DNA of 64,000 nucleotides, taken from the NCBI RefSeq assembly GCF_900142365.1, contig NZ_FRAP01000015.1, positions 124,001-188,000 on the forward strand, given 5' to 3'. Within the stretch, counting starts at the first letter, position 1; each line of letters starts with the position of its first letter. Below the pieces are notes generated by a model. That model did not search any database, was not told the DNA's origin, and was given only the letters and a program-made list of their open reading frames with translations. The DNA is from Pseudonocardia thermophila. Its GTDB lineage: Bacteria; Actinomycetota; Actinomycetes; Mycobacteriales; Pseudonocardiaceae. Below, in pieces: positions 1-64,000 of this stretch. The position numbers and the translations under genes are program-made.

Positions 1-2
1 TC

Positions 3-104
3 GCGACGCACCGCACCCCGGCCAGCGGCGCCCGGCCCCGGCACGGCGGCTCGTTGCTCTCCCGCGTCGCCGCGCAGACCGGTGAGCCGGGAGAGGAGCC
101 GTGA
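3..104 (+). CDS. C-terminal end of an upstream gene (cut by window edge)
   Basis: Reading frame 3 is open from the window edge to a TGA at 102-104 that overlaps the GTG start of the next gene (GTGA). The 33 visible codons nearly all end in G or C, as real genes here do. Too little is left to identify the product. The tight coupling to the SIS protein and the NgcEFG-like importer would suit an amino-sugar kinase, but that is inference from context only. Confidence 0.55.
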   Translation, partial: ATHRTPASGARPRHGGSLLSRVAAQTGEPGEEP

Positions 105-868
105 CCGCGCCCGCGCGGTCGACGATCTCCGCCGCGACCTACGCGGCGGTCGTCGGGCGCGTCGTCACCGAGGTGGCGGCGGCCCAGTCCGCGGCCGTCT
201 CCGCGGCCGCTCGCCTGGTGGTCGAAGGCCTGCGCGCAGGTGGGGTCGTGCAGGCCTTCGGCACCGGGCACTCCCAGGCCACCGCCATGGAGATCGCCGG
301 CCGGGCCGGTGGTCTCGTCCCCACCAACCTCATCGCGCTGCGCGATCTCGTGCTGCTCGGCGGGGCGGATCCTCAGGTGCTGGAGGACCCGTTCCTGGAG
401 CGCGATCCCGCGGTGGCGCGGCGGCTCTACGAGCTGCACGCCGTCGACCCACGGGACATCTTCGTGATCATCTCCCATTCCGGGGGCAACGGCGCCGTCG
501 TCGAGTTCGCGCACCTCGCCGCGCAGCGCGGCCACCCGCTGATCGCGATCACTTCGTCGGCGCACAGCCGCCGGATCACCGCCCGGCACCCGTCGGGCCG
601 GCGGCTGTTCGAGCTGGCCGACGTCGTCCTCGACACCCACGCCCCCTACGGCGACGCCGTCCTCGCCGACGGCGACGTGCGGGTCTGCGCGCTCTCCTCC
701 ATCACCGGCGCGCTGCTCGCCCAGATGGTCGTGGCCGAGGTCGTCGCCGCCCAGCTCGCCGCCGGTGACCGACCACCCGTCTACCTCTCCTCGAACGTGC
801 CCGAGGGCGACGACCACAACCGGGCGCTCGAGGCCCGCTACGCCGGGCGCATCCGCCGCACGGCCTGA
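101..868 (+). CDS. SIS-domain sugar-phosphate-binding protein
   Basis: 255-residue protein with one SIS (sugar isomerase) fold. Visible phosphosugar-binding segments are GTGHSQATAMEI near residues 54-65 and IISHSGGNGAVVE near 124-136. Family members bind or isomerise phosphorylated amino sugars in the cytoplasm; which reaction this one carries out cannot be read from sequence. The GTG start has a GGGAGAGGAG site just upstream and overlaps the stop of the preceding gene. It lies 52 bp before a sugar-binding lipoprotein and two permeases, so it probably handles the phosphorylated product of that importer, likely N-acetylglucosamine or a related sugar. Confidence 0.85.
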   Translation: MTAPARSTISAATYAAVVGRVVTEVAAAQSAAVSAAARLVVEGLRAGGVVQAFGTGHSQATAMEIAGRAGGLVPTNLIALRDLVLLGGADPQVLEDPFLERDPAVARRLYELHAVDPRDIFVIISHSGGNGAVVEFAHLAAQRGHPLIAITSSAHSRRITARHPSGRRLFELADVVLDTHAPYGDAVLADGDVRVCALSSITGALLAQMVVAEVVAAQLAAGDRPPVYLSSNVPEGDDHNRALEARYAGRIRRTA

Positions 869-920
869 AGCGGGCCGCATCACGACAGCCGAGAGCCGAC
901 CGAACGATCTGGAGAACCCC

Positions 921-2339
921 ATGACCGCTGGCCTCGACCGCAGGCAGTTCCTCCAGCGCCTGGCCGCCGCCGGCCTGCTGGCCGTGCCCGCCACCGGTGC
1001 GCTCGCCGCGTGCGCCACCGGTGGCGGCGGCACGTCGTCCGGCGGGGCCGTGGGCGAGGTCAGCGCCACCAACCCGCTCGGCGTCGCCGCCGACGCCCCG
1101 CTCGATGTCGTGATCTTCAACGGCGGCTACGGCGAGGACTACGCCAAGGCCCATGAAGCGATGTACCGCGAGCTCTACCCGCAGGCGCAGGTCAAGCACA
1201 CAGCCACCACGCAGATCTCCCAGGAGATGCAGCCGCGCTTCGTCGGCGGCAACCCACCGGACGTGCTCGACGACTCCGGCGCGCAGAAGATCGAGTACGC
1301 CAATCTCGTCAATGAGGGGATGCTGACCGACCTCACCCCGTTGCTCGACGCCCCGTCGCTGGACGACCCGAACGTCAAGGTCCGCGACACGCTGCTGCCC
1401 GGCACCATCGAGCAGGGCACGTTCGGCGGCACCTGCTACGGCGTCAACTACGTCTACGAGACGTTCGCGATCTGGTACTCCGAACCGCTGTTCGAGAAGA
1501 ACGGCTGGACCCCGCCCACCACGTGGGACGAGATGATGGCGCTGTCGGAGCAGATCAAGGCCGCCGGCATCGCGCCGTTCGCCTACGGCGGCACCAACGC
1601 CGCCGACTACGTGCTCGACCTCAACCTCGGCGCCGCGATCAAGCAGGGTGGCCCGGACGTCATCAAGAACATCGACAACCTCGAGCCGAAGGCGTGGCAG
1701 CAGGAGCCGCTCGTGCAGGCCACGCAAGGCATCGAGGAGATGGTGCGCAAGGGCTACTTCCTGCCCGGCTCGGAGGGCCTCAAGCACACCGAGGCGCAGA
1801 CGCAGTGGGTGCAGGGCAAGGCCGCGTTCTACGTGTCCGGGTCGTGGATCGAGAACGAGATGAAGACGATCTCGCCGCCGGACTTCCAGATGACGGCGCT
1901 GCCGATCCCGGTGCTCGAGCCCGGCTCGGCCATGCCGACGACGGCGTTGCGCACCCAGCCCGCGGAGTTCTTCTGCGTGCCCCGCGACGCCAAGAACGTC
2001 CGCGGCGGCATGGAGTACCTGCGGATCATGCTGTCGAAGAAGGGTGCGGCCGCGTTCGCGCAGGAGACCGCCTCGGTGCCCGTCGTGAAAGGCGGCACCG
2101 ACGCGGTCGCGCAGAAGACACCCGCACTCGCGTCGCTCTCCGCGGCTCTCGACGCCGCCGGGGACAACGTCTTCAACTGGCAGTTCTGGATCTGGTACGC
2201 CGCGTTCAAGCCGGCGGTGAAGACCGAGATGGGCAACCTGCTCGCCGGGCGGACCACCGCCGACGGGTTCCTCTCGGCGATGCAGGCGGTCGCCGACGAG
2301 GTCGCAGGTGATCCCTCCATCACCAAGTACAACCGCTGA
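921..2339 (+). CDS. ngcE: Sugar ABC transporter substrate-binding lipoprotein, NgcE-like
   Basis: 472-residue extracytoplasmic solute-binding protein. The N-terminus holds a Tat-type signal (DRRQFLQ, residues 6-12), a hydrophobic stretch and a lipobox LAAC with Cys31, so it should be an exported lipoprotein. The body (DVVIFNGGYGEDYAK, FVGGNPPDVLDDSGAQ, IEQGTFGG) resembles the N-acetylglucosamine/diacetylchitobiose-binding NgcE family as I recall it. ATG 921 is chosen because the Tat signal starts there and GGAGAA precedes it; the frame is open further upstream but overlaps the SIS gene. It delivers sugar to the two permeases that follow. No ATPase gene is present, as is usual where a shared MsiK-type ATPase serves such importers. 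Confidence 0.88.
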   Translation: MTAGLDRRQFLQRLAAAGLLAVPATGALAACATGGGGTSSGGAVGEVSATNPLGVAADAPLDVVIFNGGYGEDYAKAHEAMYRELYPQAQVKHTATTQISQEMQPRFVGGNPPDVLDDSGAQKIEYANLVNEGMLTDLTPLLDAPSLDDPNVKVRDTLLPGTIEQGTFGGTCYGVNYVYETFAIWYSEPLFEKNGWTPPTTWDEMMALSEQIKAAGIAPFAYGGTNAADYVLDLNLGAAIKQGGPDVIKNIDNLEPKAWQQEPLVQATQGIEEMVRKGYFLPGSEGLKHTEAQTQWVQGKAAFYVSGSWIENEMKTISPPDFQMTALPIPVLEPGSAMPTTALRTQPAEFFCVPRDAKNVRGGMEYLRIMLSKKGAAAFAQETASVPVVKGGTDAVAQKTPALASLSAALDAAGDNVFNWQFWIWYAAFKPAVKTEMGNLLAGRTTADGFLSAMQAVADEVAGDPSITKYNR

Positions 2340-2349
2340 GGGGCGATCC

Positions 2350-3237
2350 GTGCGCCACGGCAAGTACCCGTTCATCATCGGGTTCCTCGCGATCCCGCTG
2401 CTGCTCTACGCCGTCTTCGTCATCTCGCCGTACGCCCAGGCGTTCTACCTCTCGCTGACCGACTGGCGGGGCCTGTCGAACCGGCAGGACTTCGTGGGCC
2501 TCGCGAACTACGCCGAGCTGTTCACCGACACCCAGTTCTGGCGCGCGATGGGCCACAACCTCGCGCTGCTGATCGTGGTGCCGCTGTTCGTGATCGCGAT
2601 GGCCCTGCTGTTCGCCTCCGCCACAGCGATCAGCCGGGTCCGCGGATCGCGGTTCTACCAGGTGGTCTTCTTCTTCCCGCACGTGCTGCCGGTGGTGATC
2701 GCCGGCATCCTGTTCGCGTTCCTCTACAACCCGCAGGCCGGCCTGCTCAACGCGTTCCTGCGGGTGGTCGGGCTGGAGTGGCTCACCCGGGCCTGGCTCG
2801 GCGACGACGCGGTCGCGCTGCCCGCCGTCATGGTCGTGATGATCTGGAGCGCGGTCGGGTTCTACTACGTGCTGTTCTCCGCCGCGATGAAGTCCGTGCC
2901 CCGCGACGTCTACGAGGCAGCCACCCTCGACGGGGCGGGCCGGCTGCGCACACTCGTCTCGATCACCATCCCGATGATCTGGGAGAGCGTGCAGGTGTCC
3001 TACGTCTACCTCGGCATCGCCGCCCTCGACGGCTTCACGCTGCTGCACACGATGCTGCCCGACGGCGGCCCGAACCGCTCCACCGAGGTCGTCGCCCAGT
3101 ACCTGTACCGCACCGCGTTCGACGAGGGCCGGTTCGGCTACGCCTCGGCGATCGGTGTGACGCTGTGCCTGTTCACGCTGGTGCTCGCGATCGTCGTGAT
3201 GCGGTTCTCCCGGCGGGAGCAGGTGGAGTACGCATGA
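2350..3237 (+). CDS. ngcF: Sugar ABC transporter permease, NgcF-like
   Basis: 295-residue inner-membrane permease of the MalF/UgpA type with about six transmembrane segments, starting with a hydrophobic helix after HGKYPFIIGF. The ATPase-contact (EAA) loop is visible as EAATLDGAGRLRTLVSITIP. The GTG at 2350 follows the NgcE stop by 10 bp with GAGGGGCGA as ribosome site; an upstream ATG (2308) in the same frame would overlap ngcE. Its stop overlaps the next permease start (ATGA), so both halves of the channel are translationally coupled. Confidence 0.88.
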   Translation: MRHGKYPFIIGFLAIPLLLYAVFVISPYAQAFYLSLTDWRGLSNRQDFVGLANYAELFTDTQFWRAMGHNLALLIVVPLFVIAMALLFASATAISRVRGSRFYQVVFFFPHVLPVVIAGILFAFLYNPQAGLLNAFLRVVGLEWLTRAWLGDDAVALPAVMVVMIWSAVGFYYVLFSAAMKSVPRDVYEAATLDGAGRLRTLVSITIPMIWESVQVSYVYLGIAALDGFTLLHTMLPDGGPNRSTEVVAQYLYRTAFDEGRFGYASAIGVTLCLFTLVLAIVVMRFSRREQVEYA

Positions 3238-4136
3238 CCCTCACCCCGACGAAGCCGCCGCAGCACCCCGCGCCCGTGGAGATGGACCCGCCCGAGGACG
3301 GCCCTTCGGTCGGGGAGCGGGTGGCGTCCGTGTTCTCCACCGGGTTCGTCGCGGTGTGGGCGGTGCTCGTGGTGCTGCCGCTCCTGTGGGCGGTGCTCAC
3401 CGCGTTCAAGTCCGACCAGGAGATCCTCACCGATCCGTGGGGCCTGCCGCAGCAGTGGCGACTGGACAACTTCGCCAGGGCCTGGACCGAGGGCAACATC
3501 GGCACCTACTTCGTCAACAGCCTGATCGTCGTGGTCACGGCGACCGTGCTGGTGATGCTGCTCGGCGCGATGACCGCGTACGTGATCGCGCGCTACCGCT
3601 TCCCCGGCCGCGACGTCATCTACTACACGTTCGTCGCCGGCATGGCGTTCCCGATCTTCCTGGCGCTGGTGCCGCTGTTCTTCGTGGTGAAGAACGTCGG
3701 CCTGACCGCCACCTACCTCGGGCTGGTCCTCGTCTACGTCGCCTACGCCCTGCCGTTCACGGTGTTCTTCCTGACCGGGTTCTTCCGCACCCTGCCCGGC
3801 TCCCTCATCGAGGCGGCCCTGCTGGACGGCTGCTCGCACGCCGGGGTGTTCTTCCGGATCATGCTGCCGCTGGCCGAGCCCGGGATCGTCAGCGTGGGGA
3901 TCTTCAACTTCCTGGGGCTGTGGAACCAGTTCATCCTGCCGCTGGTGCTGATGCCGGATCAGGACAAGTACGTGCTGTCGCAGGGATTGGTGGTGCTGGC
4001 GGCCACGCAGGGGTACCGGAGCGACTGGAGCGGGCTCTTCGCCGGGCTGGTGATCGCGACCTTGCCGGTGGTGGCGGTGTACATCGTGTTCCAGCGGAGG
4101 ATCCAGGAGGGATTGGCGGTGGGGGCGTTCCGGTGA
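3234..4136 (+). CDS. ngcG: Sugar ABC transporter permease, NgcG-like
   Basis: 300-residue MalG/UgpE-type permease, second half of the channel. Six hydrophobic helices follow a roughly 35-residue cytoplasmic N-terminus, and the EAA loop EAALLDGCSHAGVFFRIMLP is near residues 195-215. ATG 3234 overlaps the previous stop by 4 bp. It is the last gene of the importer operon; a strong hairpin lies about 110 bp downstream. Confidence 0.88.
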   Translation: MTLTPTKPPQHPAPVEMDPPEDGPSVGERVASVFSTGFVAVWAVLVVLPLLWAVLTAFKSDQEILTDPWGLPQQWRLDNFARAWTEGNIGTYFVNSLIVVVTATVLVMLLGAMTAYVIARYRFPGRDVIYYTFVAGMAFPIFLALVPLFFVVKNVGLTATYLGLVLVYVAYALPFTVFFLTGFFRTLPGSLIEAALLDGCSHAGVFFRIMLPLAEPGIVSVGIFNFLGLWNQFILPLVLMPDQDKYVLSQGLVVLAATQGYRSDWSGLFAGLVIATLPVVAVYIVFQRRIQEGLAVGAFR

Positions 4137-4244
4137 GGGCGCGAGTCTCGCCTCGGTGCCGCGCGTTCTGCGTTCCGGCTGGGTAGTCGCGGGGCTTGGC
4201 CCCGGGTGAGCCGGGCCCGGGTGCGCCGGGGGTGGCCGGGGTGT

Positions 4245-4280
4245 GCGGGGTTGGCCCGGGGCGCTGCCCCGGAACCCCGC
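4245..4280 (+). terminator. Hairpin after the sugar importer operon
   Basis: Nested inverted repeat: GCGGGGTT (4245-4252) pairs with AACCCCGC (4273-4280), and CCGGGGC (4256-4262) with GCCCCGG (4266-4272), leaving a GCT loop and a 3-nt bulge. It has no T-run, as is common for actinobacterial terminators. Confidence 0.6.
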
Positions 4281-4519
4281 CAGGGCGCTAGGGCTCGGGG
4301 AGATCTGGGCGGGAGAGCCCGTGTTCCCGCCACGAAACGGCAGAAGATCCACGCTCCCGCACACCCCACCGTGCCCACCGCAGCTCCCGGAACCTCCGCC
4401 GCCCGGGGGCCCGGGAGATCGTCGGTGCCCGCCGCTACGTCCGGAAAGCCGCGGCACCCGCCTCGCTGGATGAGGTCTTCGGTGGATTCGCGGTCGCCAC
4501 CCAACACGCCGACGCGGCG
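4281..4519. other. Intergenic stretch, possible decayed coding sequence
   Basis: The DNA between the importer operon and the next small reading frame (all of 4137-4519 lacks a convincing gene) holds the hairpin and otherwise no clear promoter. From about 4406 the plus-strand frame that becomes the 4520 gene already reads without stops (for example EIVGARRYVRK, SLDEVFGGFAVATQHADA), so a longer gene may once have started upstream. Confidence 0.35.
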
Positions 4520-4804
4520 GTGGCGCGACAGGACCAGACCATGCTCGCCGCCGCCCACGCCCTGGTCGACGATCTGATCGCTCGCGGGATCACCGATCCC
4601 GACGACGTCGACCACGCCCGGGCGGCGGTCACCGAAACCACCGGCCACCTCGACCCCCACTCGCCGATCCCCGGCTACGGCACCATCACGGTGACCCTGT
4701 CCACCGACGGCAACGGCTACCGCGCCTTCCACAACCACGCAGAAGAATTCGGCGTCACCGAACGACCGAGGAGGAAACGACGACCGAAACCCCGATCACC
4801 GTGA
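4520..4804 (+). CDS. Small hypothetical protein, possibly a gene remnant
   Basis: 94-residue reading frame from GTG 4520. Codon use is actinobacterial and the frame continues open upstream to about 4340, so the start is uncertain. It contains a helical N-terminal half (LAAAHALVDDLIARGITDPDD), a short beta-like stretch (YGTITVTLSTDGNGYRAF) and a basic tail. I do not recognise the family. No clear ribosome site precedes the GTG. It may be the C-terminal part of a decayed gene. Confidence 0.35.
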   Translation: MARQDQTMLAAAHALVDDLIARGITDPDDVDHARAAVTETTGHLDPHSPIPGYGTITVTLSTDGNGYRAFHNHAEEFGVTERPRRKRRPKPRSP

Positions 4805-5190
4805 ATTCCTCGTTGAGTCCGCTGGGTCGGGGATCCGGGCATCGCATCCGGGCGGTGCAGCGCGCCAGGACGGGCGAACCGCGACACGCCGGAGATCACC
4901 CGGGGCACCTCGTGGCCCGGGCAGGGCGGCATGGGTAATCTCCGCTCCGAACCGCCCACGGCGGGCCCGGCGCTGCCGCTCCTCGTCCACGTCGGAGCCT
5001 CGATCCGCTCCGTTGTGGAGTCGGCGCGCCGTGCTCCGTCGGGAGCGGGTCGCTCCCCAACCGCTTGCCTGCGCCGGTCGCCGGTGTCGGGGTCCGGTCG
5101 TGTCCGGGCCCTCGGCGTCGTCGGCTTGTCCGCTGTCGCATGCGGCAGGGGACATCGGAACGGTCGCGGGTGCACGAAGGGGTAAGGCGC
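4805..5190. other. Intergenic region without a recognisable gene
   Basis: 386 bp between two small hypotheticals. Several frames are open on both strands but give Arg/Ala/Pro-rich translations with no recognisable motif. A GAAGGGGTAAGG ribosome site for the next gene is at its right end. No clear hairpin was seen. Confidence 0.4.
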
Positions 5191-5541
5191 ATGAGCATGG
5201 CCACGATCCTCGCGGGGATGCCGGAGCTTCGTCGGCGGTTCCTCGAGGAACACGCGCCCGATGCGCGGGGGCGGTGCCGGGAATGCCGCAACGAGGCGGG
5301 TCCGGCGAGCACGTGGCCGTGTGTCCCGTACCGGATCGCGAGCGAGGCGCAGCGCATCGCCGACGGCGAGCTGCCCACTCCGTCGTCCACCACGTCGGCT
5401 CCGCGCCGGGAGACGCGGGTGTCCGTCCAGACCCGCAGCTTGCTGACGTCACCCGTTTCGGATCTGCTGTCCCCGCCCGAGCGCCCGCCCGCCCGCCGGC
5501 TGAAGTCGATCCCCGCTGCGTCCTGGCAACCGCGCTGGTAG
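5191..5541 (+). CDS. Small conserved hypothetical with Cys-x2-Cys motif
   Basis: 116-residue protein whose N-terminal half (MPELRRRFLEEHAPDARG, then CRECR and a third Cys about 12 residues later, then a VPYRIASEAQRIADG helix) resembles short hypothetical proteins common in Pseudonocardiaceae. The function is unknown. The CxxC plus a further Cys could bind a metal. ATG 5191 is chosen for its good upstream site (AAGGGGTAAGG) and because the homologous part begins here; the C-terminal 50 residues are low complexity and may be poorly conserved. Confidence 0.6.
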   Translation: MSMATILAGMPELRRRFLEEHAPDARGRCRECRNEAGPASTWPCVPYRIASEAQRIADGELPTPSSTTSAPRRETRVSVQTRSLLTSPVSDLLSPPERPPARRLKSIPAASWQPRW

Positions 5542-5589
5542 CCCCTAAGGTGAGGGCCTGATCATCCGCCGGCCCCGCCTGGAGGTTCC

Positions 5590-7245
5590 GTGCCCGCTGT
5601 CGTGCCGCGATCGTTCCCCATGCGCCTGGCCGATCGGGCGCTGGCAGCCGCGCTCGGGCTGCCGCGGTCGAGCGGCGACTACACGGTCGAGCGTGGGGTG
5701 CGGGTGCCCATGCGCGACGGGGTCGAGCTGCTGGCCGACCACTACGCGCCCGCCGGGCCGGTCGGACGCGGGACAGTGCTGGTGCGGACCCCGTACGGGC
5801 GGACCGGGCCGATGGCGATGCTGATCGCCCGGGTGTTCGCCGACCAGGGCTACCACGTGGTGCTGCAGAGCTGCCGCGGCACGTTCGGGTCCGGGGCGGT
5901 GTTCGACCCGATGCGGTACGAGATCGACGACGGCCACGACACCGTCGCCTGGCTCCGCACCCAGCCGTGGTTCGACGGGCGGCTCGCCACGACCGGCATG
6001 TCGTACCTCGGGTTCACGCAGTGGGCCCTGCTGACCGACCCGCCGCCGGAACTGCGGACGGCGATCGTGCTGGTGGGGCCGCACGACATGCACCGCGCCG
6101 CGTGGGGCACGGGGGCGTTCACGCTCGACGACTTCTTCGGGTGGAGCGAGATGATCGTCCACCAGGAGGAGCCCGGGTTCCTGCGCGGCTTCTACCGGCA
6201 GGCCACGGCGAACCGTCGGCTCACGCCCGGCAAGAACGGGGTGCCGCTGCTGGCGGCGGGGGAGCGGCTGCTGCTCGGCAAGGCCCCCTGGTACCGCGAG
6301 TGGCTGCGCCGCCCGGACCGCGACGACCCGTACTGGACGCCGCTGAAGGTCGGTGCGGCGCTCGACCGCGTGCAGGTGCCGGTGCTGCTGATCGGCGGCT
6401 GGATGGACCTGTTCCTCCGCCAGACCGTCGACCAGTACACCCACCTGCGCTCCCGCGGCGTCGACGCGGCGCTGACGATCGGGCCGTGGACGCACGTCGG
6501 CGTCATCACCAAGGGCGTGCGCACTGTGCTGCGCGAGCAGATGGACTGGCTCGACGAGCACCTCGCCGGTGATCGCCCGGCCGGCCGACCGGCGCGGGTG
6601 CGGGTCTACGTGACCGGGGCGGACGAGGGGTGGCGCGGCCTGGCCGACTGGCCACCCGCGCACGCCGAGGAGGCGCTCTACCTGCACCCGCAGGGCGGGC
6701 TGGCGGCCGAGCCGCCCGGTCCCGGTGAACCGGATTCCGAGTTCGTCTACGACCCGGCCGATCCCACCCCCAGCCTCGGCGGACGGCTGCTGGCGGCCGA
6801 CGCGAGCGGGTGGCGCGACAGCCGACCGCTCGCCGCGCGCTCGGACGTGCTCGCGTTCACCGGGCCGCCGCTGCCGGCGCCGCTGGAGATCGCCGGCACG
6901 CCGGTGGCCCACCTCGCCCACCGCAGCGACAACCCGCACTGCGACGTGTTCGTGCGGATCTGCGACGTCACCCCGGACGGCCGCGCGGTGAACGTGTCCG
7001 ACGGGTTCCGCCGGCTCGTGCCGGGCGAGCACGATGCCGATCTCGTGCTGCCGCTCGATCCGTGCGCGCACCGGTTCGCCGCGGGGCACCGCGTGCAGGT
7101 GCTCGTCGCAGGTGGAGCGCACCCCCGCTACGCCCGCAACGTCGGTTCCGGCGAACCCGTGGCGGACGCCACCACGCTCGTCCCGTCGCACCGGCGGCTG
7201 CAACACGGCACGTCACGGGTGGTGCTGCCGGTCGTCGGGCGCTGA
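5590..7245 (+). CDS. CocE/NonD family serine hydrolase (X-Pro dipeptidyl-peptidase-like)
   Basis: 551-residue alpha/beta-hydrolase of the CocE/NonD family. The nucleophile elbow TTGMSYLG gives Ser near residue 137, the acid is in GGWMDLF near 272 and the His in GPWTHVG near 300. The C-terminal third is the jelly-roll domain typical of the family (starting near APLEIAGTPVAHL). Members cleave esters, X-Pro peptides or beta-lactam acyl groups; the substrate here is unknown. The GTG start follows GGAGG. No signal peptide is seen, so it is probably cytoplasmic. Its TGA shares its last base with a palindrome before the next gene. Confidence 0.85.
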   Translation: MPAVVPRSFPMRLADRALAAALGLPRSSGDYTVERGVRVPMRDGVELLADHYAPAGPVGRGTVLVRTPYGRTGPMAMLIARVFADQGYHVVLQSCRGTFGSGAVFDPMRYEIDDGHDTVAWLRTQPWFDGRLATTGMSYLGFTQWALLTDPPPELRTAIVLVGPHDMHRAAWGTGAFTLDDFFGWSEMIVHQEEPGFLRGFYRQATANRRLTPGKNGVPLLAAGERLLLGKAPWYREWLRRPDRDDPYWTPLKVGAALDRVQVPVLLIGGWMDLFLRQTVDQYTHLRSRGVDAALTIGPWTHVGVITKGVRTVLREQMDWLDEHLAGDRPAGRPARVRVYVTGADEGWRGLADWPPAHAEEALYLHPQGGLAAEPPGPGEPDSEFVYDPADPTPSLGGRLLAADASGWRDSRPLAARSDVLAFTGPPLPAPLEIAGTPVAHLAHRSDNPHCDVFVRICDVTPDGRAVNVSDGFRRLVPGEHDADLVLPLDPCAHRFAAGHRVQVLVAGGAHPRYARNVGSGEPVADATTLVPSHRRLQHGTSRVVLPVVGR

Positions 7246-7258
7246 CTAAGCGCTTAGT
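7245..7258. promoter_or_regulatory. Perfect 14-bp palindrome, probable TetR-type operator
   Basis: ACTAAGCGCTTAGT is its own reverse complement and begins on the last base of the hydrolase stop codon, about 120 bp upstream of a FabG-like gene. Palindromes with a TAAGC/GCTTA core are typical binding sites of TetR-family regulators of lipid genes in actinobacteria. No TetR gene adjoins it, so the regulator is unassigned. Confidence 0.65.
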
Positions 7259-7378
7259 GAGCAAGCTCGCAGCCGTCGGACCTGCGACGACCGGGGGTGC
7301 ACGGGGCAGGATCGGCGGGGAACGGGCGCCGTGGCTCGACGCGCGCCCCGCGAATCACCGATGATCAGGGAGTAGCGC

Positions 7379-8137
7379 ATGAGTGCAGCTGGACGGGTGG
7401 CCATCGTGACCGGCGCCGCGCGCGGGATCGGGGCCGCCGTCGCCAAGCGGCTGGCCGCCGACGGGCACGCCGTCGGCGTCTTCGATCTCGACGAGGCGGG
7501 CGCGAAGAACACCGCCGCCGAGATCGCCGCGGACGGGGGCAAGGCCATCGCCGTCGCCGTCGACGTCTCCGACGAGGCGGGCGTCAACGCCGCCGTCGAG
7601 CGCGTCGCCGCGGAGCTGGGCCCGCCGGTCGTGGTCGTCAACAACGCCGGCGTCATCCGCGACAACCTGCTGTTCAAGATGTCCGTCGACGACTGGGACA
7701 CGGTCGCCAACGTGCACCTGCGCGGTGCGTTCCTGGTCACCCGGGCGGCGCAGAAGTACATGGTCGAGGCCAAGTTCGGCCGCATCGTGAACATGTCGTC
7801 GACCTCGGCGCTGGGCAACCGCGGTCAGGCCAACTACTCCGCCGCGAAGGCCGGCCTGCAGGGCTTCACCAAGACGCTGGCCATCGAACTGGGCAAGTTC
7901 GGCGTCACCGCCAACGCGATCGCCCCCGGTTTCATCCAGACCGAGATGACCAAGGCCACCGCTGAGCGCATCGGCATCCCGTTCGAGAAGTTCATCGAGG
8001 AGTCGGCCAAGGCCATCCCGGTGCAGCGCGTCGGGCAGCCGGAGGACATCGCCAACCTCGCCAGCTTCCTCGTCAGCGACGGCGCCGGCTTCGTCTCCGG
8101 CCAGGTGATCTACGCAGCGGGTGGCCCGACCAACTGA
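7379..8137 (+). CDS. fabG: SDR family 3-oxoacyl-ACP reductase-like protein
   Basis: 252-residue classical short-chain dehydrogenase/reductase. It has the cofactor-binding motif TGAARGIG (residues 12-19), NNAG, the catalytic Ser in NMSSTSALG and the YSAAK motif near residue 151. Sequence style (IRDNLLFKMSVDDWDTV, RVGQPEDIANLASFLVS) is FabG-like, so NADPH-linked reduction of a beta-ketoacyl thioester is the likely chemistry, but acyl-CoA rather than ACP substrates are equally possible. It is a single-gene unit with its own palindromic operator upstream and a hairpin directly after the stop. Confidence 0.85.
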   Translation: MSAAGRVAIVTGAARGIGAAVAKRLAADGHAVGVFDLDEAGAKNTAAEIAADGGKAIAVAVDVSDEAGVNAAVERVAAELGPPVVVVNNAGVIRDNLLFKMSVDDWDTVANVHLRGAFLVTRAAQKYMVEAKFGRIVNMSSTSALGNRGQANYSAAKAGLQGFTKTLAIELGKFGVTANAIAPGFIQTEMTKATAERIGIPFEKFIEESAKAIPVQRVGQPEDIANLASFLVSDGAGFVSGQVIYAAGGPTN

Positions 8138-8139
8138 CC

Positions 8140-8158
8140 TCCCCGCGCGGAGCGGGGA
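8140..8158 (+). terminator. Hairpin directly after the FabG-like gene
   Basis: TCCCCGC (8140-8146) and GCGGGGA (8152-8158) form a perfect 7-bp stem with a 5-nt loop, beginning 3 bp after the stop codon. Confidence 0.6.
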
Positions 8159-8210
8159 CCGGGACCCGGCTGCGGGTGAACCGGGATCGTCCGGTATCCG
8201 TGTACCCATC

Positions 8211-9233
8211 GTGCACCGGTCCCTGCTCCGCCTGCTGCCCGCCGCCGCGGCCCTCGCCGTTCTGGCGGCGCTCGCGCTGCACCTGGGCACCGACGAGGTG
8301 CTGGCCACGATCGCCGCGCTCGACGCGGGCGTGCTCGCGGCCGCGGTGGGGATCGGGTTCGTCTCCACGACCGCCAGCGCCACCCGCTGGTGGCTGATCG
8401 CCCGCTCCGCCGGGCTGCGGCTCTCCCTGCGCCGGGCCGTCGCCGACTACTACCGCGCCCAGCTGGCCAACACGGTGCTGCCCGCAGGGGTGCTCGGCGA
8501 CGTGCACCGCGCTGTCGACCACGGCCGCCGCAGCGGCGACCTCGGCGGTGGCGTGCGCGCGGTGATGCTCGACCGCATGGCCGGGCTGGTGGTGCTCGTC
8601 CTGGTCGCGGTCGGGGTGCTGGCCGCCCAGCCGCGGCTGCTGCCCGTGCTCGCCGATCTGGTCCTGCCGTCCGCGGCCGTCGGGCCGGTGCTCGGCGGGC
8701 TCGCCGCGGCCGCGGTCCTCCTCCTGATCGTCTTCCGCCGCCGACTCCTGCCGCTGGTGCGGGACCTGCGCCGGATGGCCACCATGCGCGTCTGGCCGGG
8801 CGTGGTCCTGCTCTCGGGCGTCGCGATCGCCGGCTACCTCGCCACGTTCGTCCTGGCTGCCCGCGCCGCCGGCGTGACGGCGCCGGTGGCCGAGCTGCTG
8901 CCCGCCCTGCTGCTGTCCTTGCTGGTCATGGGGCTGCCGATCAACGTCGGCGGGTTCGGCCCGCGCGAGGCCGTCGCCGCCGTCGCGTTCGCGGCGCAGG
9001 GGCTGGGCGCGGCGGCCGGGTTCGCCACCTCCGTCGGCTACGGGGTGCTCTGCCTGGTGGCCTGCCTGCCCGGGTTGCTGACGCTCGTCCGTCGGCTCCG
9101 GCCGGTCCCGCCCCTGGACCTACCGGCTCCGTCGTGCGGACTCGCGTCACCGCGGCCCGATCACGCGAGCAGCCCGCGTCGCATCGCCGCCGCGACGGCC
9201 GACGCCCGGTCGGAGACCTCCAGCCGGTCGTAG
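8211..9233 (+). CDS. Lysylphosphatidylglycerol synthase TM-region / flippase-like membrane protein (UPF0104)
   Basis: About 340 residues with seven to eight hydrophobic helices and the family signatures RWWLIARSAGLRLSLRRAV, YYRAQLANTVLPAGVLGD and LPINVGGFGPREA. These AglD/UPF0104 proteins are polytopic and are thought to move or transfer lipid-linked intermediates. GTG 8211 is preferred over an in-frame ATG at 8121 because the latter overlaps the FabG gene and lies before the hairpin at 8140-8158; no strong ribosome site marks it. The last 25 residues overlap the convergent response regulator by 73 bp and are low complexity, so the C-terminus may be an extension. Confidence 0.75.
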   Translation: MHRSLLRLLPAAAALAVLAALALHLGTDEVLATIAALDAGVLAAAVGIGFVSTTASATRWWLIARSAGLRLSLRRAVADYYRAQLANTVLPAGVLGDVHRAVDHGRRSGDLGGGVRAVMLDRMAGLVVLVLVAVGVLAAQPRLLPVLADLVLPSAAVGPVLGGLAAAAVLLLIVFRRRLLPLVRDLRRMATMRVWPGVVLLSGVAIAGYLATFVLAARAAGVTAPVAELLPALLLSLLVMGLPINVGGFGPREAVAAVAFAAQGLGAAAGFATSVGYGVLCLVACLPGLLTLVRRLRPVPPLDLPAPSCGLASPRPDHASSPRRIAAATADARSETSSRS

Positions 9234-9826
9234 ATGCGCTGCAGGTGCGTCTTCACGGTGGCGACGCTCAGGCACAGCTCGGACGCGATCTGCGCCGCCG
9301 AGCGGCCGTCGGCTGCCAGCCGCAGCACCTGCGTCTCCCGCGCGCTGAGCAGCGGGCGGTCCGCGAGCTTGCGGCGGGTCCGGATCTCGTCGACGAGCCC
9401 CGTCTGGAACGCCGACGGGATGACGGTGCCGCCTCGCGCCACCGTGCGCACGGTCTCGGCGATCTCACCGGCACTGCTCGACTTCAGCAGGAACGCGCGG
9501 GCGCCCTGGCTGAAGGCGTCGTAGACCGTTGCGTTGTCGCCGTAGGCCGAGAGCACCACCGTCCGGGTCGGACAATCCTCGGCCTCCAGGGCGGCCAGCA
9601 CCTCCAGTCCGGCCAGCTCGGGGAGCCGCATGTCCAGGATCGCGACGTCGGGATGCAGCGCGTGGATCTGTGTGAGGGCCTCCCGGCCGGTCGCGACCGC
9701 GGCGACGACGTGCAGCCCGTGCTGGCCGTTCAGCGCCTGCGTCAGGCCGTCCCGGTAGATCGGGTGGTCGTCGGCGATCAGGATGCTGATGCCACCGGAG
9801 CGCCGAGGACGATCGGGCTCAGCCAT
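9161..9826 (-). CDS. NarL/LuxR-family response regulator
   Basis: 221-residue two-domain regulator. The receiver begins ILIADDHPIYRDGL, with the phospho-acceptor Asp in VAILDMRLPE and Lys in FLLKSS; the GerE-type helix-turn-helix is LSARETQVLRLAADG to VKTHLQRIYDRL near residues 155-205. ATG 9826 has GGGAGGA upstream and overlaps the end of the hybrid kinase gene by 8 bp, so the two are a coupled sensor-regulator pair. The divergent DUF1028 cluster is a plausible target. Confidence 0.85.
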   Translation of the reverse strand: MAEPDRPRRSGGISILIADDHPIYRDGLTQALNGQHGLHVVAAVATGREALTQIHALHPDVAILDMRLPELAGLEVLAALEAEDCPTRTVVLSAYGDNATVYDAFSQGARAFLLKSSSAGEIAETVRTVARGGTVIPSAFQTGLVDEIRTRRKLADRPLLSARETQVLRLAADGRSAAQIASELCLSVATVKTHLQRIYDRLEVSDRASAVAAAMRRGLLA

Positions 9827-11780
9827 CGTGGGTCCTCCCGGTGGTGAGCGCATGGACGCGCCGGAGCAGTTCGAGCACGGCGACCGGCTTCGTGATGTAG
9901 TCGTCGGCGCCCGCGCACCGTATCTGCCGGATCCGCGCATCGGTCGCGTCCGCGGAGAAGACCGCGACCGGGACGGCCGCGGTCCGCGGATCCGCCCGTA
10001 GCGCCGCGAGGACCTGCTCGCCGCTCATGTCGGGCAGGTGCAGGTCCAGCAGCACCACGTCCGGCCGGATCGCGCGGGCCCGGGCCACCCCGCTCTCGCC
10101 GGTGCCTGCGACGGCCAGCTCGATCTCCCGGCGCAGCGCGAGGATCTTCTGCACCAGCTCGACGTTCGTGTCGTCGTTCTCGACGTAGAGCACCCGGGTG
10201 GGCGCGGGGAACTCCGGCAGCTCGTCGGGGTCCTCCGGGGCGTCGTCGGCCAGCACGGAGGCGACGGCCTCGGGGGTGGCCTCGCGCCGGGGCAGATCGA
10301 TGTAGAAAGTGCTGCCGGTGCCGTCCTGGGGGAGGACGCCGATGGTGCCGCCCATCGCCTCGACGAGCCGCTTCGACAGCGCCAGCCCCAGCCCCGTGCC
10401 CTCCGTGCCGACCTCGGCGGCCGCGAGCCGGGTGAACGGCAGGAACAGCTTGTCGAGATCGTCGGGATCCAGGCCGGGGCCGGTGTCGGAGATCAGTATG
10501 CGCAGCGTCGCCACGTCCACCTCGGCGAACCGCACGTCGACGCGCCCGTTTCTCCGGTTGTACTTGATGCCGTTGGTGATCAGGTTGATGAGCACCTGCT
10601 TGAGACGCCGCGGATCGGCCTCGACGAACTGGTAGAGCCCCGCGTGCAGATCGACCGCCAGTTCGATCCCGTGGCGGCCGGCCAGCGGGCTCAGCAACTC
10701 GACGGCCGAGGCGACCGGAGCCACCGCGTGCACGACCTCGAGCTGGATGTCAATGTGGCCCGCCTCGATCCTGGCCTGGTCGAGCAGCTCGTTGATGAAC
10801 GTGAGGAGCAGGCTGCTCGCGTCGAGGATCCGGGACACCGCCTGCTGCGCGTCGCCGGGCAAGGCCCGCCGCTGCAGCAGCTGCCCGAAGCCGATGATCG
10901 CGTTCAGCGGCGTGCGCAGCTCATGGCTCATGCGGGAGAGCAGCTCACTCTTGGCCTGGCTGGCCTTCTCGGCCCGGTCCCGGGCGGCCCGGGCGGAGGC
11001 CTGCGCCCGCTTGAGGTCGGTGATCTCCGTGGAGATCCCCGCGACGGCGACCACCCGCCCCTCGCCGTCGAACAGCGGGAACTTCACCGAGCGGTACGCG
11101 CCGTGCGGGCCGACCGCAGGCTCCTCGAACTCATGCGCGCGCCCGGTGCTGAACACCAGCGCGTCGTTCTCGTCGAACGCGCGGGCCATCTCGGGCGGGA
11201 ACACGACGTCGTTCGTCTGCCCGATCAGCGACGCCGCGGACGCCCCGAAGTGCTGGGCGAAGTACTCGTTCGCGTAGACGAACCGACGCTGCGTGTCCTT
11301 GATGTAGATCAGCGCGGGGGACTTCTCGACGATGTCGTGCAGGTGCGACGGGTTGGGCGCGTCCGGGCGGGACCACCGCTGCGGGCCGGGAAGCACGGAG
11401 ACGACGAACTCGCGGTCCCCGTCGGGCAGCTCGTCCAGCTCCGTCGCCTTGATCTCGACGCGCAGGCCCTCCGCGCCGCGGGGCCTGCGCAGCAGTGCGG
11501 GCCAGCCCAGGCGCCCGGCCCCGGCCCGCAGCAGCGCCGACGCCGTCGTGGCGGTCGTCTCGTGCGCGACGACCTCCTCGAGCGTGCTGCCGACCAGCTC
11601 ATCGGGGGTCGTCCCGACCAGGTCGCAGAGCGCCCGGTTCGCCTGCTCGATCACCGCGCCGCCGTCGGGTCCCGCGGGCGGAACGCGCACGATCGCGTGG
11701 GCGACGGGCAGCGACCAGAAGATCGTGTCGCCGTGCAGCTCCGGCGAGCGTACGCGCGTCGTGCCGGATCGAGGCGTCAC
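9819..11780 (-). CDS. Hybrid sensor histidine kinase with PAS domains and receiver
   Basis: 653 residues, no transmembrane segment or signal peptide, so probably a cytoplasmic sensor. Order: a PAS-like domain (about 15-135), a second PAS/PAC domain (about 140-255, ending GISTEITDLKRAQ), a coiled linker, HisKA with the phospho-accepting His in SRMSHELRTPLNAIIGFG (near 281), HATPase with DTGPGLD and GTEGTGLGL, and a C-terminal receiver (VLYVENDDTN, VVLLDLHLPDMSG, YITKPV). GTG 11780 follows GAGGGGGA; an in-frame start 45 bp upstream exists without a better site. It is coupled to the downstream response regulator, suggesting a phosphorelay. Confidence 0.85.
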   Translation of the reverse strand: MTPRSGTTRVRSPELHGDTIFWSLPVAHAIVRVPPAGPDGGAVIEQANRALCDLVGTTPDELVGSTLEEVVAHETTATTASALLRAGAGRLGWPALLRRPRGAEGLRVEIKATELDELPDGDREFVVSVLPGPQRWSRPDAPNPSHLHDIVEKSPALIYIKDTQRRFVYANEYFAQHFGASAASLIGQTNDVVFPPEMARAFDENDALVFSTGRAHEFEEPAVGPHGAYRSVKFPLFDGEGRVVAVAGISTEITDLKRAQASARAARDRAEKASQAKSELLSRMSHELRTPLNAIIGFGQLLQRRALPGDAQQAVSRILDASSLLLTFINELLDQARIEAGHIDIQLEVVHAVAPVASAVELLSPLAGRHGIELAVDLHAGLYQFVEADPRRLKQVLINLITNGIKYNRRNGRVDVRFAEVDVATLRILISDTGPGLDPDDLDKLFLPFTRLAAAEVGTEGTGLGLALSKRLVEAMGGTIGVLPQDGTGSTFYIDLPRREATPEAVASVLADDAPEDPDELPEFPAPTRVLYVENDDTNVELVQKILALRREIELAVAGTGESGVARARAIRPDVVLLDLHLPDMSGEQVLAALRADPRTAAVPVAVFSADATDARIRQIRCAGADDYITKPVAVLELLRRVHALTTGRTHDG

Positions 11781-12116
11781 ACAGCGTCCCCCTCGTCGAG
11801 TCCTCCGGACCTGGCCTGGCCCCACTAGTTCGGCCGGCGTCCACGTGGTGGCGCGTACGACCGTACCCCGCGATCGGCGCCGATCGGCCTGCGCACCCCG
11901 GACCCGGCCGAAGGGATGAACGCAGGTTCATCCCCTCCTCGTCGATCGGCTGATTGTGGCGTTCATGCGCTGCTCGCGATGCTTGCGGCCGTACGGATCA
12001 CGGGCCTGTCGGCCCGGCTCTCGAACCGGCGACACGGACTGCCGGTCGATCACGACGACACATGCCCGGCGCTGCGTGCTGCGCCGGACGACCTGGCACG
12101 AGGAGGTGCGGAGCGC
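11781..12116. promoter_or_regulatory. Divergent promoter region between hybrid kinase and DUF1028 gene
   Basis: 336 bp with no gene. It carries a perfect 16-bp palindrome CGATCGGCGCCGATCG (11871-11886) and, 27 bp further, an inverted repeat with 9-bp arms (11913-11934, listed separately). A GAGGAGG ribosome site for the DUF1028 gene is at its right end. Both symmetric elements are candidate operators for the adjoining LuxR-type regulator; this is inference. Confidence 0.55.
11913..11934. repeat. Inverted repeat with perfect 9-bp arms
   Basis: GGGATGAAC (11913-11921) and GTTCATCCC (11926-11934) are separated by GCAG. The spacing suits a dimeric regulator or a small hairpin about 180 bp upstream of the DUF1028 start. 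Confidence 0.6.
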
Positions 12117-13046
12117 ATGACTTACTCGATCCTCGGCCTCGATCCGCAGGCGGGACAGATCGGGGTGGCGGTCCAGTCGCACTTCTTCGCGGTGGGCAGC
12201 CAGGTCGCCTGGGCCCGGCCGGGCGTCGGCGTGATCGCGACCCAGGCGCTCGTCGAGCCCACCTACGGATCGCGCGGCCTGGAGCTGCTCGCTGCGGGGG
12301 CGTCCCCGCAGGACGCCCTCGACGCGCTGCTCGCGGCCGACCCCCACGCGGACACCCGGCAAGTGGCGATGCTGACCGTCTCCGGGGACGGGGCAACACA
12401 CACCGGTGCAGGCTGCATCGGGTTCGCCGGGCACGCCGTCTCCGCCCACGCCCGGGCGCAGGCCAACCTGGTGGCGTCCACGGACATCTGCGCCGCCATG
12501 ACCGACGCCTTCGAGTCGGCCGTGGGTCCGCTGGCCGAACGCCTGATCGCCGCGCTGTGCGCCGCCGAGGAGCACGGGGGCGACCTGCGCGGTCAGCAGG
12601 CCGCTGCGCTGCGCGTGGTCCGGACCGAGCCCACCGGCAACGCGGTCGAGGACGTGGTAGTCGATCTGCGCGTCGACGACGCGGTGCGTCCGCTGGACGA
12701 GCTCGCACGGTTGCTCATCCGCTCCCGCGCGCTCGCCGGGCTGCTCCGGCTCCTGCAGACCCCCGGGCTGCTGACCGGCGAGTTCCGCGCGTCGGAACCC
12801 GCGGTGGCCGCGGCGCTCGACGAGCTGGACCGGGCCCAGGCGCTCGCCGGGCCGGACAACACGGAACCGCTGGTGTGGAAAGGGCTGCTGTTGGCCAGGG
12901 CGGGCCGGACCGAGGAGGCCCGGGTCTGCTTCGGTGCCGCCCGGCGCACGATCCCGCGCCTCGGCCTGCTCCTGCGCCGGCTCGCCGCCGCCGGCATGTG
13001 GACCCGCGGCACCGCCGAGCTCGACGCCCTGATGCCCGACCGCTGA
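12117..13046 (+). CDS. DUF1028 family Ntn-hydrolase-fold protein
   Basis: 309-residue protein. The N-terminal two thirds show the DUF1028 pattern (SILGLDPQAGQIGVAVQSH, AWARPGVGVIATQA, AAMLTV-type strand, LRGQQAAALRVV, DLRVDDAVRPLDEL), a fold related to Ntn hydrolases. The C-terminal 80 residues are helical and TPR-like (LVWKGLLLARAGRTEEA). The family's reaction is not established; members often sit in amino-acid or purine catabolic operons. ATG 12117 has GAGGAGG upstream. It opens a rightward cluster, 29 bp before the NTF2-like gene. Confidence 0.8.
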   Translation: MTYSILGLDPQAGQIGVAVQSHFFAVGSQVAWARPGVGVIATQALVEPTYGSRGLELLAAGASPQDALDALLAADPHADTRQVAMLTVSGDGATHTGAGCIGFAGHAVSAHARAQANLVASTDICAAMTDAFESAVGPLAERLIAALCAAEEHGGDLRGQQAAALRVVRTEPTGNAVEDVVVDLRVDDAVRPLDELARLLIRSRALAGLLRLLQTPGLLTGEFRASEPAVAAALDELDRAQALAGPDNTEPLVWKGLLLARAGRTEEARVCFGAARRTIPRLGLLLRRLAAAGMWTRGTAELDALMPDR

Positions 13047-13075
13047 CGACAGAGGACCGAGGGAAGGACGAATCG

Positions 13076-13639
13076 ATGTCGACGATCGACCAGGATCGTG
13101 AGCAGATCCTCAAGCTGCACAAGGACTGGTGGGAGGCCAACCACCAGCTCGTCATCCCGCTGATGGAGACCGCGTTCCCGGCGGGCGACGCCTACCTGAT
13201 GTTCAACCTCAACGGCCACCCCTACTTCGGCATCGAGGAGAAGGTCGAGCTCTGGAAGCACTACCAGAACGAGCTCGACATCGTCGCCTTCCCCGACATC
13301 CGCATCATGCGCCTGACGATCTCCGGCGACATGGCCTGGTTGGCCTGCGAGGGCATCTTCCCGATGCGGGTCATCGGGTCGTCGGGCACCGGGTCGGCCA
13401 CGTGGCGCACCGAGCAGGGGGTCGAGTACGACCCGTTCGGCCTGCGGGCCACGGAGATCTACCAGCGCGACGACGGCGACGGCAACCCGGTTTGGAAGAT
13501 GTGGCACTTCCACTGCTCGCCGATGCCGCCCGCGGACGAGCCGCGGCCCGGTCTGGGCGGCACGCGGCAGGAGCGCGGCCTGGGTGGGGGCCCTGGCATC
13601 ACGCCGCTGCGCGTGACCAGTGAAGGCGTGCGCTCCTGA
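13076..13639 (+). CDS. NTF2-like (SnoaL/DUF4440 type) protein
   Basis: 187 residues with an NTF2-like start (residues 5-135: DREQILKLHKDWWEANHQ, a LFNLNG-like strand, ELDIVAFPDIRIMRLTISGDMAWLAC) and a Gly/Pro-rich tail. The fold forms a small-molecule pocket and may be an enzyme or a binding protein; catalytic residues cannot be assigned. ATG 13076 follows GAGGGAAGG. It shares a unit with the DUF1028 gene, and a hairpin follows it. Confidence 0.65.
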   Translation: MSTIDQDREQILKLHKDWWEANHQLVIPLMETAFPAGDAYLMFNLNGHPYFGIEEKVELWKHYQNELDIVAFPDIRIMRLTISGDMAWLACEGIFPMRVIGSSGTGSATWRTEQGVEYDPFGLRATEIYQRDDGDGNPVWKMWHFHCSPMPPADEPRPGLGGTRQERGLGGGPGITPLRVTSEGVRS

Positions 13640-13648
13640 CCTCCGGAC

Positions 13649-13679
13649 GGCGGGCCGGTCCGCGACCGCCCGGCCCGCC
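13649..13679 (+). terminator. Possible attenuating hairpin inside the DUF1028 cluster
   Basis: GGCGGGCCG (13649-13657) pairs perfectly with CGGCCCGCC (13671-13679) across a 13-nt loop, 10 bp after the NTF2-like stop. The next gene starts 39 bp later, so this may only partly stop transcription. Confidence 0.4.
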
Positions 13680-13717
13680 CTCCACCCACCCCCTCGACCC
13701 CCGATGGAGGAGAGCCT

Positions 13718-14707
13718 GTGGCCGAGACGCCCGTCGGAGTCTTCATCGCCACGTCCACCGCACCCGGGCAGATCCCGCCACTGGCCGCGAGAGCCGAGGA
13801 CCTGGGGTTCGGCGAGCTGTGGCTGGCCGAGGACTACTTCTGCTACGGCGGATTCACCGCCGCCGCCCTCGCGCTGGCCGCGACCCGCCGCATCGCCGTC
13901 GGTGTAGGGATCGTGGCCGCGGTCGCCCGCCATCCCGCGGTGACCGCGATGGAGATCGCCACCCTGGCCGGTGCCCACCCCGGCCGCTTCCTGCCCGGCA
14001 TCGGGCACGGGCTGCCGATGTGGATGGACCAGATGGGGATCGCCGCGCCGTCCCCGCTCAGCGCCCTCACCGAGTGCGTCGAGGGCGTGCGGGAGCTGCT
14101 GCGCGGCGGCACAGTGGACCGCACCGGCAGGCAGTTCACGTTCAAGGGCATCACCGCGGTGCACCCTCCGCAGATCGACGTGCCGATCCTGACCGGCGTG
14201 CTGGGGCCGAAGTCGTTGAGGCTGTCCGGGCGCATCGCCGACGGCACCGTGATGAGCGTGCTCGCCGGCACCAGGTACCTGGAGGCCGCGGCGGGCCACA
14301 TCCGTGACGGCATGGCCGAGGCGGGCCGCACCGAGCATCTCCTTCCGACGTTCGCGCTGTTCAGCGTGCACCGCGACGGCGCCGTCGCGAAGTCGGCGGT
14401 CCGCCCGGCGCTCGCCATGTACATCACTGCGCTGGGCGCCCAGAGCCCGCTCACCGGCGCCTTCGGCTACAACGAGGAGATCGCGCGGATGCTGGCGGAG
14501 ATCCCGGCAGCGGACCTGCCCGACGAGCTTCCGCAGGAGTGGATAGACACGCTCACGGTCGCCGGCGATCCCGATGAGGTCGCGGCGCGCATCAAGGACC
14601 TGCTCGCCGCAGGGGCGACCAGCGTCGTGCTCTCCCCCGTGACCGCCGAAACGGCCGACGCCGAGCTGGAGCTGGCGGCGCAGGCCGTCCTGCCCCAGCT
14701 GTCCTGA
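13718..14707 (+). CDS. LLM-class flavin/F420-dependent oxidoreductase
   Basis: 329-residue luciferase-like monooxygenase fold (TIM barrel). Typical segments are LAARAEDLGFGELWLAEDYF, ATRRIAVGVGIVAAVARHPAV, HPGRFLPGIGHG and VAGDPDEVAARIKDLLAAG. The pattern resembles F420-dependent enzymes of actinobacteria more than FMN monooxygenases, but cofactor and substrate cannot be decided from sequence. GTG 13718 follows GGAGGAGAG. It ends 7 bp before the hydrolase gene. Confidence 0.8.
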   Translation: MAETPVGVFIATSTAPGQIPPLAARAEDLGFGELWLAEDYFCYGGFTAAALALAATRRIAVGVGIVAAVARHPAVTAMEIATLAGAHPGRFLPGIGHGLPMWMDQMGIAAPSPLSALTECVEGVRELLRGGTVDRTGRQFTFKGITAVHPPQIDVPILTGVLGPKSLRLSGRIADGTVMSVLAGTRYLEAAAGHIRDGMAEAGRTEHLLPTFALFSVHRDGAVAKSAVRPALAMYITALGAQSPLTGAFGYNEEIARMLAEIPAADLPDELPQEWIDTLTVAGDPDEVAARIKDLLAAGATSVVLSPVTAETADAELELAAQAVLPQLS

Positions 14708-14714
14708 GGACCCG

Positions 14715-15536
14715 ATGTCTCCAGACGAAAACACGCCCACCGCGTGGCGCGCCGGTCCGATCGCCTACCTGCACTGGGCCGGAGCCCCGCACCGTGTCCC
14801 GATCCTGTTCCTGCACCCGGTCAACACGGCGGCCGCCGTGTGGCGGCACGTGGTGACGTGCCTCGCCGGGGAACGGGCGGCGATCGCCGTCGACTACCGG
14901 GGGCACGGCCGGTCCGCGTCGGGCGGCCCCTACCTGCCGCGCGACTACGCCGAGGACGCGCTGCGCGTGCTCGACGACGCCCGCGTGGCGCGCGCGCACG
15001 TCGTGTGCGGATCGATCGGTGGCGCGGTGGCGGTCGAGCTGGCTGCGCTCGCACCCGACCGCGTGCTGAGCATCTGCGCCTTCGGCGCCGGCCTGCGGAT
15101 CGGCTGGTCGGAGGAGCAGCTGCAGGCCGTCGAGACCGAATTGCGCCGGGTCGGCGTGCGGGCCTGGTTCACCAGGCACGGGGCCGGGATCCTCGGGCCC
15201 GACGCGCGGCCGGGTGCCGCTCGTGAACTGGCCGAGCTCGCCTCCCGAGGCGTCGACGGACCCCGTGATCCCGACGTCGTCGTGGAGGTGATCCGGGCGA
15301 CGTTCGGGCAGGCCGACTCGCGCCCCGCCGCGCAGCGGCTGCGCCAGCCGCCACCCGCCCGGGTGTTCGTCGGCCTGCACGATCCCACCTGTCCCCTGGA
15401 GGCGGGCCGAGAGCTGGCGAAATACCTCGGGGGTGAGGTCGACATGATGCCGGGCCTCGGCCATCTGCCGATGCTGGAGGATCCGCGCGCGACCGCCGCG
15501 GCGATCAGGGAGTTCCTCGCCGGACTCGACGGCTGA
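14715..15536 (+). CDS. Alpha/beta-hydrolase
   Basis: 273-residue single-domain alpha/beta-hydrolase. It has an oxyanion strand LFLHPVNTAAAVW, the strand IAVDYRGHGRS and an elbow VCGSIGGAVAVE with Ser near residue 101 (first Gly of GxSxG is Cys). The acid is probably in VFVGLHDPTCPLEAG and the His in MPGLGHLPMLEDP. Such proteins act on esters, lactones or C-C bonds. Seven bp separate it from the LLM oxidoreductase, so the two may act in succession. Confidence 0.78.
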   Translation: MSPDENTPTAWRAGPIAYLHWAGAPHRVPILFLHPVNTAAAVWRHVVTCLAGERAAIAVDYRGHGRSASGGPYLPRDYAEDALRVLDDARVARAHVVCGSIGGAVAVELAALAPDRVLSICAFGAGLRIGWSEEQLQAVETELRRVGVRAWFTRHGAGILGPDARPGAARELAELASRGVDGPRDPDVVVEVIRATFGQADSRPAAQRLRQPPPARVFVGLHDPTCPLEAGRELAKYLGGEVDMMPGLGHLPMLEDPRATAAAIREFLAGLDG

Positions 15537-15579
15537 CTCCGCACCGTTCCCCGAACCCGAACCCTGGAGCCGGCGACCG

Positions 15580-16263
15580 ATGACCCCCACGAAGATCATT
15601 GCCGTCTCGCCGCGCAGGCTGGTGCGCTACGGCCTGCGCTTCCTCCTGGGCCACCGCCAGGACGTACGCCTGCTGGCCGAGGTGGACCGGCTCGCGCACG
15701 CCGCGCGACTGCTCACCCACACCGCGCCGCACGTGATCGTCGTCGACGCCGAGGCACTGGACCCGCAGACCCTCGACGCCGCGGTGATGCAGGAGATCCG
15801 CCACCGCCACCCGATGTGCCGGGTGGTGGCGCTGGCGGAACTCGCCGAGGTGCCGCGGTTGCAGCTGAGCAACGTCGGTTTCGCGCGGGTCCTCGACCGC
15901 GACGCCGTGGGGCCGGAGCTGGCGACGACCCTGCAGACCGTCCGTTCCGCCAGGGCCGACGTCCTGCGGATGAACCGGGTCGCCGAGCTGGACAGCGGCG
16001 GCGAGCAGGCGGCGCGCCCGGCCGTGCCGAAGCTGACCGAGCGGGAGTTCGAGGTCCTGACGCTCGTCGCCCTCGGCTGCACCAACAGCGAGATCGCCGA
16101 GCGGCTCTACATCAGCAACGCTGCCGCGAAGTTCCACGTCGGCAGCCTGATCAGGAAGTTCGGGGTGGCCAACCGAACCGCGGTGACTTTCGAGGCGAGC
16201 CGGATCGGCCTGATCCGCCCCACCGGCGCACGAGCCGCACAGAACGTCCGAGCCACTTCGTGA
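15580..16263 (+). CDS. LuxR-family regulator with degenerate receiver domain
   Basis: 227 residues. The C-terminal GerE helix-turn-helix is clear (LTEREFEVLTLVALGCTNSE, IAERLYISNAAAKFHVGSLI). The N-terminal 130 residues align in shape with a receiver, but the acidic pair is replaced (IIAVSPRRLVRYGL) and the conserved Lys region reads FARVLDRD; an Asp is kept in VIVVDAEAL. It therefore probably does not switch by ordinary phosphorylation and may bind a ligand or act constitutively. It is embedded in the DUF1028/LLM cluster, 43 bp after the hydrolase and 16 bp before the CoxG-like gene. Confidence 0.78.
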   Translation: MTPTKIIAVSPRRLVRYGLRFLLGHRQDVRLLAEVDRLAHAARLLTHTAPHVIVVDAEALDPQTLDAAVMQEIRHRHPMCRVVALAELAEVPRLQLSNVGFARVLDRDAVGPELATTLQTVRSARADVLRMNRVAELDSGGEQAARPAVPKLTEREFEVLTLVALGCTNSEIAERLYISNAAAKFHVGSLIRKFGVANRTAVTFEASRIGLIRPTGARAAQNVRATS

Positions 16264-16279
16264 CCACGAGAGCGACGAG

Positions 16280-16927
16280 ATGATCCTGGAGAACGAGTTC
16301 ACCCTCTCCGCGCCCATCGCGGACGTGTGGACGGCCCTCAACGAACCCGAACTGGTCGCGCCCTGCTTCCCCGGCGCCGATCTGACCTCGTGCACCGGCG
16401 ACAGCTTCACCGGCATCGTGAAGGTGAAGCTCGGGCCGATCTCGCTGACCTACCGCGGCGAGGGTGCCTACGTCGAGCGCGACGACGCGAACCACACCGT
16501 GGTCATCGCGGCGAAGGGCCGCGACGCCCGGGGCAACGGGACCGCGGAGGCCCTGGTGACCGGCGAGCTCGTCGAGCTCGCCCCCGGCGAGTGCCGGGTC
16601 CGCATGCGCACCGACATGTCGATCACCGGGCGGCCGGCGCAGTTCGGCCGCGGCGTGATCGCCGATGTCGCCGACTCGATCATCGGCAGGTTCGCCGACT
16701 GCCTCGCCGCCAAGCTCGTCGGCGGGGAGCCCCCGGCCGCGCCCGATCCGGCGCCGGTCCGGCCCCTCCCGGCGGCGGACGCGGCCGGCCCGTCCGGGGA
16801 CGCCGTGCTCGACGTGGCCGACATCGTGAAGGCCGCGGTGCCCAAGCAGGTCCAGCGGGTCGCGCCCGTCGTCGTGGCGATCCTTCTGCTGCTCGCGGTA
16901 CTGGTGAACCGCCGCGCGAGCCGCTAG
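16280..16927 (+). CDS. coxG: CoxG-like SRPBCC protein with C-terminal membrane anchor
   Basis: 215 residues. Residues 1-150 form an SRPBCC domain of the carbon-monoxide dehydrogenase subunit G family (LENEFTLSAPIADVWTALNEP, CFPGADLTSC, FGRGVIADVADSIIGRFADCL). A Pro/Ala linker follows, then a transmembrane helix near residues 193-209 and a short basic end. CoxG proteins anchor or assist molybdenum hydroxylases at the membrane; no such hydroxylase is in this window, so its partner is unknown. It is the last gene of the DUF1028 cluster and overlaps the convergent thioesterase by 4 bp. Confidence 0.8.
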   Translation: MILENEFTLSAPIADVWTALNEPELVAPCFPGADLTSCTGDSFTGIVKVKLGPISLTYRGEGAYVERDDANHTVVIAAKGRDARGNGTAEALVTGELVELAPGECRVRMRTDMSITGRPAQFGRGVIADVADSIIGRFADCLAAKLVGGEPPAAPDPAPVRPLPAADAAGPSGDAVLDVADIVKAAVPKQVQRVAPVVVAILLLLAVLVNRRASR

Positions 16928-17550
16928 GGCTGCCCCGGCTTCAGCTGCACGAACAGCGCCGTGACCTCGGCGCAGACCCGCTCGCCGTCGCGCAGCTCGC
17001 CGACCAGGAAGCGCTTGCGGCCCTCCTCGCGGTCGAGCCTGGCCAGGACCTGCAGCTCCGTACCCACCGGGGTGACGGCGCGGTAGTCGGTGCGCAGGTA
17101 GGCGGTGCGGGCGAGCGGGCGGCGGCCGACGTGCGCGCAGATCCCGAAGAAGTCGTCGAACAGCAGCGGGATGACGCCGCCGTGCACCGCGCCGTTGCCA
17201 CCGATGTGCCGCGGCCCGAACGTGACCCGGCCCCGCACGGACGGCAGGGGCTCGGCGCACACCTCGTCGACCTGCAGCGGCGGGATCAGCATCTGGCCCC
17301 GACCCGGCTCGTCGAGCAGGGTTCCGCAGATCCGCTCTGATTCCGGCACGGCGTGCTCGGCGAGCCGGGACGACAACGCCGTGAGCGTCCTGCGGATGTC
17401 GGCGACGAGTTCGGCGGGCGGCGCGGCCTCGGTGATCCGGTCCTCCAGCTCCCGCACCGCCGCGATCATCTCCGCGTATCCGGCCGGAACCGTGCCCCTG
17501 GGTGCGTGCGGCATCTCGAGGACGAAGTCGGCGGGATCGAGGATGGTCAC
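16924..17550 (-). CDS. Hotdog-fold thioesterase (PaaI-like)
   Basis: 208 residues. The C-terminal half is a PaaI-type hotdog domain (VTFGPRHIGGNGAVHGGVIPLLFDDFFG, with HGG in the acyl-CoA pocket, then TAYLRTDYRAVTPVGTELQV). The N-terminal 80 residues are helical (VRELEDRITEAAPPAELVADIRR) and make it longer than a minimal PaaI. It probably hydrolyses an acyl-CoA thioester in the cytoplasm. The ATG 17550 start is divergent from the M24 gene. Confidence 0.78.
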   Translation of the reverse strand: MTILDPADFVLEMPHAPRGTVPAGYAEMIAAVRELEDRITEAAPPAELVADIRRTLTALSSRLAEHAVPESERICGTLLDEPGRGQMLIPPLQVDEVCAEPLPSVRGRVTFGPRHIGGNGAVHGGVIPLLFDDFFGICAHVGRRPLARTAYLRTDYRAVTPVGTELQVLARLDREEGRKRFLVGELRDGERVCAEVTALFVQLKPGQP

Positions 17551-17684
17551 GATCGGACGTTAACTCGGCGGTAGCCACGATCCGCCATCCGACGGGGCCG
17601 ATCGTGGTGAACCGCACTCAGCCGGGAGGACGGGTCCAAGCGGTGGCTGGACGCAGCGCCGCAACCAGTGGTCGACTGTCGGGC

Positions 17685-18377
17685 GTGGCGACGACGGAGG
17701 AGGCCAGGGCGCGCGAGCTGGTGGCCGCGCAGGAGAAGGCGGAGGCGCTGTTCGCCGCGGTCACCGAGCGCGGCCTGATCGCACCGGGCCGGTGGGAGTC
17801 CGAGGTGAGCGCGCAGGTGCGCGACCTGGGTGCCGAGCTGTTCGGCACGCGCAAGCACTGGCACAAGCGGATCGTGCGGTCCGGGCCCAACACGTTGAAG
17901 CCGTACGCGGAGAACCCGCCGGACCGCGTCATCGAGACCGACGACATCGTGTTCGTCGATCTCGGGCCGGTGTTCGCCGAGTGGGAGGCCGACGTCGGCC
18001 GCACCTACGTGCTCGGCGACGATCCGGTGAAGCTGCGGCTGCAGGCGGATCTGCCGCGGATCTGGTCGGCCGCCCGCGCCCACTTCGAGGCCCACCCCGG
18101 CATCACCGGCGGCGAGCTGTACGCCCACGTCGTCGGGCTCGCCGGGGCGGCGGGCTGGGAGTTCGGCGGCGTGCACGCCGGCCACCTGGTCGGCGAGTTC
18201 CCGCACGAGTCGATGGACGGGGAGCGGATCATGAGCTACATCGCCCCGCCCAACACGCTGCCGATGCGCCGGCCGGACCGAGCCGGGCGGGCCGCGCACT
18301 GGATCCTCGAGGTGCACCTCGTCGACCGGGAGCGGCAGATCGGCGGGTTCATGGAGCAGCTGCTCACCCTGCCGTGA
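17685..18377 (+). CDS. M24 family metallopeptidase-like protein
   Basis: 230 residues with the creatinase/aminopeptidase (M24) fold. Likely metal ligands are visible: Asp in FVDLGPVFAEWEADVGRTYV, His in HAGHLVGEFPHE, Glu in ILEVHLVD and Glu in GGFMEQLL. There is no N-terminal creatinase domain, so it is a compact single-domain member. Function may be an aminopeptidase or an Xaa-Pro/creatinase-like hydrolase. GTG 17685 is preferred because similar proteins begin near here; an in-frame GTG at 17643 has a better ribosome site (GGGAGGA) and is a real alternative. Confidence 0.75.
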   Translation: MATTEEARARELVAAQEKAEALFAAVTERGLIAPGRWESEVSAQVRDLGAELFGTRKHWHKRIVRSGPNTLKPYAENPPDRVIETDDIVFVDLGPVFAEWEADVGRTYVLGDDPVKLRLQADLPRIWSAARAHFEAHPGITGGELYAHVVGLAGAAGWEFGGVHAGHLVGEFPHESMDGERIMSYIAPPNTLPMRRPDRAGRAAHWILEVHLVDRERQIGGFMEQLLTLP

Positions 18378-18392
18378 CCGTGGTGGTCTTGA

Positions 18393-19394
18393 ATGGCCCC
18401 TGTGACGGTGCGCTGGGGAGTGATCGGTCCGGGCCGGATCGCGACCAAGGTGGTCGGCGATCTGCCGCTGGTACCGGGTGCGGAGTTGGCGGCCGTCGCG
18501 TCGCGGACGTCGATCGAACGGGCCGAGGCCTTCGCCGCCGTGCACGGCGGCGCCCGCGCGTACGGCTCGTACCAGGAGATCGTCGCCGATCCCGACGTCG
18601 ACGTCCTCTACATCGCCACCCCGCACCCGCAGCACCGCGCGGCCGCGCTCGCCGGGATCGCCGCCGGGAAGGCGCTGCTGGTGGAGAAGGCGTTCACCGT
18701 CAGCGCCGAGGCCGCGCGCGAGATCGTGGCCGCCGCGAACGAGGCCGGGGTGTTCGTCATGGAGGCGATGTGGACCCGCTTCCAGCCGGCGATCGTGCGG
18801 ATGCGGGAGCTGATCGCAGACGGGGCGATCGGCGAGGTCACCGCGGTGCAAGCCGATCTCGGCATCGCCGCGCCGACTGACCCGGCCGACCGCTACTACA
18901 ACCCGGCACTCGGCGGCGGCGCCCTGTTCGACGTGGGTGTGTACCCGATCTCGTTCGCGCAGATGGTGCTCGGCGTCCCCGACACGGTCGCCGCTACCGG
19001 GCGGCTCGCCCCGTCGGGCATCGACCTGGAGGAGTCGGTCCTGTTCGGCTACGCCGACGGCCGCAGCGCCGTGCTGCACGCCAGCATCCGGGCTGCGCGG
19101 CCCGGGCAGGCCCGGGTGTTCGGCACCGGCGGATGGATCGACGTGCCGCCGCGCTTCCACCACCCGTCCCGCATCGTGCTGCACCGCGCAGGCGCCGAAC
19201 CGGAGACGATCGAGGTCCCGGCGACCGGTGGTGGGTACTTCCACGAGCTCGTCGAGGTCACCGAGGCCGTGGCCGCCGGGCGTACGGAGAGCGCGGTGAT
19301 GCCGCTCGCCGACACCCTCGCCGTGCAGGAGTTGATGGACGAGATCGCCCGCCAGATCGGCCTGGTCGTGCAGGAGGGGCCGGCGCAGCTCTAG
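18393..19394 (+). CDS. Gfo/Idh/MocA family NAD(P)-dependent oxidoreductase
   Basis: 333 residues. The N-terminal Rossmann fold starts WGVIGPGRIATKVV, continues with VLYIATPHPQHR and has the catalytic-Lys motif LLVEKAFTV near residue 97. The C-terminal domain carries ALFDVGVYPISFAQMV. Enzymes of this family oxidise or reduce sugars, inositols or dihydrodiols; the DAVHVG-like GALFDVGVYP region is typical of trans-dihydrodiol/xylose dehydrogenase-like members. Start 18393 lies 15 bp after the M24 gene. It converges on the pseudokinase gene. Confidence 0.83.
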   Translation: MAPVTVRWGVIGPGRIATKVVGDLPLVPGAELAAVASRTSIERAEAFAAVHGGARAYGSYQEIVADPDVDVLYIATPHPQHRAAALAGIAAGKALLVEKAFTVSAEAAREIVAAANEAGVFVMEAMWTRFQPAIVRMRELIADGAIGEVTAVQADLGIAAPTDPADRYYNPALGGGALFDVGVYPISFAQMVLGVPDTVAATGRLAPSGIDLEESVLFGYADGRSAVLHASIRAARPGQARVFGTGGWIDVPPRFHHPSRIVLHRAGAEPETIEVPATGGGYFHELVEVTEAVAAGRTESAVMPLADTLAVQELMDEIARQIGLVVQEGPAQL

Positions 19395-19407
19395 CTCAGA
19401 GCGCAGA

Positions 19408-21369
19408 TCAACGGACCGGGGGCAGCCGCGGGATCGCCGAGCGCACCAGGTCGGTGGCCTTCTGGCAGGCCATGGCGGGGCTCGCCCCCGGCTGGTCGGT
19501 CGCGAGCGCGACCTGCACCGACAGCACCTCCAGGCGCTGCATGCCCGACGCCGACGTGAAGCTGCGCTGCGCCACCGCCGCCTCGCAGACCGGCGACCCG
19601 GTCGCGGACGGGAACGTGTTCGCCCAGCGCCCGTCGAGGGTGAACAGACCGTTGCCGCCCTCGAGGTTCGAGTAGCGGGTGAAGTTCACCAGCACCCGCG
19701 CGCCCGTGGGGAACGCCGGATCGGCGCCGTAGCGGCAGGACCAGTCGTTGTAGCCGCGCTCGCGCAGGTCCCGCAGCGACGGCACCGAGCTGAGCGCGGC
19801 CGGGTCGATGACGTCGCAGGCCCGCACCGACAGCAGCGACGTGCGCGGCGGGCCCAGCTCGCGGTGGCGCACGGCGCCGGAGGTGAGCACCTCGAGCGCG
19901 TCCTCGGTGGCGGCCTCGGCGGCGTCGCACACGGGGAACGAGGTGTCGTTCGTCCCGGCGCCCGAGTAGATCTCGATCCGGTGCTCGTCGGGCAGCACGA
20001 TCGTGCGCTCGCAGGAGCGGTGGTACTCGGTGGCCCGGTAGACGATCAGCTCGCCGGTCGGCGTCGGCTGCCCTGCGGGCGGCATCAGCTTCTTCGCTGC
20101 GATCGTCGCGGTCACGAAGCCGCGGTCGGTGTCTCGCTCGATCCCGACCGTGCACGAGGCGGGCGAGCCGAGATCGTCCAGCAGCGTCGTGCGGCCGAGC
20201 CGGGCGAGCGCGTCCGCGTCGACGAAGGAGCACGGATCGGCGGTGCTCACCTCGCCGAGCAGACTCGGCGGCGGAGGAGTGGTGCCGGGGGGTGCGGCGG
20301 CCGTTCCGGCGATCGTGACGACGGGCTTCGCGACCAGCACGGCGCCCGTGACGACGGTGATCGCCGCGATCGTCGCGAGGAGAGCCACGAGCCATGCCTT
20401 CGACCGCTTCCGCGGTGGCTCGCCGGGCACGGGGCGGCCGAGCCCGGCGGGTGCCGGACCGGTTGGTGGTGCGGCGATCCACGACGGCTGGTGGCCGGGC
20501 CCCGCCATCCGCGGATCCGATCCACCGGACCCCTGCTGTCTCACTCCCTGCTCCTCCTGCGCCCGCCCGGGCCGTGCGTCGATCAAGTTAGCGGTGCCTG
20601 CCGCAGGGCCGATGGCGGGCGAGTCGATCGCGACGGTGTTGTCCGGGGCGCTCGCGACGGTGGTCCCATGGCTGGTCCTGGATCCCCTGGGTGGGGACTC
20701 GGGGTCGGCGATCGCGGCCAGCCGCCGCCGCGCCGCCCACGCGGTGGGGCGGGCGTCGGGGAACTCGGCCCGCATGGTGTGCAGCGTCGCGGCCAGCCGG
20801 TCCGACGCGGTGAGCCCGGTGCGGGCCAGCTCCTCAGCCAGCGCGGTGCCGAGCGCGTACACGTCCGCGGCCGGACCGGCAGGGCGGCCGGACGTCAGTT
20901 CGGGCGCGGGGTGGGCGGCGTCGGGGGCGAGGTCGGGCGGCGCGGTCGCGAACCCGGCGAGCAGGGCGGAGCCGTCCGGGCGGACGAGCACGTGCTCGGC
21001 ACGGACGTCGCCGTGCACGATCCCGGCACCGTGGGCGGCGACCAGCGCACCGGCCGCAGCGGCGCCGATGCGGGCCAGCTCTCGCTCGTCGGCGCACGGG
21101 TGCTCGGGCAGCGGGACGGCGTCGACGTGGTCACGCACGACCCACGTCCCGTCGTCGTGCAGGAGGTCGATCGGGGGCAGCAGGGTGGGCGCAGTGAGGC
21201 CGGTGAGGGTGCGGACGGTCGCGGCGAGCCGGGCGGTGACGTCCCCGGCCGCCACCCGCGTGAGGACGACGGTGCGGTCGGCTTCGTGGTCGTGGGCGAG
21301 CCACGTCGCGGGTTCCCCGGTGCGCTCGGCCAGGCGGTAGCGGTGCGCGAGCGTGCGTGGCTCACCCAT
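19408..21369 (-). CDS. Membrane-anchored pseudokinase with two extracellular DUF3558-like repeats
   Basis: 653 residues. Residues 1-220 follow a Ser/Thr-kinase fold (HRYRLAERTGEPATWLAHDH, AHGAGIVHGDVRAEHVLV, DVYALGTALAEEL). The ATP-site Lys strand reads RTVVLTRV, the loop is HGDVRAEH where Asn is expected, and the DFG site reads LLAGFA, so the domain should not phosphorylate. A Pro-rich linker leads to one transmembrane helix near 325-347. The outer part has two similar Cys-containing units, starting DPCSFVDADALARLG and RACDVIDPAALSSV. It probably senses an extracytoplasmic signal and binds a cytoplasmic partner; this is inference. It stands alone. Confidence 0.8.
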   Translation of the reverse strand: MGEPRTLAHRYRLAERTGEPATWLAHDHEADRTVVLTRVAAGDVTARLAATVRTLTGLTAPTLLPPIDLLHDDGTWVVRDHVDAVPLPEHPCADERELARIGAAAAGALVAAHGAGIVHGDVRAEHVLVRPDGSALLAGFATAPPDLAPDAAHPAPELTSGRPAGPAADVYALGTALAEELARTGLTASDRLAATLHTMRAEFPDARPTAWAARRRLAAIADPESPPRGSRTSHGTTVASAPDNTVAIDSPAIGPAAGTANLIDARPGRAQEEQGVRQQGSGGSDPRMAGPGHQPSWIAAPPTGPAPAGLGRPVPGEPPRKRSKAWLVALLATIAAITVVTGAVLVAKPVVTIAGTAAAPPGTTPPPPSLLGEVSTADPCSFVDADALARLGRTTLLDDLGSPASCTVGIERDTDRGFVTATIAAKKLMPPAGQPTPTGELIVYRATEYHRSCERTIVLPDEHRIEIYSGAGTNDTSFPVCDAAEAATEDALEVLTSGAVRHRELGPPRTSLLSVRACDVIDPAALSSVPSLRDLRERGYNDWSCRYGADPAFPTGARVLVNFTRYSNLEGGNGLFTLDGRWANTFPSATGSPVCEAAVAQRSFTSASGMQRLEVLSVQVALATDQPGASPAMACQKATDLVRSAIPRLPPVR

Positions 21370-21614
21370 GTCCGAGGTCTACCCCCGCGCGCACGGGACG
21401 GGTCCCGGCGCGACCTGCCGGACGGCGTTCACCCCGGAAGCCTAGTGCCGGGTGTCCCGTTCGCCGGAGGCGCTCGCGGGAGGGGTCCCGCGGTGGCGCC
21501 GGTAGAACGGTGGACCGAGAGCCGTCGCCGGACGCAGATCGGACTGGCCGAGGAGCACACCCACAGCGCGCGGGCGGGCACGTTCGTCGAGTTCCTGCCT
21601 CCTGACACAGGAGC

Positions 21615-22330
21615 CTCGCCCGCCCCCGGCGCCGCCCGGCACCCTGTCCGCGCTGAGCCGCTTCGGCGGGATCCGGGTCGCGCCGGGTGCGCGGATGACC
21701 GTGCTGTTCGGGCGCAAACGAGCCCGAGGTGCACGGCTGCGTAGGCCCCGACGATCTCGGCATCAGCCGCCGGCACGGGTACGTCCGCCACGAGAACGGG
21801 CAGTGGCACGTGCACAACGTGGGCGAGCTGCCGTTCGGCTGCCGGGGTTCCCGGCTGGTGCTCACGGGGGAGAGCCTCCCGCTCACCACCGCCTACACGC
21901 CGATCTTCATCCGCACGTCACCGGGCTGCGAGCATCTGCTGGAGACGCGGATCGCCGGGCAGCCGCTGCCCGACGGGGAACCCCGCCACGACCAGGAGAC
22001 GCCCGGCCGGTCCGCTGGCAGCTCAGCCCGAAGGAGCACCTCGTGCTGGTGGTGCTGGGCCAGCGCTACCAGCGGCACGAGGCGCACCCGCAGCCGCTGA
22101 CCTGGGACACCGCAGCCGCGGAGCTGGCCGAGCTGCAGCCGGAGGAGGGCTGGCCGGCGAAGAAGGCGGCGGCGCGAGTCGTGGCGGGCGTGCGCGAGCG
22201 GATGGTGCGGCTGGGCGCCACCGGGCTCACCCGCGAGGAGGTGGGTGAGCCGGTGGGCGCCCAACCACAACCTGGTCCTTGAGCTCTTGCTGTCCGCCGC
22301 GATCGTGCCGCCGGACCTGGAGCTACTCGG
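21615..22330 (+). pseudogene. FHA-domain protein gene broken by frameshifts
   Basis: Adjacent pieces of one protein lie in different plus-strand frames. One frame gives TLSALSRFGG and MTVLFGR to about 21718. Another continues with NEPEVHGCVGPDDLGISRRHG and HVHNVGELPF to about 22000, the phospho-threonine-binding FHA core. The first frame resumes with WQLSPKEHLVLVVLGQRY to GLTREEVGEPVG, a winged-helix-like end. From about 22258 a further shift gives PNHNLVLELLLSAAIVPPDL. Three shifts and no proper stop indicate a pseudogene, or sequencing indels. Upstream 21370-21614 shows no gene. Confidence 0.7.
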
Positions 22331-23530
22331 TCAGCCCGCCTGGTCGGCCGTCTTCGGGCCCTTCGCCGCGACCTCCTCCGCGTACTTCTTCGTCATGTGC
22401 TCGACCGCGCTGATCTGGGTGGCGGCGTGCGCGTCCCGGTTCTGGCGGGCGCGCTCCGCCGCGGCGAGCGTGCTCTCGGCCTGGCCCTGGAACTCCGGCA
22501 TCACGTACTGGGCGACGAGCTCCCACGAACGCCGGGTCGCCTCCGGGTTGGCCCACTCGTGGCCGAGCAGCAGGAACGCGCCGAAGCCGCCGTTGGACTG
22601 CTCCCAGAGCCTGCGCACCTGCTCCTTGGCGTCGTCCGGGGTGCCGACGACGCCGATGCCGGCCTCGACCAGGTAGTCGATCATGCCCCGGATCTCCTGG
22701 CTGGTCCCGACGTCCATCTGCGGGAACGCGGCCACCTTCTGGAAGTAGTTGAACCAGTGCGCGATGCCGTACTCGACGTCGCGGTAGGCCTGCTCCCGCG
22801 TCTCCGCCACGTGCATGAGGCCGACCAGGCGCCACGACGAGCGGGGCGGGACCGGGCGGCCGTAGGCGGCGGCACGCTCCTCGACGACGTTCCAGTGGTG
22901 GGCGAGGGCGTCGAAGCCCTCCTTGGTGAGGGTGGCGCCGATCGAGAGCAGCCCGACGCCGTGCTGACCGGCCAGCATGGGCCCGGTCGGCGACGCCACC
23001 GCGGCCACGGCGACCTCGAAGCACGGATCGGAGTAGGGCCGCAGCTGCAGCTGGGCGTCGATCAGCTTGTGGGTGCGGGTGGTCGCGGTGACGACCTCGC
23101 CGCGCAGCAGCCGCATGATGATGTCGAGGTTCTCGGCGAGCAGCTCGCGGGTGTCGGTCGGGTTCAGCCCGATCATGGCCGAGTCGGTCGGCAGTGAGCC
23201 CGGACCCACGCCGAGCATGGCGCGGCCGCGGGTGAGGTGGTCGAGCATCACCATGCGGTCGGCCACCCACAGCGGGTTGTGGTAAGCCGCCGAGATGACG
23301 CCGGTACCGAGCTTGATGCGCTTCGTGCGTTCGGCCGCAGCGGCGATGAAGATCTCCGGCGAGGCGATGATCTCGCTGCCGGCGGAGTGGTGCTCACCGA
23401 TCCACGCCTCGTCGAAGCCGAGGGCATCCAGGTGCTCGATGAGCTCGAGATCGCGCTGGAGCGCGAGCGTCGGGTTCTGGCCGGGCTTGTGGAACGGAGC
23501 GAGGAACGTGCCGAAGCGAAGTCGGGTCAT
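22331..23530 (-). CDS. LLM-class flavin-dependent monooxygenase
   Basis: 399-residue luciferase-family protein of the bacterial LuxA-like group: MTRLRFGTFLAPFHKPGQNP, LIEHLDALGFDEAWIGEHHS, LGTGVISAAYHNPLWVADR, GRAMLGVGPGSLPTDSAM. These use reduced FMN and oxygen on hydrophobic substrates. ATG 23530 is chosen because the family's first strand begins there; an in-frame start 63 bp upstream would add an unrelated leader. It stands between two frameshifted genes but itself looks intact, with full family length. Confidence 0.82.
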   Translation of the reverse strand: MTRLRFGTFLAPFHKPGQNPTLALQRDLELIEHLDALGFDEAWIGEHHSAGSEIIASPEIFIAAAAERTKRIKLGTGVISAAYHNPLWVADRMVMLDHLTRGRAMLGVGPGSLPTDSAMIGLNPTDTRELLAENLDIIMRLLRGEVVTATTRTHKLIDAQLQLRPYSDPCFEVAVAAVASPTGPMLAGQHGVGLLSIGATLTKEGFDALAHHWNVVEERAAAYGRPVPPRSSWRLVGLMHVAETREQAYRDVEYGIAHWFNYFQKVAAFPQMDVGTSQEIRGMIDYLVEAGIGVVGTPDDAKEQVRRLWEQSNGGFGAFLLLGHEWANPEATRRSWELVAQYVMPEFQGQAESTLAAAERARQNRDAHAATQISAVEHMTKKYAEEVAAKGPKTADQAG

Positions 23531-23596
23531 GGACCCGATGATGACCGAGATCACCTCGTTCGCAGAGTGTGGACTATGACCGGGCCCACCCAAGGG

Positions 23597-24148
23597 TCAG
23601 GTTGTCCGGACGGGGTGGGCGGCGACCGTCGGGGCAGGCAGCCGGCCGGTGACCAGCTCCACTGTCCGAGTGAGCGTGGAGTGCTCGGGGATGATCTCCT
23701 CGTCCGGCAGGCCGAGCAGATCCTGGTGGCGGTACCACCCGCAAGTCCTCGACCGTGGAGGGGGACCGGCGGGTGCCGTGCCGGCGCACCGACTCGGCGA
23801 ACGCCACGTCGAGGTACCACACGCTGGTGCGGCCGAGGTGGTCGGCCACCAGCTCCTCGAGCACCGGGCCGTACCGGGCCGCGGGCATGATCCCCTCGCA
23901 GACGACGTGGTAGCCCGCGTCGAGGCGGAGCGCGCTGTCTGCGAGACGAGGGCGGGTGCGGCTGCACCGGGCGCGTCGCGTTCGCCCAGGACGATGCGCC
24001 GCAGGTAGTCCAGCTCGACGAGTGCGCAGCCGCGGCCGTAGGCCTCGCGGACCAACCCGGCGACCGTCGTCTTGCCGGCCGCCGAGTCGCCGCGCAGCAC
24101 GATGAGGCTGGTGCCGGGGAACCCGTCGGGAGCATAGGGGGGTTGCAC
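23597..24148 (-). pseudogene. P-loop nucleotide-kinase-like gene with two compensating frameshifts
   Basis: From GTG 24148 the frame reads a Walker A motif (LIVLRGDSAAGKTT) and LVELDYLRRIVLGERDAPG. Around 23930 the sensible translation moves to another frame (LRLDAGYHVVCEGIMPAARY, VWYLDVAFAESVRRHGTRR) and near 23741 returns to the first (WYRHQDLLGLPDEEIIPEHS). The two shifts cancel, so the original frame has no stop but its middle 60 residues become Ser/Arg/Thr-rich nonsense. The intact ancestor was a small AAA/zeta-toxin-like or nucleoside kinase. True mutation or sequencing error cannot be told apart here. Confidence 0.65.
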
Positions 24149-24180
24149 CCTCTGTGTGATCGTCCGATCACCGGATGGTG

Positions 24181-24666
24181 TTACGGCCGTTCGGCGTAGG
24201 AGTCCCGGCGTTTGCGGCGCAGGGCCCGGTACTCGCGGGCCACCAGCACGATGATCAGCAGGTCGAGCGCGGCCAGCACCGGCAGCACGATCGACCCGGT
24301 GTTCACCGCACGGTGCAGCTCGTACGCCACGAACACCGCGAGCACCGCGATGACCAGCGGATAGGCCCGCAGCCACTCCTTGAGCAGCGCCACCGCCATC
24401 GCGATCTTCAGCAGGCCGTGCAGGCCGAGGTAGACGACGGCGAACGTGCGGTTGCCCGAGGCGAACTCGGTCGTGCCGGCGATGAAGTGCCGGGCGAGCG
24501 ATCCGTCGGGCGGGCCGAGCAGATCGCGGGTCAGCACCCACTCGACGAACTCCCGCACGAACGCGGCCGGCGTCCCGAGCAGCACGACCGCCGCCACCAG
24601 CTCGACGAGCCCGTCCAGCCCCTTGAGGGCGACGGCAGCGCGGAACAGGCGCTCCTGGGCCTCCAC
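24181..24666 (-). CDS. DUF2127 family membrane protein
   Basis: About 161 residues with four hydrophobic segments: FRAAVALKGLDGLVELVAAV, TFAVVYLGLHGLLKIAMAVA, LVIAVLAVFVAYELHRAV and LVLAALDLLIIVLVA-like near the end, then a basic tail. This pattern matches DUF2127 integral membrane proteins of unknown function. GTG 24666 is a tentative start; an in-frame GTG at 24726 would nearly meet the divergent nitroreductase gene. Confidence 0.7.
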   Translation of the reverse strand: MEAQERLFRAAVALKGLDGLVELVAAVVLLGTPAAFVREFVEWVLTRDLLGPPDGSLARHFIAGTTEFASGNRTFAVVYLGLHGLLKIAMAVALLKEWLRAYPLVIAVLAVFVAYELHRAVNTGSIVLPVLAALDLLIIVLVAREYRALRRKRRDSYAERP

Positions 24667-24737
24667 GGCAGTCGTGTCTACCGCACCCGGACACCCCGGC
24701 GCTCGGGCCGCCGGACGCTCTGCCACCGTTGTGTGCC

Positions 24738-25352
24738 ATGACGGCCTCCGCGCCCCCGGCGCTCCCCACCACCGGACTCGCCACGGCACTCATCGCCCGC
24801 CGCTCGGTGCGGGCGTTCGTCGACGCGCCACTGGACCCTGCGGACCTCACCGCGCTGGCCTGGGCGGCACAGGGTGACACCGGCGACGGGCGGCGCACCA
24901 CTCCCTCCGCAGGCGGCCGGCACCCGCTGGCGGTGACCGCCGTCGTCCGGCACGTCACCGACACCGCGCCCGGCCTGTGGCGCTGGGAGCCCGACGCCGG
25001 TGCGCTGACCCGGGTGGCGCCGGGCGGGTTCGGGCCGGCGCTCGCCGCCTGCACCGTCGACGCGCGCGACTGGCTCGCCGACGCCGCCGTCGTCCTCCTG
25101 CTGTCGGCCGATCTGGAGGCCGCCCGCGCGGCGTTCGCCACCGAGCCGCCGGCGTGGGAGCGCGGCGCCCGCTACGTGTGGCTGGAAGCGGGCGCCGCCG
25201 CCCAGAACCTGGCTCTGCAGGCCGCGGTGCTCGGACTCGGCGCGGTGCTCGTCGGCGCGTTCGACGACGACCTCCTGCACGCCGTGCACCCCGAGCTGCT
25301 GCCCGACGGCCACGACCCGCTGGCGATGGTCGCGGTGGGTTGCGCGGCCTGA
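24738..25352 (+). CDS. Nitroreductase-family (SagB-like) FMN protein
   Basis: 204 residues. The start LIARRSVRAFVDAPLDPADLTALAWAAQG is the nitroreductase FMN-binding pattern (R-S-x-R), followed by RTTPSAGGRHPLAV and a C-terminal YVWLEAGAAAQNLALQAAVLGLG helix. The compact form without a lid resembles SagB/TfxB-type oxidases. It probably binds FMN; the substrate is unknown. ATG 24738 is used. Confidence 0.8.
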   Translation: MTASAPPALPTTGLATALIARRSVRAFVDAPLDPADLTALAWAAQGDTGDGRRTTPSAGGRHPLAVTAVVRHVTDTAPGLWRWEPDAGALTRVAPGGFGPALAACTVDARDWLADAAVVLLLSADLEAARAAFATEPPAWERGARYVWLEAGAAAQNLALQAAVLGLGAVLVGAFDDDLLHAVHPELLPDGHDPLAMVAVGCAA

Positions 25353-25366
25353 GCTGCCCGGCCGCC

Positions 25367-26224
25367 CTACCGCGCGGGCCGCTGCGCCGCCTGGGCGCGG
25401 CGCGCGGCCACCGCGGAGCCGGACTCCCGCGCGGCCGCGCGGCGCAGCAGGCCCGGCCCCACCAGGGCACCGGCCAGTGCCCACAGGCCCAGCGCGGCGA
25501 CGGTCGCCCCGGTCCGCCACGAACCGCCGATCTCCACCGCAGCCAGCGCGTCCGGCAGCAGTGCCGAGCGCAGGCCCAGCCCCATCCAGTACAGCGGGAA
25601 CACCTGGCCGACGGCCTGCAGCCAGCCGGGCAGCGCCGTGATCGGGTAGAACAGCCCGGACACGGCCGCCAGCGCGAAGAAGACCATGGTCACCAGGCCG
25701 AGCGAGCGGGTGTTCGCGATCGTCGCGCCGAGCACCGCCCCCAGCGGCAGGGTGGCGGCCAGGCCGAGCACGAGCACCCACGCCAGCGTGGGCCAGGCAC
25801 CGGGCCGGGCGAGTTCCAGCCCGTCGTAGACGAACGCGGCGGGCACCAGCACCATCAGCGTCGTCGCCACGACCAGCGCCGCCTTCGCCAGCACCGCCCC
25901 GACCAGGTAGCCGATCACCCCGTTCGGAGTGGCCTTGGCCCGCAGCAGCGTGCCGTCCTCACGGTCCATCGTCAGCGCGACTGCGAGCCCGAGCACGCCG
26001 GAGAACACCACGTTCGCCGCCAGCACCCCGGCCACCGACTGCGTGCCGAGGGAGAAACCGGAGCCCGGTACCGGGGTGCCGCGCAGCACGAACATCACCA
26101 CCAGCACCACGATCGGCAGCCACAGCCAGCCGAGCAGCTCGCCGAGGTTCGTCATCGTGTTGCGGAACTCGATCCGGCCGCGCGCGATCCCCGCGCGCAC
26201 CGCGGCCGTGCGCGGGCGGGTCAT
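25367..26224 (-). CDS. ABC-2 type transporter permease
   Basis: 285 residues with six hydrophobic helices (for example WLPIVVLVVMFVLRGT, LAANVVFSGVLGLAVALTMDREDGTLLRAKATP, LVTMVFFALAAVSGLFYPITALPGWL). The DREDGTLLRAKATP loop is typical of drug or antibiotic ABC-2 exporters. ATG 26224 overlaps the stop of the ATPase gene by 4 bp (ATGA). The frame is open further upstream, but that part overlaps the ATPase gene out of frame. It is probably co-regulated by the divergent MerR protein. Confidence 0.83.
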   Translation of the reverse strand: MTRPRTAAVRAGIARGRIEFRNTMTNLGELLGWLWLPIVVLVVMFVLRGTPVPGSGFSLGTQSVAGVLAANVVFSGVLGLAVALTMDREDGTLLRAKATPNGVIGYLVGAVLAKAALVVATTLMVLVPAAFVYDGLELARPGAWPTLAWVLVLGLAATLPLGAVLGATIANTRSLGLVTMVFFALAAVSGLFYPITALPGWLQAVGQVFPLYWMGLGLRSALLPDALAAVEIGGSWRTGATVAALGLWALAGALVGPGLLRRAAARESGSAVAARRAQAAQRPAR

Positions 26225-27171
26225 GCCGGCACCGCCTCCGCCTCTGTGCCCGTCCCCATCTCCGTCCCTGTCCCAGCCTCCTGCTCGGCGCGCTCGACCA
26301 GCGCCAGGTACGACTCCTCCAGCGTCGGCACCCGCACCGTGAGATCGGTGATCCGCATCCCGTCGCGGCGCTCGCGGGCGAACAGCTCCCGCACGAACGC
26401 CGTCGGATCGCTCACCCGGGCGCGGTGCTCCGCTCCGCCGCGGCACCAGCGCACCTCCCCGTCGCCGACGACCTGCGCCGCCAGCTCGGTCGCGGTCCCG
26501 TCGGCGACGATCCGGCCACCGGCGAGCACGACGATGCGGTCGGCGAGCTTCTCCGCCTCTGCCAGGTCGTGGGTGGTGAGCAGCACCGCCGTGTCTTCGC
26601 CGGCCACGGTGGTGCGCACCAGTTCGTGGAACTCCAGCCGCGCCTGCGGATCGAACCCCGTGGTCGGCTCGTCGAGGAACAGCAGGTCCGGGCGCCCGAC
26701 GAGGCCGACGGCGACGTCCAGGCGGCGGCGCTGCCCACCGGAGAGCGTGCCGATCCGCCGGTCGGCGACGTCGGCGAGCCCGACGACGGCGAGCAGATCG
26801 TCGACCGCGCACGGGCGGGGCCGGGCCGCAGATCCGTACGGCGCGTAGAAGCTCCCGAGGTGGCCGAGCAGCTCGCGCACCCGCCAGGCGCTGTGGTCGC
26901 GCCACGACTGCAGCACGATGCCCAGCCGGGCCCGCCACGCCTCATCGCCGTGATCGGGATCGGTGCCGAGCACCGTCACCGTGCCGCTGGAGCGCTTGCG
27001 GAAGCCTTCGAGGATCTCGATGGTGGTGGTCTTGCCCGCCCCGTTGGGGCCGAGGAGCGCGACGATCTCGCCGCGGCCGACGTCGAGGTCGACGCCCCTC
27101 AGCACCTCGCGGGACCCGTACTGCATGCGCAGGCCGCGCGCCGTCACGGCCGCTCCATTCCCCGGTTTCAT
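26221..27171 (-). CDS. ABC exporter ATP-binding protein
   Basis: 316 residues of the DrrA/CcmA type. Walker A is LLGPNGAGKTTT near 38-49, the signature LSGGQRRRLDVAVGL, Walker B DLLFLDEPTTGFD, and the His switch LLTTHDL. A roughly 90-residue C-terminal part (VRWCRGGAEHRARV to VPTLEESYLALVERAE) is typical of drug-exporter ATPases. ATG 27171 is just inside the divergent promoter region. It energises the permease it overlaps. Confidence 0.87.
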   Translation of the reverse strand: MKPGNGAAVTARGLRMQYGSREVLRGVDLDVGRGEIVALLGPNGAGKTTTIEILEGFRKRSSGTVTVLGTDPDHGDEAWRARLGIVLQSWRDHSAWRVRELLGHLGSFYAPYGSAARPRPCAVDDLLAVVGLADVADRRIGTLSGGQRRRLDVAVGLVGRPDLLFLDEPTTGFDPQARLEFHELVRTTVAGEDTAVLLTTHDLAEAEKLADRIVVLAGGRIVADGTATELAAQVVGDGEVRWCRGGAEHRARVSDPTAFVRELFARERRDGMRITDLTVRVPTLEESYLALVERAEQEAGTGTEMGTGTEAEAVPA

Positions 27172-27265
27172 AGGGTTCGACCGTATCGTTGAAATTCCTG
27201 TTGAACTTCTGCTCGAAATCTGAGCAGGTGGGCCCGTGCAGAACCTCAACTCGGAGTAGAGGGCA
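27172..27265. promoter_or_regulatory. Divergent promoter with probable MerR operator
   Basis: Relatively AT-rich spacer between the ABC exporter and the MerR gene. It holds an inverted repeat CTGCTC (27209-27214) / GAGCAG (27222-27227) with a 7-nt spacer, 19 bp in all, and two GTTGAA direct repeats (27188-27193, 27200-27205) 12 bp apart. The 6-7-6 symmetry suits a MerR dimer. Confidence 0.6.
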
Positions 27266-27970
27266 GTGCGACCGATCGACGTGGCACGGGCGGCTGGGGT
27301 GTCCCCGCAGCTGGTGCGCAACCTCCTCGCCGAGGGCGTGCTGCCGCCGGCGCGGCGCACCCCGGGCGGGCACCGCGTGCTCGACGAGCGGCACCGCGAC
27401 GCGCTGGTGGCCCACCGGGCGCTCGTCGCCGGGTTCGGGCACCGCACGGCCCGGGAGGTGCTGCGGGCCGTGCACGCGGGCGACGAGGCGGCCGCCCTCG
27501 CGCTCGTCACCGAGGGGTACGCCGAGCTGCACGCCCAGCGGCTGGCGCTCGCCGAGACCGCCGCGGCGGTGGCGGCCGTGGCCGCGGCCGAGGAGAACAC
27601 GCAGGCGGCGGCCGCCGTGCCGCCGGGCGGGCTGCTGGTCGGGGAGCTGGCGCACCGGCTGCGGGTCCGCCCGTCCGCGCTGCGGGTGTGGGAGGCCGCG
27701 GGCCTGCTGCACCCGGCGCGGGACCGCGACGGCTACCGCCGCTACCGCGCCGCGGACGTCCGCGACGCCCGGCTCGTCGTGCTGCTGCGACAGGCCCACC
27801 ACCCGTTCCCGCAGATCCGCGCGGTGCTCGACGGGGTGCGCAGGACCGGCGACACCACGGCGCTGCACGCGGTGCTCGACCAGCGCCGCGCGTTCCTCGA
27901 CGCCCGGGCCCGGGCGATGCTCACCGCCGCGGCGGCGCTGCACGCGCTGATCGAGGGCCGGCCACGTTGA
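27266..27970 (+). CDS. MerR-family regulator with two helix-turn-helix segments
   Basis: 234 residues containing two MerR-like DNA-binding segments: RPIDVARAAGVSPQLVRNLL with PPARRTPGGHRVLDE at the N-terminus, and GELAHRLRVRPSALRVWEAAGLL with DRDGYRRYRAADVRDA near residues 128-175. A coil-prone helix lies between and after. The second copy is the more canonical one. It is divergent from a drug-type ABC exporter and probably controls it. GTG 27266 has GAGGGCA upstream. Confidence 0.78.
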   Translation: MRPIDVARAAGVSPQLVRNLLAEGVLPPARRTPGGHRVLDERHRDALVAHRALVAGFGHRTAREVLRAVHAGDEAAALALVTEGYAELHAQRLALAETAAAVAAVAAAEENTQAAAAVPPGGLLVGELAHRLRVRPSALRVWEAAGLLHPARDRDGYRRYRAADVRDARLVVLLRQAHHPFPQIRAVLDGVRRTGDTTALHAVLDQRRAFLDARARAMLTAAAALHALIEGRPR

Positions 27971-28087
27971 TCGCGGTGAGCGAACGGCGGGCCCGCCGTG
28001 GAACGATCCGCAGTCCCGGCTGGTTCGAGCCTCTGATCGATCGGCGCCGGTGCCGACGCGAGGATCGAAACCAGTCCGAGGAGTGCC

Positions 28088-28522
28088 ATGTCTGCGACCA
28101 CGTCCGTCGAACTCACCAAGGCCGAGCGCGAGCTGCTCGCCCGGCCGCTGCACGCGATCCTCACCGTCGCGCCGCTTCCCGGGCGACGGCCGACCCCGCG
28201 ACCGGTGTGGTTCGAGCACCAGCCCGACGGAAGCGTCGAGATCATCACCTTCGCCCGGGCCGGCCGGGTCCGGCGCATCCGCGAGGACCCGTGGGCCGCC
28301 GTGCTCGTCGCCGCCCCGCCCGGGGAACCCGAGCACTGGGTCTCCCTGGAGGGGCCGGCGAGCATCGAGACCGACGGTGTGGCCGATGTGTGGCGGCGCA
28401 TCGCCGGCCGCTACTGGGACCTCGGCGATCCCGAGAAGCGCGCCACCGTCGAGGGCTTCCTCGAGGCGGAGGATCCGGTGCGCATCGTCGTGCGCCCGGC
28501 GAAGGTCGCGCGCGGCGGCTGA
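28088..28522 (+). CDS. PPOX-class (pyridoxamine 5'-phosphate oxidase-like) split-barrel protein
   Basis: 144 residues with the FMN/F420-binding split-barrel pattern: LLARPLHAILTVAPLPGRRPTPRPVWF, GSVEIITFARAGRVRRIREDP, HWVSLEGPASI. Actinobacterial proteins of this size often bind F420 rather than FMN. The substrate is unknown. ATG 28088 follows GAGGAG. It converges on the TetR gene, 13 bp away. Confidence 0.78.
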   Translation: MSATTSVELTKAERELLARPLHAILTVAPLPGRRPTPRPVWFEHQPDGSVEIITFARAGRVRRIREDPWAAVLVAAPPGEPEHWVSLEGPASIETDGVADVWRRIAGRYWDLGDPEKRATVEGFLEAEDPVRIVVRPAKVARGG

Positions 28523-28535
28523 GGCCGCGCGCCGG

Positions 28536-29171
28536 TCACCCCTCGGCGGGCGCCGGCTGCCCGACGACGGCGCCGACGAGCGCGGCCGCGGCGCGGACCC
28601 ACAGATCCGGGTCCGGCGCCGCGCCGGTCAGCGCGCAGTGCTGGGCGAGGCCGGTGACGAGTGCGCGCTCGATGAGCGCCAGCTCCGCGGCTGCTCCGGC
28701 GCTGAGGCGCTGCCCCGTCGCGGCGACCGTGCGTCCCTCGAGGAGCCGCGCCAGCTGGCGGCGCGGCAGGTCGTTGACCTCGATCAGCGGATCGTCGGGC
28801 GTATCCTCCGCCAGGTGCAGCGCGAGCGCGTCGATCTCGAGGCGCAGCGCGCGGCGGTCACCCAGCGCGGCGACGAGATCGGCGTAGGCGCGTGCGTACG
28901 CGGCGACGGCGTCTTCGGTGCAGGCGTGTTCGTCGAGGCGGATCGGGTCCGCCATCTCGTCGAGCTGCGCGATCCTGCGGTCGAGGACGGCGCGCAGGAG
29001 CGCGCGCTTGGATCCGAATATCGAGTAGATCGCGCCGGTGGTCAGGCCGGCCGCCTCGGCGATCGCCTCGATGCCCACCGCGTGGTAGCCGTGCTCGGTG
29101 AAGAGCCGTTCCGCGGCGTCGGTGAGCGCCTCGGCGTTGCGCCGTCGTGCCTCGGCCCGCTTGCCTGCCAT
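28536..29171 (-). CDS. TetR-family transcriptional regulator
   Basis: 211 residues. The N-terminal TetR helix-turn-helix is typical (LTDAAERLFTEHGYHAVGIEAIAEAAGLTTGAIYSIFGSKRALL). The C-terminal ligand-binding part is helical with no recognised ligand. It is divergent from an M14 peptidase gene; a symmetric site lies between them and probably binds this protein. The nearby PPOX gene may also be a target. Confidence 0.83.
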   Translation of the reverse strand: MAGKRAEARRRNAEALTDAAERLFTEHGYHAVGIEAIAEAAGLTTGAIYSIFGSKRALLRAVLDRRIAQLDEMADPIRLDEHACTEDAVAAYARAYADLVAALGDRRALRLEIDALALHLAEDTPDDPLIEVNDLPRRQLARLLEGRTVAATGQRLSAGAAAELALIERALVTGLAQHCALTGAAPDPDLWVRAAAALVGAVVGQPAPAEG

Positions 29172-29214
29172 CCGTGTCCTTCCCGTTGTCTCCTCGCGGC
29201 CCCCATCGTAGTCT

Positions 29215-29230
29215 CACTATTCGGATAGTG
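29215..29230. promoter_or_regulatory. Probable TetR operator in divergent promoter
   Basis: CACTAT (29215-29220) and ATAGTG (29225-29230) form an inverted repeat with a 4-nt centre TCGG, midway between the TetR start (29171) and the M14 start (29254). Its low GC stands out in this region. Confidence 0.65.
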
Positions 29231-29253
29231 CCTCTACGAAACGGAGCTCGGGC

Positions 29254-30672
29254 ATGCCCGACGACATCCGCGCCGCGCTGGCGCGCATCCCCGACCTGGA
29301 CCGCTTCCCCACGGTGGACGAGATGCAGGCCGAGCTCGATCGGCTGGCCGCGGCCCGGCCCGATCTGGTGGAACTGCGCCGGATCGGCACGTCGCGGCTC
29401 GGCGAGCCGCTGCGGATGGCGTCCATCGGCGGCGGGGACCGGGACGCACTGGTCGTCGGCGGCCCGCACGCGAACGAGCCGATCGGCTTCCTGGCGGTGC
29501 GGGAGCTGGGCAGGCTGCTGTGCAGCGACGACCGGCTGCGGGAGCGGCTGGGGTTTCGCTGGCACCTGATCCCGTGCGTCGATCCCGATGCCGCCCGGCT
29601 CAACGAGGGCTGGTACGTGCGGCCGGAGAACCGGGAGCGCTACATCCGCGACTTCTACCGGCCGGCGACGGACGAGCAGGTCGAGTGGACCTTCCCGTAC
29701 CTGCACGAGCCCGGCTACTTCGACCGCATGCTGCCGGAGACGCAGGCGCTGGCGCGGGTGATCGACGAGGTGGCCCCGGCCGTGCAGTGCTCGCTGCACA
29801 ACGGCGAGTACGGGGGCGTGTTCCACTACACGACCAGCGACGACCCGGAGCTGGCCGAACGGCTGGCGCACGCCGTGGCCTGGGCGGACCTGCCCCTGCA
29901 CGACGCGGTGTTCGAGGCGCCGGTGACCAGGGTGATCCGGCCCGGGGTCCTGCTGATGCCCACCGCCGCGGAACTGGCGTCGATGGCCGAGGCTGCCGGA
30001 ACGCGTGCGCTGTTCGGCGCGAGCAGCGGCGAGTACGCAGGCCGGCACGGCGCCGTCACGGTGGTGACGGAGGCACCGCTCTGGCCCGATCCGCGCGCCG
30101 CCGACGCGCGCGCGTGCGGGCGCAGCTTCGCCGAGGTCGTCGCAGACGGCGTGGAGGTGCTGGAGGCGTCCTTCCGCGACCTGGAGGACGCGGTGTCGGC
30201 CGCGGACGACGAGCTGCGCGTCGACACCGTCTTCCGGCGCTCGCTGACAGACGCGCGGACCGCGGCGGGGGTCGTGATCGGCGGCTGGCGCGCCGTCGTG
30301 GAATCACCCGAGGCCGCCGGCAAGCCGGCGACCGTGGCGGAGGAGTTCTCGTTCGCCACGCTGCCGTTCACCCTCCGGCTGCGGATCGCGGGCACGGCGC
30401 TGCGGGCGCTGGATGCCGAAGCGGCCTGCGGGAACGTCCCGGCAGGCGTGCGCACCGCCCGGAACCGGGTCGAGGAGTTGCTGCAGGACTGGCTCCGCGA
30501 GGCCGACGCCGTCCTGCCCGCGCAGTCGATGAGCATCCGGGCCGCGGTCGTGGCGCAGGTCGGCGCGGCGCTCGCGGTGGCGGAGCACGTCGGCAGCCGG
30601 CGGGCTCCCGTGGCTGCGCTGCGCGGAGTCCCGTTGCCGGAACCAGACCCTGCTAGCACCAGGCCCTGCTAG
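29254..30672 (+). CDS. M14 family zinc carboxypeptidase-like protein
   Basis: 472 residues. Zinc-peptidase residues of the M14 fold are visible: HANEP (His and Glu ligands, near 70-73), the third His in CSLHNGEYGGVFHY near 175, and the general-base Glu in VVTEAPLW near 272. The last 160 residues are a helical extension. There is no signal peptide, so it is intracellular; such members may trim peptides or deacylate. Expression is probably controlled by the divergent TetR protein. Its end overlaps a small convergent gene by 4 bp. Confidence 0.8.
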   Translation: MPDDIRAALARIPDLDRFPTVDEMQAELDRLAAARPDLVELRRIGTSRLGEPLRMASIGGGDRDALVVGGPHANEPIGFLAVRELGRLLCSDDRLRERLGFRWHLIPCVDPDAARLNEGWYVRPENRERYIRDFYRPATDEQVEWTFPYLHEPGYFDRMLPETQALARVIDEVAPAVQCSLHNGEYGGVFHYTTSDDPELAERLAHAVAWADLPLHDAVFEAPVTRVIRPGVLLMPTAAELASMAEAAGTRALFGASSGEYAGRHGAVTVVTEAPLWPDPRAADARACGRSFAEVVADGVEVLEASFRDLEDAVSAADDELRVDTVFRRSLTDARTAAGVVIGGWRAVVESPEAAGKPATVAEEFSFATLPFTLRLRIAGTALRALDAEAACGNVPAGVRTARNRVEELLQDWLREADAVLPAQSMSIRAAVVAQVGAALAVAEHVGSRRAPVAALRGVPLPEPDPASTRPC

Positions 30673-30824
30673 AACCAGACTTTCCGGCCCGCCACCGGAC
30701 GCCCGATGCTGCCGAGCACGAGGAGGACGAGGCCGACGACGAGCAGGATGCCGCCGACGTAGTAGAGCAGGCTGAGGCCGGTGAGCCAGCCGATGAGCAG
30801 CAGGATCAGACCCAGGATGATCAT
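30669..30824 (-). CDS. Small membrane protein, DUF6131-like
   Basis: 51-residue gene. The protein begins MIILGLILLLIGWLTG, continues through a second hydrophobic helix (GGILLVVGLVLLVLG) and ends in a basic, aromatic tail (GRPVAGRKVWF). This two-helix arrangement is typical of the DUF6131 small membrane proteins of actinobacteria. Function is unknown. ATG 30824 follows AAAGGACA. It overlaps the end of the M14 gene on the other strand. Confidence 0.75.
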   Translation of the reverse strand: MIILGLILLLIGWLTGLSLLYYVGGILLVVGLVLLVLGSIGRPVAGRKVWF

Positions 30825-30890
30825 GGACGGTGTCCTTTCGGTACTTCTGATCCGCGCCGGTGGACGGACCGGCCCGGTCCTACATGGGTG

Positions 30891-30906
30891 GTGACCGGTT
30901 GGTCAC
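30891..30906. promoter_or_regulatory. Inverted repeat upstream of the small membrane protein gene
   Basis: GTGACC (30891-30896) and GGTCAC (30901-30906) with a GGTT centre lie 67 bp upstream of the DUF6131-like start. It may be an operator. No other gene is seen in 30825-31044. Confidence 0.4.
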
Positions 30907-31044
30907 GACCTGACGAGCGGAACATCCCCCAGCTGCGGGGCGGCCAAACCCGGCCGGCCACATCGGACACGAACAGCCGTCCACCGCCGGTCCGGGGTAC
31001 GCCTGGTGGAGCAGCAGGCGCCCCCGCGTTCGGCGGCAACCGGG

Positions 31045-32028
31045 TCAGCTCGCCACGAACGGCTCCACGGCGGCCAGCTCCGCCGGGTCGGGCGGGGTGT
31101 CGCGCTCGCAGGCGCGCAGCCCGGCGATCAGCGCCGGCTCGTCGAGGTTGCGCCCGATCACCTCGAGCGTCGTGCACCGCGGCCGGTCGGACGGCCACCG
31201 ATCCCGGTCGACGCGCAGCTGCCGGCCGACCGCGTGCAGGACGTGCCGCCGGCGGCCGCCGAGATCGGCGAACCCCTTCACGCGGTAGGCGTCGGGATCG
31301 CGGTCCCGCAGGAACTCCACCAGCCCGGCCGGGTCGAGCGGGCGCTCAGCGCGCAGCGTGACCACCTGGTAGCCGTCGTGCAGGTGCGGATGGGCGTGGT
31401 CGGGTTCCTGCGCGAGCAGGAGCTGCCGGCCGGGGTGCTCGGTCACCTCGTAGAGCAGCCGCGGATCGACCACGCCCTCGCTGGTGACCACGATGGGGGC
31501 ACGCACGTTGACCGAGCGGGCGTGCGCGCGTACCCGTTCGGTGCGCTCCGGGCCGGCGAGATCGGCCTTGTTGAGCACCACCAGATCGGCGAGCCCGATG
31601 TGCCGGTCCAGCTCGGTGTGCAGCTGCCGCACCCGCTCGAACTCGGCGGCGTCGACCACCTCCACGAGGCCGCCGAACACCGAGTTCCGGTCCGCGGCGG
31701 CCTGCACGAGCGCGGCGAGCCGGTCCGGTTCGGCGATCCCGCTCGCCTCCACGATCACGACGTCGATCTCCGACCGCGGGGCGGTGAGCCGGGCGAGCAG
31801 CTCCGCCAGCCCGGCCTCGTCGGTGGCGCAGCACAGGCACCCGTTGCCGAGCGGCACCATGCCGCCGACGGCCTGACCGACCAGCATCGCGTCGACGCCG
31901 ACGCTGCCGAAGTCGTTGACCACCACGCCGATGCGGGTGTCGCGGCTGTGGCTGAGCAGGTGGTTGAGCAACGTCGTCTTGCCGGCACCCAGGAAGCCGG
32001 CGAGCACGATCACCGGTACCTGACGCAC
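31045..32028 (-). CDS. CobW/P47K family GTPase, probable metallochaperone
   Basis: 327 residues. The G domain has Walker A FLGAGKTTLLNHLL, the metal-binding GCLCC motif near residue 65, VEASGIAEP and the guanine motif LNKADL. The C-terminal CobW_C domain follows (YQVVTLRAERPLDPAGLVEFL, VKGFADLGG). Members load zinc, cobalt or other metals. A His-rich stretch (HAHPHLHDG) between the domains could hold metal. No Zur-like box was seen upstream, so the metal is unassigned. Confidence 0.85.
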   Translation of the reverse strand: MRQVPVIVLAGFLGAGKTTLLNHLLSHSRDTRIGVVVNDFGSVGVDAMLVGQAVGGMVPLGNGCLCCATDEAGLAELLARLTAPRSEIDVVIVEASGIAEPDRLAALVQAAADRNSVFGGLVEVVDAAEFERVRQLHTELDRHIGLADLVVLNKADLAGPERTERVRAHARSVNVRAPIVVTSEGVVDPRLLYEVTEHPGRQLLLAQEPDHAHPHLHDGYQVVTLRAERPLDPAGLVEFLRDRDPDAYRVKGFADLGGRRRHVLHAVGRQLRVDRDRWPSDRPRCTTLEVIGRNLDEPALIAGLRACERDTPPDPAELAAVEPFVAS

Positions 32029-32086
32029 CCGTCCTTGCTACCACGCCGGTGCGGCGCCGATGCCCGCCGGTCACCAGGGACGCCGG

Positions 32087-33382
32087 TCAGACGAAGTACC
32101 GCAGCCACACGTACCCGAACGCGATCACCGTCGAGAAGATCGTGGTGATGATCCCGTAGCGGGTGAACTGCCAGAACGAGATGGGGTGGCCCATGCGCGC
32201 GGCGATGCCGATCGCGACGACGTTGGCGCTGGCCGCGACCGCGGTGCCGTTGCCGCCGAAGTCCGCGCCGAGCGCGAACGCCCACCACAGCGCCTGCCCG
32301 ATCGTCTCGCTGGGCACCTCGGCCACCAGGCCCTCGACGATGGGTGCCATCGTCGCGGTGTAGGGGATGTTGTCGAAGAACGCCCCGAGCACCGCCGACC
32401 CGAAGATCAGCGCGCCGGCCGCGACCAGGAACTGGTCCCCGACCACGTCGACGACCCATCGGCCGATCACGTCGATCACCCCGGTGTGGACGAGGCCGGC
32501 GACCATCACGAACAGGCCCATGAAGAAGACCAGCGTCGGCCACTCGACCTCGCGCATGACCTCGTCGGTGTCGAGCTTGGCGATCAGCATCATCGCGCCG
32601 GCGCCGATCAACGCCACGATGGACGGGGCGATGTGCAGCACCGAGTGCAGGCTGAAGCCCAGCACGACGAGGCCGAGCACCACGAGGCAGCGCGCCAGCA
32701 GCTTCGGGTCGGTGATGGCGCGGCGCTCCTGCAGCGCCATCACCTCTTTGACGCGCTCCGGGTGGTACTGGAACGATCGCCGGAACATCACCTTCGTGAG
32801 CAGCACGAACGCCGCGAAGATGAACGCGACGATCGGCGTCATGTGCACGAGGAAGTCGGTGAACGTCAGCCCGGCGCGGCTGCCGATGATGATGTTGGGC
32901 GGGTCGCCGATCAACGTGGCGGCGCCGCCGATGTTGGACGCGAGGATCTCCGCGATCAGGTAGGGCTGGGCCGCGATGCCCAGCCGGTTGCAGATCACCA
33001 CGGTCACCGGCGCCACGAGCATGACGATGGTGACGTTGTCCAGCAGCGGTGACGCGATGGCGGTGATCGCCATCAGCATCACCATGAGGCGGTAGGGCCG
33101 ACCGCGGGAGCGCTTCGCCGCCCAGATCGCGAGGAAGTCGAAGACCCCGGTCTGCTTGATGATCCCGACGATGATCATCATCCCGAGCAGGAGGAAGATG
33201 ACGTTCCAGTCGATCCCCTCGTGCTCGGAGAAGAACACCTCGGCGCCGGGGGTGAAGCCCAGCAGGGTCATCAGGCCGGCCGCGATCAGGACGACCTTGA
33301 CCTTGTCGATCTTCTCCGTGGCGATGTAGTAGAAGCCGACCAGGAAGATGGCCAGCGCTCCGGTCGCGCTCACCCAGGACAT
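32087..33382 (-). CDS. ArsB/NhaD (SLC13-like) family membrane transporter
   Basis: 431 residues with about eleven transmembrane helices. Diagnostic ion-transporter loops are SPLLDNVTIVMLVAP, GGAATLIGDPPNIIIGS and the inverted-repeat copy FDNIPYTATMAPIV with GADFGGNGTAVAASANV. This is the ArsB/NhaD group: anion efflux or Na+/H+ antiport. No arsenate genes adjoin it. A CBS-domain gene lies 117 bp upstream on the same strand, and a KhtT-like/SPFH pair further up, which favours a cation or proton role. Confidence 0.83.
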   Translation of the reverse strand: MSWVSATGALAIFLVGFYYIATEKIDKVKVVLIAAGLMTLLGFTPGAEVFFSEHEGIDWNVIFLLLGMMIIVGIIKQTGVFDFLAIWAAKRSRGRPYRLMVMLMAITAIASPLLDNVTIVMLVAPVTVVICNRLGIAAQPYLIAEILASNIGGAATLIGDPPNIIIGSRAGLTFTDFLVHMTPIVAFIFAAFVLLTKVMFRRSFQYHPERVKEVMALQERRAITDPKLLARCLVVLGLVVLGFSLHSVLHIAPSIVALIGAGAMMLIAKLDTDEVMREVEWPTLVFFMGLFVMVAGLVHTGVIDVIGRWVVDVVGDQFLVAAGALIFGSAVLGAFFDNIPYTATMAPIVEGLVAEVPSETIGQALWWAFALGADFGGNGTAVAASANVVAIGIAARMGHPISFWQFTRYGIITTIFSTVIAFGYVWLRYFV

Positions 33383-33499
33383 GGGTGTCCTCCGAACATG
33401 TCTCAGGCACCCTGCGTCGGGGCTGCGGAAACGCCCGGCGGCGACGGCGAACGAGGAACAGCGACAGCAGGGTGGTGAGCGAACGGCCGACGTCGAGGG

Positions 33500-33961
33500 T
33501 CAGCCGGTCGCCTGGCCTCCGGCGGCGAGCTGGGTCATCAGCCGGTCGAGCGTGATCGCGCCGAGGAGACGACCGGCCGGGTCGACGACCGCGACGAGCG
33601 GGCTGCGCACCCGCGCCATCAGCGCCGCGACCTCCAGCAGCGTGGAGTCGTCGCGGATCACGGCAGGCTTGCCGAGGCTGCGCGGCAGGCAGTCGCCGAC
33701 GGTGAGATCACCGAGCTCGTTCCAGAAGGCATCGGCGTGCTCCTCGTCGATGGCCCGGGCGAGCGCGGCGTCCTCGCGGTGCACCCGCGGCACGGTCAGC
33801 ATCAGGACCTGGGTCCCCGGCAGCACGGTGAGCGGCTTGCCCTGCTCGTCGACCACGATGAGGCCGGGCAGGTGGTCGCGCGCCATCACCTGGACCGCGT
33901 CCGCGACGGCGTCGGTCGACGACACCGTGGGCACCGGCTCGGCGAGCTCACGAGCTCTCAT
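33500..33961 (-). CDS. CBS-domain protein
   Basis: 153 residues forming a CBS pair: first repeat around [19 protein letters not shown] to [20 protein letters not shown], second around [12 protein letters not shown] to [27 protein letters not shown] pairs bind adenine nucleotides and regulate transporters or enzymes. It has no output domain and probably controls a partner; the downstream ArsB/NhaD transporter is the obvious candidate. ATG 33961 is used because the first CBS strand begins there. Confidence 0.82.
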
Positions 33962-34018
33962 GTGACCGTTCCTCCGGGCGGGCTTCGGCCATCGCGGTAG
34001 CGGGATCGACTGTACGTG

Positions 34019-34043
34019 CCCGGTGCTCGGTGCGAGCACCGGG
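34019..34043 (-). terminator. Hairpin between SPFH/KhtT-like pair and CBS gene
   Basis: CCCGGTGCTC (34019-34028) and GAGCACCGGG (34034-34043) form a perfect 10-bp stem with a 5-nt loop, about 46 bp after the KhtT-like stop on the minus strand. It separates that pair from the CBS/transporter genes. Confidence 0.55.
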
Positions 34044-34089
34044 TCACGCGGCGGGGGGACTGCAGCTGCTCCGCACGGCGCCGCCCCGG

Positions 34090-34374
34090 TCACGGAGTCG
34101 CCCCGCTCAGCTGCGCGACCGCCCGCTCCAGCGCGTCGAGCCGTTCCCGCACCGACGGTGAGTGCAGCAGCTCGGCGAGGTGGTCGGCCTCGTCGGGGGT
34201 GAGCGGGATCTCGTGATCGACCCGGTCGGGGTCGTCGGGCGGGATGCCGTAGGTCAGGATGGTCCGGGTTCCGTCGTGGTCGACGAGCACGCCGAGCCGG
34301 GCGCCGCTGCGGGTCTCGATCATGTGCAGCACGCCCCGTCCGGGCACCGTCGTCGAGTGGAACTCCACGGTCAT
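34090..34374 (-). CDS. KhtT-like antiporter regulatory N-domain, stand-alone
   Basis: 94 residues beginning [20 protein letters not shown], then [20 protein letters not shown] and [15 protein letters not shown]. This resembles the N-terminal domain of regulatory subunits of CPA2-type K+/H+ antiporters (KhtT). The nucleotide-binding TrkA_C domain usual at the C-terminus is missing; instead there is a short helical tail. No antiporter subunit of that family is in the window. ATG 34374 overlaps the SPFH stop by 4 bp. Confidence 0.7.
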
Positions 34375-34973
34375 CTCACGTCCTCTCGTCGTCGTTGTCC
34401 TTCGGGGGCGACGCTCGCCGCCCAGCGGGTGAGGCGGGGATCGACGGCGACGGTGACGTCGCGCAGCTCGACCGGGCCCAGCTCGATCCCCCAGTCCGTC
34501 GCCTGGCTCCGCGCCACCGGCGCCGCCAGCACCGCGTCGGGCGCCGCGGCCAGCTCGGCGAGACCGCGCGCCGCGACGTGCCGGCGCACCTCCCCCTCCA
34601 GCGCCCGGTCGAGCGCTGCCCAGACGCCCTGGTGGCCGGCGAAGCGTGCCGGGTCGGCGACCCGGCACTGCGCGACCACCGCGGCCCGCACCCCGATCCC
34701 GTCGGCGGTGACGGCGTCGATGCCCTCGACCACCACGTCCTCGGGGGTGAGGCGCACCGGGACGGTGCGCGCCGCGGGTGGCCACACCGCCACCAGCCCG
34801 GGCCCCCGCACCCGGGTGCGTCCGCGCCGGTCCGCCACGACCAGCCGCTGGTGCGGCGGCACTGCGCGCACCACGCAGACGGCGAGCACGATCAGCGCCA
34901 GCACGGCGACGACGGCGAAGCCGAGGAACGGCTCACCGGGCGGGGCGGCTGCAACGCGCACCCCGTCCGGCAT
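34371..34973 (-). CDS. SPFH/band-7 (slipin-like) membrane protein
   Basis: 200 residues: one N-terminal transmembrane helix ([20 protein letters not shown]), then an SPFH domain with [70 protein letters not shown] and [15 protein letters not shown]. Slipins form membrane scaffolds and often pair with NfeD proteases; none is here. It is coupled to the KhtT-like gene and divergent from a two-component system, sharing a regulatory region with a perfect 12-bp-arm inverted repeat. Confidence 0.8.
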
Positions 34974-35011
34974 GTGGCCCACCTTCTTGTCTTGTCTTCG
35001 TCCGTCCTGGT

Positions 35012-35038
35012 CCCAGTGTCCTTGCAAAGGACACTGGG
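35012..35038. promoter_or_regulatory. Perfect inverted repeat (12-bp arms) between SPFH gene and sensor kinase
   Basis: CCCAGTGTCCTT (35012-35023) and AAGGACACTGGG (35027-35038) flank a 3-nt centre. It lies 39 bp upstream of the SPFH start and 48 bp upstream of the kinase start, so it could be a shared operator or overlap both promoters. Confidence 0.7.
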
Positions 35039-35085
35039 GACCATCGGGTACAGCACCCACATCCGGTGGGTAGGGGTATGTAGAA

Positions 35086-36105
35086 GTGAGGGGTATCGAT
35101 ACGGATGGACACGGCGTGGTGAGCAAGCGAAGCTGGGCGTCCATGGGGACACCGGCGAACCGCCTGTCCCGGCGGATCGTCCTGATCAACGCCGTGGTGT
35201 TCACCGTCGGCACGCTGCTGCTGGCGGTGTCCCCAGCGACCGTGTCGGCCCCGGTGCTGCTGACCGAGATCCCCGTTCTCGCGATCGGCCTCGCCGTGAT
35301 CCTGGCCGCGAACGCGTTCCTGCTGCGCCGCAGCCTCGCCCCGATCGACGCGCTCACCGACGTCATGGCGCGCGTCGATCTGCTGCGCGGCACCGATCGC
35401 GTCGCCCCGCCGCAGGGGGGCGACCTCACCTCGCTGGTCGAGGCGTTCAACGCGATGCTCGACCGGTTGGAGACCGAGCGGAGCACGAGCAGCGGGCACG
35501 CGCTCGCCGCGCAGGAGGCCGAGCGCCGTCGGATCGCCCGCGAGCTGCACGACGAGATCGGCCAGGGGCTCACGGCGTCCCTGCTGGCGCTGCGGCGCAC
35601 CGCGGACCGGGCTCCGGAGGAGCTGCGCGCCGATCTGCACGCCGTCCAGGAGACCGTGCGCGCCTGCCTCGACGACGTGCGCAACGTCGCCCGCCGGCTG
35701 CGTCCGGACATGCTGGAGGACCTGGGCCTGGTCAGCTCGCTCACGGCGCTGTCCTCCGAGCTGGCCGACGCGTCCGACGTGACGGTGGTGCGCTCGATCG
35801 ACCCGGACCTGCCCCCGCTGTCCAGCGACGTGGAGCTGGTGATCTACCGGGTCGCCCAGGAGGCCATGACCAACATCGCCCGGCACGCCGACGCCAAGCA
35901 CGTGGCGGTCGGGCTCGGGCGGGAGGGGAACGCGATCGTGCTCCGGGTTCGCGACGACGGCCGCGGTGGTGTTGCGGAGCAGGCCGTCGAGGAAGGCGCC
36001 GGCATCCGCGGCATGCGGGAGCGGGCCCTGCTCGTGGGCGGGCGGCTCACGTTCCGCACGCCCGAGGGTGGAGGCACGGAGGTACGGCTGGAGGTGCCGC
36101 TGTGA
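35086..36105 (+). CDS. NarX-type sensor histidine kinase
   Basis: 339 residues. Two transmembrane helices (IVLINAVVFTVGTLLLAV and VLAIGLAVILAANAFLL) are joined by a short outer loop, followed by a HAMP-like linker, the HisKA_3 box RRIARELHDEIGQGLTAS with the phospho-accepting His near residue 157, and a HATPase domain (EAMTNIARHADAKHVAVGL, GIRGMRERALLVGG). GTG 35086 has TAGGGG upstream; an in-frame ATG at 35143 is an alternative. The stop overlaps the response regulator start (GTGA). Confidence 0.85.
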   Translation: MRGIDTDGHGVVSKRSWASMGTPANRLSRRIVLINAVVFTVGTLLLAVSPATVSAPVLLTEIPVLAIGLAVILAANAFLLRRSLAPIDALTDVMARVDLLRGTDRVAPPQGGDLTSLVEAFNAMLDRLETERSTSSGHALAAQEAERRRIARELHDEIGQGLTASLLALRRTADRAPEELRADLHAVQETVRACLDDVRNVARRLRPDMLEDLGLVSSLTALSSELADASDVTVVRSIDPDLPPLSSDVELVIYRVAQEAMTNIARHADAKHVAVGLGREGNAIVLRVRDDGRGGVAEQAVEEGAGIRGMRERALLVGGRLTFRTPEGGGTEVRLEVPL

Positions 36106-36845
36106 CCGCGCCCAATCCGACACCGAATCATCCGACACCGCATCATCCGACACCGCATCCGGCGGCACCGCAGACGCAGGCGCAGACCCCGACCCGGATC
36201 CTGCTCGCCGACGACCACGCGCTGGTCCGCCGCGGGCTGCGGCTGATCATCGACGCGGAACCGGACCTGAAGGTCGTCGCCGAGGCCGCGGACGGGCAGG
36301 AGGCCGTCGACGCGCTGGTGGGGCCGAACGCGATCGGCGGGATCGACCTCGCGGTGCTCGACATCGCCATGCCCCGGCTCACCGGTATCCAGGCGGCCCG
36401 GGAGATCTCCCGGCGGGCGCCGGAGGTCAAGCTGCTGATGTTGTCGATGTACGACAACGAGCAGTACTTCTTCGAGTCGTTGAAGGCCGGGGCCTCGGGG
36501 TACGTGCTCAAGTCGGTGGCCGACCAGGACCTGCTGGACGCCTGCCGGGCCGCGATGCGCGGCGAACCGTTCCTCTACCCGGGCGCGGTGACCGCGCTGA
36601 TCCGCAACTACCTGCAGCGCGCCCGCGTCGGTGATCGGCTGCCGGACGCGATCCTCACCCCGCGCGAGGAGCAGATCGTCAAGCTCATCGCGGAGGGCCA
36701 CACTTCGCGCGAGATCGCCGACGCGCTCACGATCAGCATCAAGACCGTGGACCGCCACCGCGCGAACATCCTGCAGAAGCTCGGCCTGCGCGACCGGCTC
36801 GACCTCACCCGCTACGCCATCCGCGCGGGTCTGGTGGAGCCGTGA
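36102..36845 (+). CDS. NarL-type response regulator with Pro/His-rich N-terminus
   Basis: 247 residues. About 30 residues of Pro/Thr/His/Gln-rich leader, partly encoded by three 15-bp repeats, precede a normal receiver (ILLADDHALVRRGL, LAVLDIAMPRLTG with the acceptor Asp, YVLKSV) and a GerE helix-turn-helix (LTPREEQIVKLIAEGHTSREI, VDRHRANILQKLGL). It is the partner of the overlapping NarX-type kinase. The divergent SPFH/KhtT-like genes are likely targets. The GTG start could be wrong; a later start would remove the leader. Confidence 0.85.
   Translation: MTAPNPTPNHPTPHHPTPHPAAPQTQAQTPTRILLADDHALVRRGLRLIIDAEPDLKVVAEAADGQEAVDALVGPNAIGGIDLAVLDIAMPRLTGIQAAREISRRAPEVKLLMLSMYDNEQYFFESLKAGASGYVLKSVADQDLLDACRAAMRGEPFLYPGAVTALIRNYLQRARVGDRLPDAILTPREEQIVKLIAEGHTSREIADALTISIKTVDRHRANILQKLGLRDRLDLTRYAIRAGLVEP
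36114..36158 (+). repeat. Three tandem 15-bp repeats in the response regulator leader
   Basis: Units at 36114-36128, 36129-36143 and 36144-36158; the last two are identical (CATCCGACACCGCAT) and the first differs at two positions. They encode a Pro-Thr-Pro-His-like five-residue repeat. Confidence 0.75.
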
Positions 36846-36872
36846 GCAGTGGGTCTCCCGCTGAGGTCTCCC

Positions 36873-36937
36873 GCGTCGAGCACGAAGTCGTGGTGATCGA
36901 ATCGCCCTGTTGATCACCACAGGTTCGTTCTCGACGC
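36873..36937. terminator. Long imperfect hairpin between convergent genes
   Basis: Outer arms GCGTCGAG (36873-36880) / CTCGACGC (36930-36937) and inner arms GTGGTGATC (36890-36898) / GATCACCAC (36912-36920) pair perfectly; the segments between them pair partly. The loop is 13 nt. It sits between the response regulator stop and the convergent RraA-like stop and can end transcription from both sides. Confidence 0.65.
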
Positions 36938-36948
36938 GGCACCTCGGG

Positions 36949-37632
36949 TCAGGGGCGCAGCCGGGCCAGTGCCTCGTCGATCCCCGTGGCCTCGGGGAGG
37001 GGCTCACCTGTCGCGATCCGCCGCCGCCACTCCTGCTCGCGCTCGGCGACGACCCGGCCCGCCTCGACCGCCTCCGCGAGCCGGTCGTGCGGCACTACGA
37101 CGACACCGCTTGAGTCGGCGCGCACCAGGTCGCCCGGCCGCACGGCGGCCCCGCCGATCTGCACCGGCACGTTGATCGCGCCGGGTCCGGTCTTCGACCC
37201 GACGGCGGGGTGCGCACCGCGGGCGAACGTGGGCAGGCCAGTGGCGTCCATGCCGTCCACGTCGCGCACCACCCCGTCGACGACGAGCCCGGCGCAGCCG
37301 AGCCCGACCAGTGCACCCGCGACGATGTCGCCGATGACCGCGGCGTCGAGCCGCCCACCGCCGTCCACGACGAGCACGTCGCCCGGGCGGATGTGGTCGA
37401 CGGCCTTGAGGACGTAGACGACGTCGCCCGGCTTCGTCCACACGGTCACCGCCGGTCCGCAGACCTCGCGGCCACCGGCGATCCGGGCGATGCCCGGGCC
37501 GGCGACCGCGACGGGCCCGTCGGAGTCGGCGAGCTGGGTCGTGGCGAGCTCGCCCAGTGCGGCGAGCAGGGCGGGGTCGGGTCGGGGGCCGGGCTCCCCG
37601 ATCGACCACTGGTCGGGATGGGTCGGGCTCAC
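36949..37632 (-). CDS. RraA-like / HMG aldolase family protein
   Basis: 227 residues of the RraA fold: VAGPGIARIAGGREVCGPAVTVW, RPGDVLVVDGGGRLDAAVIGD and the metal/substrate loop GLGCAGLVVDGVVRDVDG with Arg-Asp. Stand-alone actinobacterial members act as 4-hydroxy-4-methyl-2-oxoglutarate or related oxo-acid aldolases/decarboxylases, or bind RNase E; sequence alone does not separate these. Full family length. No catabolic genes adjoin it. Confidence 0.8.
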   Translation of the reverse strand: MSPTHPDQWSIGEPGPRPDPALLAALGELATTQLADSDGPVAVAGPGIARIAGGREVCGPAVTVWTKPGDVVYVLKAVDHIRPGDVLVVDGGGRLDAAVIGDIVAGALVGLGCAGLVVDGVVRDVDGMDATGLPTFARGAHPAVGSKTGPGAINVPVQIGGAAVRPGDLVRADSSGVVVVPHDRLAEAVEAGRVVAEREQEWRRRIATGEPLPEATGIDEALARLRP

Positions 37633-37649
37633 GGCTCGACCCTAAGAGG

Positions 37650-38069
37650 TCAGACCGTCGCGGTGAGCGTGACCTCGATGTTGCCGCGCGTCGCCTTCGA
37701 GTACGGGCACACCTGGTGAGCGGCCGCGATGAGCTGGTCGGCCGTCTCCTGCGGGAGCCCGGGCAGGTACGCGGTGATGTCGGCGTTGATCGCGAAGCTG
37801 GTGTCGTCGGGTCCGATGCCCACGGCCACCTCGACGCTGGTGCCCTCCGGGACGGCCATCTGCTGCTTGCCCACGACCAGCCGCAGCGCGCCGTGGAAGC
37901 AGGTCGCGTAGGCCGCGGCGAACAGCTCCTCCGGGTTGGTGGCCCCACCGGGCCCGCCCAGCGCCGGCGGCATCTTCACGTCGTTGTCGATGAACCCCTC
38001 GCTGCTGCGCACGTGCCCGTCGCGGCCGCCGCCGGTCGAGACCGCCGAGACCGTGTAGATCGCCGCCAT
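37650..38069 (-). CDS. ohr: Organic hydroperoxide resistance protein Ohr
   Basis: 139 residues, the usual Ohr length. Both redox Cys are present: AYATCFHGAL near residue 57 and HQVCPYSKATRGNIEV near 121. Ohr reduces organic hydroperoxides in the cytoplasm using lipoyl-type thiols. The ATG 38069 is chosen over one 9 bp upstream because GAAGG lies at the right distance. It is divergent from a MarR/OhrR gene with an operator-like inverted repeat between. Confidence 0.9.
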   Translation of the reverse strand: MAAIYTVSAVSTGGGRDGHVRSSEGFIDNDVKMPPALGGPGGATNPEELFAAAYATCFHGALRLVVGKQQMAVPEGTSVEVAVGIGPDDTSFAINADITAYLPGLPQETADQLIAAAHQVCPYSKATRGNIEVTLTATV

Positions 38070-38098
38070 GGTCGTCATCCTTCGTGGGTGCAGTTCTA

Positions 38099-38123
38099 TT
38101 GTGAGCAACTGTATTGCACACAA
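38099..38123. promoter_or_regulatory. Probable OhrR operator
   Basis: TTGTGAGCAA (38099-38108) and TTGCACACAA (38114-38123) form an inverted repeat with one mismatch around a 5-nt centre. The surrounding AT-rich stretch between ohr and ohrR is typical for MarR-type control of both genes. Confidence 0.7.
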
Positions 38124-38162
38124 CCAAATTGCGCACCACTTGCTGCCGGGTATCGTGGCGGG

Positions 38163-38627
38163 GTGGTCGCCGACGAACAGACACCGCCGCCGCTGGACGC
38201 GCAGCTCTGCTTCGCGCTGCACGACGCGGCGCGGGCGATGGTCGGCTGCTACCGCCCGCTGCTCGACGAGGCGGGCCTCACCTACACGCAGTACCTGGTG
38301 ATGCTCGTGCTGTGGGAGAGCGACGAGCCGGTGGCGGTCGGGACGCTGTGCGAGCGCCTGCACATGGACAGCGGCACGCTCTCCCCGCTGCTCAAGCGGT
38401 TGGCGGCGCGCGGGCTGGTCACCCGCTCCCGCTCGCCGCACGACGAGCGCAGCGTCGAGATCGCCTGCACACCCGCCGGGCACGCGCTGCGCGGCCCGGC
38501 CGCCCGGGCGAACGCCGGCTTCTTCGCCGCCACCGGTATGACCCTGGAGGAGGCGACGGCGCTGCGCGACCAGGTCGTGGCGCTCACCTCGCGGCTGCGC
38601 GGGAACGGCCACGCGCAGGCCGGCTGA
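38163..38627 (+). CDS. ohrR: MarR-family peroxide sensor OhrR
   Basis: 154 residues with the MarR winged helix (VAVGTLCERLHMDSGTLSPLLKRLAARGLVTRSRSPHDERSVEIACT). The sensing Cys is in LDAQLCFALHDA near residue 16, with Tyr residues in CYRPLLDEAGLTYTQYLVML that in OhrR contact it. Oxidation of that Cys releases DNA and induces ohr. The divergent arrangement with ohr supports this strongly. GTG 38163 is the start. Confidence 0.87.
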   Translation: MVADEQTPPPLDAQLCFALHDAARAMVGCYRPLLDEAGLTYTQYLVMLVLWESDEPVAVGTLCERLHMDSGTLSPLLKRLAARGLVTRSRSPHDERSVEIACTPAGHALRGPAARANAGFFAATGMTLEEATALRDQVVALTSRLRGNGHAQAG

Positions 38628-38646
38628 TCCTCCCTACGATGGCGCC

Positions 38647-39399
38647 ATGTCCGTCGCCGCGCCGCCGAGTTCGGTGATCGGCCGCGCGTTCTCGCTGCTC
38701 ACCGCGTTCCGGCCGGGCGAGGCCGAGCTGTCGCTGGCCGAGCTGGCGCGGCGGACCGGTCTGCCGAAGCCGACCGCGCACCGGCTGCTCGGCGAGCTGG
38801 CCGAGTGGCGGGTCGTCGAGCGCGTCGACGGCGGCTGGCGGCTCGGTATGGGGCTGTTCGAGCTGGGTCAGCGCGCCCCCGGTCAGCGCAGCCTGCGCGA
38901 GGCGGCGGCGCCGTTCCTGTCCGATCTGTTCGAGGCGACCCACGAGACGGTCCACCTCGCCGTCCTGGACGGCATCGAGGTCGTCTACGTCGACAAGCTC
39001 ACGACCCGGCGCGGGCCGATGGTCGGGTCCCGGGTCGGCGGCCGGATGCCGGCGTACTGCACCGGCGTGGGCAAGGTGCTGCTCGCGTTCGGACCGCCGG
39101 AGCGGGTGGCCGCCGTGGTCGCCGCCGGGCTGCACCGGCGTACCCCGCGCACCGTCATCGCGCCGGGGCTGCTCGCCGAGGAGCTGACCAGGGTCCGGGA
39201 GCTGGGGCTGGCCGAGGAGCACGAGGAGTCCGCGGTCGGCATCGCGTGCGTCGCCGCACCCGTCATGGCGGAGGGGCCGCACGCGGTCGCGGCCATCTCG
39301 ATCACCGGCTGGGCGAACCGGCTCGACACCGCCCGGCTCGGGCCCGCGGTGCGCACCGCTGCGCTCGGGCTCTCCCGCGCACTCCGCAGCCAGATGTGA
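38647..39399 (+). CDS. IclR-family transcriptional regulator
   Basis: 250 residues: N-terminal winged helix (LSLAELARRTGLPKPTAHRLLGELAEW) and the IclR effector-binding domain (THETVHLAVLDGIEVVYVDKL, AYCTGVGKVLLAF, GIACVAAPVM). It follows ohrR by 19 bp on the same strand but is probably separate. Its target is unknown; the nearby RraA-like gene or the PPOX gene downstream are possible. Confidence 0.83.
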   Translation: MSVAAPPSSVIGRAFSLLTAFRPGEAELSLAELARRTGLPKPTAHRLLGELAEWRVVERVDGGWRLGMGLFELGQRAPGQRSLREAAAPFLSDLFEATHETVHLAVLDGIEVVYVDKLTTRRGPMVGSRVGGRMPAYCTGVGKVLLAFGPPERVAAVVAAGLHRRTPRTVIAPGLLAEELTRVRELGLAEEHEESAVGIACVAAPVMAEGPHAVAAISITGWANRLDTARLGPAVRTAALGLSRALRSQM

Positions 39400-39484
39400 T
39401 GCGGGTCACGTTCAAGGGATGTCGAGGGCGGGCAGCCGGCTCCGTTCCCGCTGCGTCCCGACCCCGAACGAAGGAGCGCTCGCG

Positions 39485-39964
39485 ATGGACGCCCAGACCG
39501 TCACCGCCACCCTGAACCGGCCGATCGCCCGAGAGCTGCTGGACTCGGCCATGGGCCGGTTCTCCTACCTCGGCCTCGACGGCGACCCCCGGGTCGTCCC
39601 CGTCGGGTTCTGGTGCACCGGTGCGCAGATCCGCTTCGCCACCGCGGTGAACTCGGCCAAGGTGGCCGCGCTCCGCGTGCATCCCCGCGTCGCGATGGCC
39701 GTCGACCGGTTCGGCGTGCCTCCGCGGTCGCTGCTCGTGCGCGGATCGGCCACCGTCGAGATCGTCGACGGCGTGCCGGAGGAGTACCTGGCCGGCGCCC
39801 CGAAGCTCATGCCGGCCGAGGCCGTGCCCGGGTGGCGGGCCGGGGTGCAGGCGCTCTACCGGCAGATGGCGGTGGTCTCGATCACGCCCGACCACGCCGT
39901 GCTGCACGACTTCGAGACCACGCTGCCGCGCGCCGTCGCCGAGCTGCTCGCCGAGCAGAGCTGA
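39485..39964 (+). CDS. PPOX-class pyridoxamine 5'-phosphate oxidase-like protein
   Basis: 159-residue split-barrel protein: FSYLGLDGDPRVVPVGFWCTG, IRFATAVNSAKVAALRVHPRVAMAVD, SLLVRGSATVEIV. FMN or F420 binding is likely. ATG 39485 is taken over an upstream in-frame ATG because the homologous part starts here and CGAAGGAGC precedes it. It ends 11 bp before the DGPF gene and may be co-transcribed with it and the sigma factor. Confidence 0.77.
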   Translation: MDAQTVTATLNRPIARELLDSAMGRFSYLGLDGDPRVVPVGFWCTGAQIRFATAVNSAKVAALRVHPRVAMAVDRFGVPPRSLLVRGSATVEIVDGVPEEYLAGAPKLMPAEAVPGWRAGVQALYRQMAVVSITPDHAVLHDFETTLPRAVAELLAEQS

Positions 39965-39975
39965 AGGAGGACGCC

Positions 39976-40377
39976 GTGCCGCGCTACCTGATCCTCACCA
40001 AGCACGACGCCGCGCTCGACGTTCCGCCGATGGACCAGTGGGATCCCGCCGATGTGCAGGCCCACCTCGACTGCCTGCGCGCGCTCAACGACGAGCTGGC
40101 CCGCCGCGGCGAGCTCGTCGAGATGAACGCGCTGTCCGGGCCGGAGCTGGCGAAGATCGTCACCGCCGACGGGAGCGGTCCGCCGGTGGTCACCGACGGC
40201 CCGTTCCCCGAGGCCAAGGAGGTGCTGGCCGGCTACCAGCTGGTCGACGTCGAGTCCGAGGAGCGGGCGCTGGAGATCGCCGCGGCGGTGTCGGCGGCCC
40301 CCGGCCCGGGCGGGGTGCCGCTGCGCCAGCGCATCGAGGTGCGTCAGGTGATGTTTACCTTCGCCCCGGACCTGTGA
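39976..40377 (+). CDS. DGPF-domain (YCII-related) protein linked to ECF42 sigma factor
   Basis: 133 residues, YCII-like fold: RYLILTKHDAALDVPPMDQW, the signature TDGPFPEAKEVLAGY, and EERALEIAAAV. DGPF proteins are known genomic partners of ECF42-type sigma factors and may modulate them. GTG 39976 follows GGAGG. Its stop overlaps the start of the sigma factor gene (GTGA). Confidence 0.85.
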   Translation: MPRYLILTKHDAALDVPPMDQWDPADVQAHLDCLRALNDELARRGELVEMNALSGPELAKIVTADGSGPPVVTDGPFPEAKEVLAGYQLVDVESEERALEIAAAVSAAPGPGGVPLRQRIEVRQVMFTFAPDL

Positions 40378-41579
40378 CCGCGCTCGAGCACGTGCTGCGC
40401 CGGGCCGCCCCGCAAGTCCTCGGCGTGCTCGTGCGCCGGTACGGCGACTTCGCCGCCGCCGAGGACGCGGTGCAGGAGGCGCTGATCCTCGCCGCCGCGC
40501 ACTGGGCCCGCGACGGCGTGCCGGACCATCCGCACGCCTGGCTGATCCGCACCGCCACCCGCAAGCTCGTGGACGAGCACCGGGCCACGGCCGCGCGGCA
40601 CCGGCGCGAGGCCGCCGTCGCGCTGGAGCCGCCGCCCGCGCCGGTGCCCGACACCGACGACACGCTGCGGCTGCTGGTGCTGTGCTGTCACCCGGTGCTG
40701 ACCCCGGCGTCCGCGGTAGCGCTCACCCTGCGCGCCGTCGGTGGGCTGACCACGGCCGAGATCGCCGCGGCGTTCCTCGTGCCGGAGCCGACGATGGCGC
40801 AGCGCATCAGCCGGGCGAAGGCCCGGGTGGCCGCGGCCGGAGCCCGGTTCGAGCTGCCGGAGCCCGCCGAGCGCGGCCGGCGCGTGCAGGCCGTGCTGCG
40901 GGTGCTCTACGTGATGTTCACCGAGGCGCACACCAGCAGCGGTGGGGCCGGGTTGCAGCGCGTCGACCTCGCGAGGGAGGCGATCCGGCTCACCCGGCTG
41001 CTGCACGCCGCGTTGCCCGGCGATCCCGAGGTGGCTGGGCTGCTGGCCCTGCAGCTGCTCACCGACGCCCGGCGCGCCGCGCGGACCGGACCGCACGGCG
41101 CGCTGGTGCCGCTGGAGGAGCAGGACCGCAGCCTGTGGGACCGGGCCGCCATCGCCGAGGGGCTGAGCCTCGTCGTCGCGGCCCGCCGGGCCGGGGTGGT
41201 GGGGGAGTACCAGCTGCAGGCCGCCGTCGCCGCGGTGCACGCCGCCGCCCCGACCGCGGCCGACACCGACTGGGCCCAGATCCGCACCCTCTACGAGCTG
41301 CTCGAACGCCTCACCGACAACCCCGTGGTCACGCTGAACCGGGCCGTCGCGGTGGCCCGCACCGAGGGTCCGGCTGCCGGGCTCGCGCTGCTCGACGAGA
41401 TCGCGCCCGTGCTCGCCGGCCACCACCGCCTCGACGCCGTGCGTGCCCACCTTCTGGAGGAGGCCGGACGGCCCACCGAGGCGGCCCGGCACTACGCCGC
41501 CGCGGCCGCCCGCGCGCTGAACCTGCCGGAGCGGGAATACCTGACGAAACGCGCGGCGCGGGCGCGCAGCGCCACATGA
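40374..41579 (+). CDS. ECF42-type RNA polymerase sigma factor
   Basis: 401 residues. Sigma region 2 (LVRRYGDFAAAEDAVQEALILAAAHW, HPHAWLIRTATRKLVDEHR) and region 4 (LTTAEIAAAFLVPEPTMAQRISRAKARV) are followed by the long TPR-like C-terminal extension (about 200-400: EQDRSLWDRAAIAEGLSLV, NPVVTLNRAVAVAR, GRPTEAARHYAAA) that defines the ECF42 group. No anti-sigma factor gene is present; regulation may run through the extension and the overlapping DGPF protein. Confidence 0.88.
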   Translation: MTALEHVLRRAAPQVLGVLVRRYGDFAAAEDAVQEALILAAAHWARDGVPDHPHAWLIRTATRKLVDEHRATAARHRREAAVALEPPPAPVPDTDDTLRLLVLCCHPVLTPASAVALTLRAVGGLTTAEIAAAFLVPEPTMAQRISRAKARVAAAGARFELPEPAERGRRVQAVLRVLYVMFTEAHTSSGGAGLQRVDLAREAIRLTRLLHAALPGDPEVAGLLALQLLTDARRAARTGPHGALVPLEEQDRSLWDRAAIAEGLSLVVAARRAGVVGEYQLQAAVAAVHAAAPTAADTDWAQIRTLYELLERLTDNPVVTLNRAVAVARTEGPAAGLALLDEIAPVLAGHHRLDAVRAHLLEEAGRPTEAARHYAAAAARALNLPEREYLTKRAARARSAT

Positions 41580-41585
41580 CCGCGT

Positions 41586-42344
41586 TCACGTCGACGGTCC
41601 GGTGGTCGCGACCGCGCCGCGGCCGACGGCGCGATCTCCGGTCCGCTGCGCCACCACGTACGCCTGCTCGGACGCTTCCGTCCGGTCCGGGTCGGGCGGC
41701 CTGAACACCACGGTGAACCCGGCGTCGGTCAGCCGGGCGGCCACGCCCAGCGGGGAGTGCCACCACACGTCGAACGCGATGCCCAGGCGGTGCCGCGGCC
41801 GCCGCGGCGGCGCCGGTCGTCACCCGCCTTGAACCCGGAGACGAGGTACCCACCGGGCCCTACGACCCGCGCCAGCTCCGCGAACACCGCACGCTGCTCA
41901 GCGGGCGGCAGGTACATCAGCGAGCACCAGCACACGACCCCGGCCGGCGACGCGTCCGCGTACGGCGGGTCCCGCGCGTCGACCACCGCGAACTCCGCCC
42001 CGGGATGCGCGCGGCGGGCCGCCTGCGACCATGCCGGATGACGCGTCGACGCCGCGCGGGCGCAGGCCCTGCGCCGCCAGGTACGGGACGAGCCGCCCGG
42101 TGCCGCAGCCGACGTCGGCCACCTCGTCCCCGACCGCGCGGACGAGCTCGCGGAACAGTCCTAGCACCGCCCGGTCGGCGGGCATCCGGTCGAGCGCGTC
42201 GGCGAGCCGCTCGGCGTAGAACGGGACGAGCACGTCGTGTGCGTGGCGCACCTCGGCGAGGCTGCGGGCGGGATCGACCGGTACGTCGTACGGCGTGGCG
42301 TCCTCCATTGGGGCCGCACCGCAGGGGCGGGCACCGACGCTCAC
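41586..42344 (-). pseudogene. SAM-dependent methyltransferase gene with two frameshifts
   Basis: GTG 42344 overlaps the stop of the VWA gene (GTGA). The first frame gives HAHDVLVPFYAERLADALDR and the SAM motif DEVADVGCGTGRLVPYLAAQ. Near 42025 the sensible reading shifts (AARRAHPGAEFAVVDARDPP, LMYLPPAEQRAVFAELARVV) and near 41795 shifts again (HRLGIAFDVWWHSPLGVAAR) to the stop at 41586. Together these make a full class I methyltransferase of about 250 residues, so the break is recent or a sequencing error. Confidence 0.7.
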
Positions 42345-43384
42345 GGGAACGCCGTCCAGCGAGCCGCTGCCCACACCGCCCCGAGCAGCGCCAGCACCGC
42401 CGCCCCGACGAGGAACGCGCTGACCTCCACGTCTTCCCGTTGGGTCGCGACGGTCTGCGGAAGATCGTCCAGGACGTTCTGCAGTTCGCCCGCGTCGCCC
42501 GCGGCGAAGTACTCGCCGCCGGTGGTCTCGGCGACCTGGCGCAGCGTCGTCTCGTCGGCCACCAGGTAGCCGCCCGCGCCGCCGGTGAACCCGCCGAACC
42601 AGCCGTCGCTGCCGTTCGCACCCAGCTGCGCCGGCGTGCACATCATCGACGTCGGGTTGCGGGTGCCGAACCCGATCGGGTAGACGCGCACCCCGCGCTC
42701 GGCCGCGGCCTCCGCCGCCTCCTGAGGGGAGATGCCCCGGGTGTTGGCGCCGTCGGTGAGCAGCACGACGATCTCCGGCGCGTAGGTGCCCGGCTCCCGC
42801 GGCCGCAGCGGCGTGACCCCGGATCCGGTCGGCGCGACGTTCGCGTCGATCTCCGCGATCGTGTCGACCGCCTTCAGGATCGCGGCGCCGATCGTGGTCC
42901 CGCGGCCGATGGTCAGCCCGTCGACGGCCCGCAGCAGCGCCTCGCGGTCCTGGGTGGGGGCCACCGCCACCTGCGCGAACCCCGAGAACACCACCAGCCC
43001 GATCCGGGTGGACGAGTCCTGCTTGGTGATGAAGTCGCGGACCGCGTCCTGGGCGGCGGCCATCCGGTTGGGTTCGACGTCGGTGGCGCACATCGAGCCG
43101 GACACGTCCAGCGCCATGATCACCGCCGAGCGCGCCACCGGGATCTCGGCGCTCACCTGCGGTCGGGCGGCGGCGAGCGCCAGCAGCGCGATCGCCGTGA
43201 GCAGCAGCCCGAACGGGACGTGCCGCTTCCACGGCGGCCGGCGCGGTGCCGCGGCCCGCACGAGCGCGAGATCGGTGAACCGGACGGCCTGGCGGCGCCT
43301 GCGCCGCTCCAACCACACGTAGTACGCGATCGCCGCCGGCACGACGAGCAGCGCGAGCAGGGCGACGGGCCACAGCACGGTCAT
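42341..43384 (-). CDS. VWA-domain membrane protein (BatA-like)
   Basis: 347 residues: N-terminal helix WPVALLALLVVPAAIAYYVW, a second helix FGLLLTAIALLALAAARP, a von Willebrand A domain with the MIDAS start MALDVSGSM (DxSxS), TIGAAILKAVDT and VVLLTDGANTRG, and a C-terminal helix VSAFLVGAAVLALLGAVWAA. It should face the outside with metal-dependent protein binding. ATG 43384 is used. A 232-bp stretch with no recognisable gene (43385-43616) separates it from the second VWA gene in the operon. Confidence 0.83.
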   Translation of the reverse strand: MTVLWPVALLALLVVPAAIAYYVWLERRRRRQAVRFTDLALVRAAAPRRPPWKRHVPFGLLLTAIALLALAAARPQVSAEIPVARSAVIMALDVSGSMCATDVEPNRMAAAQDAVRDFITKQDSSTRIGLVVFSGFAQVAVAPTQDREALLRAVDGLTIGRGTTIGAAILKAVDTIAEIDANVAPTGSGVTPLRPREPGTYAPEIVVLLTDGANTRGISPQEAAEAAAERGVRVYPIGFGTRNPTSMMCTPAQLGANGSDGWFGGFTGGAGGYLVADETTLRQVAETTGGEYFAAGDAGELQNVLDDLPQTVATQREDVEVSAFLVGAAVLALLGAVWAAARWTAFP

Positions 43385-43616
43385 CGGCGAGTCCCCCTCC
43401 TCGCGCGGGGCCACCGGCGGACGGTCCCCCACCGCCCGCCACGAACGGACCTTCCGTCAGCACGGTGCGCACGGTTGGGGCTGCGGCAGCCGCGATCCGC
43501 CTCGCGCGCGGTGGCGCCGCGCAGATCGGCGCCGGCGCCGCGGCCCCGTGCCCCGGGCCGCCCCACCGCGCCCGGCCGAGCGCTGCCGGAGGGTGACCAC
43601 GGCGCTGCAGCGGGCA

Positions 43617-44606
43617 TCACGACACCGCCCGTCCCGTCCGGTGCAGCGACAGCAGCAGCGCCGCGAGCAGCGCCAGCGCGGCGAGCCCGGCGGCGACCGC
43701 GGTGAGCTCCACCCGCCGCGGCTGCACCGTCCACGCCAGGTCCACGGCCTGGGTCAGCGCCTGCTGCGCCACCGGGTCGGTGCCGGCGACGTAGCTGCCG
43801 TCGGTGCGCTCGGCGATATTGCGCAGCCGGGACTCGTCGAGACGGGTGGCGATCTGGAAGCCGTCGATGTCGACGACGGTGCCGGCCGGGCTGCCGAACC
43901 CCACCGCGTACACGCGCACGCCCGCGCTGGAGACGATGTCGGCGAGCTCGCCTGGATCGATCTCCCCGGTGTCCTCCCCGTCGGAGAGCAGCACGATCGA
44001 TGCCGAGCTGTGGAACCCGAGATCGGGGCCCTGCTGCTCGATGCTGCCGCTGGCGGTGCTGCCGACCGACACGGGCACCCCGACGATCGTGGACAGCGCC
44101 GCCTGCAGCCCGCCCGCGGTGCCGGTGCCGCCGGTGGGCTGCAGGCGGTCGATCGCGGCGAGCACGAGCGCTCGGTCGGCCGTGGCCTCCTGGGTGACCA
44201 GCCCGGTGCCGCTGAACGCCACCACCCCGATCAGCACCGACGGCGGTTGGCTGAGCACGAAGTCCCTGGCCAGCGCCTGCGCCGCGGCGAGCCGGGTGGG
44301 CTGCTGGTCGGGCGCGGCCATGCTGGCCGAGGTGTCGAAGGCGAGGATCACGGTGCCCTCGCGGCGCGGTTCGGGCACCTTCGCCTCGGGCCGGGCGAGC
44401 CCCACGACGAGCAGCGCGAGCCCGACGAGCAGCAGTACCGGCGGCCACCACCGGCCCCGCCCGACGGGCCCGGCCGCGGCGATCAGGCCCAGCTCGGCCA
44501 GCTCCGCGCGCCGGCGTTCCCGGGCCCGCAGCTGCGTGCGGTACCACCAGGCCGCTGCCGGCACTCCCACCAGCAGCAACAACGCCCACGGCCACAGGAA
44601 CGTCAT
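43617..44606 (-). CDS. VWA-domain membrane protein (BatA/BatB-like)
   Basis: 329 residues with the same layout as the next VWA gene: helix WPWALLLLVGVPAAAWWY, helix VLLLVGLALLVVGLARP, MIDAS motif LAFDTSASM, TGGLQAALSTIVG, IVLLSDGEDTG, and a final helix LTAVAAGLAALALLAALLLSL. The two VWA genes probably arose by duplication. ATG 44606 overlaps the DUF58 stop by 4 bp. Confidence 0.84.
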   Translation of the reverse strand: MTFLWPWALLLLVGVPAAAWWYRTQLRARERRRAELAELGLIAAAGPVGRGRWWPPVLLLVGLALLVVGLARPEAKVPEPRREGTVILAFDTSASMAAPDQQPTRLAAAQALARDFVLSQPPSVLIGVVAFSGTGLVTQEATADRALVLAAIDRLQPTGGTGTAGGLQAALSTIVGVPVSVGSTASGSIEQQGPDLGFHSSASIVLLSDGEDTGEIDPGELADIVSSAGVRVYAVGFGSPAGTVVDIDGFQIATRLDESRLRNIAERTDGSYVAGTDPVAQQALTQAVDLAWTVQPRRVELTAVAAGLAALALLAALLLSLHRTGRAVS

Positions 44607-45520
44607 CGCCGCCGGGCCCTGCTGCGCAGGCGGGCGAGCTGGAACAGCGCCCGCACGAGATCGTCGTCGGTGGCGACGGGGTGCAGGTCGAGCCCGGCCG
44701 AGGCGAGGTCGGCCGCCAGCGCGGCCTGCCGCTCGTCGGCGCCGGCCCGCAGCCGGCGCTGGAACGCCGGGTCGCCGGTGTCGACGAAGATCACCTCGCC
44801 GGTCTCGGCGTCCTCCACGTAGATCATCCCGACGGCGGGCAGATCGAACTCGTGCCGGTCGAGCACCTGCACAGCGACCACGTCGTGCCGGCGGGCCAGC
44901 TGCCCGAGCGGGGCCTGCCAGCCGGACGGGCCGATGAAGTCGCTGATGAGCACGATCAGCGACCGCCGCCGCGCCACCCCCTGCACGGCGCGCAGCGCCG
45001 CGGCGAGGTCCGTGCTCGTCGGGGTGTCGGTGGGCTCGTCGCCGGGGGCGGCGCGCAGGACGTGGTCGATGATCCGCAGCACCTGGTTGCGGCCCTGACC
45101 GGGCGGGATGGTCTCGCGCACGGCCCCGTCGAACAGCAGCGCTCCGACCCGGCTGCCGCCGCGGGAGAGCAGCTGCGCCACCGTGGCCGCCACCTCGGTC
45201 AGCACCCGGTGCTTGCGCCGCTGCGCGGGCCCGAACGCCATCGACCGCGACACGTCCAGCACCAGCCACGCGGTGACCTCGCGGTCCTCCAGGTACTCCC
45301 GCACGTGCGGGACGTCGGTGCGGGCGGTGACGTTCCAGTCGATGTGCCGCAGGTCGTCGCCGTAGGCGTACTCGCGCAGATCGGCCACGTCGACGCCGGT
45401 GCCGCGGAAGAGCGTGCGGAACTCGCCGTGGCGGCGTCCGTCGAGGTACCGCAGCACCCGCCACTCCAGCCGGCGCAGCACCCGCTCCGGGGTCACGACC
45501 CCGGCCGGCCCGGTGGTCAT
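44603..45520 (-). CDS. DUF58 domain protein
   Basis: 305 residues. The DUF58 signature is GTGVDVADLREYAYGDDLRHIDWNVTARTD, followed by LVLDVSRSMAFGP, a degenerate VWA-like fold. No transmembrane helix, so it is cytoplasmic. It lies between MoxR and VWA genes with 4-bp overlaps on both sides, a conserved chaperone-like module thought to mature or insert protein complexes. Confidence 0.87.
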   Translation of the reverse strand: MTTGPAGVVTPERVLRRLEWRVLRYLDGRRHGEFRTLFRGTGVDVADLREYAYGDDLRHIDWNVTARTDVPHVREYLEDREVTAWLVLDVSRSMAFGPAQRRKHRVLTEVAATVAQLLSRGGSRVGALLFDGAVRETIPPGQGRNQVLRIIDHVLRAAPGDEPTDTPTSTDLAAALRAVQGVARRRSLIVLISDFIGPSGWQAPLGQLARRHDVVAVQVLDRHEFDLPAVGMIYVEDAETGEVIFVDTGDPAFQRRLRAGADERQAALAADLASAGLDLHPVATDDDLVRALFQLARLRSRARRR

Positions 45521-46500
45521 GGGGTCCGCGCGCCGCGCTCGGGGTGGGCGATCTCGGGCAGCGGTATCGCCGCGAGCAGCGGATCGAGGATGTCGTCGGG
45601 GGAGACGTCATCGGCGAGCGCCTCGTAGGACAGGACGAGCCGGTGCCGCAGCACGTCGCGGGCGAGATCGCGCACGTCGGTGGGCAGCGCGTAGTCCCGG
45701 CCGCGCAGGAACGCCAGCGCCTTCGCCCCGAGCACCATGTTGATCGACGCGCGCGGGCTCGCTCCGAACGTCACGTAGCGCGCCATCTCCGGCAGCCCGG
45801 CCCCGGCCAGGTCGCGGGTGGCGGCGGCGATCGACACCGCGAACTCGATGATCTGCGGATCGACGTAGACGGCGTCGGCGGTGCGCTGGAACTCCAGCAG
45901 CCTCTCCGGGGAGAGCACCGGGGCGGGCCGCTCGGTGGTGCCGATCATCCGCTCGACGACGACGAACTCCTCCGTCGCGGACGGGTAGCCGACCAGCACC
46001 TTGAACATGAACCGGTCGAGCTGTGCCTCCGGCAGCGGGTAGGTGCCCTCGGACTCGATCGGGTTCTGGGTGGCCATCACCAGGAACGGCTCAGGCGCCG
46101 GGAACGTCTCGCGCCCGATCGTGACCTGGCGTTCCTGCATGACCTCCAGCAACGCGCTCTGCACCTTCGCCGGGGCGCGGTTGATCTCGTCGGCGAGCAG
46201 CAGGTTGGTGAACACCGGGCCGCGCGAGACCTGGAACTCGCCGTCGCGCTGGTTGTAGATCCGGGTGCCCACGACGTCGGCGGGCACCAGGTCGGAGGTG
46301 AACTGGATGCGCTGGAACTGCCCGCCGATCGCCTGGGCCAGCGCCTTCACCGCCATCGTCTTCGCCAGGCCGGGCACCCCCTCGACGAGCAGGTGCCCGC
46401 GGGCCAGCAGCGCCACGAGCATCCGCTCCAGGAGCGCGTCCTGACCGACGATCGTCTTCTTGACCTGGTAGAGGGTCTCCTCGAGCGGGCCCGACAGCAT
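45517..46500 (-). CDS. MoxR-family AAA+ ATPase
   Basis: 327 residues: Walker [17 protein letters not shown], Walker [13 protein letters not shown], sensor [22 protein letters not shown], and the C-terminal AAA lid ([25 protein letters not shown]). ATG 46500 is chosen over an in-frame GTG at 46518 because GGAGGA lies 7 bp before it. It works with the DUF58 and VWA proteins. The arrangement matches the MoxR1-type operon of mycobacteria. Confidence 0.9.
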
Positions 46501-46514
46501 GTGCGTTCCTCCGT

Positions 46515-47354
46515 TCACTGTTGGGGCCCGCCGGCCGCACCGCCGGCGGTGGCGATCGGCACGGCGAACCCGATGCCGGAGAAGGTCTCCCCGCCCGCCG
46601 GGTTCGCCAGCCCGGTGACGATGCCGACCACTTGGCCGGCGCGGTTGATCAGCGGTCCGCCGCTGCTGCCCGGGTTGACGGCCGCGTCGAACTGGATGAG
46701 TCCGGTGAGCTGCACGCCGTTCGGGGCGGTGATGGTGCGGTCGAGGCCGGACACGACGCCCGCGGAGATGCTGCTGCGCAGCCCCAGCGGGTTGCCGACG
46801 GCGAACACCTGGTCGCCGATCGGCGGCGGCCCGGCGAGCACGGCCGGCACCAGCACGGCCGGAGGCCGGTCGGCGATCAGCACCGCGATGTCCTGGTCGG
46901 GACGGCGGTTGACGATCCGCGCCTCGGCGGTGGCGTCCTCGCCGAAGCTCAGCTGGATCTGCTCGGCGCCGTCGACGACGTGCAGCGCGGTGAGGACGGC
47001 CCCCGCGGCGTTGACGACGACCCCCGTGCCCAGCGCCTCCTGCGTCTCACCGGGCTTGCGGGCCGTCACGGTGACCAGCGACGGCGCGATCGCCTGGTAG
47101 GCGAGCGCGCCCTCCGGCGGGGCGGCGGCCTCCTGCTCCCGGGCGCGTTCGAGCTGTTCGGCGACCGCACGGTCGACGTCGGCCTGGGACGGGGGATCGG
47201 GTGTGCTGTACACCCGCCAGGCGAGCGTGCCGAGCAGGAGCGCCACCAGCGCGACCACCACCCCGATGACCACGGCACGGCGCCGCCGCAGCCCGGCCCG
47301 CGACGGGGCCGGCGGTCCCTGGTCGTTCGCCGGCTCGGCCTCGGCCGATCGCAT
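46515..47354 (-). CDS. Membrane-anchored trypsin-like (S1C) serine protease without PDZ
   Basis: 279 residues: a basic cytoplasmic start, one transmembrane helix (AVVIGVVVALVALLLGTLAW), a short coil, and a trypsin fold with His in VLTALHVVDG, Asp in PDQDIAVLIAD and Ser in NPGSSGGPL. No PDZ domain follows, unlike HtrA. It should act outside the membrane. Its end overlaps the region just upstream of MoxR, so it probably opens the MoxR/DUF58/VWA operon and may process the same client. Confidence 0.82.
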   Translation of the reverse strand: MRSAEAEPANDQGPPAPSRAGLRRRRAVVIGVVVALVALLLGTLAWRVYSTPDPPSQADVDRAVAEQLERAREQEAAAPPEGALAYQAIAPSLVTVTARKPGETQEALGTGVVVNAAGAVLTALHVVDGAEQIQLSFGEDATAEARIVNRRPDQDIAVLIADRPPAVLVPAVLAGPPPIGDQVFAVGNPLGLRSSISAGVVSGLDRTITAPNGVQLTGLIQFDAAVNPGSSGGPLINRAGQVVGIVTGLANPAGGETFSGIGFAVPIATAGGAAGGPQQ

Positions 47355-47475
47355 TCTCCGACCGTACGTCGTGACCTGGCTGTGACCTAGAGTTCGACGA
47401 GATCTCTGCCCGGATGCCGCAAAGAATCCGGTGCCCATCCGGTGTCCGGACGCCGCGGAGGGCCGTCCGGGCGCC

Positions 47476-47937
47476 TCAGGACGCCGCGACCGGCCCCTGC
47501 AGGTCCCAGCCCTTCGGCTGCTTGGTGATGGTCAGCGACCGCGCGGTGGCCTCCCGGCCGCAGTGCCGGCAGACCACGGCGGGATCGAACGGGTGGCCGC
47601 AGTCGTGCTGCACGGCCAGCGGCGGCTCGTCGACCGCCCACCGGTCGCCCCACGCGCGCAGCGCGGCCACGACGCCGGCGAGGTCCCGCCCGGCCTCGGT
47701 CAGATGGTACGAGTACCGCGCCGGCTTGTCCTGGTACCGCCGCCGTTCGACGATCCCGGCCGCCTCCAGATGGCGCAGCCGGGCGGTGAGCACGTCGCGC
47801 GGGGCGGCGGTGTTGCGGGCGATGTCGGCGAAGCGGTGGTTGCCGAACAGCAGCTCGCGCACCACGAGCAGCGCCCACCGCTCGCCGACCACCGACAGCG
47901 CGGCGGCGACCGAGCAGGGGCGGCCGCGGTCAGCCAC
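47476..47937 (-). CDS. HxlR-family regulator with C-terminal zinc-ribbon-like motif
   Basis: 153 residues. Residues 1-100 form the HxlR winged helix (CSVAAALSVVGERWALLVVRELLFGNHRFADIARNT, LRHLEAAGIVERRRY). The tail holds HDCGHPFDPAVVCRHCG, a Cys/His cluster that may bind zinc. It overlaps the thioesterase gene by 8 bp and probably regulates that operon through the palindrome at 48389. Confidence 0.83.
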   Translation of the reverse strand: MADRGRPCSVAAALSVVGERWALLVVRELLFGNHRFADIARNTAAPRDVLTARLRHLEAAGIVERRRYQDKPARYSYHLTEAGRDLAGVVAALRAWGDRWAVDEPPLAVQHDCGHPFDPAVVCRHCGREATARSLTITKQPKGWDLQGPVAAS

Positions 47938-48373
47938 GACCGGCGAGCGCGACCGTCGCGGTGGCGTGCACGTGCAGCCGGCCCCCGTCGTCGACGATCG
48001 ACGCCTCGGTGGTGGCGGACCGGCGGCCCTGGTGCAGGACGCGGGCCCGGGCGTGCAGCGGCCCGGTCTCGAGCGTGATCGGGCGCAGGTAGTTCATCGT
48101 CAGGTTCTGCGTGACGACCGGGGCGTCGGCCGGGACGTCGTTGACCGCGCAGCACAGCGCGAAGTCGGCGAGCGTCGCGAGCAGCCCGCCGTTGACGGTG
48201 CCGGTCGCGTTGAGGTGCTGCTGCTGCGGGGTCCAGCCGAACACCGCCGCGCCGGGCTCGACCTCTTCGATGCGCAGGCCGAGGAACGCGCCCGCGGGCG
48301 GCGGGGGCAGCGCCCCGGACCGGATCGCCAGCAGCACGTCGCGCTGGGTGCGCACCACGTCGGTCGTCGTCAT
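47930..48373 (-). CDS. PaaI-family thioesterase
   Basis: 147-residue hotdog-fold protein: GLRIEEVEPGAAVFGWTPQQ, NATGTVNGGLLATLADFALCCAV and NLTMNYLRPITLETGPL. The usual catalytic HGG position reads NGG, so activity may differ. ATG 48373 with GGAGG upstream. It forms a two-gene operon with the HxlR regulator. Confidence 0.8.
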   Translation of the reverse strand: MTTTDVVRTQRDVLLAIRSGALPPPPAGAFLGLRIEEVEPGAAVFGWTPQQQHLNATGTVNGGLLATLADFALCCAVNDVPADAPVVTQNLTMNYLRPITLETGPLHARARVLHQGRRSATTEASIVDDGGRLHVHATATVALAGRG

Positions 48374-48388
48374 ACCCGCCTCCCTGTC

Positions 48389-48405
48389 GGTTGGAAACTC
48401 CAACC
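48389..48405. promoter_or_regulatory. Probable HxlR operator
   Basis: Perfect inverted repeat GGTTGGA (48389-48395) / TCCAACC (48399-48405) with AAC centre, 16 bp upstream of the thioesterase-HxlR operon. It matches the GTTGGA-type palindromes expected for HxlR proteins and suggests autoregulation. Confidence 0.75.
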
Positions 48406-48418
48406 TAGCAGGAAAACG

Positions 48419-49579
48419 TCAGTTCTCACCCGCTTCTGTCAGGCGTTCCACAACGTCGGCCACCCGCTGCGGGTCGAGGTTGCCGATGCTCACCCGCAGC
48501 ATCCGGCGATCGTCCGGGGTGAACGCGGTCCCGGGGATGACCAGCAGGTCCTGCTGCGTGACGAGCTCGCGCACGACCTGCTCGGTCGACCGATCGGGGA
48601 ACGGGTGGCGCACCCACGCGAAGAACCCGCCGATCGCGGCGATCTCGAACCCGCCCGGCCGGTCCGCCATGGCCGCGGCGAACCCCGCGCGGCGCTCGGC
48701 GATCTCGGCGGCCCGCTCCGCCCGCCACTCCTGCGCGGTCGTGAGCCCGGCCCACGCCGCCTCCTGGCCGATGCGCGGCGAGCCGATCGCGACGCAGTCG
48801 AGCAGCTTGAGCACCTCCCGGTTCAGCTCGGCCGACGCCACCACCGCACCGACGCGGTAGCCGGGGATCGCCAGGTCCTTCGAGAAGCTGTGCAGGCTCA
48901 CCACGGTGTCGCGCCACGCCGGATCGGCGAACAGCTCGTGCGCGGGTGCGGTGGTGCCGCGGAACGAGCGGTAGGTCTCGTCGAGCACCAGCGCGACGCC
49001 GCGCTCGCGCGCGAGCGCGGCGAACCCGGTGATCACCGCGGGCGGGATCGTCACGCCGGTCGGGTTGCCCGGGGTGACGAGCACGATCGCGCGGGTGCGC
49101 GGGGTGAGCAGCGCGGCGGCCGCATCCGGGCTGGGCACCAGATCGGGGCCCGGGTCGAGGTAGACCGGGCGCAGGCCGTTCATCCGCAGCCACATGTCGT
49201 GGTTGAAGTACGCCGGCAGCACCGTCACGACCTCGTCGCCCGGTTCCGTCAGCGCGCCCATGACCAGGCAGAACGCTTGGTTGCAGCCCGCTGTCACGAC
49301 CACGTCGGCGGCGTCGACCGGGGCCCGGTAGGCCGCGGTGAGATCGGCCGCGAACGCCGCGCGCAGCGGCTCCAGCCCCGGCCCGCCGACGTAGGCGTGG
49401 CCGAGCGGAGAGCGCGCCACCTCTCTGACGTGCTCCACCACCGACGGCGCCGGCGGGTACGGCGGCGCCGCCTGCCCGAGGTCGAGCAGCGGGCGGCGCC
49501 CGGCGCGCTCGGCGAGCAGCGCGTAGGAGGACCCGATGGGGGAGTCGATCTCGGCACGGACCCGGGACGCGATGCGCAC
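48419..49579 (-). CDS. Class I/II PLP-dependent aminotransferase
   Basis: 386-residue fold-type I aminotransferase: LLDLGQAAPPYPP, AYVGGPGLEPLRAAFA, TPGNPTG, LVLDETYRSF, and the PLP Lys in SLHSFSKDLAIPGYRVG near residue 235. It should transfer an amino group between an amino acid and a keto acid; the amino donor is unknown. ATG 49579 is used. It is not obviously linked in an operon. Confidence 0.86.
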   Translation of the reverse strand: MRIASRVRAEIDSPIGSSYALLAERAGRRPLLDLGQAAPPYPPAPSVVEHVREVARSPLGHAYVGGPGLEPLRAAFAADLTAAYRAPVDAADVVVTAGCNQAFCLVMGALTEPGDEVVTVLPAYFNHDMWLRMNGLRPVYLDPGPDLVPSPDAAAALLTPRTRAIVLVTPGNPTGVTIPPAVITGFAALARERGVALVLDETYRSFRGTTAPAHELFADPAWRDTVVSLHSFSKDLAIPGYRVGAVVASAELNREVLKLLDCVAIGSPRIGQEAAWAGLTTAQEWRAERAAEIAERRAGFAAAMADRPGGFEIAAIGGFFAWVRHPFPDRSTEQVVRELVTQQDLLVIPGTAFTPDDRRMLRVSIGNLDPQRVADVVERLTEAGEN

Positions 49580-49610
49580 GCCGCGACCCTACGCAGCCGC
49601 CGCACGGCCG

Positions 49611-50477
49611 TCAGCCGGCGAGCACCTTCTTCACGGTCTCGGCGAACTCGGCGGGTCTGCCCGCGTAGCCGTGCTCCCCGTCGAGGAACCCGCCGTGGTG
49701 GCTGGGGAACACCGTCACCTCCAGCCCCAGCGCCGCAGCCGTGGCGAACCCGGTGCGCCCGGTGAAGGTGTTGCCGGTCTCCTCCCCGACGCCGACGACG
49801 ATCCGGGTCGGCGCGGCCTTGAGCGCGCCCGCGTCGAGCCGGTAGTCGATCACCGGCACGGACCGGTCGGAGAGCAGCGGGTCGTCGCGGGTGCCGTCGT
49901 CCTCGACGGGCAGGCCGAACCCGGCCGGATCGGCGGGCCCGGCCGCGAAGTACGCGTCGGTGAACTCACCCTCCCACGACGTCATGCGGATGAACTCGGC
50001 CATCCCCGCCCCGAACCCGCGCTCGGCGTAGGCGGCGCGGAACCCGGCGGCGGCCCGCTCGGCGGCCGCGGCGTCGGGGAGCACGTTGATCAGCGGCGGC
50101 TCGTGCGCCACCAGCGTGACGACGTCCTCGGGGTGCGCGGTGACCAGCGCGAGCCCGGTCACGGCACCCCCGCTGCTGCCGAACACCTCAACCGGACCGG
50201 CGCCCAGGTGGGCGACGAGGGCGTGCAGGTCCGCGGCCTGGGTGTCCGGCACGTTCGTCACCAGCCCGTCCGTGCGGACGCTGCGGCCGAGGCCGCGCGG
50301 ATCGTAGGTGATGACGGTGCGGTCGGTCATGTGCGCGGCGAGTGCGGCGAACCCGTCCGCGCACATCGGCTGGCCGATCAGCAGCAGCGGCGGGCGGCCG
50401 TCGGCGGTGGGCAGGGGGCCGTGCACGTCGTAGGTGAGGCCCACGCCGGGCAGGGAGAGCACGTGCGTCGTCGTCAT
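49611..50477 (-). CDS. Alpha/beta-hydrolase
   Basis: 288 residues: LPGVGLTYDVHGPL, TYDPRGLGRSVRTDGL, elbow VEVFGSSGGAVTGLAL with Ser near residue 99, and a C-terminal His in FPSHHGGFLDGEHGYAGRP. The layout resembles small esterases or epoxide-hydrolase-like proteins. It lies 130 bp beyond the last gene of the large catabolic region and after its terminator, so it is probably a separate unit. Confidence 0.82.
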   Translation of the reverse strand: MTTTHVLSLPGVGLTYDVHGPLPTADGRPPLLLIGQPMCADGFAALAAHMTDRTVITYDPRGLGRSVRTDGLVTNVPDTQAADLHALVAHLGAGPVEVFGSSGGAVTGLALVTAHPEDVVTLVAHEPPLINVLPDAAAAERAAAGFRAAYAERGFGAGMAEFIRMTSWEGEFTDAYFAAGPADPAGFGLPVEDDGTRDDPLLSDRSVPVIDYRLDAGALKAAPTRIVVGVGEETGNTFTGRTGFATAAALGLEVTVFPSHHGGFLDGEHGYAGRPAEFAETVKKVLAG

Positions 50478-50562
50478 GCCGATGTGGACCCCGGCCGGAG
50501 CGGGAACTCATCGCCCACCGGCCGGGATCGGCACAGGATCACCGCCCTGCCACCACGTTCGC

Positions 50563-50600
50563 CGTCCGCGGGGCCCGGCACCTGGCGGGCCCCGCGGACG
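50563..50600 (-). terminator. Strong hairpin after the hydantoinase gene
   Basis: Perfect 14-bp arms CGTCCGCGGGGCCC (50563-50576) and GGGCCCCGCGGACG (50587-50600) with a 10-nt loop, beginning 7 bp beyond the hydantoinase stop. It should end the downstream catabolic unit. Confidence 0.8.
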
Positions 50601-50607
50601 GGCGTGA

Positions 50608-52074
50608 TCAGCCCCGGCTGGTCGGGCGGTGCAGGTAACCACCGGCGCGCTCGCCGACGACCTTGCGATCGGCCAGGACCTGGCGGCCGCGGACGAAGGT
50701 GTCGGTGACCGCGGCGGTCATCTCGAAGCCCTCGAACGGCGTGTACTCCTGGGTCGATTCGGAGTCGGCCGCCCGCACCGTCCACGTCAGGTCCGGGTCG
50801 ACCAGCGCGATGTCGGCGTCGTAGCCCACCTGCAGCGCGCCCTTGGTGCGCAGACCGAACCGCTGCGCGGGGTTCCAGGAGGTGAGCTGAGCGATGCGCT
50901 GGTAGGACAGGCCCCGCTTGCGGCCCTCGGTGATGAGGCCGGGCAGGAGGTACTCCGTGCCGCCGAACCCGGACTTGGCCAGGAACACGTCGTCGCGCGG
51001 GTCGCCGAACTTCATCTCGTCCCGGCAGCAGGCGTGGTCGCTGACCACCCAGTCGAGATCGCCGGCGAGCAGGTGCCGCCACAGCGCCTCGACGTCCTCC
51101 CGCGGCCGCAGCGGCGGGTTGACCTTGCCGCCCAGGCCGTGCGCGGTGTCGACGTCGGCCAGCAGGTGACCGATGGTGACCTCGCGGCGGAAGTCGACGT
51201 GCGGGAACGCCTCCGCCATCCGCAGCGCCGCATCGACGGCCTTCGCCGAGGACAGGTGCAGCAGGTTGATGTTCGACAGCCCGGTCTCGTGGGCCAGGTA
51301 GGAGGCGATGGTGATGGCGAGGCCCTCCGAGTGCGGCGGCCGCGAGGCCGAGTAGGCCGCCAGGCCGGACAGGGAGCCGTCGGCCTCCACCATCCTGGTG
51401 TACGCGGACATGATCTCCGCGGTCTCGCAGTGCAGGCTCAGCGAGATGACGTCCGCCAGCTCGGGGAACTTCTCCCGCGCGGCCTGGATGCCCCGCATCA
51501 CGAACTCGAAGTGGGCGTAGTCGTAGCGCTCGTCCGGCGGGGTCATGAGGAACGAGCTCTGGTCGGAGGAGCGGCCGTGCAGGCCGTGCCCGCCGTAGAA
51601 CATGAAGATCTTGAACGAGGTCACGCCGAACCGCTCGACGAGCGTCGGGATCTCGTCGATGTGCTTGCGCATCATCGGGGCCACGTGGAAGCCGTAGTCC
51701 ACGAGGGCCCGCCCCTCGGACGCGGACAGCACCTCGGGGAAGAACTCCTCGTACGGGCCGCTCTTGTTGAGGTAGTACTGCCCGGTGCGCACGTAGTTCA
51801 GCGCGGTGGTGACGCCGCCCTGGGCGCACGCCCGGCTCTCGGACTCGGTGTCCTCGGTGAGCGGGTTGTAGATGCCCCAGTGCTGGTGGGCGTCCACCAC
51901 GCCGGGGAAGGCGAGCTTGCCGGCGGCATCGACGACCGTCTCGGCCTGGTCGGCGGGGATCGCCGGGGCGAGCCGGACGATCTTCCCGCCGGACACGCCG
52001 ATGTCGAGCCGCTCGGGGTCCGGCCGGTCGTGGCCGACGACGAGGGCGTTGGTGACGATCAGGTCCAGGGACAC
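50608..52074 (-). CDS. Dihydropyrimidinase/hydantoinase-family amidohydrolase
   Basis: 488-residue metal-dependent cyclic amidohydrolase. Metal and catalytic residues look complete: VVDAHQHWG (HxH), carboxylated Lys in TSFKIFMFYGG, His in SLHCETAEI, His in INLLHLSSAKA and Asp in WVVSDHACC. The group opens cyclic amides or imides such as hydantoins and dihydropyrimidines; the true substrate is not readable. It is the last gene of the unit starting with IclR and lies 10 bp after the PrpD gene. Confidence 0.85.
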   Translation of the reverse strand: MSLDLIVTNALVVGHDRPDPERLDIGVSGGKIVRLAPAIPADQAETVVDAAGKLAFPGVVDAHQHWGIYNPLTEDTESESRACAQGGVTTALNYVRTGQYYLNKSGPYEEFFPEVLSASEGRALVDYGFHVAPMMRKHIDEIPTLVERFGVTSFKIFMFYGGHGLHGRSSDQSSFLMTPPDERYDYAHFEFVMRGIQAAREKFPELADVISLSLHCETAEIMSAYTRMVEADGSLSGLAAYSASRPPHSEGLAITIASYLAHETGLSNINLLHLSSAKAVDAALRMAEAFPHVDFRREVTIGHLLADVDTAHGLGGKVNPPLRPREDVEALWRHLLAGDLDWVVSDHACCRDEMKFGDPRDDVFLAKSGFGGTEYLLPGLITEGRKRGLSYQRIAQLTSWNPAQRFGLRTKGALQVGYDADIALVDPDLTWTVRAADSESTQEYTPFEGFEMTAAVTDTFVRGRQVLADRKVVGERAGGYLHRPTSRG

Positions 52075-52084
52075 GGGTTCCTCC

Positions 52085-53500
52085 CTAGGCGGACAACCGG
52101 GCGAGCAACGGGCCGACCGCGGGGACCTCGTCGAGCGCGAGCACGGCCCGCTCGACCTCGGCGGCGACCTGCGGGCCGATGCGCCCGGCGGCGTTGTCGC
52201 GGAACTTGCGGGCGAGCTCGGCGTCCGACAGGGGACGCTTCGGCCCGCCGCGGTTGGCCAGCACCTCCTCCACCCATTCCCGGCCGTCCTTCGTCGTCAC
52301 CGACAGCACGGCCGGGAACTGGTACGGGAAGATCTCGTCGCAGCGCGGATCGGGGACGACCTCGACCTTGGCCATCAGCTCGCGGCGGGCGGGGTCGGCG
52401 GCGAGCTCGTCGGTGTAGTCGGACAAGGCCGCGCCGAGGCCGGACCCGCCGAACAACCCCACCGTGACCGCGTACGGCCCGGAGAACTGCGCCTGGTAGC
52501 CGGTCTGCGGGGCGCGCTTGACCTCGATCGGCTCCCCGATCGTGCGGATCACGGCCGACGGCACACCCAGCCGCACGGACCGGACGTCCTCCGGCCGCAC
52601 CCCGCGCTCGCGCAGCCGGGCGGCGGCGTCGACGGTGGTGTGGGTGAAGTGGTTGGCGGGGTACGGCTTGAAGAAGATGCCCGGCACCTCCCAGCGCTCA
52701 CCCAGCCCGTCCCGGATCGCCGCCGGGTCGAACCGGTCGCGGATCCACGCCTGGAAGAACCCGAAGCGGCCCTCCAGCACGGTCGGCGGGCCGGTGAAGC
52801 CGCGGCGCACGAGCTGCGCGGCGGTGACGGCGGAGTGCGCGGCCCAGCCGCAGTGCAGCCGCTTCACGGTGCCGCCGGTGCGGTTGGCCTCGATCACCCC
52901 GGAGGCCATCGAGGCCACCACGCCGAGGGCGTTGCGCACCCCGTCCTCGCCGAGGTTCAGCAGCAGCGCGGCCGCGACCGCGCCCCCCATGGCGCCGCAG
53001 ATGGACGTCGCGTGCTGGCCGTGCTCGAAGAACACCGAGTTGCCGAGCTCGGTGTCGTACCCGGCCATGCCGAGCCGGACGGTCGTCTCCAGACCGACGG
53101 CGATCGCGCGGACCGTCTCGGCGCCCGTGCTCCCGGCGAGCTCGGCCGCGGCCAGCGCGGCGGGGACGACCGCCGCGCTGGGGTGCAGCACGGAGGGCAG
53201 GTGGGTGTCGTCGTAGTCGAGGGAGTGGGCGGTGACCCCGTTGGCGAACGCCGCCCAGGCGGCGGGCACGGGTTCGGCGAGCCCGACGGCGTGCGCCTGG
53301 GGTCGGCCGCCCTGCTCGGCCACGTGCTCCAGCGCGGCCTTGCTGGTGGGCAGGTCCGCAGCGGCCACGCACAGCCCGAGCACGTCCAGCACCCGCTGGC
53401 GGACGCTCGTGGTCACGTCGTCCGGGAGCGACCCGGCCATCGTCTTGGCCGCGAACGCCGCGAGCTCCTCGGCGAGGGTCGGCCCAGATGGTTCAGCCAT
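52085..53500 (-). CDS. MmgE/PrpD family protein
   Basis: 471 residues with the MmgE/PrpD pattern: AFANGVTAHSLDYDDTHLPSVLHPSAAVVPAAL, HATSICGAMGGAVAAALLLNL, KRLHCGWAAHSAVTAAQL and ITDRFDPAAIRDGLG-like segments. Known members dehydrate 2-methylcitrate or decarboxylate cis-aconitate/iminodisuccinate-type acids, all small carboxylates. The start overlaps the cyclase end by 8 bp. It probably acts on an acid product of the pathway. Confidence 0.84.
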   Translation of the reverse strand: MAEPSGPTLAEELAAFAAKTMAGSLPDDVTTSVRQRVLDVLGLCVAAADLPTSKAALEHVAEQGGRPQAHAVGLAEPVPAAWAAFANGVTAHSLDYDDTHLPSVLHPSAAVVPAALAAAELAGSTGAETVRAIAVGLETTVRLGMAGYDTELGNSVFFEHGQHATSICGAMGGAVAAALLLNLGEDGVRNALGVVASMASGVIEANRTGGTVKRLHCGWAAHSAVTAAQLVRRGFTGPPTVLEGRFGFFQAWIRDRFDPAAIRDGLGERWEVPGIFFKPYPANHFTHTTVDAAARLRERGVRPEDVRSVRLGVPSAVIRTIGEPIEVKRAPQTGYQAQFSGPYAVTVGLFGGSGLGAALSDYTDELAADPARRELMAKVEVVPDPRCDEIFPYQFPAVLSVTTKDGREWVEEVLANRGGPKRPLSDAELARKFRDNAAGRIGPQVAAEVERAVLALDEVPAVGPLLARLSA

Positions 53501-54338
53501 CGCTCACCACCGCCAGCGGACGGATCGGCGAGCCGGTCGCCCCGTGCAGGGCGAGCGGGCTGGCCAGGAAGACGAACTCGTGCACCCCGGCTGCCGCCAG
53601 CTCCTCCAGCGCCAGCGCCTCGATGATGTAGATGCCGTGCTCCACCAGCAGGACGCGGTGGGCGGGCAGCAGCGCGTGCCCCGCGCCGGGGGCGAGCCGC
53701 TCGAACGCGATCGTGTCGGCGCCCGCGGCGTGCACCTGCCGGTCGGCCAGCCAGCGCGCGCCGGCCTCGGACACGCCGGGCACCCCCGACTCGTGGCCGA
53801 TGTAGACGTTGCGGTCGGGGTCGTCGAAGTGCCGGCCCCAGCCGCTGCGGACGAGCACGACGTCGCCGGGCCCGATCGGCGTCTGCTGCCGGGCCACGGC
53901 GGCGTCGAGATCGGCCGGGCTGATCTCGTAGCCCGGGGCGCAGTAGCGCTCGCCGATGGCCGCCGGGACGTCCAGCAGCACACCGCGGCGCACCATCGGC
54001 GCGATGGTGTGCGCCCCCAGCTCCTCGTACTTCCCGCCGACCCCGGCCGCGACCGCGTCGGCGCCGCCGTAGAGCTTGCCGTCCTGGGAGACGTGCGCCA
54101 GCGCGTCGATGTGGGTGCCGACGTGCGTGCCCATCGAGATGAGGTCGTTCGCGGCCGACCCGCCGTCGGCGCGCACCCGGTCGCCGTGCCGCCGCGGCAG
54201 CGTGTGCCAGTACGGCGGGTGGTTCGGCGACTGGGGCATCCCGATGGTCAGCGGTCTGCCCAGGTCGAAGATCCGCACGCCGGCGGTGACCGCGCGCAGG
54301 AGCGGATCGTCGACCCTTCCCCCGATCGTGTGAGTCAT
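53493..54338 (-). CDS. Cyclase family (kynurenine formamidase-like) metal-dependent hydrolase
   Basis: 281 residues. The family metal motif is MGTHVGTHIDALAHV (HxGTHxDxxxH), with VLVRSGWGRHFDDPDR and the start RIFDLGRPLTIGMPQSPNHP. Members hydrolyse formamides, lactones or isatin-like rings using Zn or Mn. All visible ligands are kept. It lies 40 bp after the CoA-transferase gene and overlaps the PrpD gene. Confidence 0.86.
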   Translation of the reverse strand: MTHTIGGRVDDPLLRAVTAGVRIFDLGRPLTIGMPQSPNHPPYWHTLPRRHGDRVRADGGSAANDLISMGTHVGTHIDALAHVSQDGKLYGGADAVAAGVGGKYEELGAHTIAPMVRRGVLLDVPAAIGERYCAPGYEISPADLDAAVARQQTPIGPGDVVLVRSGWGRHFDDPDRNVYIGHESGVPGVSEAGARWLADRQVHAAGADTIAFERLAPGAGHALLPAHRVLLVEHGIYIIEALALEELAAAGVHEFVFLASPLALHGATGSPIRPLAVVSDG

Positions 54339-54378
54339 GCTTCCCTTCGCTCTCTGGCCAGGTCCGACGTTCCGCGCC

Positions 54379-55611
54379 TCACCGGACGATCTGCCGCCTG
54401 CGCAGTTCGGCCACCGTCTGCGGGTCGTAGCCGAGCTCGTCGACCAGGACGGCGTCGGTGTCGGCGCCGAGCGAGCGTCCGGTGAACCGGATCGACCCCG
54501 GCGTCTGCGACATCCGCCACATCACGTTGTGCATCAGCACGGGGCCCAGGTCCGGGTCGTCCACCGTCGTGAGCATCTCGGTGGCCCGGACGTGCTCGTC
54601 GTTGACGATGTCGCGGGCGTCGTAGATGGGGGCCACTGCGGCGCCGGCCTCGGTGAACTCCTTGATGACCTCGTCGCGGGTGCGTTCGGCGATCCAGCTG
54701 CCGACGTACTCGTCGAGCTCGTCGGCGTGCTCGGCGCGCTGGGCGCCGGTGGCGAACCACGGCTCGTCGACCACCTCGGGGTGTCCGACGAGGCGGAGCA
54801 CGCGCTCGGCGATCTGGTTCGCGCTGGTGGAGATCGCGACCCACCGGCCGTCCTTGGTGCGGTAGGTGTTGCGCGGCGCGTTGTTCGTCGAGCGGTTGCC
54901 GTGGCGGTGCCCGACGATCCCGAGCTGGTCGTACTCGATCGGCCCGGGGCCGACCGCGGTGAGGATGGGCTCCAGCAGGCTCATGTCGATGATCTGCCCG
55001 GAGCCGCCGCCGTTGTCGCGGTGGTAGAGGGCCATGGCGGTCGCCGACGACGCGGCGATCCCGCAGATGCTGTCCGCGAGCCCGAAGGCCGGCAGCGTCG
55101 GCGGACCGTCCGCCTCACCGGTCAGGTGCGCGAACCCGCTCATCGCCTCGGCCAGCGTGCCGAAGCCGGCCCGCTGCGCGTACGGGCCCTTCTGGCCGAA
55201 CCCGGTGACCCGGACGATGATCAGGCGAGGGTTGACCTCGTGCAGCTTCTCCGGTCCGATGCCCCACCGCTCGAGCGTTCCCGGGCGGAAGTTCTCCACC
55301 ACGACGTCGGCGGTCTCGGCGAGCCGGAGGAACACCTCGGCCCCTTCCGGCTGCGACAGGCTGAGGCCGATCGTGCGCTTGTTCCGGGAGATCTCCTTCC
55401 ACCACAGCGGGTGGCCGTCCTTGGCCTTTCCGTGGCCCCGCATGTTGTCCCCGGCGACCGGGTGCTCGATCTTGATCACGTCCGCGCCGAAGTCGCCGAG
55501 GATCTGGCAGCACAGCGGACCGGCCAGGATCGTGGACGCGTCGATCACCCTGATCCCGGCCAGTGGGCCGCGGGGGCGGGCGCCGTCAGCGGGCTCGGTC
55601 ATCTCGGTCAT
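54379..55611 (-). CDS. CaiB/BaiF family CoA-transferase
   Basis: 410-residue type III CoA-transferase: LAGIRVIDASTILAGPLCCQILGDFGADVIKIE, VVENFRPGTLERWGIG, RVTGFGQKGPYAQRAGFGTLAEAMSGF, and RDEVIKEFTEAGAAVAPIYDARD. At the usual catalytic Asp site (G-[FY]-D) this protein has G-F-G, seen in some subgroups, so the acyl carrier may be elsewhere. It should move CoA to a carboxylic acid. ATG 55611 overlaps the IclR stop by one base (TGATG). Confidence 0.85.
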   Translation of the reverse strand: MTEMTEPADGARPRGPLAGIRVIDASTILAGPLCCQILGDFGADVIKIEHPVAGDNMRGHGKAKDGHPLWWKEISRNKRTIGLSLSQPEGAEVFLRLAETADVVVENFRPGTLERWGIGPEKLHEVNPRLIIVRVTGFGQKGPYAQRAGFGTLAEAMSGFAHLTGEADGPPTLPAFGLADSICGIAASSATAMALYHRDNGGGSGQIIDMSLLEPILTAVGPGPIEYDQLGIVGHRHGNRSTNNAPRNTYRTKDGRWVAISTSANQIAERVLRLVGHPEVVDEPWFATGAQRAEHADELDEYVGSWIAERTRDEVIKEFTEAGAAVAPIYDARDIVNDEHVRATEMLTTVDDPDLGPVLMHNVMWRMSQTPGSIRFTGRSLGADTDAVLVDELGYDPQTVAELRRRQIVR

Positions 55612-56417
55612 CACGCTCCAAGTGCCTTCTGCGGACGGTGTCCCAGCTCCGCACTGACTTCTCTGGCGGTCTTGGCCACGAGCTCCCCGTGGGACCGGAA
55701 CACCGCTGGGCCGAACCGATCCAGTGGCCCGCACAACGAGATCGATCCGAAGACGTCGCCGCCCACGGTGAACACCGGGGCGGCGACGCTGCCCGCTCCG
55801 GACTGCCGCTCACCCAGGCTGGTCGCGTAGCCGACCTCGCGGATGCGGGTGATCTCGGCCCGCAGCTCCGCGCGCGAGGTGATCGTCGCCCCGGTGATCG
55901 ACGTGAGCGGGCGGGAGTCGAGGTACTCCTGGATCTCCTCGTCGCTCAGGGCGGCGAGGATCGCCTTGCTGGAGGATCCCGCGTGCAGCGGGTGGGACGT
56001 GCCGAGCGGGACCGACATCCGGATCTCGTGCGGCGAGAGCACCTGGTCGATGTAGACGCGTTCCCAGCCCTGCCGCACCGACAGCGTGGCCGTCTCCCCG
56101 GTCTCCTGGACGAGGCGCCGCAGGTAGGGACGGGCCAGCACGGGCACGTCGAGCCCACGCAGGGCGGCCATCCCCACCCGCAGCGCCCCCGGTCCGAGGT
56201 GGTAGTGCTTGGTCGACTCGTCGACCCGGAGGAAGGCCAGCGCCACGAGCTCCTTCAGGATGCGGTGCGCAACGGTCTTGGGGAGCTGGAGCTCGCGCGA
56301 GACAGCCGATACGCCCATACCGTCGGGTGAGCTCTCGGCGAGCAGGTTGATCACGCTGACGGCCCGGGCGAGCCCGGACCGCGAGTCCGGCTCGGTCATC
56401 TCGGCCGCATCGGGCAT
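55611..56417 (-). CDS. IclR-family regulator of the catabolic cluster
   Basis: 268 residues with an IclR winged helix (MGVSAVSRELQLPKTVAHRILKELVAL) and effector domain (ETGETATLSVRQGWERVYIDQVL, HPLHAGSSSKAILAALSD, GSVAAPVFTVGGDVFGSI). ATG 56417 follows GAGGAGGGGG. It heads the downstream unit right after a strong hairpin and is translationally coupled to the CoA-transferase. It probably controls the whole region in response to a pathway acid. Confidence 0.85.
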   Translation of the reverse strand: MPDAAEMTEPDSRSGLARAVSVINLLAESSPDGMGVSAVSRELQLPKTVAHRILKELVALAFLRVDESTKHYHLGPGALRVGMAALRGLDVPVLARPYLRRLVQETGETATLSVRQGWERVYIDQVLSPHEIRMSVPLGTSHPLHAGSSSKAILAALSDEEIQEYLDSRPLTSITGATITSRAELRAEITRIREVGYATSLGERQSGAGSVAAPVFTVGGDVFGSISLCGPLDRFGPAVFRSHGELVAKTAREVSAELGHRPQKALGA

Positions 56418-56442
56418 CAGTTCCCCCTCCTCAGTACCTGCG

Positions 56443-56480
56443 CCGGTCCCGGGCGGCACGGCACCGCCGCCCGGGACCGG
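56443..56480 (-). terminator. Perfect 15-bp hairpin between OsmC and IclR genes
   Basis: CCGGTCCCGGGCGGC (56443-56457) and GCCGCCCGGGACCGG (56466-56480) pair fully around an 8-nt loop, directly after the OsmC stop. It divides an apparently continuous gene row into two transcription units and leaves only about 25 bp for the IclR promoter, which may overlap the hairpin. Confidence 0.8.
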
Positions 56481-56921
56481 TCACGCGGCTCCGTGCGACT
56501 CGATCTCCACGGGCGCACCGCTGCGCAGCGCGTTCGAGTACGGGCACGCCTGGTGCGCCGCCTCGACGAGCTCCGCCAGCGTGTCCTGAGGGCACTCCGG
56601 CGCGCGGACGGTCAGCTTCACGCTGATGCCGAAGCGCGTCTCGGTGTGCTGGAGCAGCGACACCGCCGCGGTCACCGTCGACGGGCCCAGCTTCACCCGG
56701 GCGCGACGGGCCGCTGCCGCCAGAGAGGCGTCGAAGCACGCGGCGTAGCCGGCGGCGAACAGCTCCTCCGGGTCCGTCTTGGCCTCGGTCCCGCGCTCGG
56801 CGGGGCGCGCCAGGTCGACCTCCAGGCTGCCGGTCTGCGACGTGGCGTGGCCGGCAGCGCGGCCGCCGGTCACCTCGACGACCGCGGTGTAGAGGACCTT
56901 CGGCTCGGCCGTCGTGCTCAT
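56481..56921 (-). CDS. OsmC/Ohr-family protein in catabolic operon
   Basis: 146 residues. Both redox Cys are present (GYAACFDASL near 62, HQACPYSNALRSG near 128), as in Ohr. It begins KVLYTAVVEVTGGRAAGH. It is a second Ohr-type protein besides the one at 37.6 kb and has no OhrR next to it. ATG 56921 overlaps the hydrolase stop (ATGA) and has GGAGG. It may protect against peroxides formed by the pathway or act on a pathway intermediate. Confidence 0.83.
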   Translation of the reverse strand: MSTTAEPKVLYTAVVEVTGGRAAGHATSQTGSLEVDLARPAERGTEAKTDPEELFAAGYAACFDASLAAAARRARVKLGPSTVTAAVSLLQHTETRFGISVKLTVRAPECPQDTLAELVEAAHQACPYSNALRSGAPVEIESHGAA

Positions 56922-57751
56922 CGTGCACCTCCGCTCAGGGTGGCTGTCTCGCGCAGGACGTAGCGCGCAAGCTCCTCGGCGAACGCTTCGGGCTGCTCGT
57001 CCATGACGAAGTCCGTTCCGTCCGGGATGGTCACCAGCCGGGCGTTCGGCAGTGCGGCGGTGACCTGGGGGGTGAACCGGTCGACCAGGTCGTCGGACCC
57101 GTGCAGGAGCAGCACGGGGAACGTGTCGAGCCGCTCGGTGTCCACCCGGTAGTCGAAGACGGCGCGGTAGGCAGTGGCGTAGTCCGGTCCGGTGCTCAGG
57201 TACTCGATGAGCTGCCGGTCGGTCTCCGCGACGCCCAACCTCGGGTAGAGCCTGCGGATGCGGTCCCGGATGACGCCGATGTGGCTGCCGTCCTCGGCCG
57301 GCTCGTAGGCCGGTGCGTAGCTGCGCTTCTTCTCCTCGCGCTCCTCGTCGCTGTAGAGCGGCAGACCCTGCAGCACCAGCCCGTCGATCCGCTCGGGCTG
57401 CTGGAAGGCCGCCTCGGCGGCGATCACCGCGCCGGTGTGCTGGCCGAGCAGGTGCACCTTCCCGAGGCCCAGCAGGTCCGCCACCTGCCACACCGCACGG
57501 GCGTAGTCCGGGATCGTCCACTGCTCGGGCGTCGGGTCCGACATCCCGAAACCGGGCGTGTCCAGCGCCACCATCCGCACGCCGCGGCGGACGACCGGTT
57601 CGATGACGGCCTCGAAGGTGGCCGACGACAACGGCGACTGGTGCAGGGCCAGCACCGTGGGCGCGGTCGGGTCCCCACCGCAGCGGTAGTGCACCTGTCC
57701 CCAGGGGGCTCGGACGTAACCGCGCTCCGAGCTCCCGCGCAAGCTCCTCAC
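56918..57751 (-). CDS. Alpha/beta-hydrolase homologue lacking the nucleophile Ser
   Basis: 277-residue alpha/beta-hydrolase fold: LALHQSPLSSATFEAVI, VALDTPGFGMSDPTPEQW and LLLHGSDDLVDRFTPQ. The elbow expected as GxSxG reads LLGQHTGAVIAAEA, with His at the nucleophile position. GTG 57751 overlaps the stop of the M20 gene (GTGA), and its own stop overlaps the OsmC start. It may use His, be a lyase or binding protein, or be inactive; the DNA clearly encodes GQHTG. Confidence 0.82.
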   Translation of the reverse strand: MRSLRGSSERGYVRAPWGQVHYRCGGDPTAPTVLALHQSPLSSATFEAVIEPVVRRGVRMVALDTPGFGMSDPTPEQWTIPDYARAVWQVADLLGLGKVHLLGQHTGAVIAAEAAFQQPERIDGLVLQGLPLYSDEEREEKKRSYAPAYEPAEDGSHIGVIRDRIRRLYPRLGVAETDRQLIEYLSTGPDYATAYRAVFDYRVDTERLDTFPVLLLHGSDDLVDRFTPQVTAALPNARLVTIPDGTDFVMDEQPEAFAEELARYVLRETATLSGGAR

Positions 57752-59136
57752 TTCTGCTCTCCCATCGCTGCCATCACTTCGATGACGTGCTTGATGCCGA
57801 GCCGGTAGTCCTCGAGGCGGATGTGCTCGTTGGGCCCGTCGATCCCGGAGTCGGCCCGGGACACGCCCACCCCGACGATCGGCAGGTCGCCCAGGACGCC
57901 CTGGTTGCCGATCCACTGGGTGTACGGCTCGATGACCGGGTCGATCCCGTACGCGCGCTTCGCGGCCTCGGCCACGAGGTGCACGAACGGGTGGCGGTGG
58001 TCGGTCTGGTTCGGCCGGCTGGTCGCCATCACGTCGATCTCGACGTCCGCGTAACCGCTGCGCTCCAGGTGCCGCCGGATGGCCTCGAGCACCTCCTCCG
58101 GTTCCTGCCCGGGGATGAGCCGCACCTCGACCTTGGCCGAGGCGACCGCGGGGATGCCGAGCGTGACGTCGTCGCGGTCGTCACCGCCGGACAGGCTCGC
58201 GATCGTGATCGTCGGGCGCGTCCGGATCAGCACCGCGGCCTGCCGGTCGTCGACGTCGCCGAGGAACGAGTCCACCTGAGCGCGGCGCCGCAGGAAGTCG
58301 CCGTCGAACTCGACCTCGCCGAGCAGCTCGACCTCAGCCGGGCTGGGCTCGCGGGCCCCGTCGTAGAAGCCGGGGACCAGCACGGTCCCGTCCGGGCGCA
58401 CCAGGCAGGACAGGGCGGCGATCAGCCGGGTGGTCGCCGAGGGCAGCAGTACGGTGTTCTGGCTGGTCAGCTCGCGCGGCAGGGTGCGCACCCTCAGGCG
58501 GAGGTAGAGGATGCCCTTCTCCGCCAGCTTCAGCAGCGGACGGCCGGTGCCGTCTCGCCACGAGTTCTCCCACAGCGCCGCATCGGCCGCCACCCGGTCC
58601 GCGTGGGCGGCCACGAACGAGCCCAGCCCCGGCGAGTGCAGCCACTGCTTGCCCTCGATGATGAACCGGTTGGTCACCGGCGGGGTCACCCCGGCCAGCT
58701 TGAACGCGGCCACCGCGTGCAGGCGGGACATGATCGCGCCCTTGTCGTCGGCGACACCGCGGGCGTACAGCTTCCCGTCGTGGATCTCCGCCGCGTAGGG
58801 CGGCGAGATCCAGTCCGAGTCGTCGCCCGCGGGCTCGACCTCGACGTCGTAGTGGGTGAAGTGGAGCAGCCGCTTGGGCCCGCCGGGGGCCTCCCCGAGC
58901 ACGTACGGGTGGGAGTCCTCCCACGGGATGACCTCGGCCTCACCTCCCCAGCGGCGCACCGACTCGGCGAGGAACTCCGCGGTGGCCTTCATCTGGTCGG
59001 GCTCCTGCCGACGGCTGCGGAACCGGCAGAGCTCCTGCAGCTCTGCGACGAAGGTGTCGAAGTGCTCGTCCACGGCCCGCAGGGCAGCGTCGACAGCGCT
59101 GCGATCGACCACGCTCGAGGACGCGGTGCCGGTCAC
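57748..59136 (-). CDS. M20 family peptidase homologue lacking the catalytic Glu pair
   Basis: 462 residues with the M20 fold: LLHFTHYDVEVEPAGDDSDW (first metal ligand region), LYARGVADDKGAIMSRLHAV (Asp ligand), and VEVRLIPGQEPEEVLEAI in the dimerisation domain. The segment that normally reads EGEEE(I/V)GSP, with the catalytic and metal Glu, reads IEGKQWLHSP. The family's hydrolysis mechanism should therefore be lost or changed. GTG 59136 has GGGAGG upstream. It lies 14 bp after the SDR gene. Confidence 0.85.
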   Translation of the reverse strand: MTGTASSSVVDRSAVDAALRAVDEHFDTFVAELQELCRFRSRRQEPDQMKATAEFLAESVRRWGGEAEVIPWEDSHPYVLGEAPGGPKRLLHFTHYDVEVEPAGDDSDWISPPYAAEIHDGKLYARGVADDKGAIMSRLHAVAAFKLAGVTPPVTNRFIIEGKQWLHSPGLGSFVAAHADRVAADAALWENSWRDGTGRPLLKLAEKGILYLRLRVRTLPRELTSQNTVLLPSATTRLIAALSCLVRPDGTVLVPGFYDGAREPSPAEVELLGEVEFDGDFLRRRAQVDSFLGDVDDRQAAVLIRTRPTITIASLSGGDDRDDVTLGIPAVASAKVEVRLIPGQEPEEVLEAIRRHLERSGYADVEIDVMATSRPNQTDHRHPFVHLVAEAAKRAYGIDPVIEPYTQWIGNQGVLGDLPIVGVGVSRADSGIDGPNEHIRLEDYRLGIKHVIEVMAAMGEQK

Positions 59137-59150
59137 TAAACCTCCCAGGA

Positions 59151-59915
59151 TCAGTGGATGGTGACGCCGCCGTCGACGAAGATCGTCTGTCCGGTGATCA
59201 TCCCGGCGGCGGGGCTGAGCAGGTAGGCGACGGTGTCGGCGACGTCGGTCGCCTCGGCCATCCGGCCCAGCGGGATGGTGGCCAGCTTCTCGGCCAGGTA
59301 CTCGGGGTCCGCTCGGACGTCCGCGGTCATGTCGGTCGGCACGATCGTGGGGCCGACCGCGTTGACCCGGATCCCGGCCTGTGCCCACTCCAGCGCGAGC
59401 ACCCTGGCCAGGTGCATCACACCGGCCTTGCTCACGCAGTAGCCGACGGTGTCGCGCACGGCGACGTGGCCGTTCGTGGAGCCGATGTTGACGATCGACC
59501 CCCTGGCCACCGCCAGCGGGGCGTAGGCCGCGCGGCACATGCGGAACGTGCCGGTCAGGTTCACGTCGAGGACGGTGGTGAAGTCCTCGTCGGTCGTCTC
59601 CGCCGCCGGGCCGCGCCGGACGATGCCGGCGCCGTTGACCAGGTGGTCGAGCCGACCGTGCGCGGCCACCACCTCGTCGACCACGGCCTGGCAGGACTGC
59701 GTCGAGCGGACGTCCAGGCGGTGCCGGGTGTGCGGCGCACCCAGGCCGACCGTCCACTCCGACTCGGGCAGCACGTCGGCCAGCGCGACCACCGCACCCC
59801 GGGCGGCGAGGGTCTGCGCGACCGCCGCACCGATTCCGCGGGCACCTCCCGTCACGAGCGCGACCCGCCCGGCGAAGGAGTTCGGGTCGGCCGGTCGGCC
59901 GGTGGCATCGGTCAT
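59151..59915 (-). CDS. SDR family oxidoreductase
   Basis: 254-residue short-chain dehydrogenase: VTGGARGIGAAVAQTL, NGAGIV, Ser in NIGSTNGHVA and the YCVSKAG motif, ending MITGQTIFVDGGVTIH. It probably oxidises or reduces an alcohol/ketone in the pathway with NAD(P). ATG 59915 overlaps the permease stop by 4 bp. The frame is open upstream, but that part overlaps the permease gene. Confidence 0.86.
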   Translation of the reverse strand: MTDATGRPADPNSFAGRVALVTGGARGIGAAVAQTLAARGAVVALADVLPESEWTVGLGAPHTRHRLDVRSTQSCQAVVDEVVAAHGRLDHLVNGAGIVRRGPAAETTDEDFTTVLDVNLTGTFRMCRAAYAPLAVARGSIVNIGSTNGHVAVRDTVGYCVSKAGVMHLARVLALEWAQAGIRVNAVGPTIVPTDMTADVRADPEYLAEKLATIPLGRMAEATDVADTVAYLLSPAAGMITGQTIFVDGGVTIH

Positions 59916-60763
59916 GCAGCGATCACCCGGCTCTCCTCCGCCCAGAAGGCGAACTTGCGCTGGGCGAACCGGATGATGAAGTGCGCGATGAGGCCCAGCA
60001 CCGACAGGACGATGAGCACGGCGAACATGCCAGCGATGTCGAAGTTGTAGTTCGTCTGCAGGAGCAGGTAGCCGAGTCCTTCCTTCGCCCCGATGAACTC
60101 GCCGACGACGGCACCGAGGATCGAGAACACGATGCCGATGTCGAGGCCGGCGAAGATGAACGGCATGGCGCTGGGCAGCCGCACCATCCGGAAGATCTGC
60201 AGTTTGCTGGCGCCGAAGACGGTCAGCATCTGGATGCGGTCCGCGTCGGCGGCGCGGAGTCCCTCGATGACGTTCACCAGCATCGGGAAGAAGGAGATGA
60301 CCGCAGCCATCACGATCTTGCTGGTGATGCCGAAGCCGAACCACACCACGAACAGCGGCGCCAGGGCGACCTTGGGCACGGTCTGGAACGCCACGATGTA
60401 GGGCATCAGGGTCTTCTCGACCAAAGACACCTGAGAGATCGCCGTGCCGAGGACGAGTGCGGTTCCCACGCCGATGAGGAACCCGATGATGGACTCGCGG
60501 ACGGTGACTTCGAGGTGCTGCCAGAACAACGCGTTGCCGAGCTGCTGGCCCAGCGCCTCCACGATCCGCGACGGCCGCGGCAGCACGTAGTCGCCGATCC
60601 CCAGCAGCGGGATGAGGAACTCCCACGCCGCCACGAGTACGACGAACACGGCGGGAACCAGGATCAGCTCCGGCCGTTCGCGGAGGTCGAAGCGCTTGCC
60701 GCGGGTCGGCTTCGCTGGCGCCACCTCGTCGGTGACCTCGTCCGCTGCAGGTGCGGTGGTCAT
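59912..60763 (-). CDS. ABC transporter permease (nitrate/sulfonate/taurine type)
   Basis: 283 residues, six transmembrane helices, starting with ERPELILVPAVFVVLVAAWEFLIPLLGIGDYVLPRPSRI, typical of SsuC/TauC/ThiX permeases. The ATPase loop is VIEGLRAADADRIQMLTVFGA. It forms an importer with the ATPase and binding protein upstream. ATG 60763. Confidence 0.87.
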   Translation of the reverse strand: MTTAPAADEVTDEVAPAKPTRGKRFDLRERPELILVPAVFVVLVAAWEFLIPLLGIGDYVLPRPSRIVEALGQQLGNALFWQHLEVTVRESIIGFLIGVGTALVLGTAISQVSLVEKTLMPYIVAFQTVPKVALAPLFVVWFGFGITSKIVMAAVISFFPMLVNVIEGLRAADADRIQMLTVFGASKLQIFRMVRLPSAMPFIFAGLDIGIVFSILGAVVGEFIGAKEGLGYLLLQTNYNFDIAGMFAVLIVLSVLGLIAHFIIRFAQRKFAFWAEESRVIAA

Positions 60764-60779
60764 GATCCCCCCTCGGACC

Positions 60780-61607
60780 TCAGTCGATGACGCTGGCGTT
60801 GAAGTGGCGGCGGATGCGGTCGACGTAGACGCCGGCCCGGTCGCTGGACATCACGCTCAACTCGCGCGGGCGATCGAGGTCGATGTCGATGATCTCGGCG
60901 ATGCGGCCGGGGCGCGGGCTGAGCACGATGACCCGGTCGGAGAGGAAGACGGCCTCCGGGATCGAGTGCGTCACCAGCACGATGGTCTGGCCGCTCTCCG
61001 CCCAGATCCGCAGCAGCTCGACGTTCATGTACTCGCGCGTCATGGCGTCGAGCGCGCCGAACGGCTCGTCCATCAGCAGCACGGCCGGGTCGTGGACCAG
61101 CGCCCGGCAGATCCCGGCGCGCTGCTGCATGCCCCCACTCAGCTCGTAGGGGTAGCTGTTCTCGAACTCGGCGAGGCCCACCATGCGCAGCAGTTCGCGG
61201 GCCCGTTCGCGGTAGCGGTTCTTGTCCAGCCCCTGCACCTCGACCGGGACCATGACGTTCTGCAGGACGGTGCGCCAGGGGAGGAGCGTCGCGGCCTGGA
61301 ACACCATCCCGACCTGCGGCAGCGGTCCCGTGACGTCGGCACCGGCGATCCGCACCTCGCCGGACGAGCGTTTGACGATGCCCGCGAGGATCTTCAGCAA
61401 GGTGGTCTTGCCGCATCCCGACGGTCCGACGACGGAGATGAACTCGCCGCGCCGCACCGAGAACGTGATGTCGGACAACGCATGGGTCGGAGCGGACCGG
61501 CGGGCCTGGTAGACCTTGTTCAGGCTCGCGATGTTGATCCACTTCTCTTCGTCCGCCGGCACGGAAGCCGTGTCGACGTCCGGGCGTCCGGTGGTTCGCA
61601 GGCTCAC
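60780..61607 (-). CDS. ABC transporter ATP-binding protein (nitrate/sulfonate/taurine type)
   Basis: 275 residues: Walker A VVGPSGCGKTTLLKIL, Q-loop VFQAATLLPW, signature LSGGMQQRAGICRAL, Walker B VLLMDEPFGALD, His loop LVTHSIPEAV. SsuB/TauB-like length. GTG 61607 has GAGGAGA upstream. It powers the importer of the catabolic operon. Confidence 0.88.
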   Translation of the reverse strand: MSLRTTGRPDVDTASVPADEEKWINIASLNKVYQARRSAPTHALSDITFSVRRGEFISVVGPSGCGKTTLLKILAGIVKRSSGEVRIAGADVTGPLPQVGMVFQAATLLPWRTVLQNVMVPVEVQGLDKNRYRERARELLRMVGLAEFENSYPYELSGGMQQRAGICRALVHDPAVLLMDEPFGALDAMTREYMNVELLRIWAESGQTIVLVTHSIPEAVFLSDRVIVLSPRPGRIAEIIDIDLDRPRELSVMSSDRAGVYVDRIRRHFNASVID

Positions 61608-61639
61608 GACGTCTCCTCTTCTCCCAGGACCAGACCCGG

Positions 61640-62755
61640 TTACGGCTGGTACTCGGCAGCCTGCTTGAGCACGAGCTGGGCGTCGAAGTCGTTGGCGGCC
61701 TCGAGCAGGCTCGGGTCCCAGACGCGGTCGAGCGGGATCTCGGCGTTGATCTGGCCGGCTTCCTTGGTGTAGGCCTGGGTCTTGGCCCACTCCTCGTCGG
61801 TGATGTCGCCCCAGCTCTTCCAGTCGGCCGGCTCACCCTGCAGCGGAGTGGCCGACTCCAGCCACTTCTCCAGCGTCTTGGTGTCTGAATCGATTCGGCT
61901 CGCCGGGTCAGCACCACCGAGGATCTGCGGGAAGACCTCGTAGCCCATCTGCATCGCGGCCTTCGGGTTGGCCGCGGAGAACAGCATGGACTTGTAGGCG
62001 GCGCGCAGGAACCGGACGAACTTCTCGCGGTCCTGGTCGAGCTCGCGCTGCGAGGCGCCGAAGCTGAGCGAGCGGATGCCCTGGAAGACCGGCGGGTTGT
62101 CCAGGTAGCGCAGCTGCGTGCCGGCCAGTTCGATGATCGTGTACGCCTGGCCGTACAGCGCGAGCGCGTCGACCTCACCGTTGGTGAGCGCAGCGGTCGC
62201 CTGTGCACCGACGCCCACCGGCACGAGCTCGACGTCCACGTCGGGCTGCAGGCCGGCGTCCCGGATGAACGCCCGGGCGTACGGAGCGGAGCCGGACGCG
62301 AGGCTGATCACGCCGACCTTCTTGCCCTTGAGGTCGGCGCCGCTGCGGATCGGGCTGTCCGGCAGCACCGCGATCTGCCACGGCCAGTTCTGCACCAGGC
62401 CACCGATCGTCTTGATGGGCACGTTGCCCTGGACCGCGGCGAGCAGCGATCCGGTGTCGGCGGGGGTGATGTCCGCGCTGCCCGAGGCGACCGCCTGGGC
62501 GGCGGCGACCGATCCGTCGGCGTTGATCGTGTCGACGGTCAGGCCCTCCTCGGCGAAGTAGCCCATCTTCGTGCCGACGGCGACGATGGCCACCTCCTCC
62601 TTGGGGCCGGTCACTGCCGACGCGATCGCGACCGTGATCTTGTCGTCGCCCGCCTCGCCGGCTGCGGCGCCGCCGCTCTCGGCTCCACCGCCGCATCCGG
62701 CGAGCAGCAGGGTTCCCGCGGCGGCGAAGGCCGCCAGTCGTCGTATGTGCTTCAT
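61640..62755 (-). CDS. ABC transporter substrate-binding lipoprotein (NMT1/SsuA-like)
   Basis: 371 residues. Signal peptide RRLAAFAAAGTLLLAGCGGG with lipobox Cys near residue 21. The mature part fits the NMT1/SsuA fold (GYFAEEGLTVDTINADGSVAAAQAVASGSADI, LKGKKVGVISLASGS). Such proteins bind sulfonates, nitrate, pyrimidines or aromatic acids; the ligand should be the pathway substrate. ATG 62755 overlaps the NTF2-like stop (ATGA). Confidence 0.86.
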   Translation of the reverse strand: MKHIRRLAAFAAAGTLLLAGCGGGAESGGAAAGEAGDDKITVAIASAVTGPKEEVAIVAVGTKMGYFAEEGLTVDTINADGSVAAAQAVASGSADITPADTGSLLAAVQGNVPIKTIGGLVQNWPWQIAVLPDSPIRSGADLKGKKVGVISLASGSAPYARAFIRDAGLQPDVDVELVPVGVGAQATAALTNGEVDALALYGQAYTIIELAGTQLRYLDNPPVFQGIRSLSFGASQRELDQDREKFVRFLRAAYKSMLFSAANPKAAMQMGYEVFPQILGGADPASRIDSDTKTLEKWLESATPLQGEPADWKSWGDITDEEWAKTQAYTKEAGQINAEIPLDRVWDPSLLEAANDFDAQLVLKQAAEYQP

Positions 62756-63177
62756 GGCGCGGTCTCCAGGGTGTCTTCGTGGTGGTTGGCCGTGTCCATG
62801 GCGGCGACGACCGCCAGGTCGTTGTAGACGTGCTGCTCCGCGATGCGGTCTCCGCGGAGGACGAAGATGTCGACGAACCGCACCCCGCTGAAGGGGCTGC
62901 CGTCCAACCATTCGCCGGTGAGCGTTCCCCGGCAGATCACGATGCTGCGACCGGGTGCCTCACCGGGAGCGACGACGTAGTCGCGCACGGGTTTGCGGGC
63001 CCATCGGTACCTCGTCCTCGCGTCGGCGACCATCGCGGCGAGATCGCGGTACTCGACCCCGCCGGGGAAGACGAGGCGGGCGTCCTCGGTGAGGATGGCA
63101 CCCGCCTCGTCGAGCCGTCGTTCCTCGCAGAGGTCGAGGTAGCGATCCACCCGAGCAGCAGCTGGGTGGAGCGGCAT
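62752..63177 (-). CDS. NTF2-like (SnoaL-type) protein
   Basis: 141 residues: VDRYLDLCEERRLDEAGAILTEDARLVFPGG, VICRGTLTGEWLDGSPFSGVRFVDIFVLRGDRIAEQHVYND. It has the NTF2 cone fold with Asp/His residues that could serve acid-base catalysis as in SnoaL cyclases or ketosteroid isomerase, but these cannot be assigned. ATG 63177 overlaps the stop of the unknown gene by one base (TGATG); a GTG 3 bp earlier is possible. Confidence 0.78.
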   Translation of the reverse strand: MPLHPAAARVDRYLDLCEERRLDEAGAILTEDARLVFPGGVEYRDLAAMVADARTRYRWARKPVRDYVVAPGEAPGRSIVICRGTLTGEWLDGSPFSGVRFVDIFVLRGDRIAEQHVYNDLAVVAAMDTANHHEDTLETAP

Positions 63178-63521
63178 CACTCGGCCTTCGAGTTCAGCGC
63201 GTCCTCCCACTGCCTGCGCAGCGGGTGCTCGGCCGGACCGTCCTCGGTGATGATGCGGATCAGCCGGTTGGTCAGGCCGTTCTTCTCGCGGTCGAGGACC
63301 TGCGCCTCGTCCTCCGACGGGCGGAACTGGTCCACCTCACCGGCCTTCAGCACCCCGTGGCGGACCAGCAGCGCCTCGAGCGCGCGCTCGCGCTGCCGGC
63401 TCACGTGCACCTCGGTCGCCAGCTGCAGGACCAGGTCCAGCAGCTTGGACACCTGCCGGTCGCGCAGGTAGTCGAACTCGGTGGTCAGCTTGCCTTCTTC
63501 GCGGACGAATGCGACGGACAT
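63177..63521 (-). CDS. Hypothetical protein of the catabolic operon
   Basis: 114 residues, not recognised. Mostly helical and charged: VREEGKLTTEFDYLRDRQVSKLLDLVLQLATEVHVSRQRERALEALLVRHG, then KAGEVDQFRPSEDEAQVLDREKNGLTNRLI. No transmembrane helix, Cys or catalytic motif. ATG 63521 has GAGGAG upstream. It lies 11 bp after the methyltransferase and is coupled to the NTF2-like gene, so it may be a small subunit of a pathway enzyme. Confidence 0.75.
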   Translation of the reverse strand: MSVAFVREEGKLTTEFDYLRDRQVSKLLDLVLQLATEVHVSRQRERALEALLVRHGVLKAGEVDQFRPSEDEAQVLDREKNGLTNRLIRIITEDGPAEHPLRRQWEDALNSKAE

Positions 63522-63532
63522 GCCGACTCCTC

Positions 63533-64000
63533 TCAGGCCTTGGTGGCCGACAGCACGGCCCACGGGAAGTGCCATTCCGGACGGTGGCCCCAGCCCTGCG
63601 GCCGCACGCCCTCGGCCCGCTCGTCGAACGGGGTCCAGCGCGCGTCGGTGAGCCCGGCCTCCTCGCACATGCCGACGGTGTCGGCCCCGAACAGGTCGCG
63701 GAAGAAGGGTTCGTTGTTGCGCTCGGCGTGCCCGTAGACGGTCGCGTCGCGGATCACGTCGCCGGTGGGCATGAACTCCAGGAAGGCCACGGTGCCGCCC
63801 GGCTTGAGCAGGCGCGCCGCCTCCTGGATGGTCTCCCGGATGACCTGCTCCGGCATCTCGTGCAGCAGCATCGTGCCGGTGACCACGTCGCAGGTGCCCG
63901 ATTCCACGCCGGTGTGGCGCGCGTCGGCCTGGCGGTAGGTGATGTCCAGGTCCTCGGCCCGTGCCTCGAGGTGGGCCAGCCGCAGGCCGGGCGCCGCGAG
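63533..64000 (-). CDS. SAM-dependent methyltransferase, C-terminal part (cut by window edge)
   Basis: The minus-strand frame is open to the window edge. The visible 155 residues hold the later methyltransferase segments: LDITYRQADARHTGVESGTCDVVTGTMLLHEMP, RETIQEAARLLKPGGTVAFLEFMP and FFRDLFGADTVGMCEEAGL. This is a class I fold, as in ubiquinone/sterol-type or natural-product methyltransferases. It is the first visible gene of the row of at least fifteen; the operon may extend further beyond the edge. Confidence 0.82.
   Translation of the reverse strand, partial: LAAPGLRLAHLEARAEDLDITYRQADARHTGVESGTCDVVTGTMLLHEMPEQVIRETIQEAARLLKPGGTVAFLEFMPTGDVIRDATVYGHAERNNEPFFRDLFGADTVGMCEEAGLTDARWTPFDERAEGVRPQGWGHRPEWHFPWAVLSATKA

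Follow-up and report, generated by a model that had tools for sequence, protein, structure and literature searches.

A conserved actinobacterial gene row that may join an import and ring-modifying module to a widespread core around a cyclic amidohydrolase

Layout of the gene row

The window analysed here, the whole stretch of 64,000 nucleotides from contig NZ_FRAP01000015.1 of Pseudonocardia thermophila (positions 124,001 to 188,000), carries near its end a row of 15 genes on the minus strand, running from a methyltransferase gene cut by the window end (stop at 63533) to a cyclic amidohydrolase gene (50608-52074). An earlier reading of the sequence alone had described a tight, single-strand gene row, and this layout was borne out, with successive gaps of 11, -1, -4, 32, 16, -4, 14, -4, -4, 63, -4, 40, -8 and 10 bp, that is, from -8 to +63 bp (start codons were picked by hand). 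After the amidohydrolase gene, 130 bp precede the next gene. Pfam profiles agree with the family calls of the sequence-only reading for the members of the row, apart from a 114-aa helical protein that has no match:

63533..64000, minus strand: SAM-dependent methyltransferase (MT), cut by the window end; Methyltransf_25, E 3e-21 (full protein)
63177..63521, minus strand: 114-aa helical protein (hel); no Pfam match at E 0.001
62752..63177, minus strand: NTF2/SnoaL-like protein (NTF2); SnoaL_2, E 1e-7
61640..62755, minus strand: NMT1-type solute-binding protein (SBP); NMT1, E 9e-33; lipoprotein signal seen by eye
60780..61607, minus strand: ATPase of ABC importer; ABC_tran, E 6e-33
59912..60763, minus strand: permease of ABC importer; BPD_transp_1, E 3e-32
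59151..59915, minus strand: SDR oxidoreductase; adh_short_C2, E 3e-65; YxxxK seen in the sequence
57748..59136, minus strand: M20-fold homologue (M20); Peptidase_M20; without canonical catalytic and second-metal residues
56918..57751, minus strand: alpha/beta-hydrolase-fold homologue (abh1); Abhydrolase_1; GQHTG, His at the nucleophile position
56481..56921, minus strand: Ohr/OsmC-family peroxiredoxin; OsmC (Pfam); TIGR03561, 125.5 bits against a cut-off of 88.85
55611..56417, minus strand: IclR-family regulator; IclR_C, E 5e-40
54379..55614, minus strand: type III CoA-transferase (CoAT; core); CoA_transf_3, E 7e-121
53493..54338, minus strand: PF04199 cyclase-family metal-dependent hydrolase (core); Cyclase, E 4e-31
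52085..53500, minus strand: MmgE/PrpD-family enzyme (PrpD; core); PF03972, E 3e-58, and PF19305, E 6e-39
50608..52074, minus strand: cyclic amidohydrolase of the hydantoinase/allantoinase/dihydroorotase group (Hyd; core); Amidohydro_1

The contig extends 2838 bp beyond the window end, and the complete methyltransferase has 356 aa (L009:1533-2603), with 603 bp of its gene past that end. Upstream of it, just outside the window, a 16th gene encodes a 695-aa OYE-type flavoenzyme (L009:2630-4717). The window holds no RNA families at gathering cut-offs and no tRNAs.

Conservation of the row and spread of its core

The gene row is a genuine unit, conserved as far as distant actinobacteria. Three Micromonosporaceae genomes (L038-L040) preserve its order, and all of its members are present in a Blastococcus locus (L080), contiguous but rearranged, with MT, hel, NTF2, M20 and abh1 forming a block behind the core. 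Since the order is kept in the Micromonosporaceae while two control neighbours of the row, abh2 (49611-50477) and a trypsin-like protease (46515-47438), gave no match in any of 111 related loci (tblastn, E 1e-8, match over at least a quarter of the protein), this conservation is not due to chance. Among 298 genomes of the taxonomic order, matches to M20 (E 1e-90) and to SBP (E 1e-50) fall in an identical set of four, inside the cluster, as do the strong matches to hel, which beyond the window has three strong and two weak matches in these genomes. Homologues of hel (57-63%) stand directly after the methyltransferase gene in each of four loci, and those of the methyltransferase (67-73%) are found in L038-L040 and L080. 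M20 occurs in 10 of the 111 loci, all of which also carry CoAT, cyclase, PrpD and Hyd. The search for conserved gene order that the sequence-only reading had suggested thus revealed a co-conserved unit, and not homologues that are scattered and never co-occur.

The 3' part of the cluster, comprising the genes for the type III CoA-transferase, the PF04199 cyclase, the MmgE/PrpD enzyme and the cyclic amidohydrolase, forms a core with a wider distribution. Hyd was found in 37 and the cyclase in 40 of the 298 genomes, and both occur in 36 of the 41 genomes having either (Fisher p 1e-40, the relatedness of genomes being ignored). Of 36 same-order loci, 32 have CoAT, cyclase and PrpD all near Hyd, and part of the core is missing from the other four (L063, L066, L070 and L071). 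Two of these, L063 and L066, span only 6 and 9 kb; for L070 and L071, the genome has the cyclase about 22 kb away. Among the 90 loci that measure 19 kb or more, the three genes stand together in only 60, partly because the flanks end at 10 kb. A CitE/RipC-like lyase gene accompanies the core in 78 of the 111 loci; beside the window core neither this gene nor any remnant of it was found, and the best hit of six lyase queries across the whole window (E 0.011) lies at about 13.8-14.3 kb, well away from the cluster. The source genome holds a second core cluster, on contig C13. The OYE upstream and the CitE-like lyase, present elsewhere and absent here, are two relevant members that lay beyond the view of the first reading.

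Because it is joined to different front modules, the core looks like a shared lower pathway; combined with several importers and ring-modifying enzymes, it resembles a lower pathway of the kind exemplified by the beta-ketoadipate route. In four distinct loci (L079, L082, L113 and L154; five with a duplicate), molybdenum-hydroxylase-type genes, the large and medium subunits being named by eye, stand before the core together with genes for a SnoaL-like protein and an OYE; such genes adjoin the core only in these variants, and none lies in the window cluster. A Rhodococcus plasmid copy adjoins hydantoinase/oxoprolinase A and B and an amidase, while Liv-type variants carry an Asp/Glu/hydantoin-racemase-family gene. 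Five Streptomyces loci have the cognate importer directly before Hyd, with no CoAT, cyclase or PrpD within the fetched stretch (at most 10 kb on each side; L112 ends at Hyd). Hyd was rejected as a marker of a single origin of the full cluster: a quick tree (111 rows, backbone weakly supported) places full-cluster Hyds at several points. The single change reported for this tree applies only against the five Streptomyces rows with importer plus Hyd and leaves 93 rows uncounted, so that the tree speaks neither for nor against one origin. Since the core is used with many front ends, the 15 genes need not all serve one linear pathway. The earlier reading of the row is borne out as regards co-conservation and corrected as regards the core, which is widespread on its own. 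Solving the function of the core would account for many actinobacterial annotations that read 'dihydroorotase family', 'MmgE/PrpD', 'cyclase family' or 'CoA transferase'.

Protein families and catalytic residues

The binuclear metal site of cyclic amidohydrolases comprises HxH, a carboxylated Lys, two His and an Asp. Metal-site positions of Hyd align with those of allantoinases and the binuclear-site motifs are kept, with HQHWG in 108, FK[IV]FMFYG in 113, and LHCE, N[LI]LHL and SDHACC each in all of 115 sequences. Among the matches listed, the solved relatives fall in the cyclic amidase group, dihydropyrimidinase-related proteins being among them. Hyd scores under the cut-off for the best 25 of the 60 NCBIfam models matched (allantoinase, 231 bits against 358; D-hydantoinase, 178 against 393; dihydroorotase, 198 against 452; ErtD, 192 against 650), and on these scores it was rejected as an allantoin, dihydroorotate, hydantoin or ergothioneine-derived hydantoin-propionate enzyme. 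The lyase of a relative (L041) is below all three of its NCBIfam models (RipC, 145 bits against 375). As both enzymes fall below all the NCBIfam cut-offs listed, the bond cleaved is one that we infer.

The PF04199 cyclase, distantly related to isatin hydrolase and kynurenine formamidase, has HxGTHxDxxxH in 77 of 77 sequences. The MmgE/PrpD enzyme has both Pfam domains and the residues common to its nearest solved kin, cis-aconitate decarboxylase (CAD) and IDS epimerase: D95, D97, T99, H106, H163, K213, H216 and K278 are invariant where covered (66-68 of 71; K213 in 67 and K278 in 68), exact strings being too strict a count (DYDDTH 36/71, K.LH.GWA 24/71, KPYP 68/71). Identity with the 2-methylcitrate dehydratase PrpD was rejected at 78 of the 950 bits of the NCBIfam equivalog. 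Nearest to CoAT among solved structures is 9br7, a succinate-hydroxymethylglutarate CoA-transferase. The known MmgE/PrpD enzymes treated in the available part of PMC12290011 have 1,4-dicarboxylates as substrates.

M20 metallopeptidases rely on a Glu-Glu catalytic/metal pair, a C-terminal His metal ligand and a dimer-domain His. In the M20 homologue all of these are replaced in 11 of 11 sequences, the first-metal His and Asp motifs being kept; in the same 11, EGK[QKR][WMQ]LHSPG stands in place of the canonical EGxEE, accompanied by LTSQNT and G[IV]DGPNE. Serine-type alpha/beta hydrolases use a G-x-S-x-G nucleophile and a catalytic His, and abh1 has neither in 16 of 16 sequences; its nucleophile-site motif is GQHTG in 11 and GRATG in 5, with TDF and HQSPLS in all. 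The earlier description of the two proteins as M20 and alpha/beta-hydrolase homologues is thus correct as to fold family (Pfam), but the canonical catalytic residues are absent. Both hydrolase-fold families, their catalytic residues being replaced throughout, are well-defined cases in which to test for new enzyme chemistry. The Ohr protein, above the TIGR03561 cut-off and hence an Ohr peroxiredoxin, lies together with abh1 in a single open frame in two relatives (L100 and L103). For the SDR, the best 25 of 234 NCBIfam matches are all under their cut-offs, and the OYE reaches 365 bits for BaiCD (cut-off 825) and 584 bits for mycofactocin OYE 2 (cut-off 793).

Proposed route and its alternatives

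The cluster most likely imports a ring compound and opens its ring, the pieces entering central metabolism via the widespread core. We lean, by a modest degree, towards a catabolic operon in which a specific front module is joined to a shared core acting on a cyclic amide; what is shown is the co-conservation, the protein families and the residues kept or lost, and from there the step order, the amide nature of the substrate and the products are inferred. The NMT1-type ABC importer would take up the ring compound or a precursor, its binding protein being a direct handle on the substrate, and the OYE, SDR, SnoaL-like, methyltransferase, hel, M20-like, abh1 and Ohr-type proteins would process it. 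Hyd may then open a cyclic amide (of lactam, imide or dihydropyrimidine/hydantoin type), and the PF04199 enzyme may take off the amide or formyl group that is left. The product, a free succinate-type dicarboxylate, would be isomerised, hydrated or dehydrated by the MmgE/PrpD enzyme, activated by the type III CoA-transferase and, as CoA-activated dicarboxylate, cleaved to acyl-CoA and a 2-oxoacid by a CitE/RipC-like lyase, which in the source genome would need to be supplied from elsewhere, e.g., by the second core cluster. Ring opening with CoA activation, as first proposed, fits the core and the molybdenum-hydroxylase/OYE variants. Isonicotinate is broken down via citrazinate and tricarballylate, and this is a possible substrate line.

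More tentatively, the route may be an undescribed one, in which the M20-fold and alpha/beta-hydrolase-fold proteins without canonical residues perform non-hydrolytic or new chemistry, the latter acting with the Ohr-type protein (compare their shared open frame in two genera), and feed an unrecognised actinobacterial lower pathway of cyclic amidohydrolase, PF04199 amidase, MmgE/PrpD, CoA-transferase and CitE-type lyase. The literature sources, available in part, yielded no publication on the combination, in keeping with the first impression that the set is not known from a characterised pathway, and no tested function for any core enzyme.

Several known systems share parts of this set. Nicotinate hydroxylase is a molybdenum enzyme, and the four variant loci, with molybdenum-hydroxylase-type genes and an OYE before the core, resemble the hxn system of nicotinate catabolism; unlike it, the window cluster is without a molybdenum hydroxylase. 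In Aspergillus nidulans, the hxn route brings together nicotinate hydroxylase, an OYE-type ring reductase and an SDR with the opening of a cyclic imide and the hydrolysis of an amide, and the hxn passages available hold no CoA transferase, MmgE/PrpD or lyase step, unlike the core (PMC9304392). The itaconate/methylsuccinate cluster (ict-ich-ccl with an acyl-CoA dehydrogenase and MmgE/PrpD) likewise applies a CoA-transferase, MmgE/PrpD and a citramalyl-CoA-lyase-type enzyme to branched dicarboxylates, but ring opening and an importer do not appear in the available part of the source (PMC12290011). The window cluster, in turn, has neither the hydratase nor the acyl-CoA dehydrogenase, and identity with the itaconate cluster was rejected on the missing hydratase and on the L041 lyase score below the RipC cut-off. 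Hydantoin/dihydropyrimidine and allantoin catabolism have a cyclic amidohydrolase with the same metal-site motifs, and the racemase-family gene of the Liv-type variants recalls hydantoin catabolism; the differences are that Hyd scores below the named-subtype cut-offs and is joined to a CoA-transferase, MmgE/PrpD and a lyase.

It is unlikely that the ring is non-nitrogenous, with Hyd and the PF04199 enzyme acting on lactones or other cyclic esters derived from a compound of carbocyclic, steroid-like or bile-acid-like type, and with OYE, SDR, SnoaL-like protein and CoA-transferase working as they do in the bai (bile acid) operon. The OYE, SDR, SnoaL-like and type III CoA-transferase families are common to this cluster and to bai clusters, and the OYE matches BaiCD and mycofactocin OYE 2, but it lies under both cut-offs, on which ground a bile-acid-like route was rejected. 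The solved Hyd relatives listed are cyclic amidases, and the genes of molybdenum-hydroxylase and HyuA/HyuB-amidase type that adjoin the core in relatives speak for a nitrogen ring. The bai operon is not known to contain a hydantoinase, PrpD or PF04199 cyclase.

It is less probable still that transfer brought two pathways together on one transcript, an import/OYE/SDR/M20 module and an independent core. The many other front ends of the core, the Blastococcus block and the scatter of full-cluster Hyds over the weakly supported tree would agree with such an origin, but M20, SBP and strong hel matches are found only in core-holding genomes, and every M20 locus among the 111 carries the whole core. 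Least probable is a role mainly in detoxification or metabolite modification (Ohr, methyltransferase, IclR), the core serving turnover of a modified metabolite and not growth: the Ohr score, its frame shared with abh1 and the methyltransferase are compatible with it, but a dedicated importer, together with a CoA-transferase and a CoA-ester lyase that is often present, speaks for carbon use.

Layout of the gene row and its conservation as a set

The window corresponds to bases 124001–188000 of contig C16 (NZ_FRAP01000015.1) in a 6.1-Mb genome, and carries on its minus strand a row of 15 genes, spaced −8 to +63 bp apart, from a methyltransferase gene cut by the window end to that of a cyclic amidohydrolase. 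The families that the sequence-only reading had assigned to these genes were borne out by Pfam. The contig runs 2838 bp beyond the window and carries the remainder of the methyltransferase (full protein 356 aa), as well as the gene for an OYE-type flavoenzyme of 695 aa, which shares the orientation of the row and lies past the window end. A gene for a 288-aa alpha/beta hydrolase (49611–50477) lies downstream, 130 bp from the cluster; the related loci contain no homologue of it, and it is excluded from the set. Also downstream, at 43617–47438, are genes with MoxR-type AAA, vWA/BatA and trypsin-like domains. Over the importer genes (60001–62000), G+C is 66.6%, the lowest 2-kb step of the window, most steps having 71–76%.

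Single-protein searches were made in 298 genomes of the order. The 114-aa helical protein matched at E 1e-3 in six of them, comprising the window genome, three strong matches (E 1e-35 or better) and two weak ones (E 1.6e-4 and 6.7e-4), one of them placed some 3 kb away from the amidohydrolase gene of G087. The M20-fold homologue (E 1e-90) and the NMT1-type binding protein (E 1e-50) were each detected in 4 of the 298 genomes, window counted, and the two genome sets are identical; the three non-window genomes are all probably Micromonosporaceae, two of them being closely related and not independent. All three keep the gene order: OYE-type flavoenzyme, methyltransferase, helical protein, SnoaL-like (NTF2) protein, binding protein, importer ATPase, permease, SDR, M20-fold homologue, alpha/beta-hydrolase-fold homologue (abh1), Ohr-type OsmC protein, IclR regulator, type III CoA-transferase, PF04199 cyclase, MmgE/PrpD protein and amidohydrolase. 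They also have a CitE-like gene 3' of the amidohydrolase gene and, as in loci L081 and L083, an extra EamA-type transporter gene between OsmC and IclR.

The named genomes are the best 80 of at least 416 confirmed matches, and the named loci lean towards close relatives. In Blastococcus (L080), every cluster member is contiguous and on one strand, in an order that differs from the window's: flavoenzyme, binding protein, ATPase, permease, SDR, OsmC, IclR, CoA-transferase, cyclase, PrpD, amidohydrolase, CitE-like lyase, methyltransferase, helical protein, SnoaL-like protein, M20 and abh1. Partial sets, truncated where the fetched DNA stops, occur in a Pseudonocardia MAG (L078), Micromonospora (L081, L083), Acrocarpospora (L100), a Streptomyces (L103) and Nocardioides carbamazepini (L148), with shorter ones in two Actinomadura (L085, L086). 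In a tree of 111 rows with weak backbone support, the window amidohydrolase and one from a Pseudonocardia MAG form a sister pair. The sample includes two further members of the window's genus, neither of which gave a match to the amidohydrolase, cyclase, M20, binding protein or helical protein at the thresholds used, and the cluster is therefore accessory in the genus.

A widespread core and its changing partners

CoA-transferase, cyclase, PrpD and amidohydrolase, often with a CitE/RipC-like lyase, form a core that recurs far more widely. From 120 fetched loci, 111 were retained after removal of 5 duplicates, 3 with an amidohydrolase below 60% identity and 1 without it. With presence called at hand-set identity thresholds, their fetched stretches held the CoA-transferase in 95, IclR in 81, the CitE-like lyase in 78, PrpD in 77 and the cyclase in 76. 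In loci of at least 19 kb (n = 90), where the named loci have flanks of only 10 kb per side, CoA-transferase, cyclase and PrpD occur together in 60, and in 53 with CitE as well. Same-order loci, for most of which the 5' flank retrieved was about 15 kb, contain all three in 32 of 36 cases; of the remaining four, L063 and L066 are short stretches, and L070 and L071 have the cyclase about 22 kb off on the same contig. At E 1e-60, the amidohydrolase is found in 37 and the cyclase in 40 of the 298 genomes (both 36, amidohydrolase only 1, cyclase only 4; Fisher p 1e-40, relatedness ignored). Phylum-wide, the amidohydrolase at E 1e-150 is present in 6 of 198 genomes, namely the window's, one more of the order and four outside the class. 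Genes in relatives were called with a simple composition-based caller.

Apart from the NMT1-type importer genes, one set of partners of the core comprises Liv-type ABC genes, a second MmgE/PrpD protein (29 loci), an Asp/Glu-racemase-family protein (30) and a FAD_binding_2 enzyme (43), as counted over 120 loci, duplicates included. Another consists of Opp-type ABC genes with DUF2848, CMD and an arylmalonate-decarboxylase/EutA-like protein, and in further loci MFS-type carriers accompany the core; Liv, Opp and several others were named by eye. In L046/L113, L079, L082 and L154 it stands with a SnoaL-like protein, an OYE, a 117-aa protein and molybdenum-hydroxylase-type genes, of which the small [2Fe-2S] subunit was identified by Pfam and the large and medium subunits by eye. 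A ureidoglycolate-lyase-like protein (by eye; L046:15617–16207) adjoins this variant. Five Streptomyces loci have the cognate importer directly 5' of the amidohydrolase gene (ATPase 78–79%, permease 79–82%), and no CoA-transferase, cyclase or PrpD within the fetched stretch, which in L112 stops at the amidohydrolase. The core can be plasmid-borne, as it lies on the 385-kb Rhodococcus gordoniae plasmid pDND3A (L161), beside HyuA/HyuB-type hydantoinase/oxoprolinase A and B, an amidase and an MFS transporter. Because it is joined to so many different front modules, the core is read as a lower pathway receiving from different upper routes.

The window genome itself has a second core (contig C13:28000–50732; L058, L177), neighboured by an Opp-type importer, another OYE, an abh1-type gene, an EutA/arylmalonate-decarboxylase-like protein and DUF2848. 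Genes for an IclR regulator and for a CitE-like lyase run divergently there; this lyase (54% to the query) may stand in for the one absent at the window cluster. The lyase of a relative has RipC and CitE as nearest models, with scores below cut-off. Elsewhere in the window, 13763–14290 gave weak tblastn matches (E 0.01–0.08) with 3 of 6 CitE-like lyase queries, and is possibly a distant aldolase/lyase-family relative.

Chemistry of the core enzymes

The amidohydrolase retains the metal-site motifs of cyclic amidohydrolases, to which group its solved relatives belong, and reached no cut-off among the best 25 of the 60 NCBIfam models matched. The cyclase, distantly related to isatin hydrolase and kynurenine formamidase, has HxGTHxDxxxH in 77/77 sequences, and its closest solved structure (5ibz) is uncharacterised. 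For PrpD, the best alignments are to IDS epimerase and cis-aconitate decarboxylase; none of D95, D97, T99, H106, H163, K213, H216 and K278 varies among the sequences that cover them (66–68 of 71). Among solved structures, the CoA-transferase is closest to succinate-hydroxymethylglutarate CoA-transferase. MmgE/PrpD enzymes of known activity use 1,4-dicarboxylates (PMC12290011), which suggests a succinate-type intermediate for the core; substrate, step order and products of the cluster are likewise inferred. The fungal nicotinate route, as described in PMC9304392, comprises nicotinate hydroxylation, OYE, SDR, cyclic imidase and amide hydrolase, and parallels the molybdenum-hydroxylase variants of the core, a parallel which is no evidence for membership.

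Replaced residues in the M20 and alpha/beta-hydrolase homologues

Compared with Sso-CP2 and cytosolic dipeptidases, the M20-fold homologue has EGK[QKR][WMQ]LHSPG in place of the Glu-Glu pair, LTSQNT where the dimer domain would carry its His, and G[IV]DGPNE instead of the C-terminal His ligand, in 11/11 sequences; the motifs HYDVEVEP and RGV[AG]DDKG are retained. In abh1, the nucleophile elbow reads GQHTG in 11 and GRATG in 5 of 16 sequences, and TDF occupies the expected catalytic-His position in all 16. A single open frame joins abh1 to the Ohr-type protein in Acrocarpospora (L100:4346–5587, 413 aa) and Streptomyces sp. AJS327 (L103:4204–5487, 427 aa); the joint frame, at least in L100, may hold an internal start, and we infer that the two proteins act together. 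Four more distant abh1 homologues occur in the order. The three inspected (L178, L179, L180) all have HTG, with a GxHTG nucleophile elbow, and their neighbours, named by eye, are ring-oxidising enzymes (a Rieske-type oxygenase in one case, a molybdenum-hydroxylase-type gene in another) or a dipeptide-type importer.
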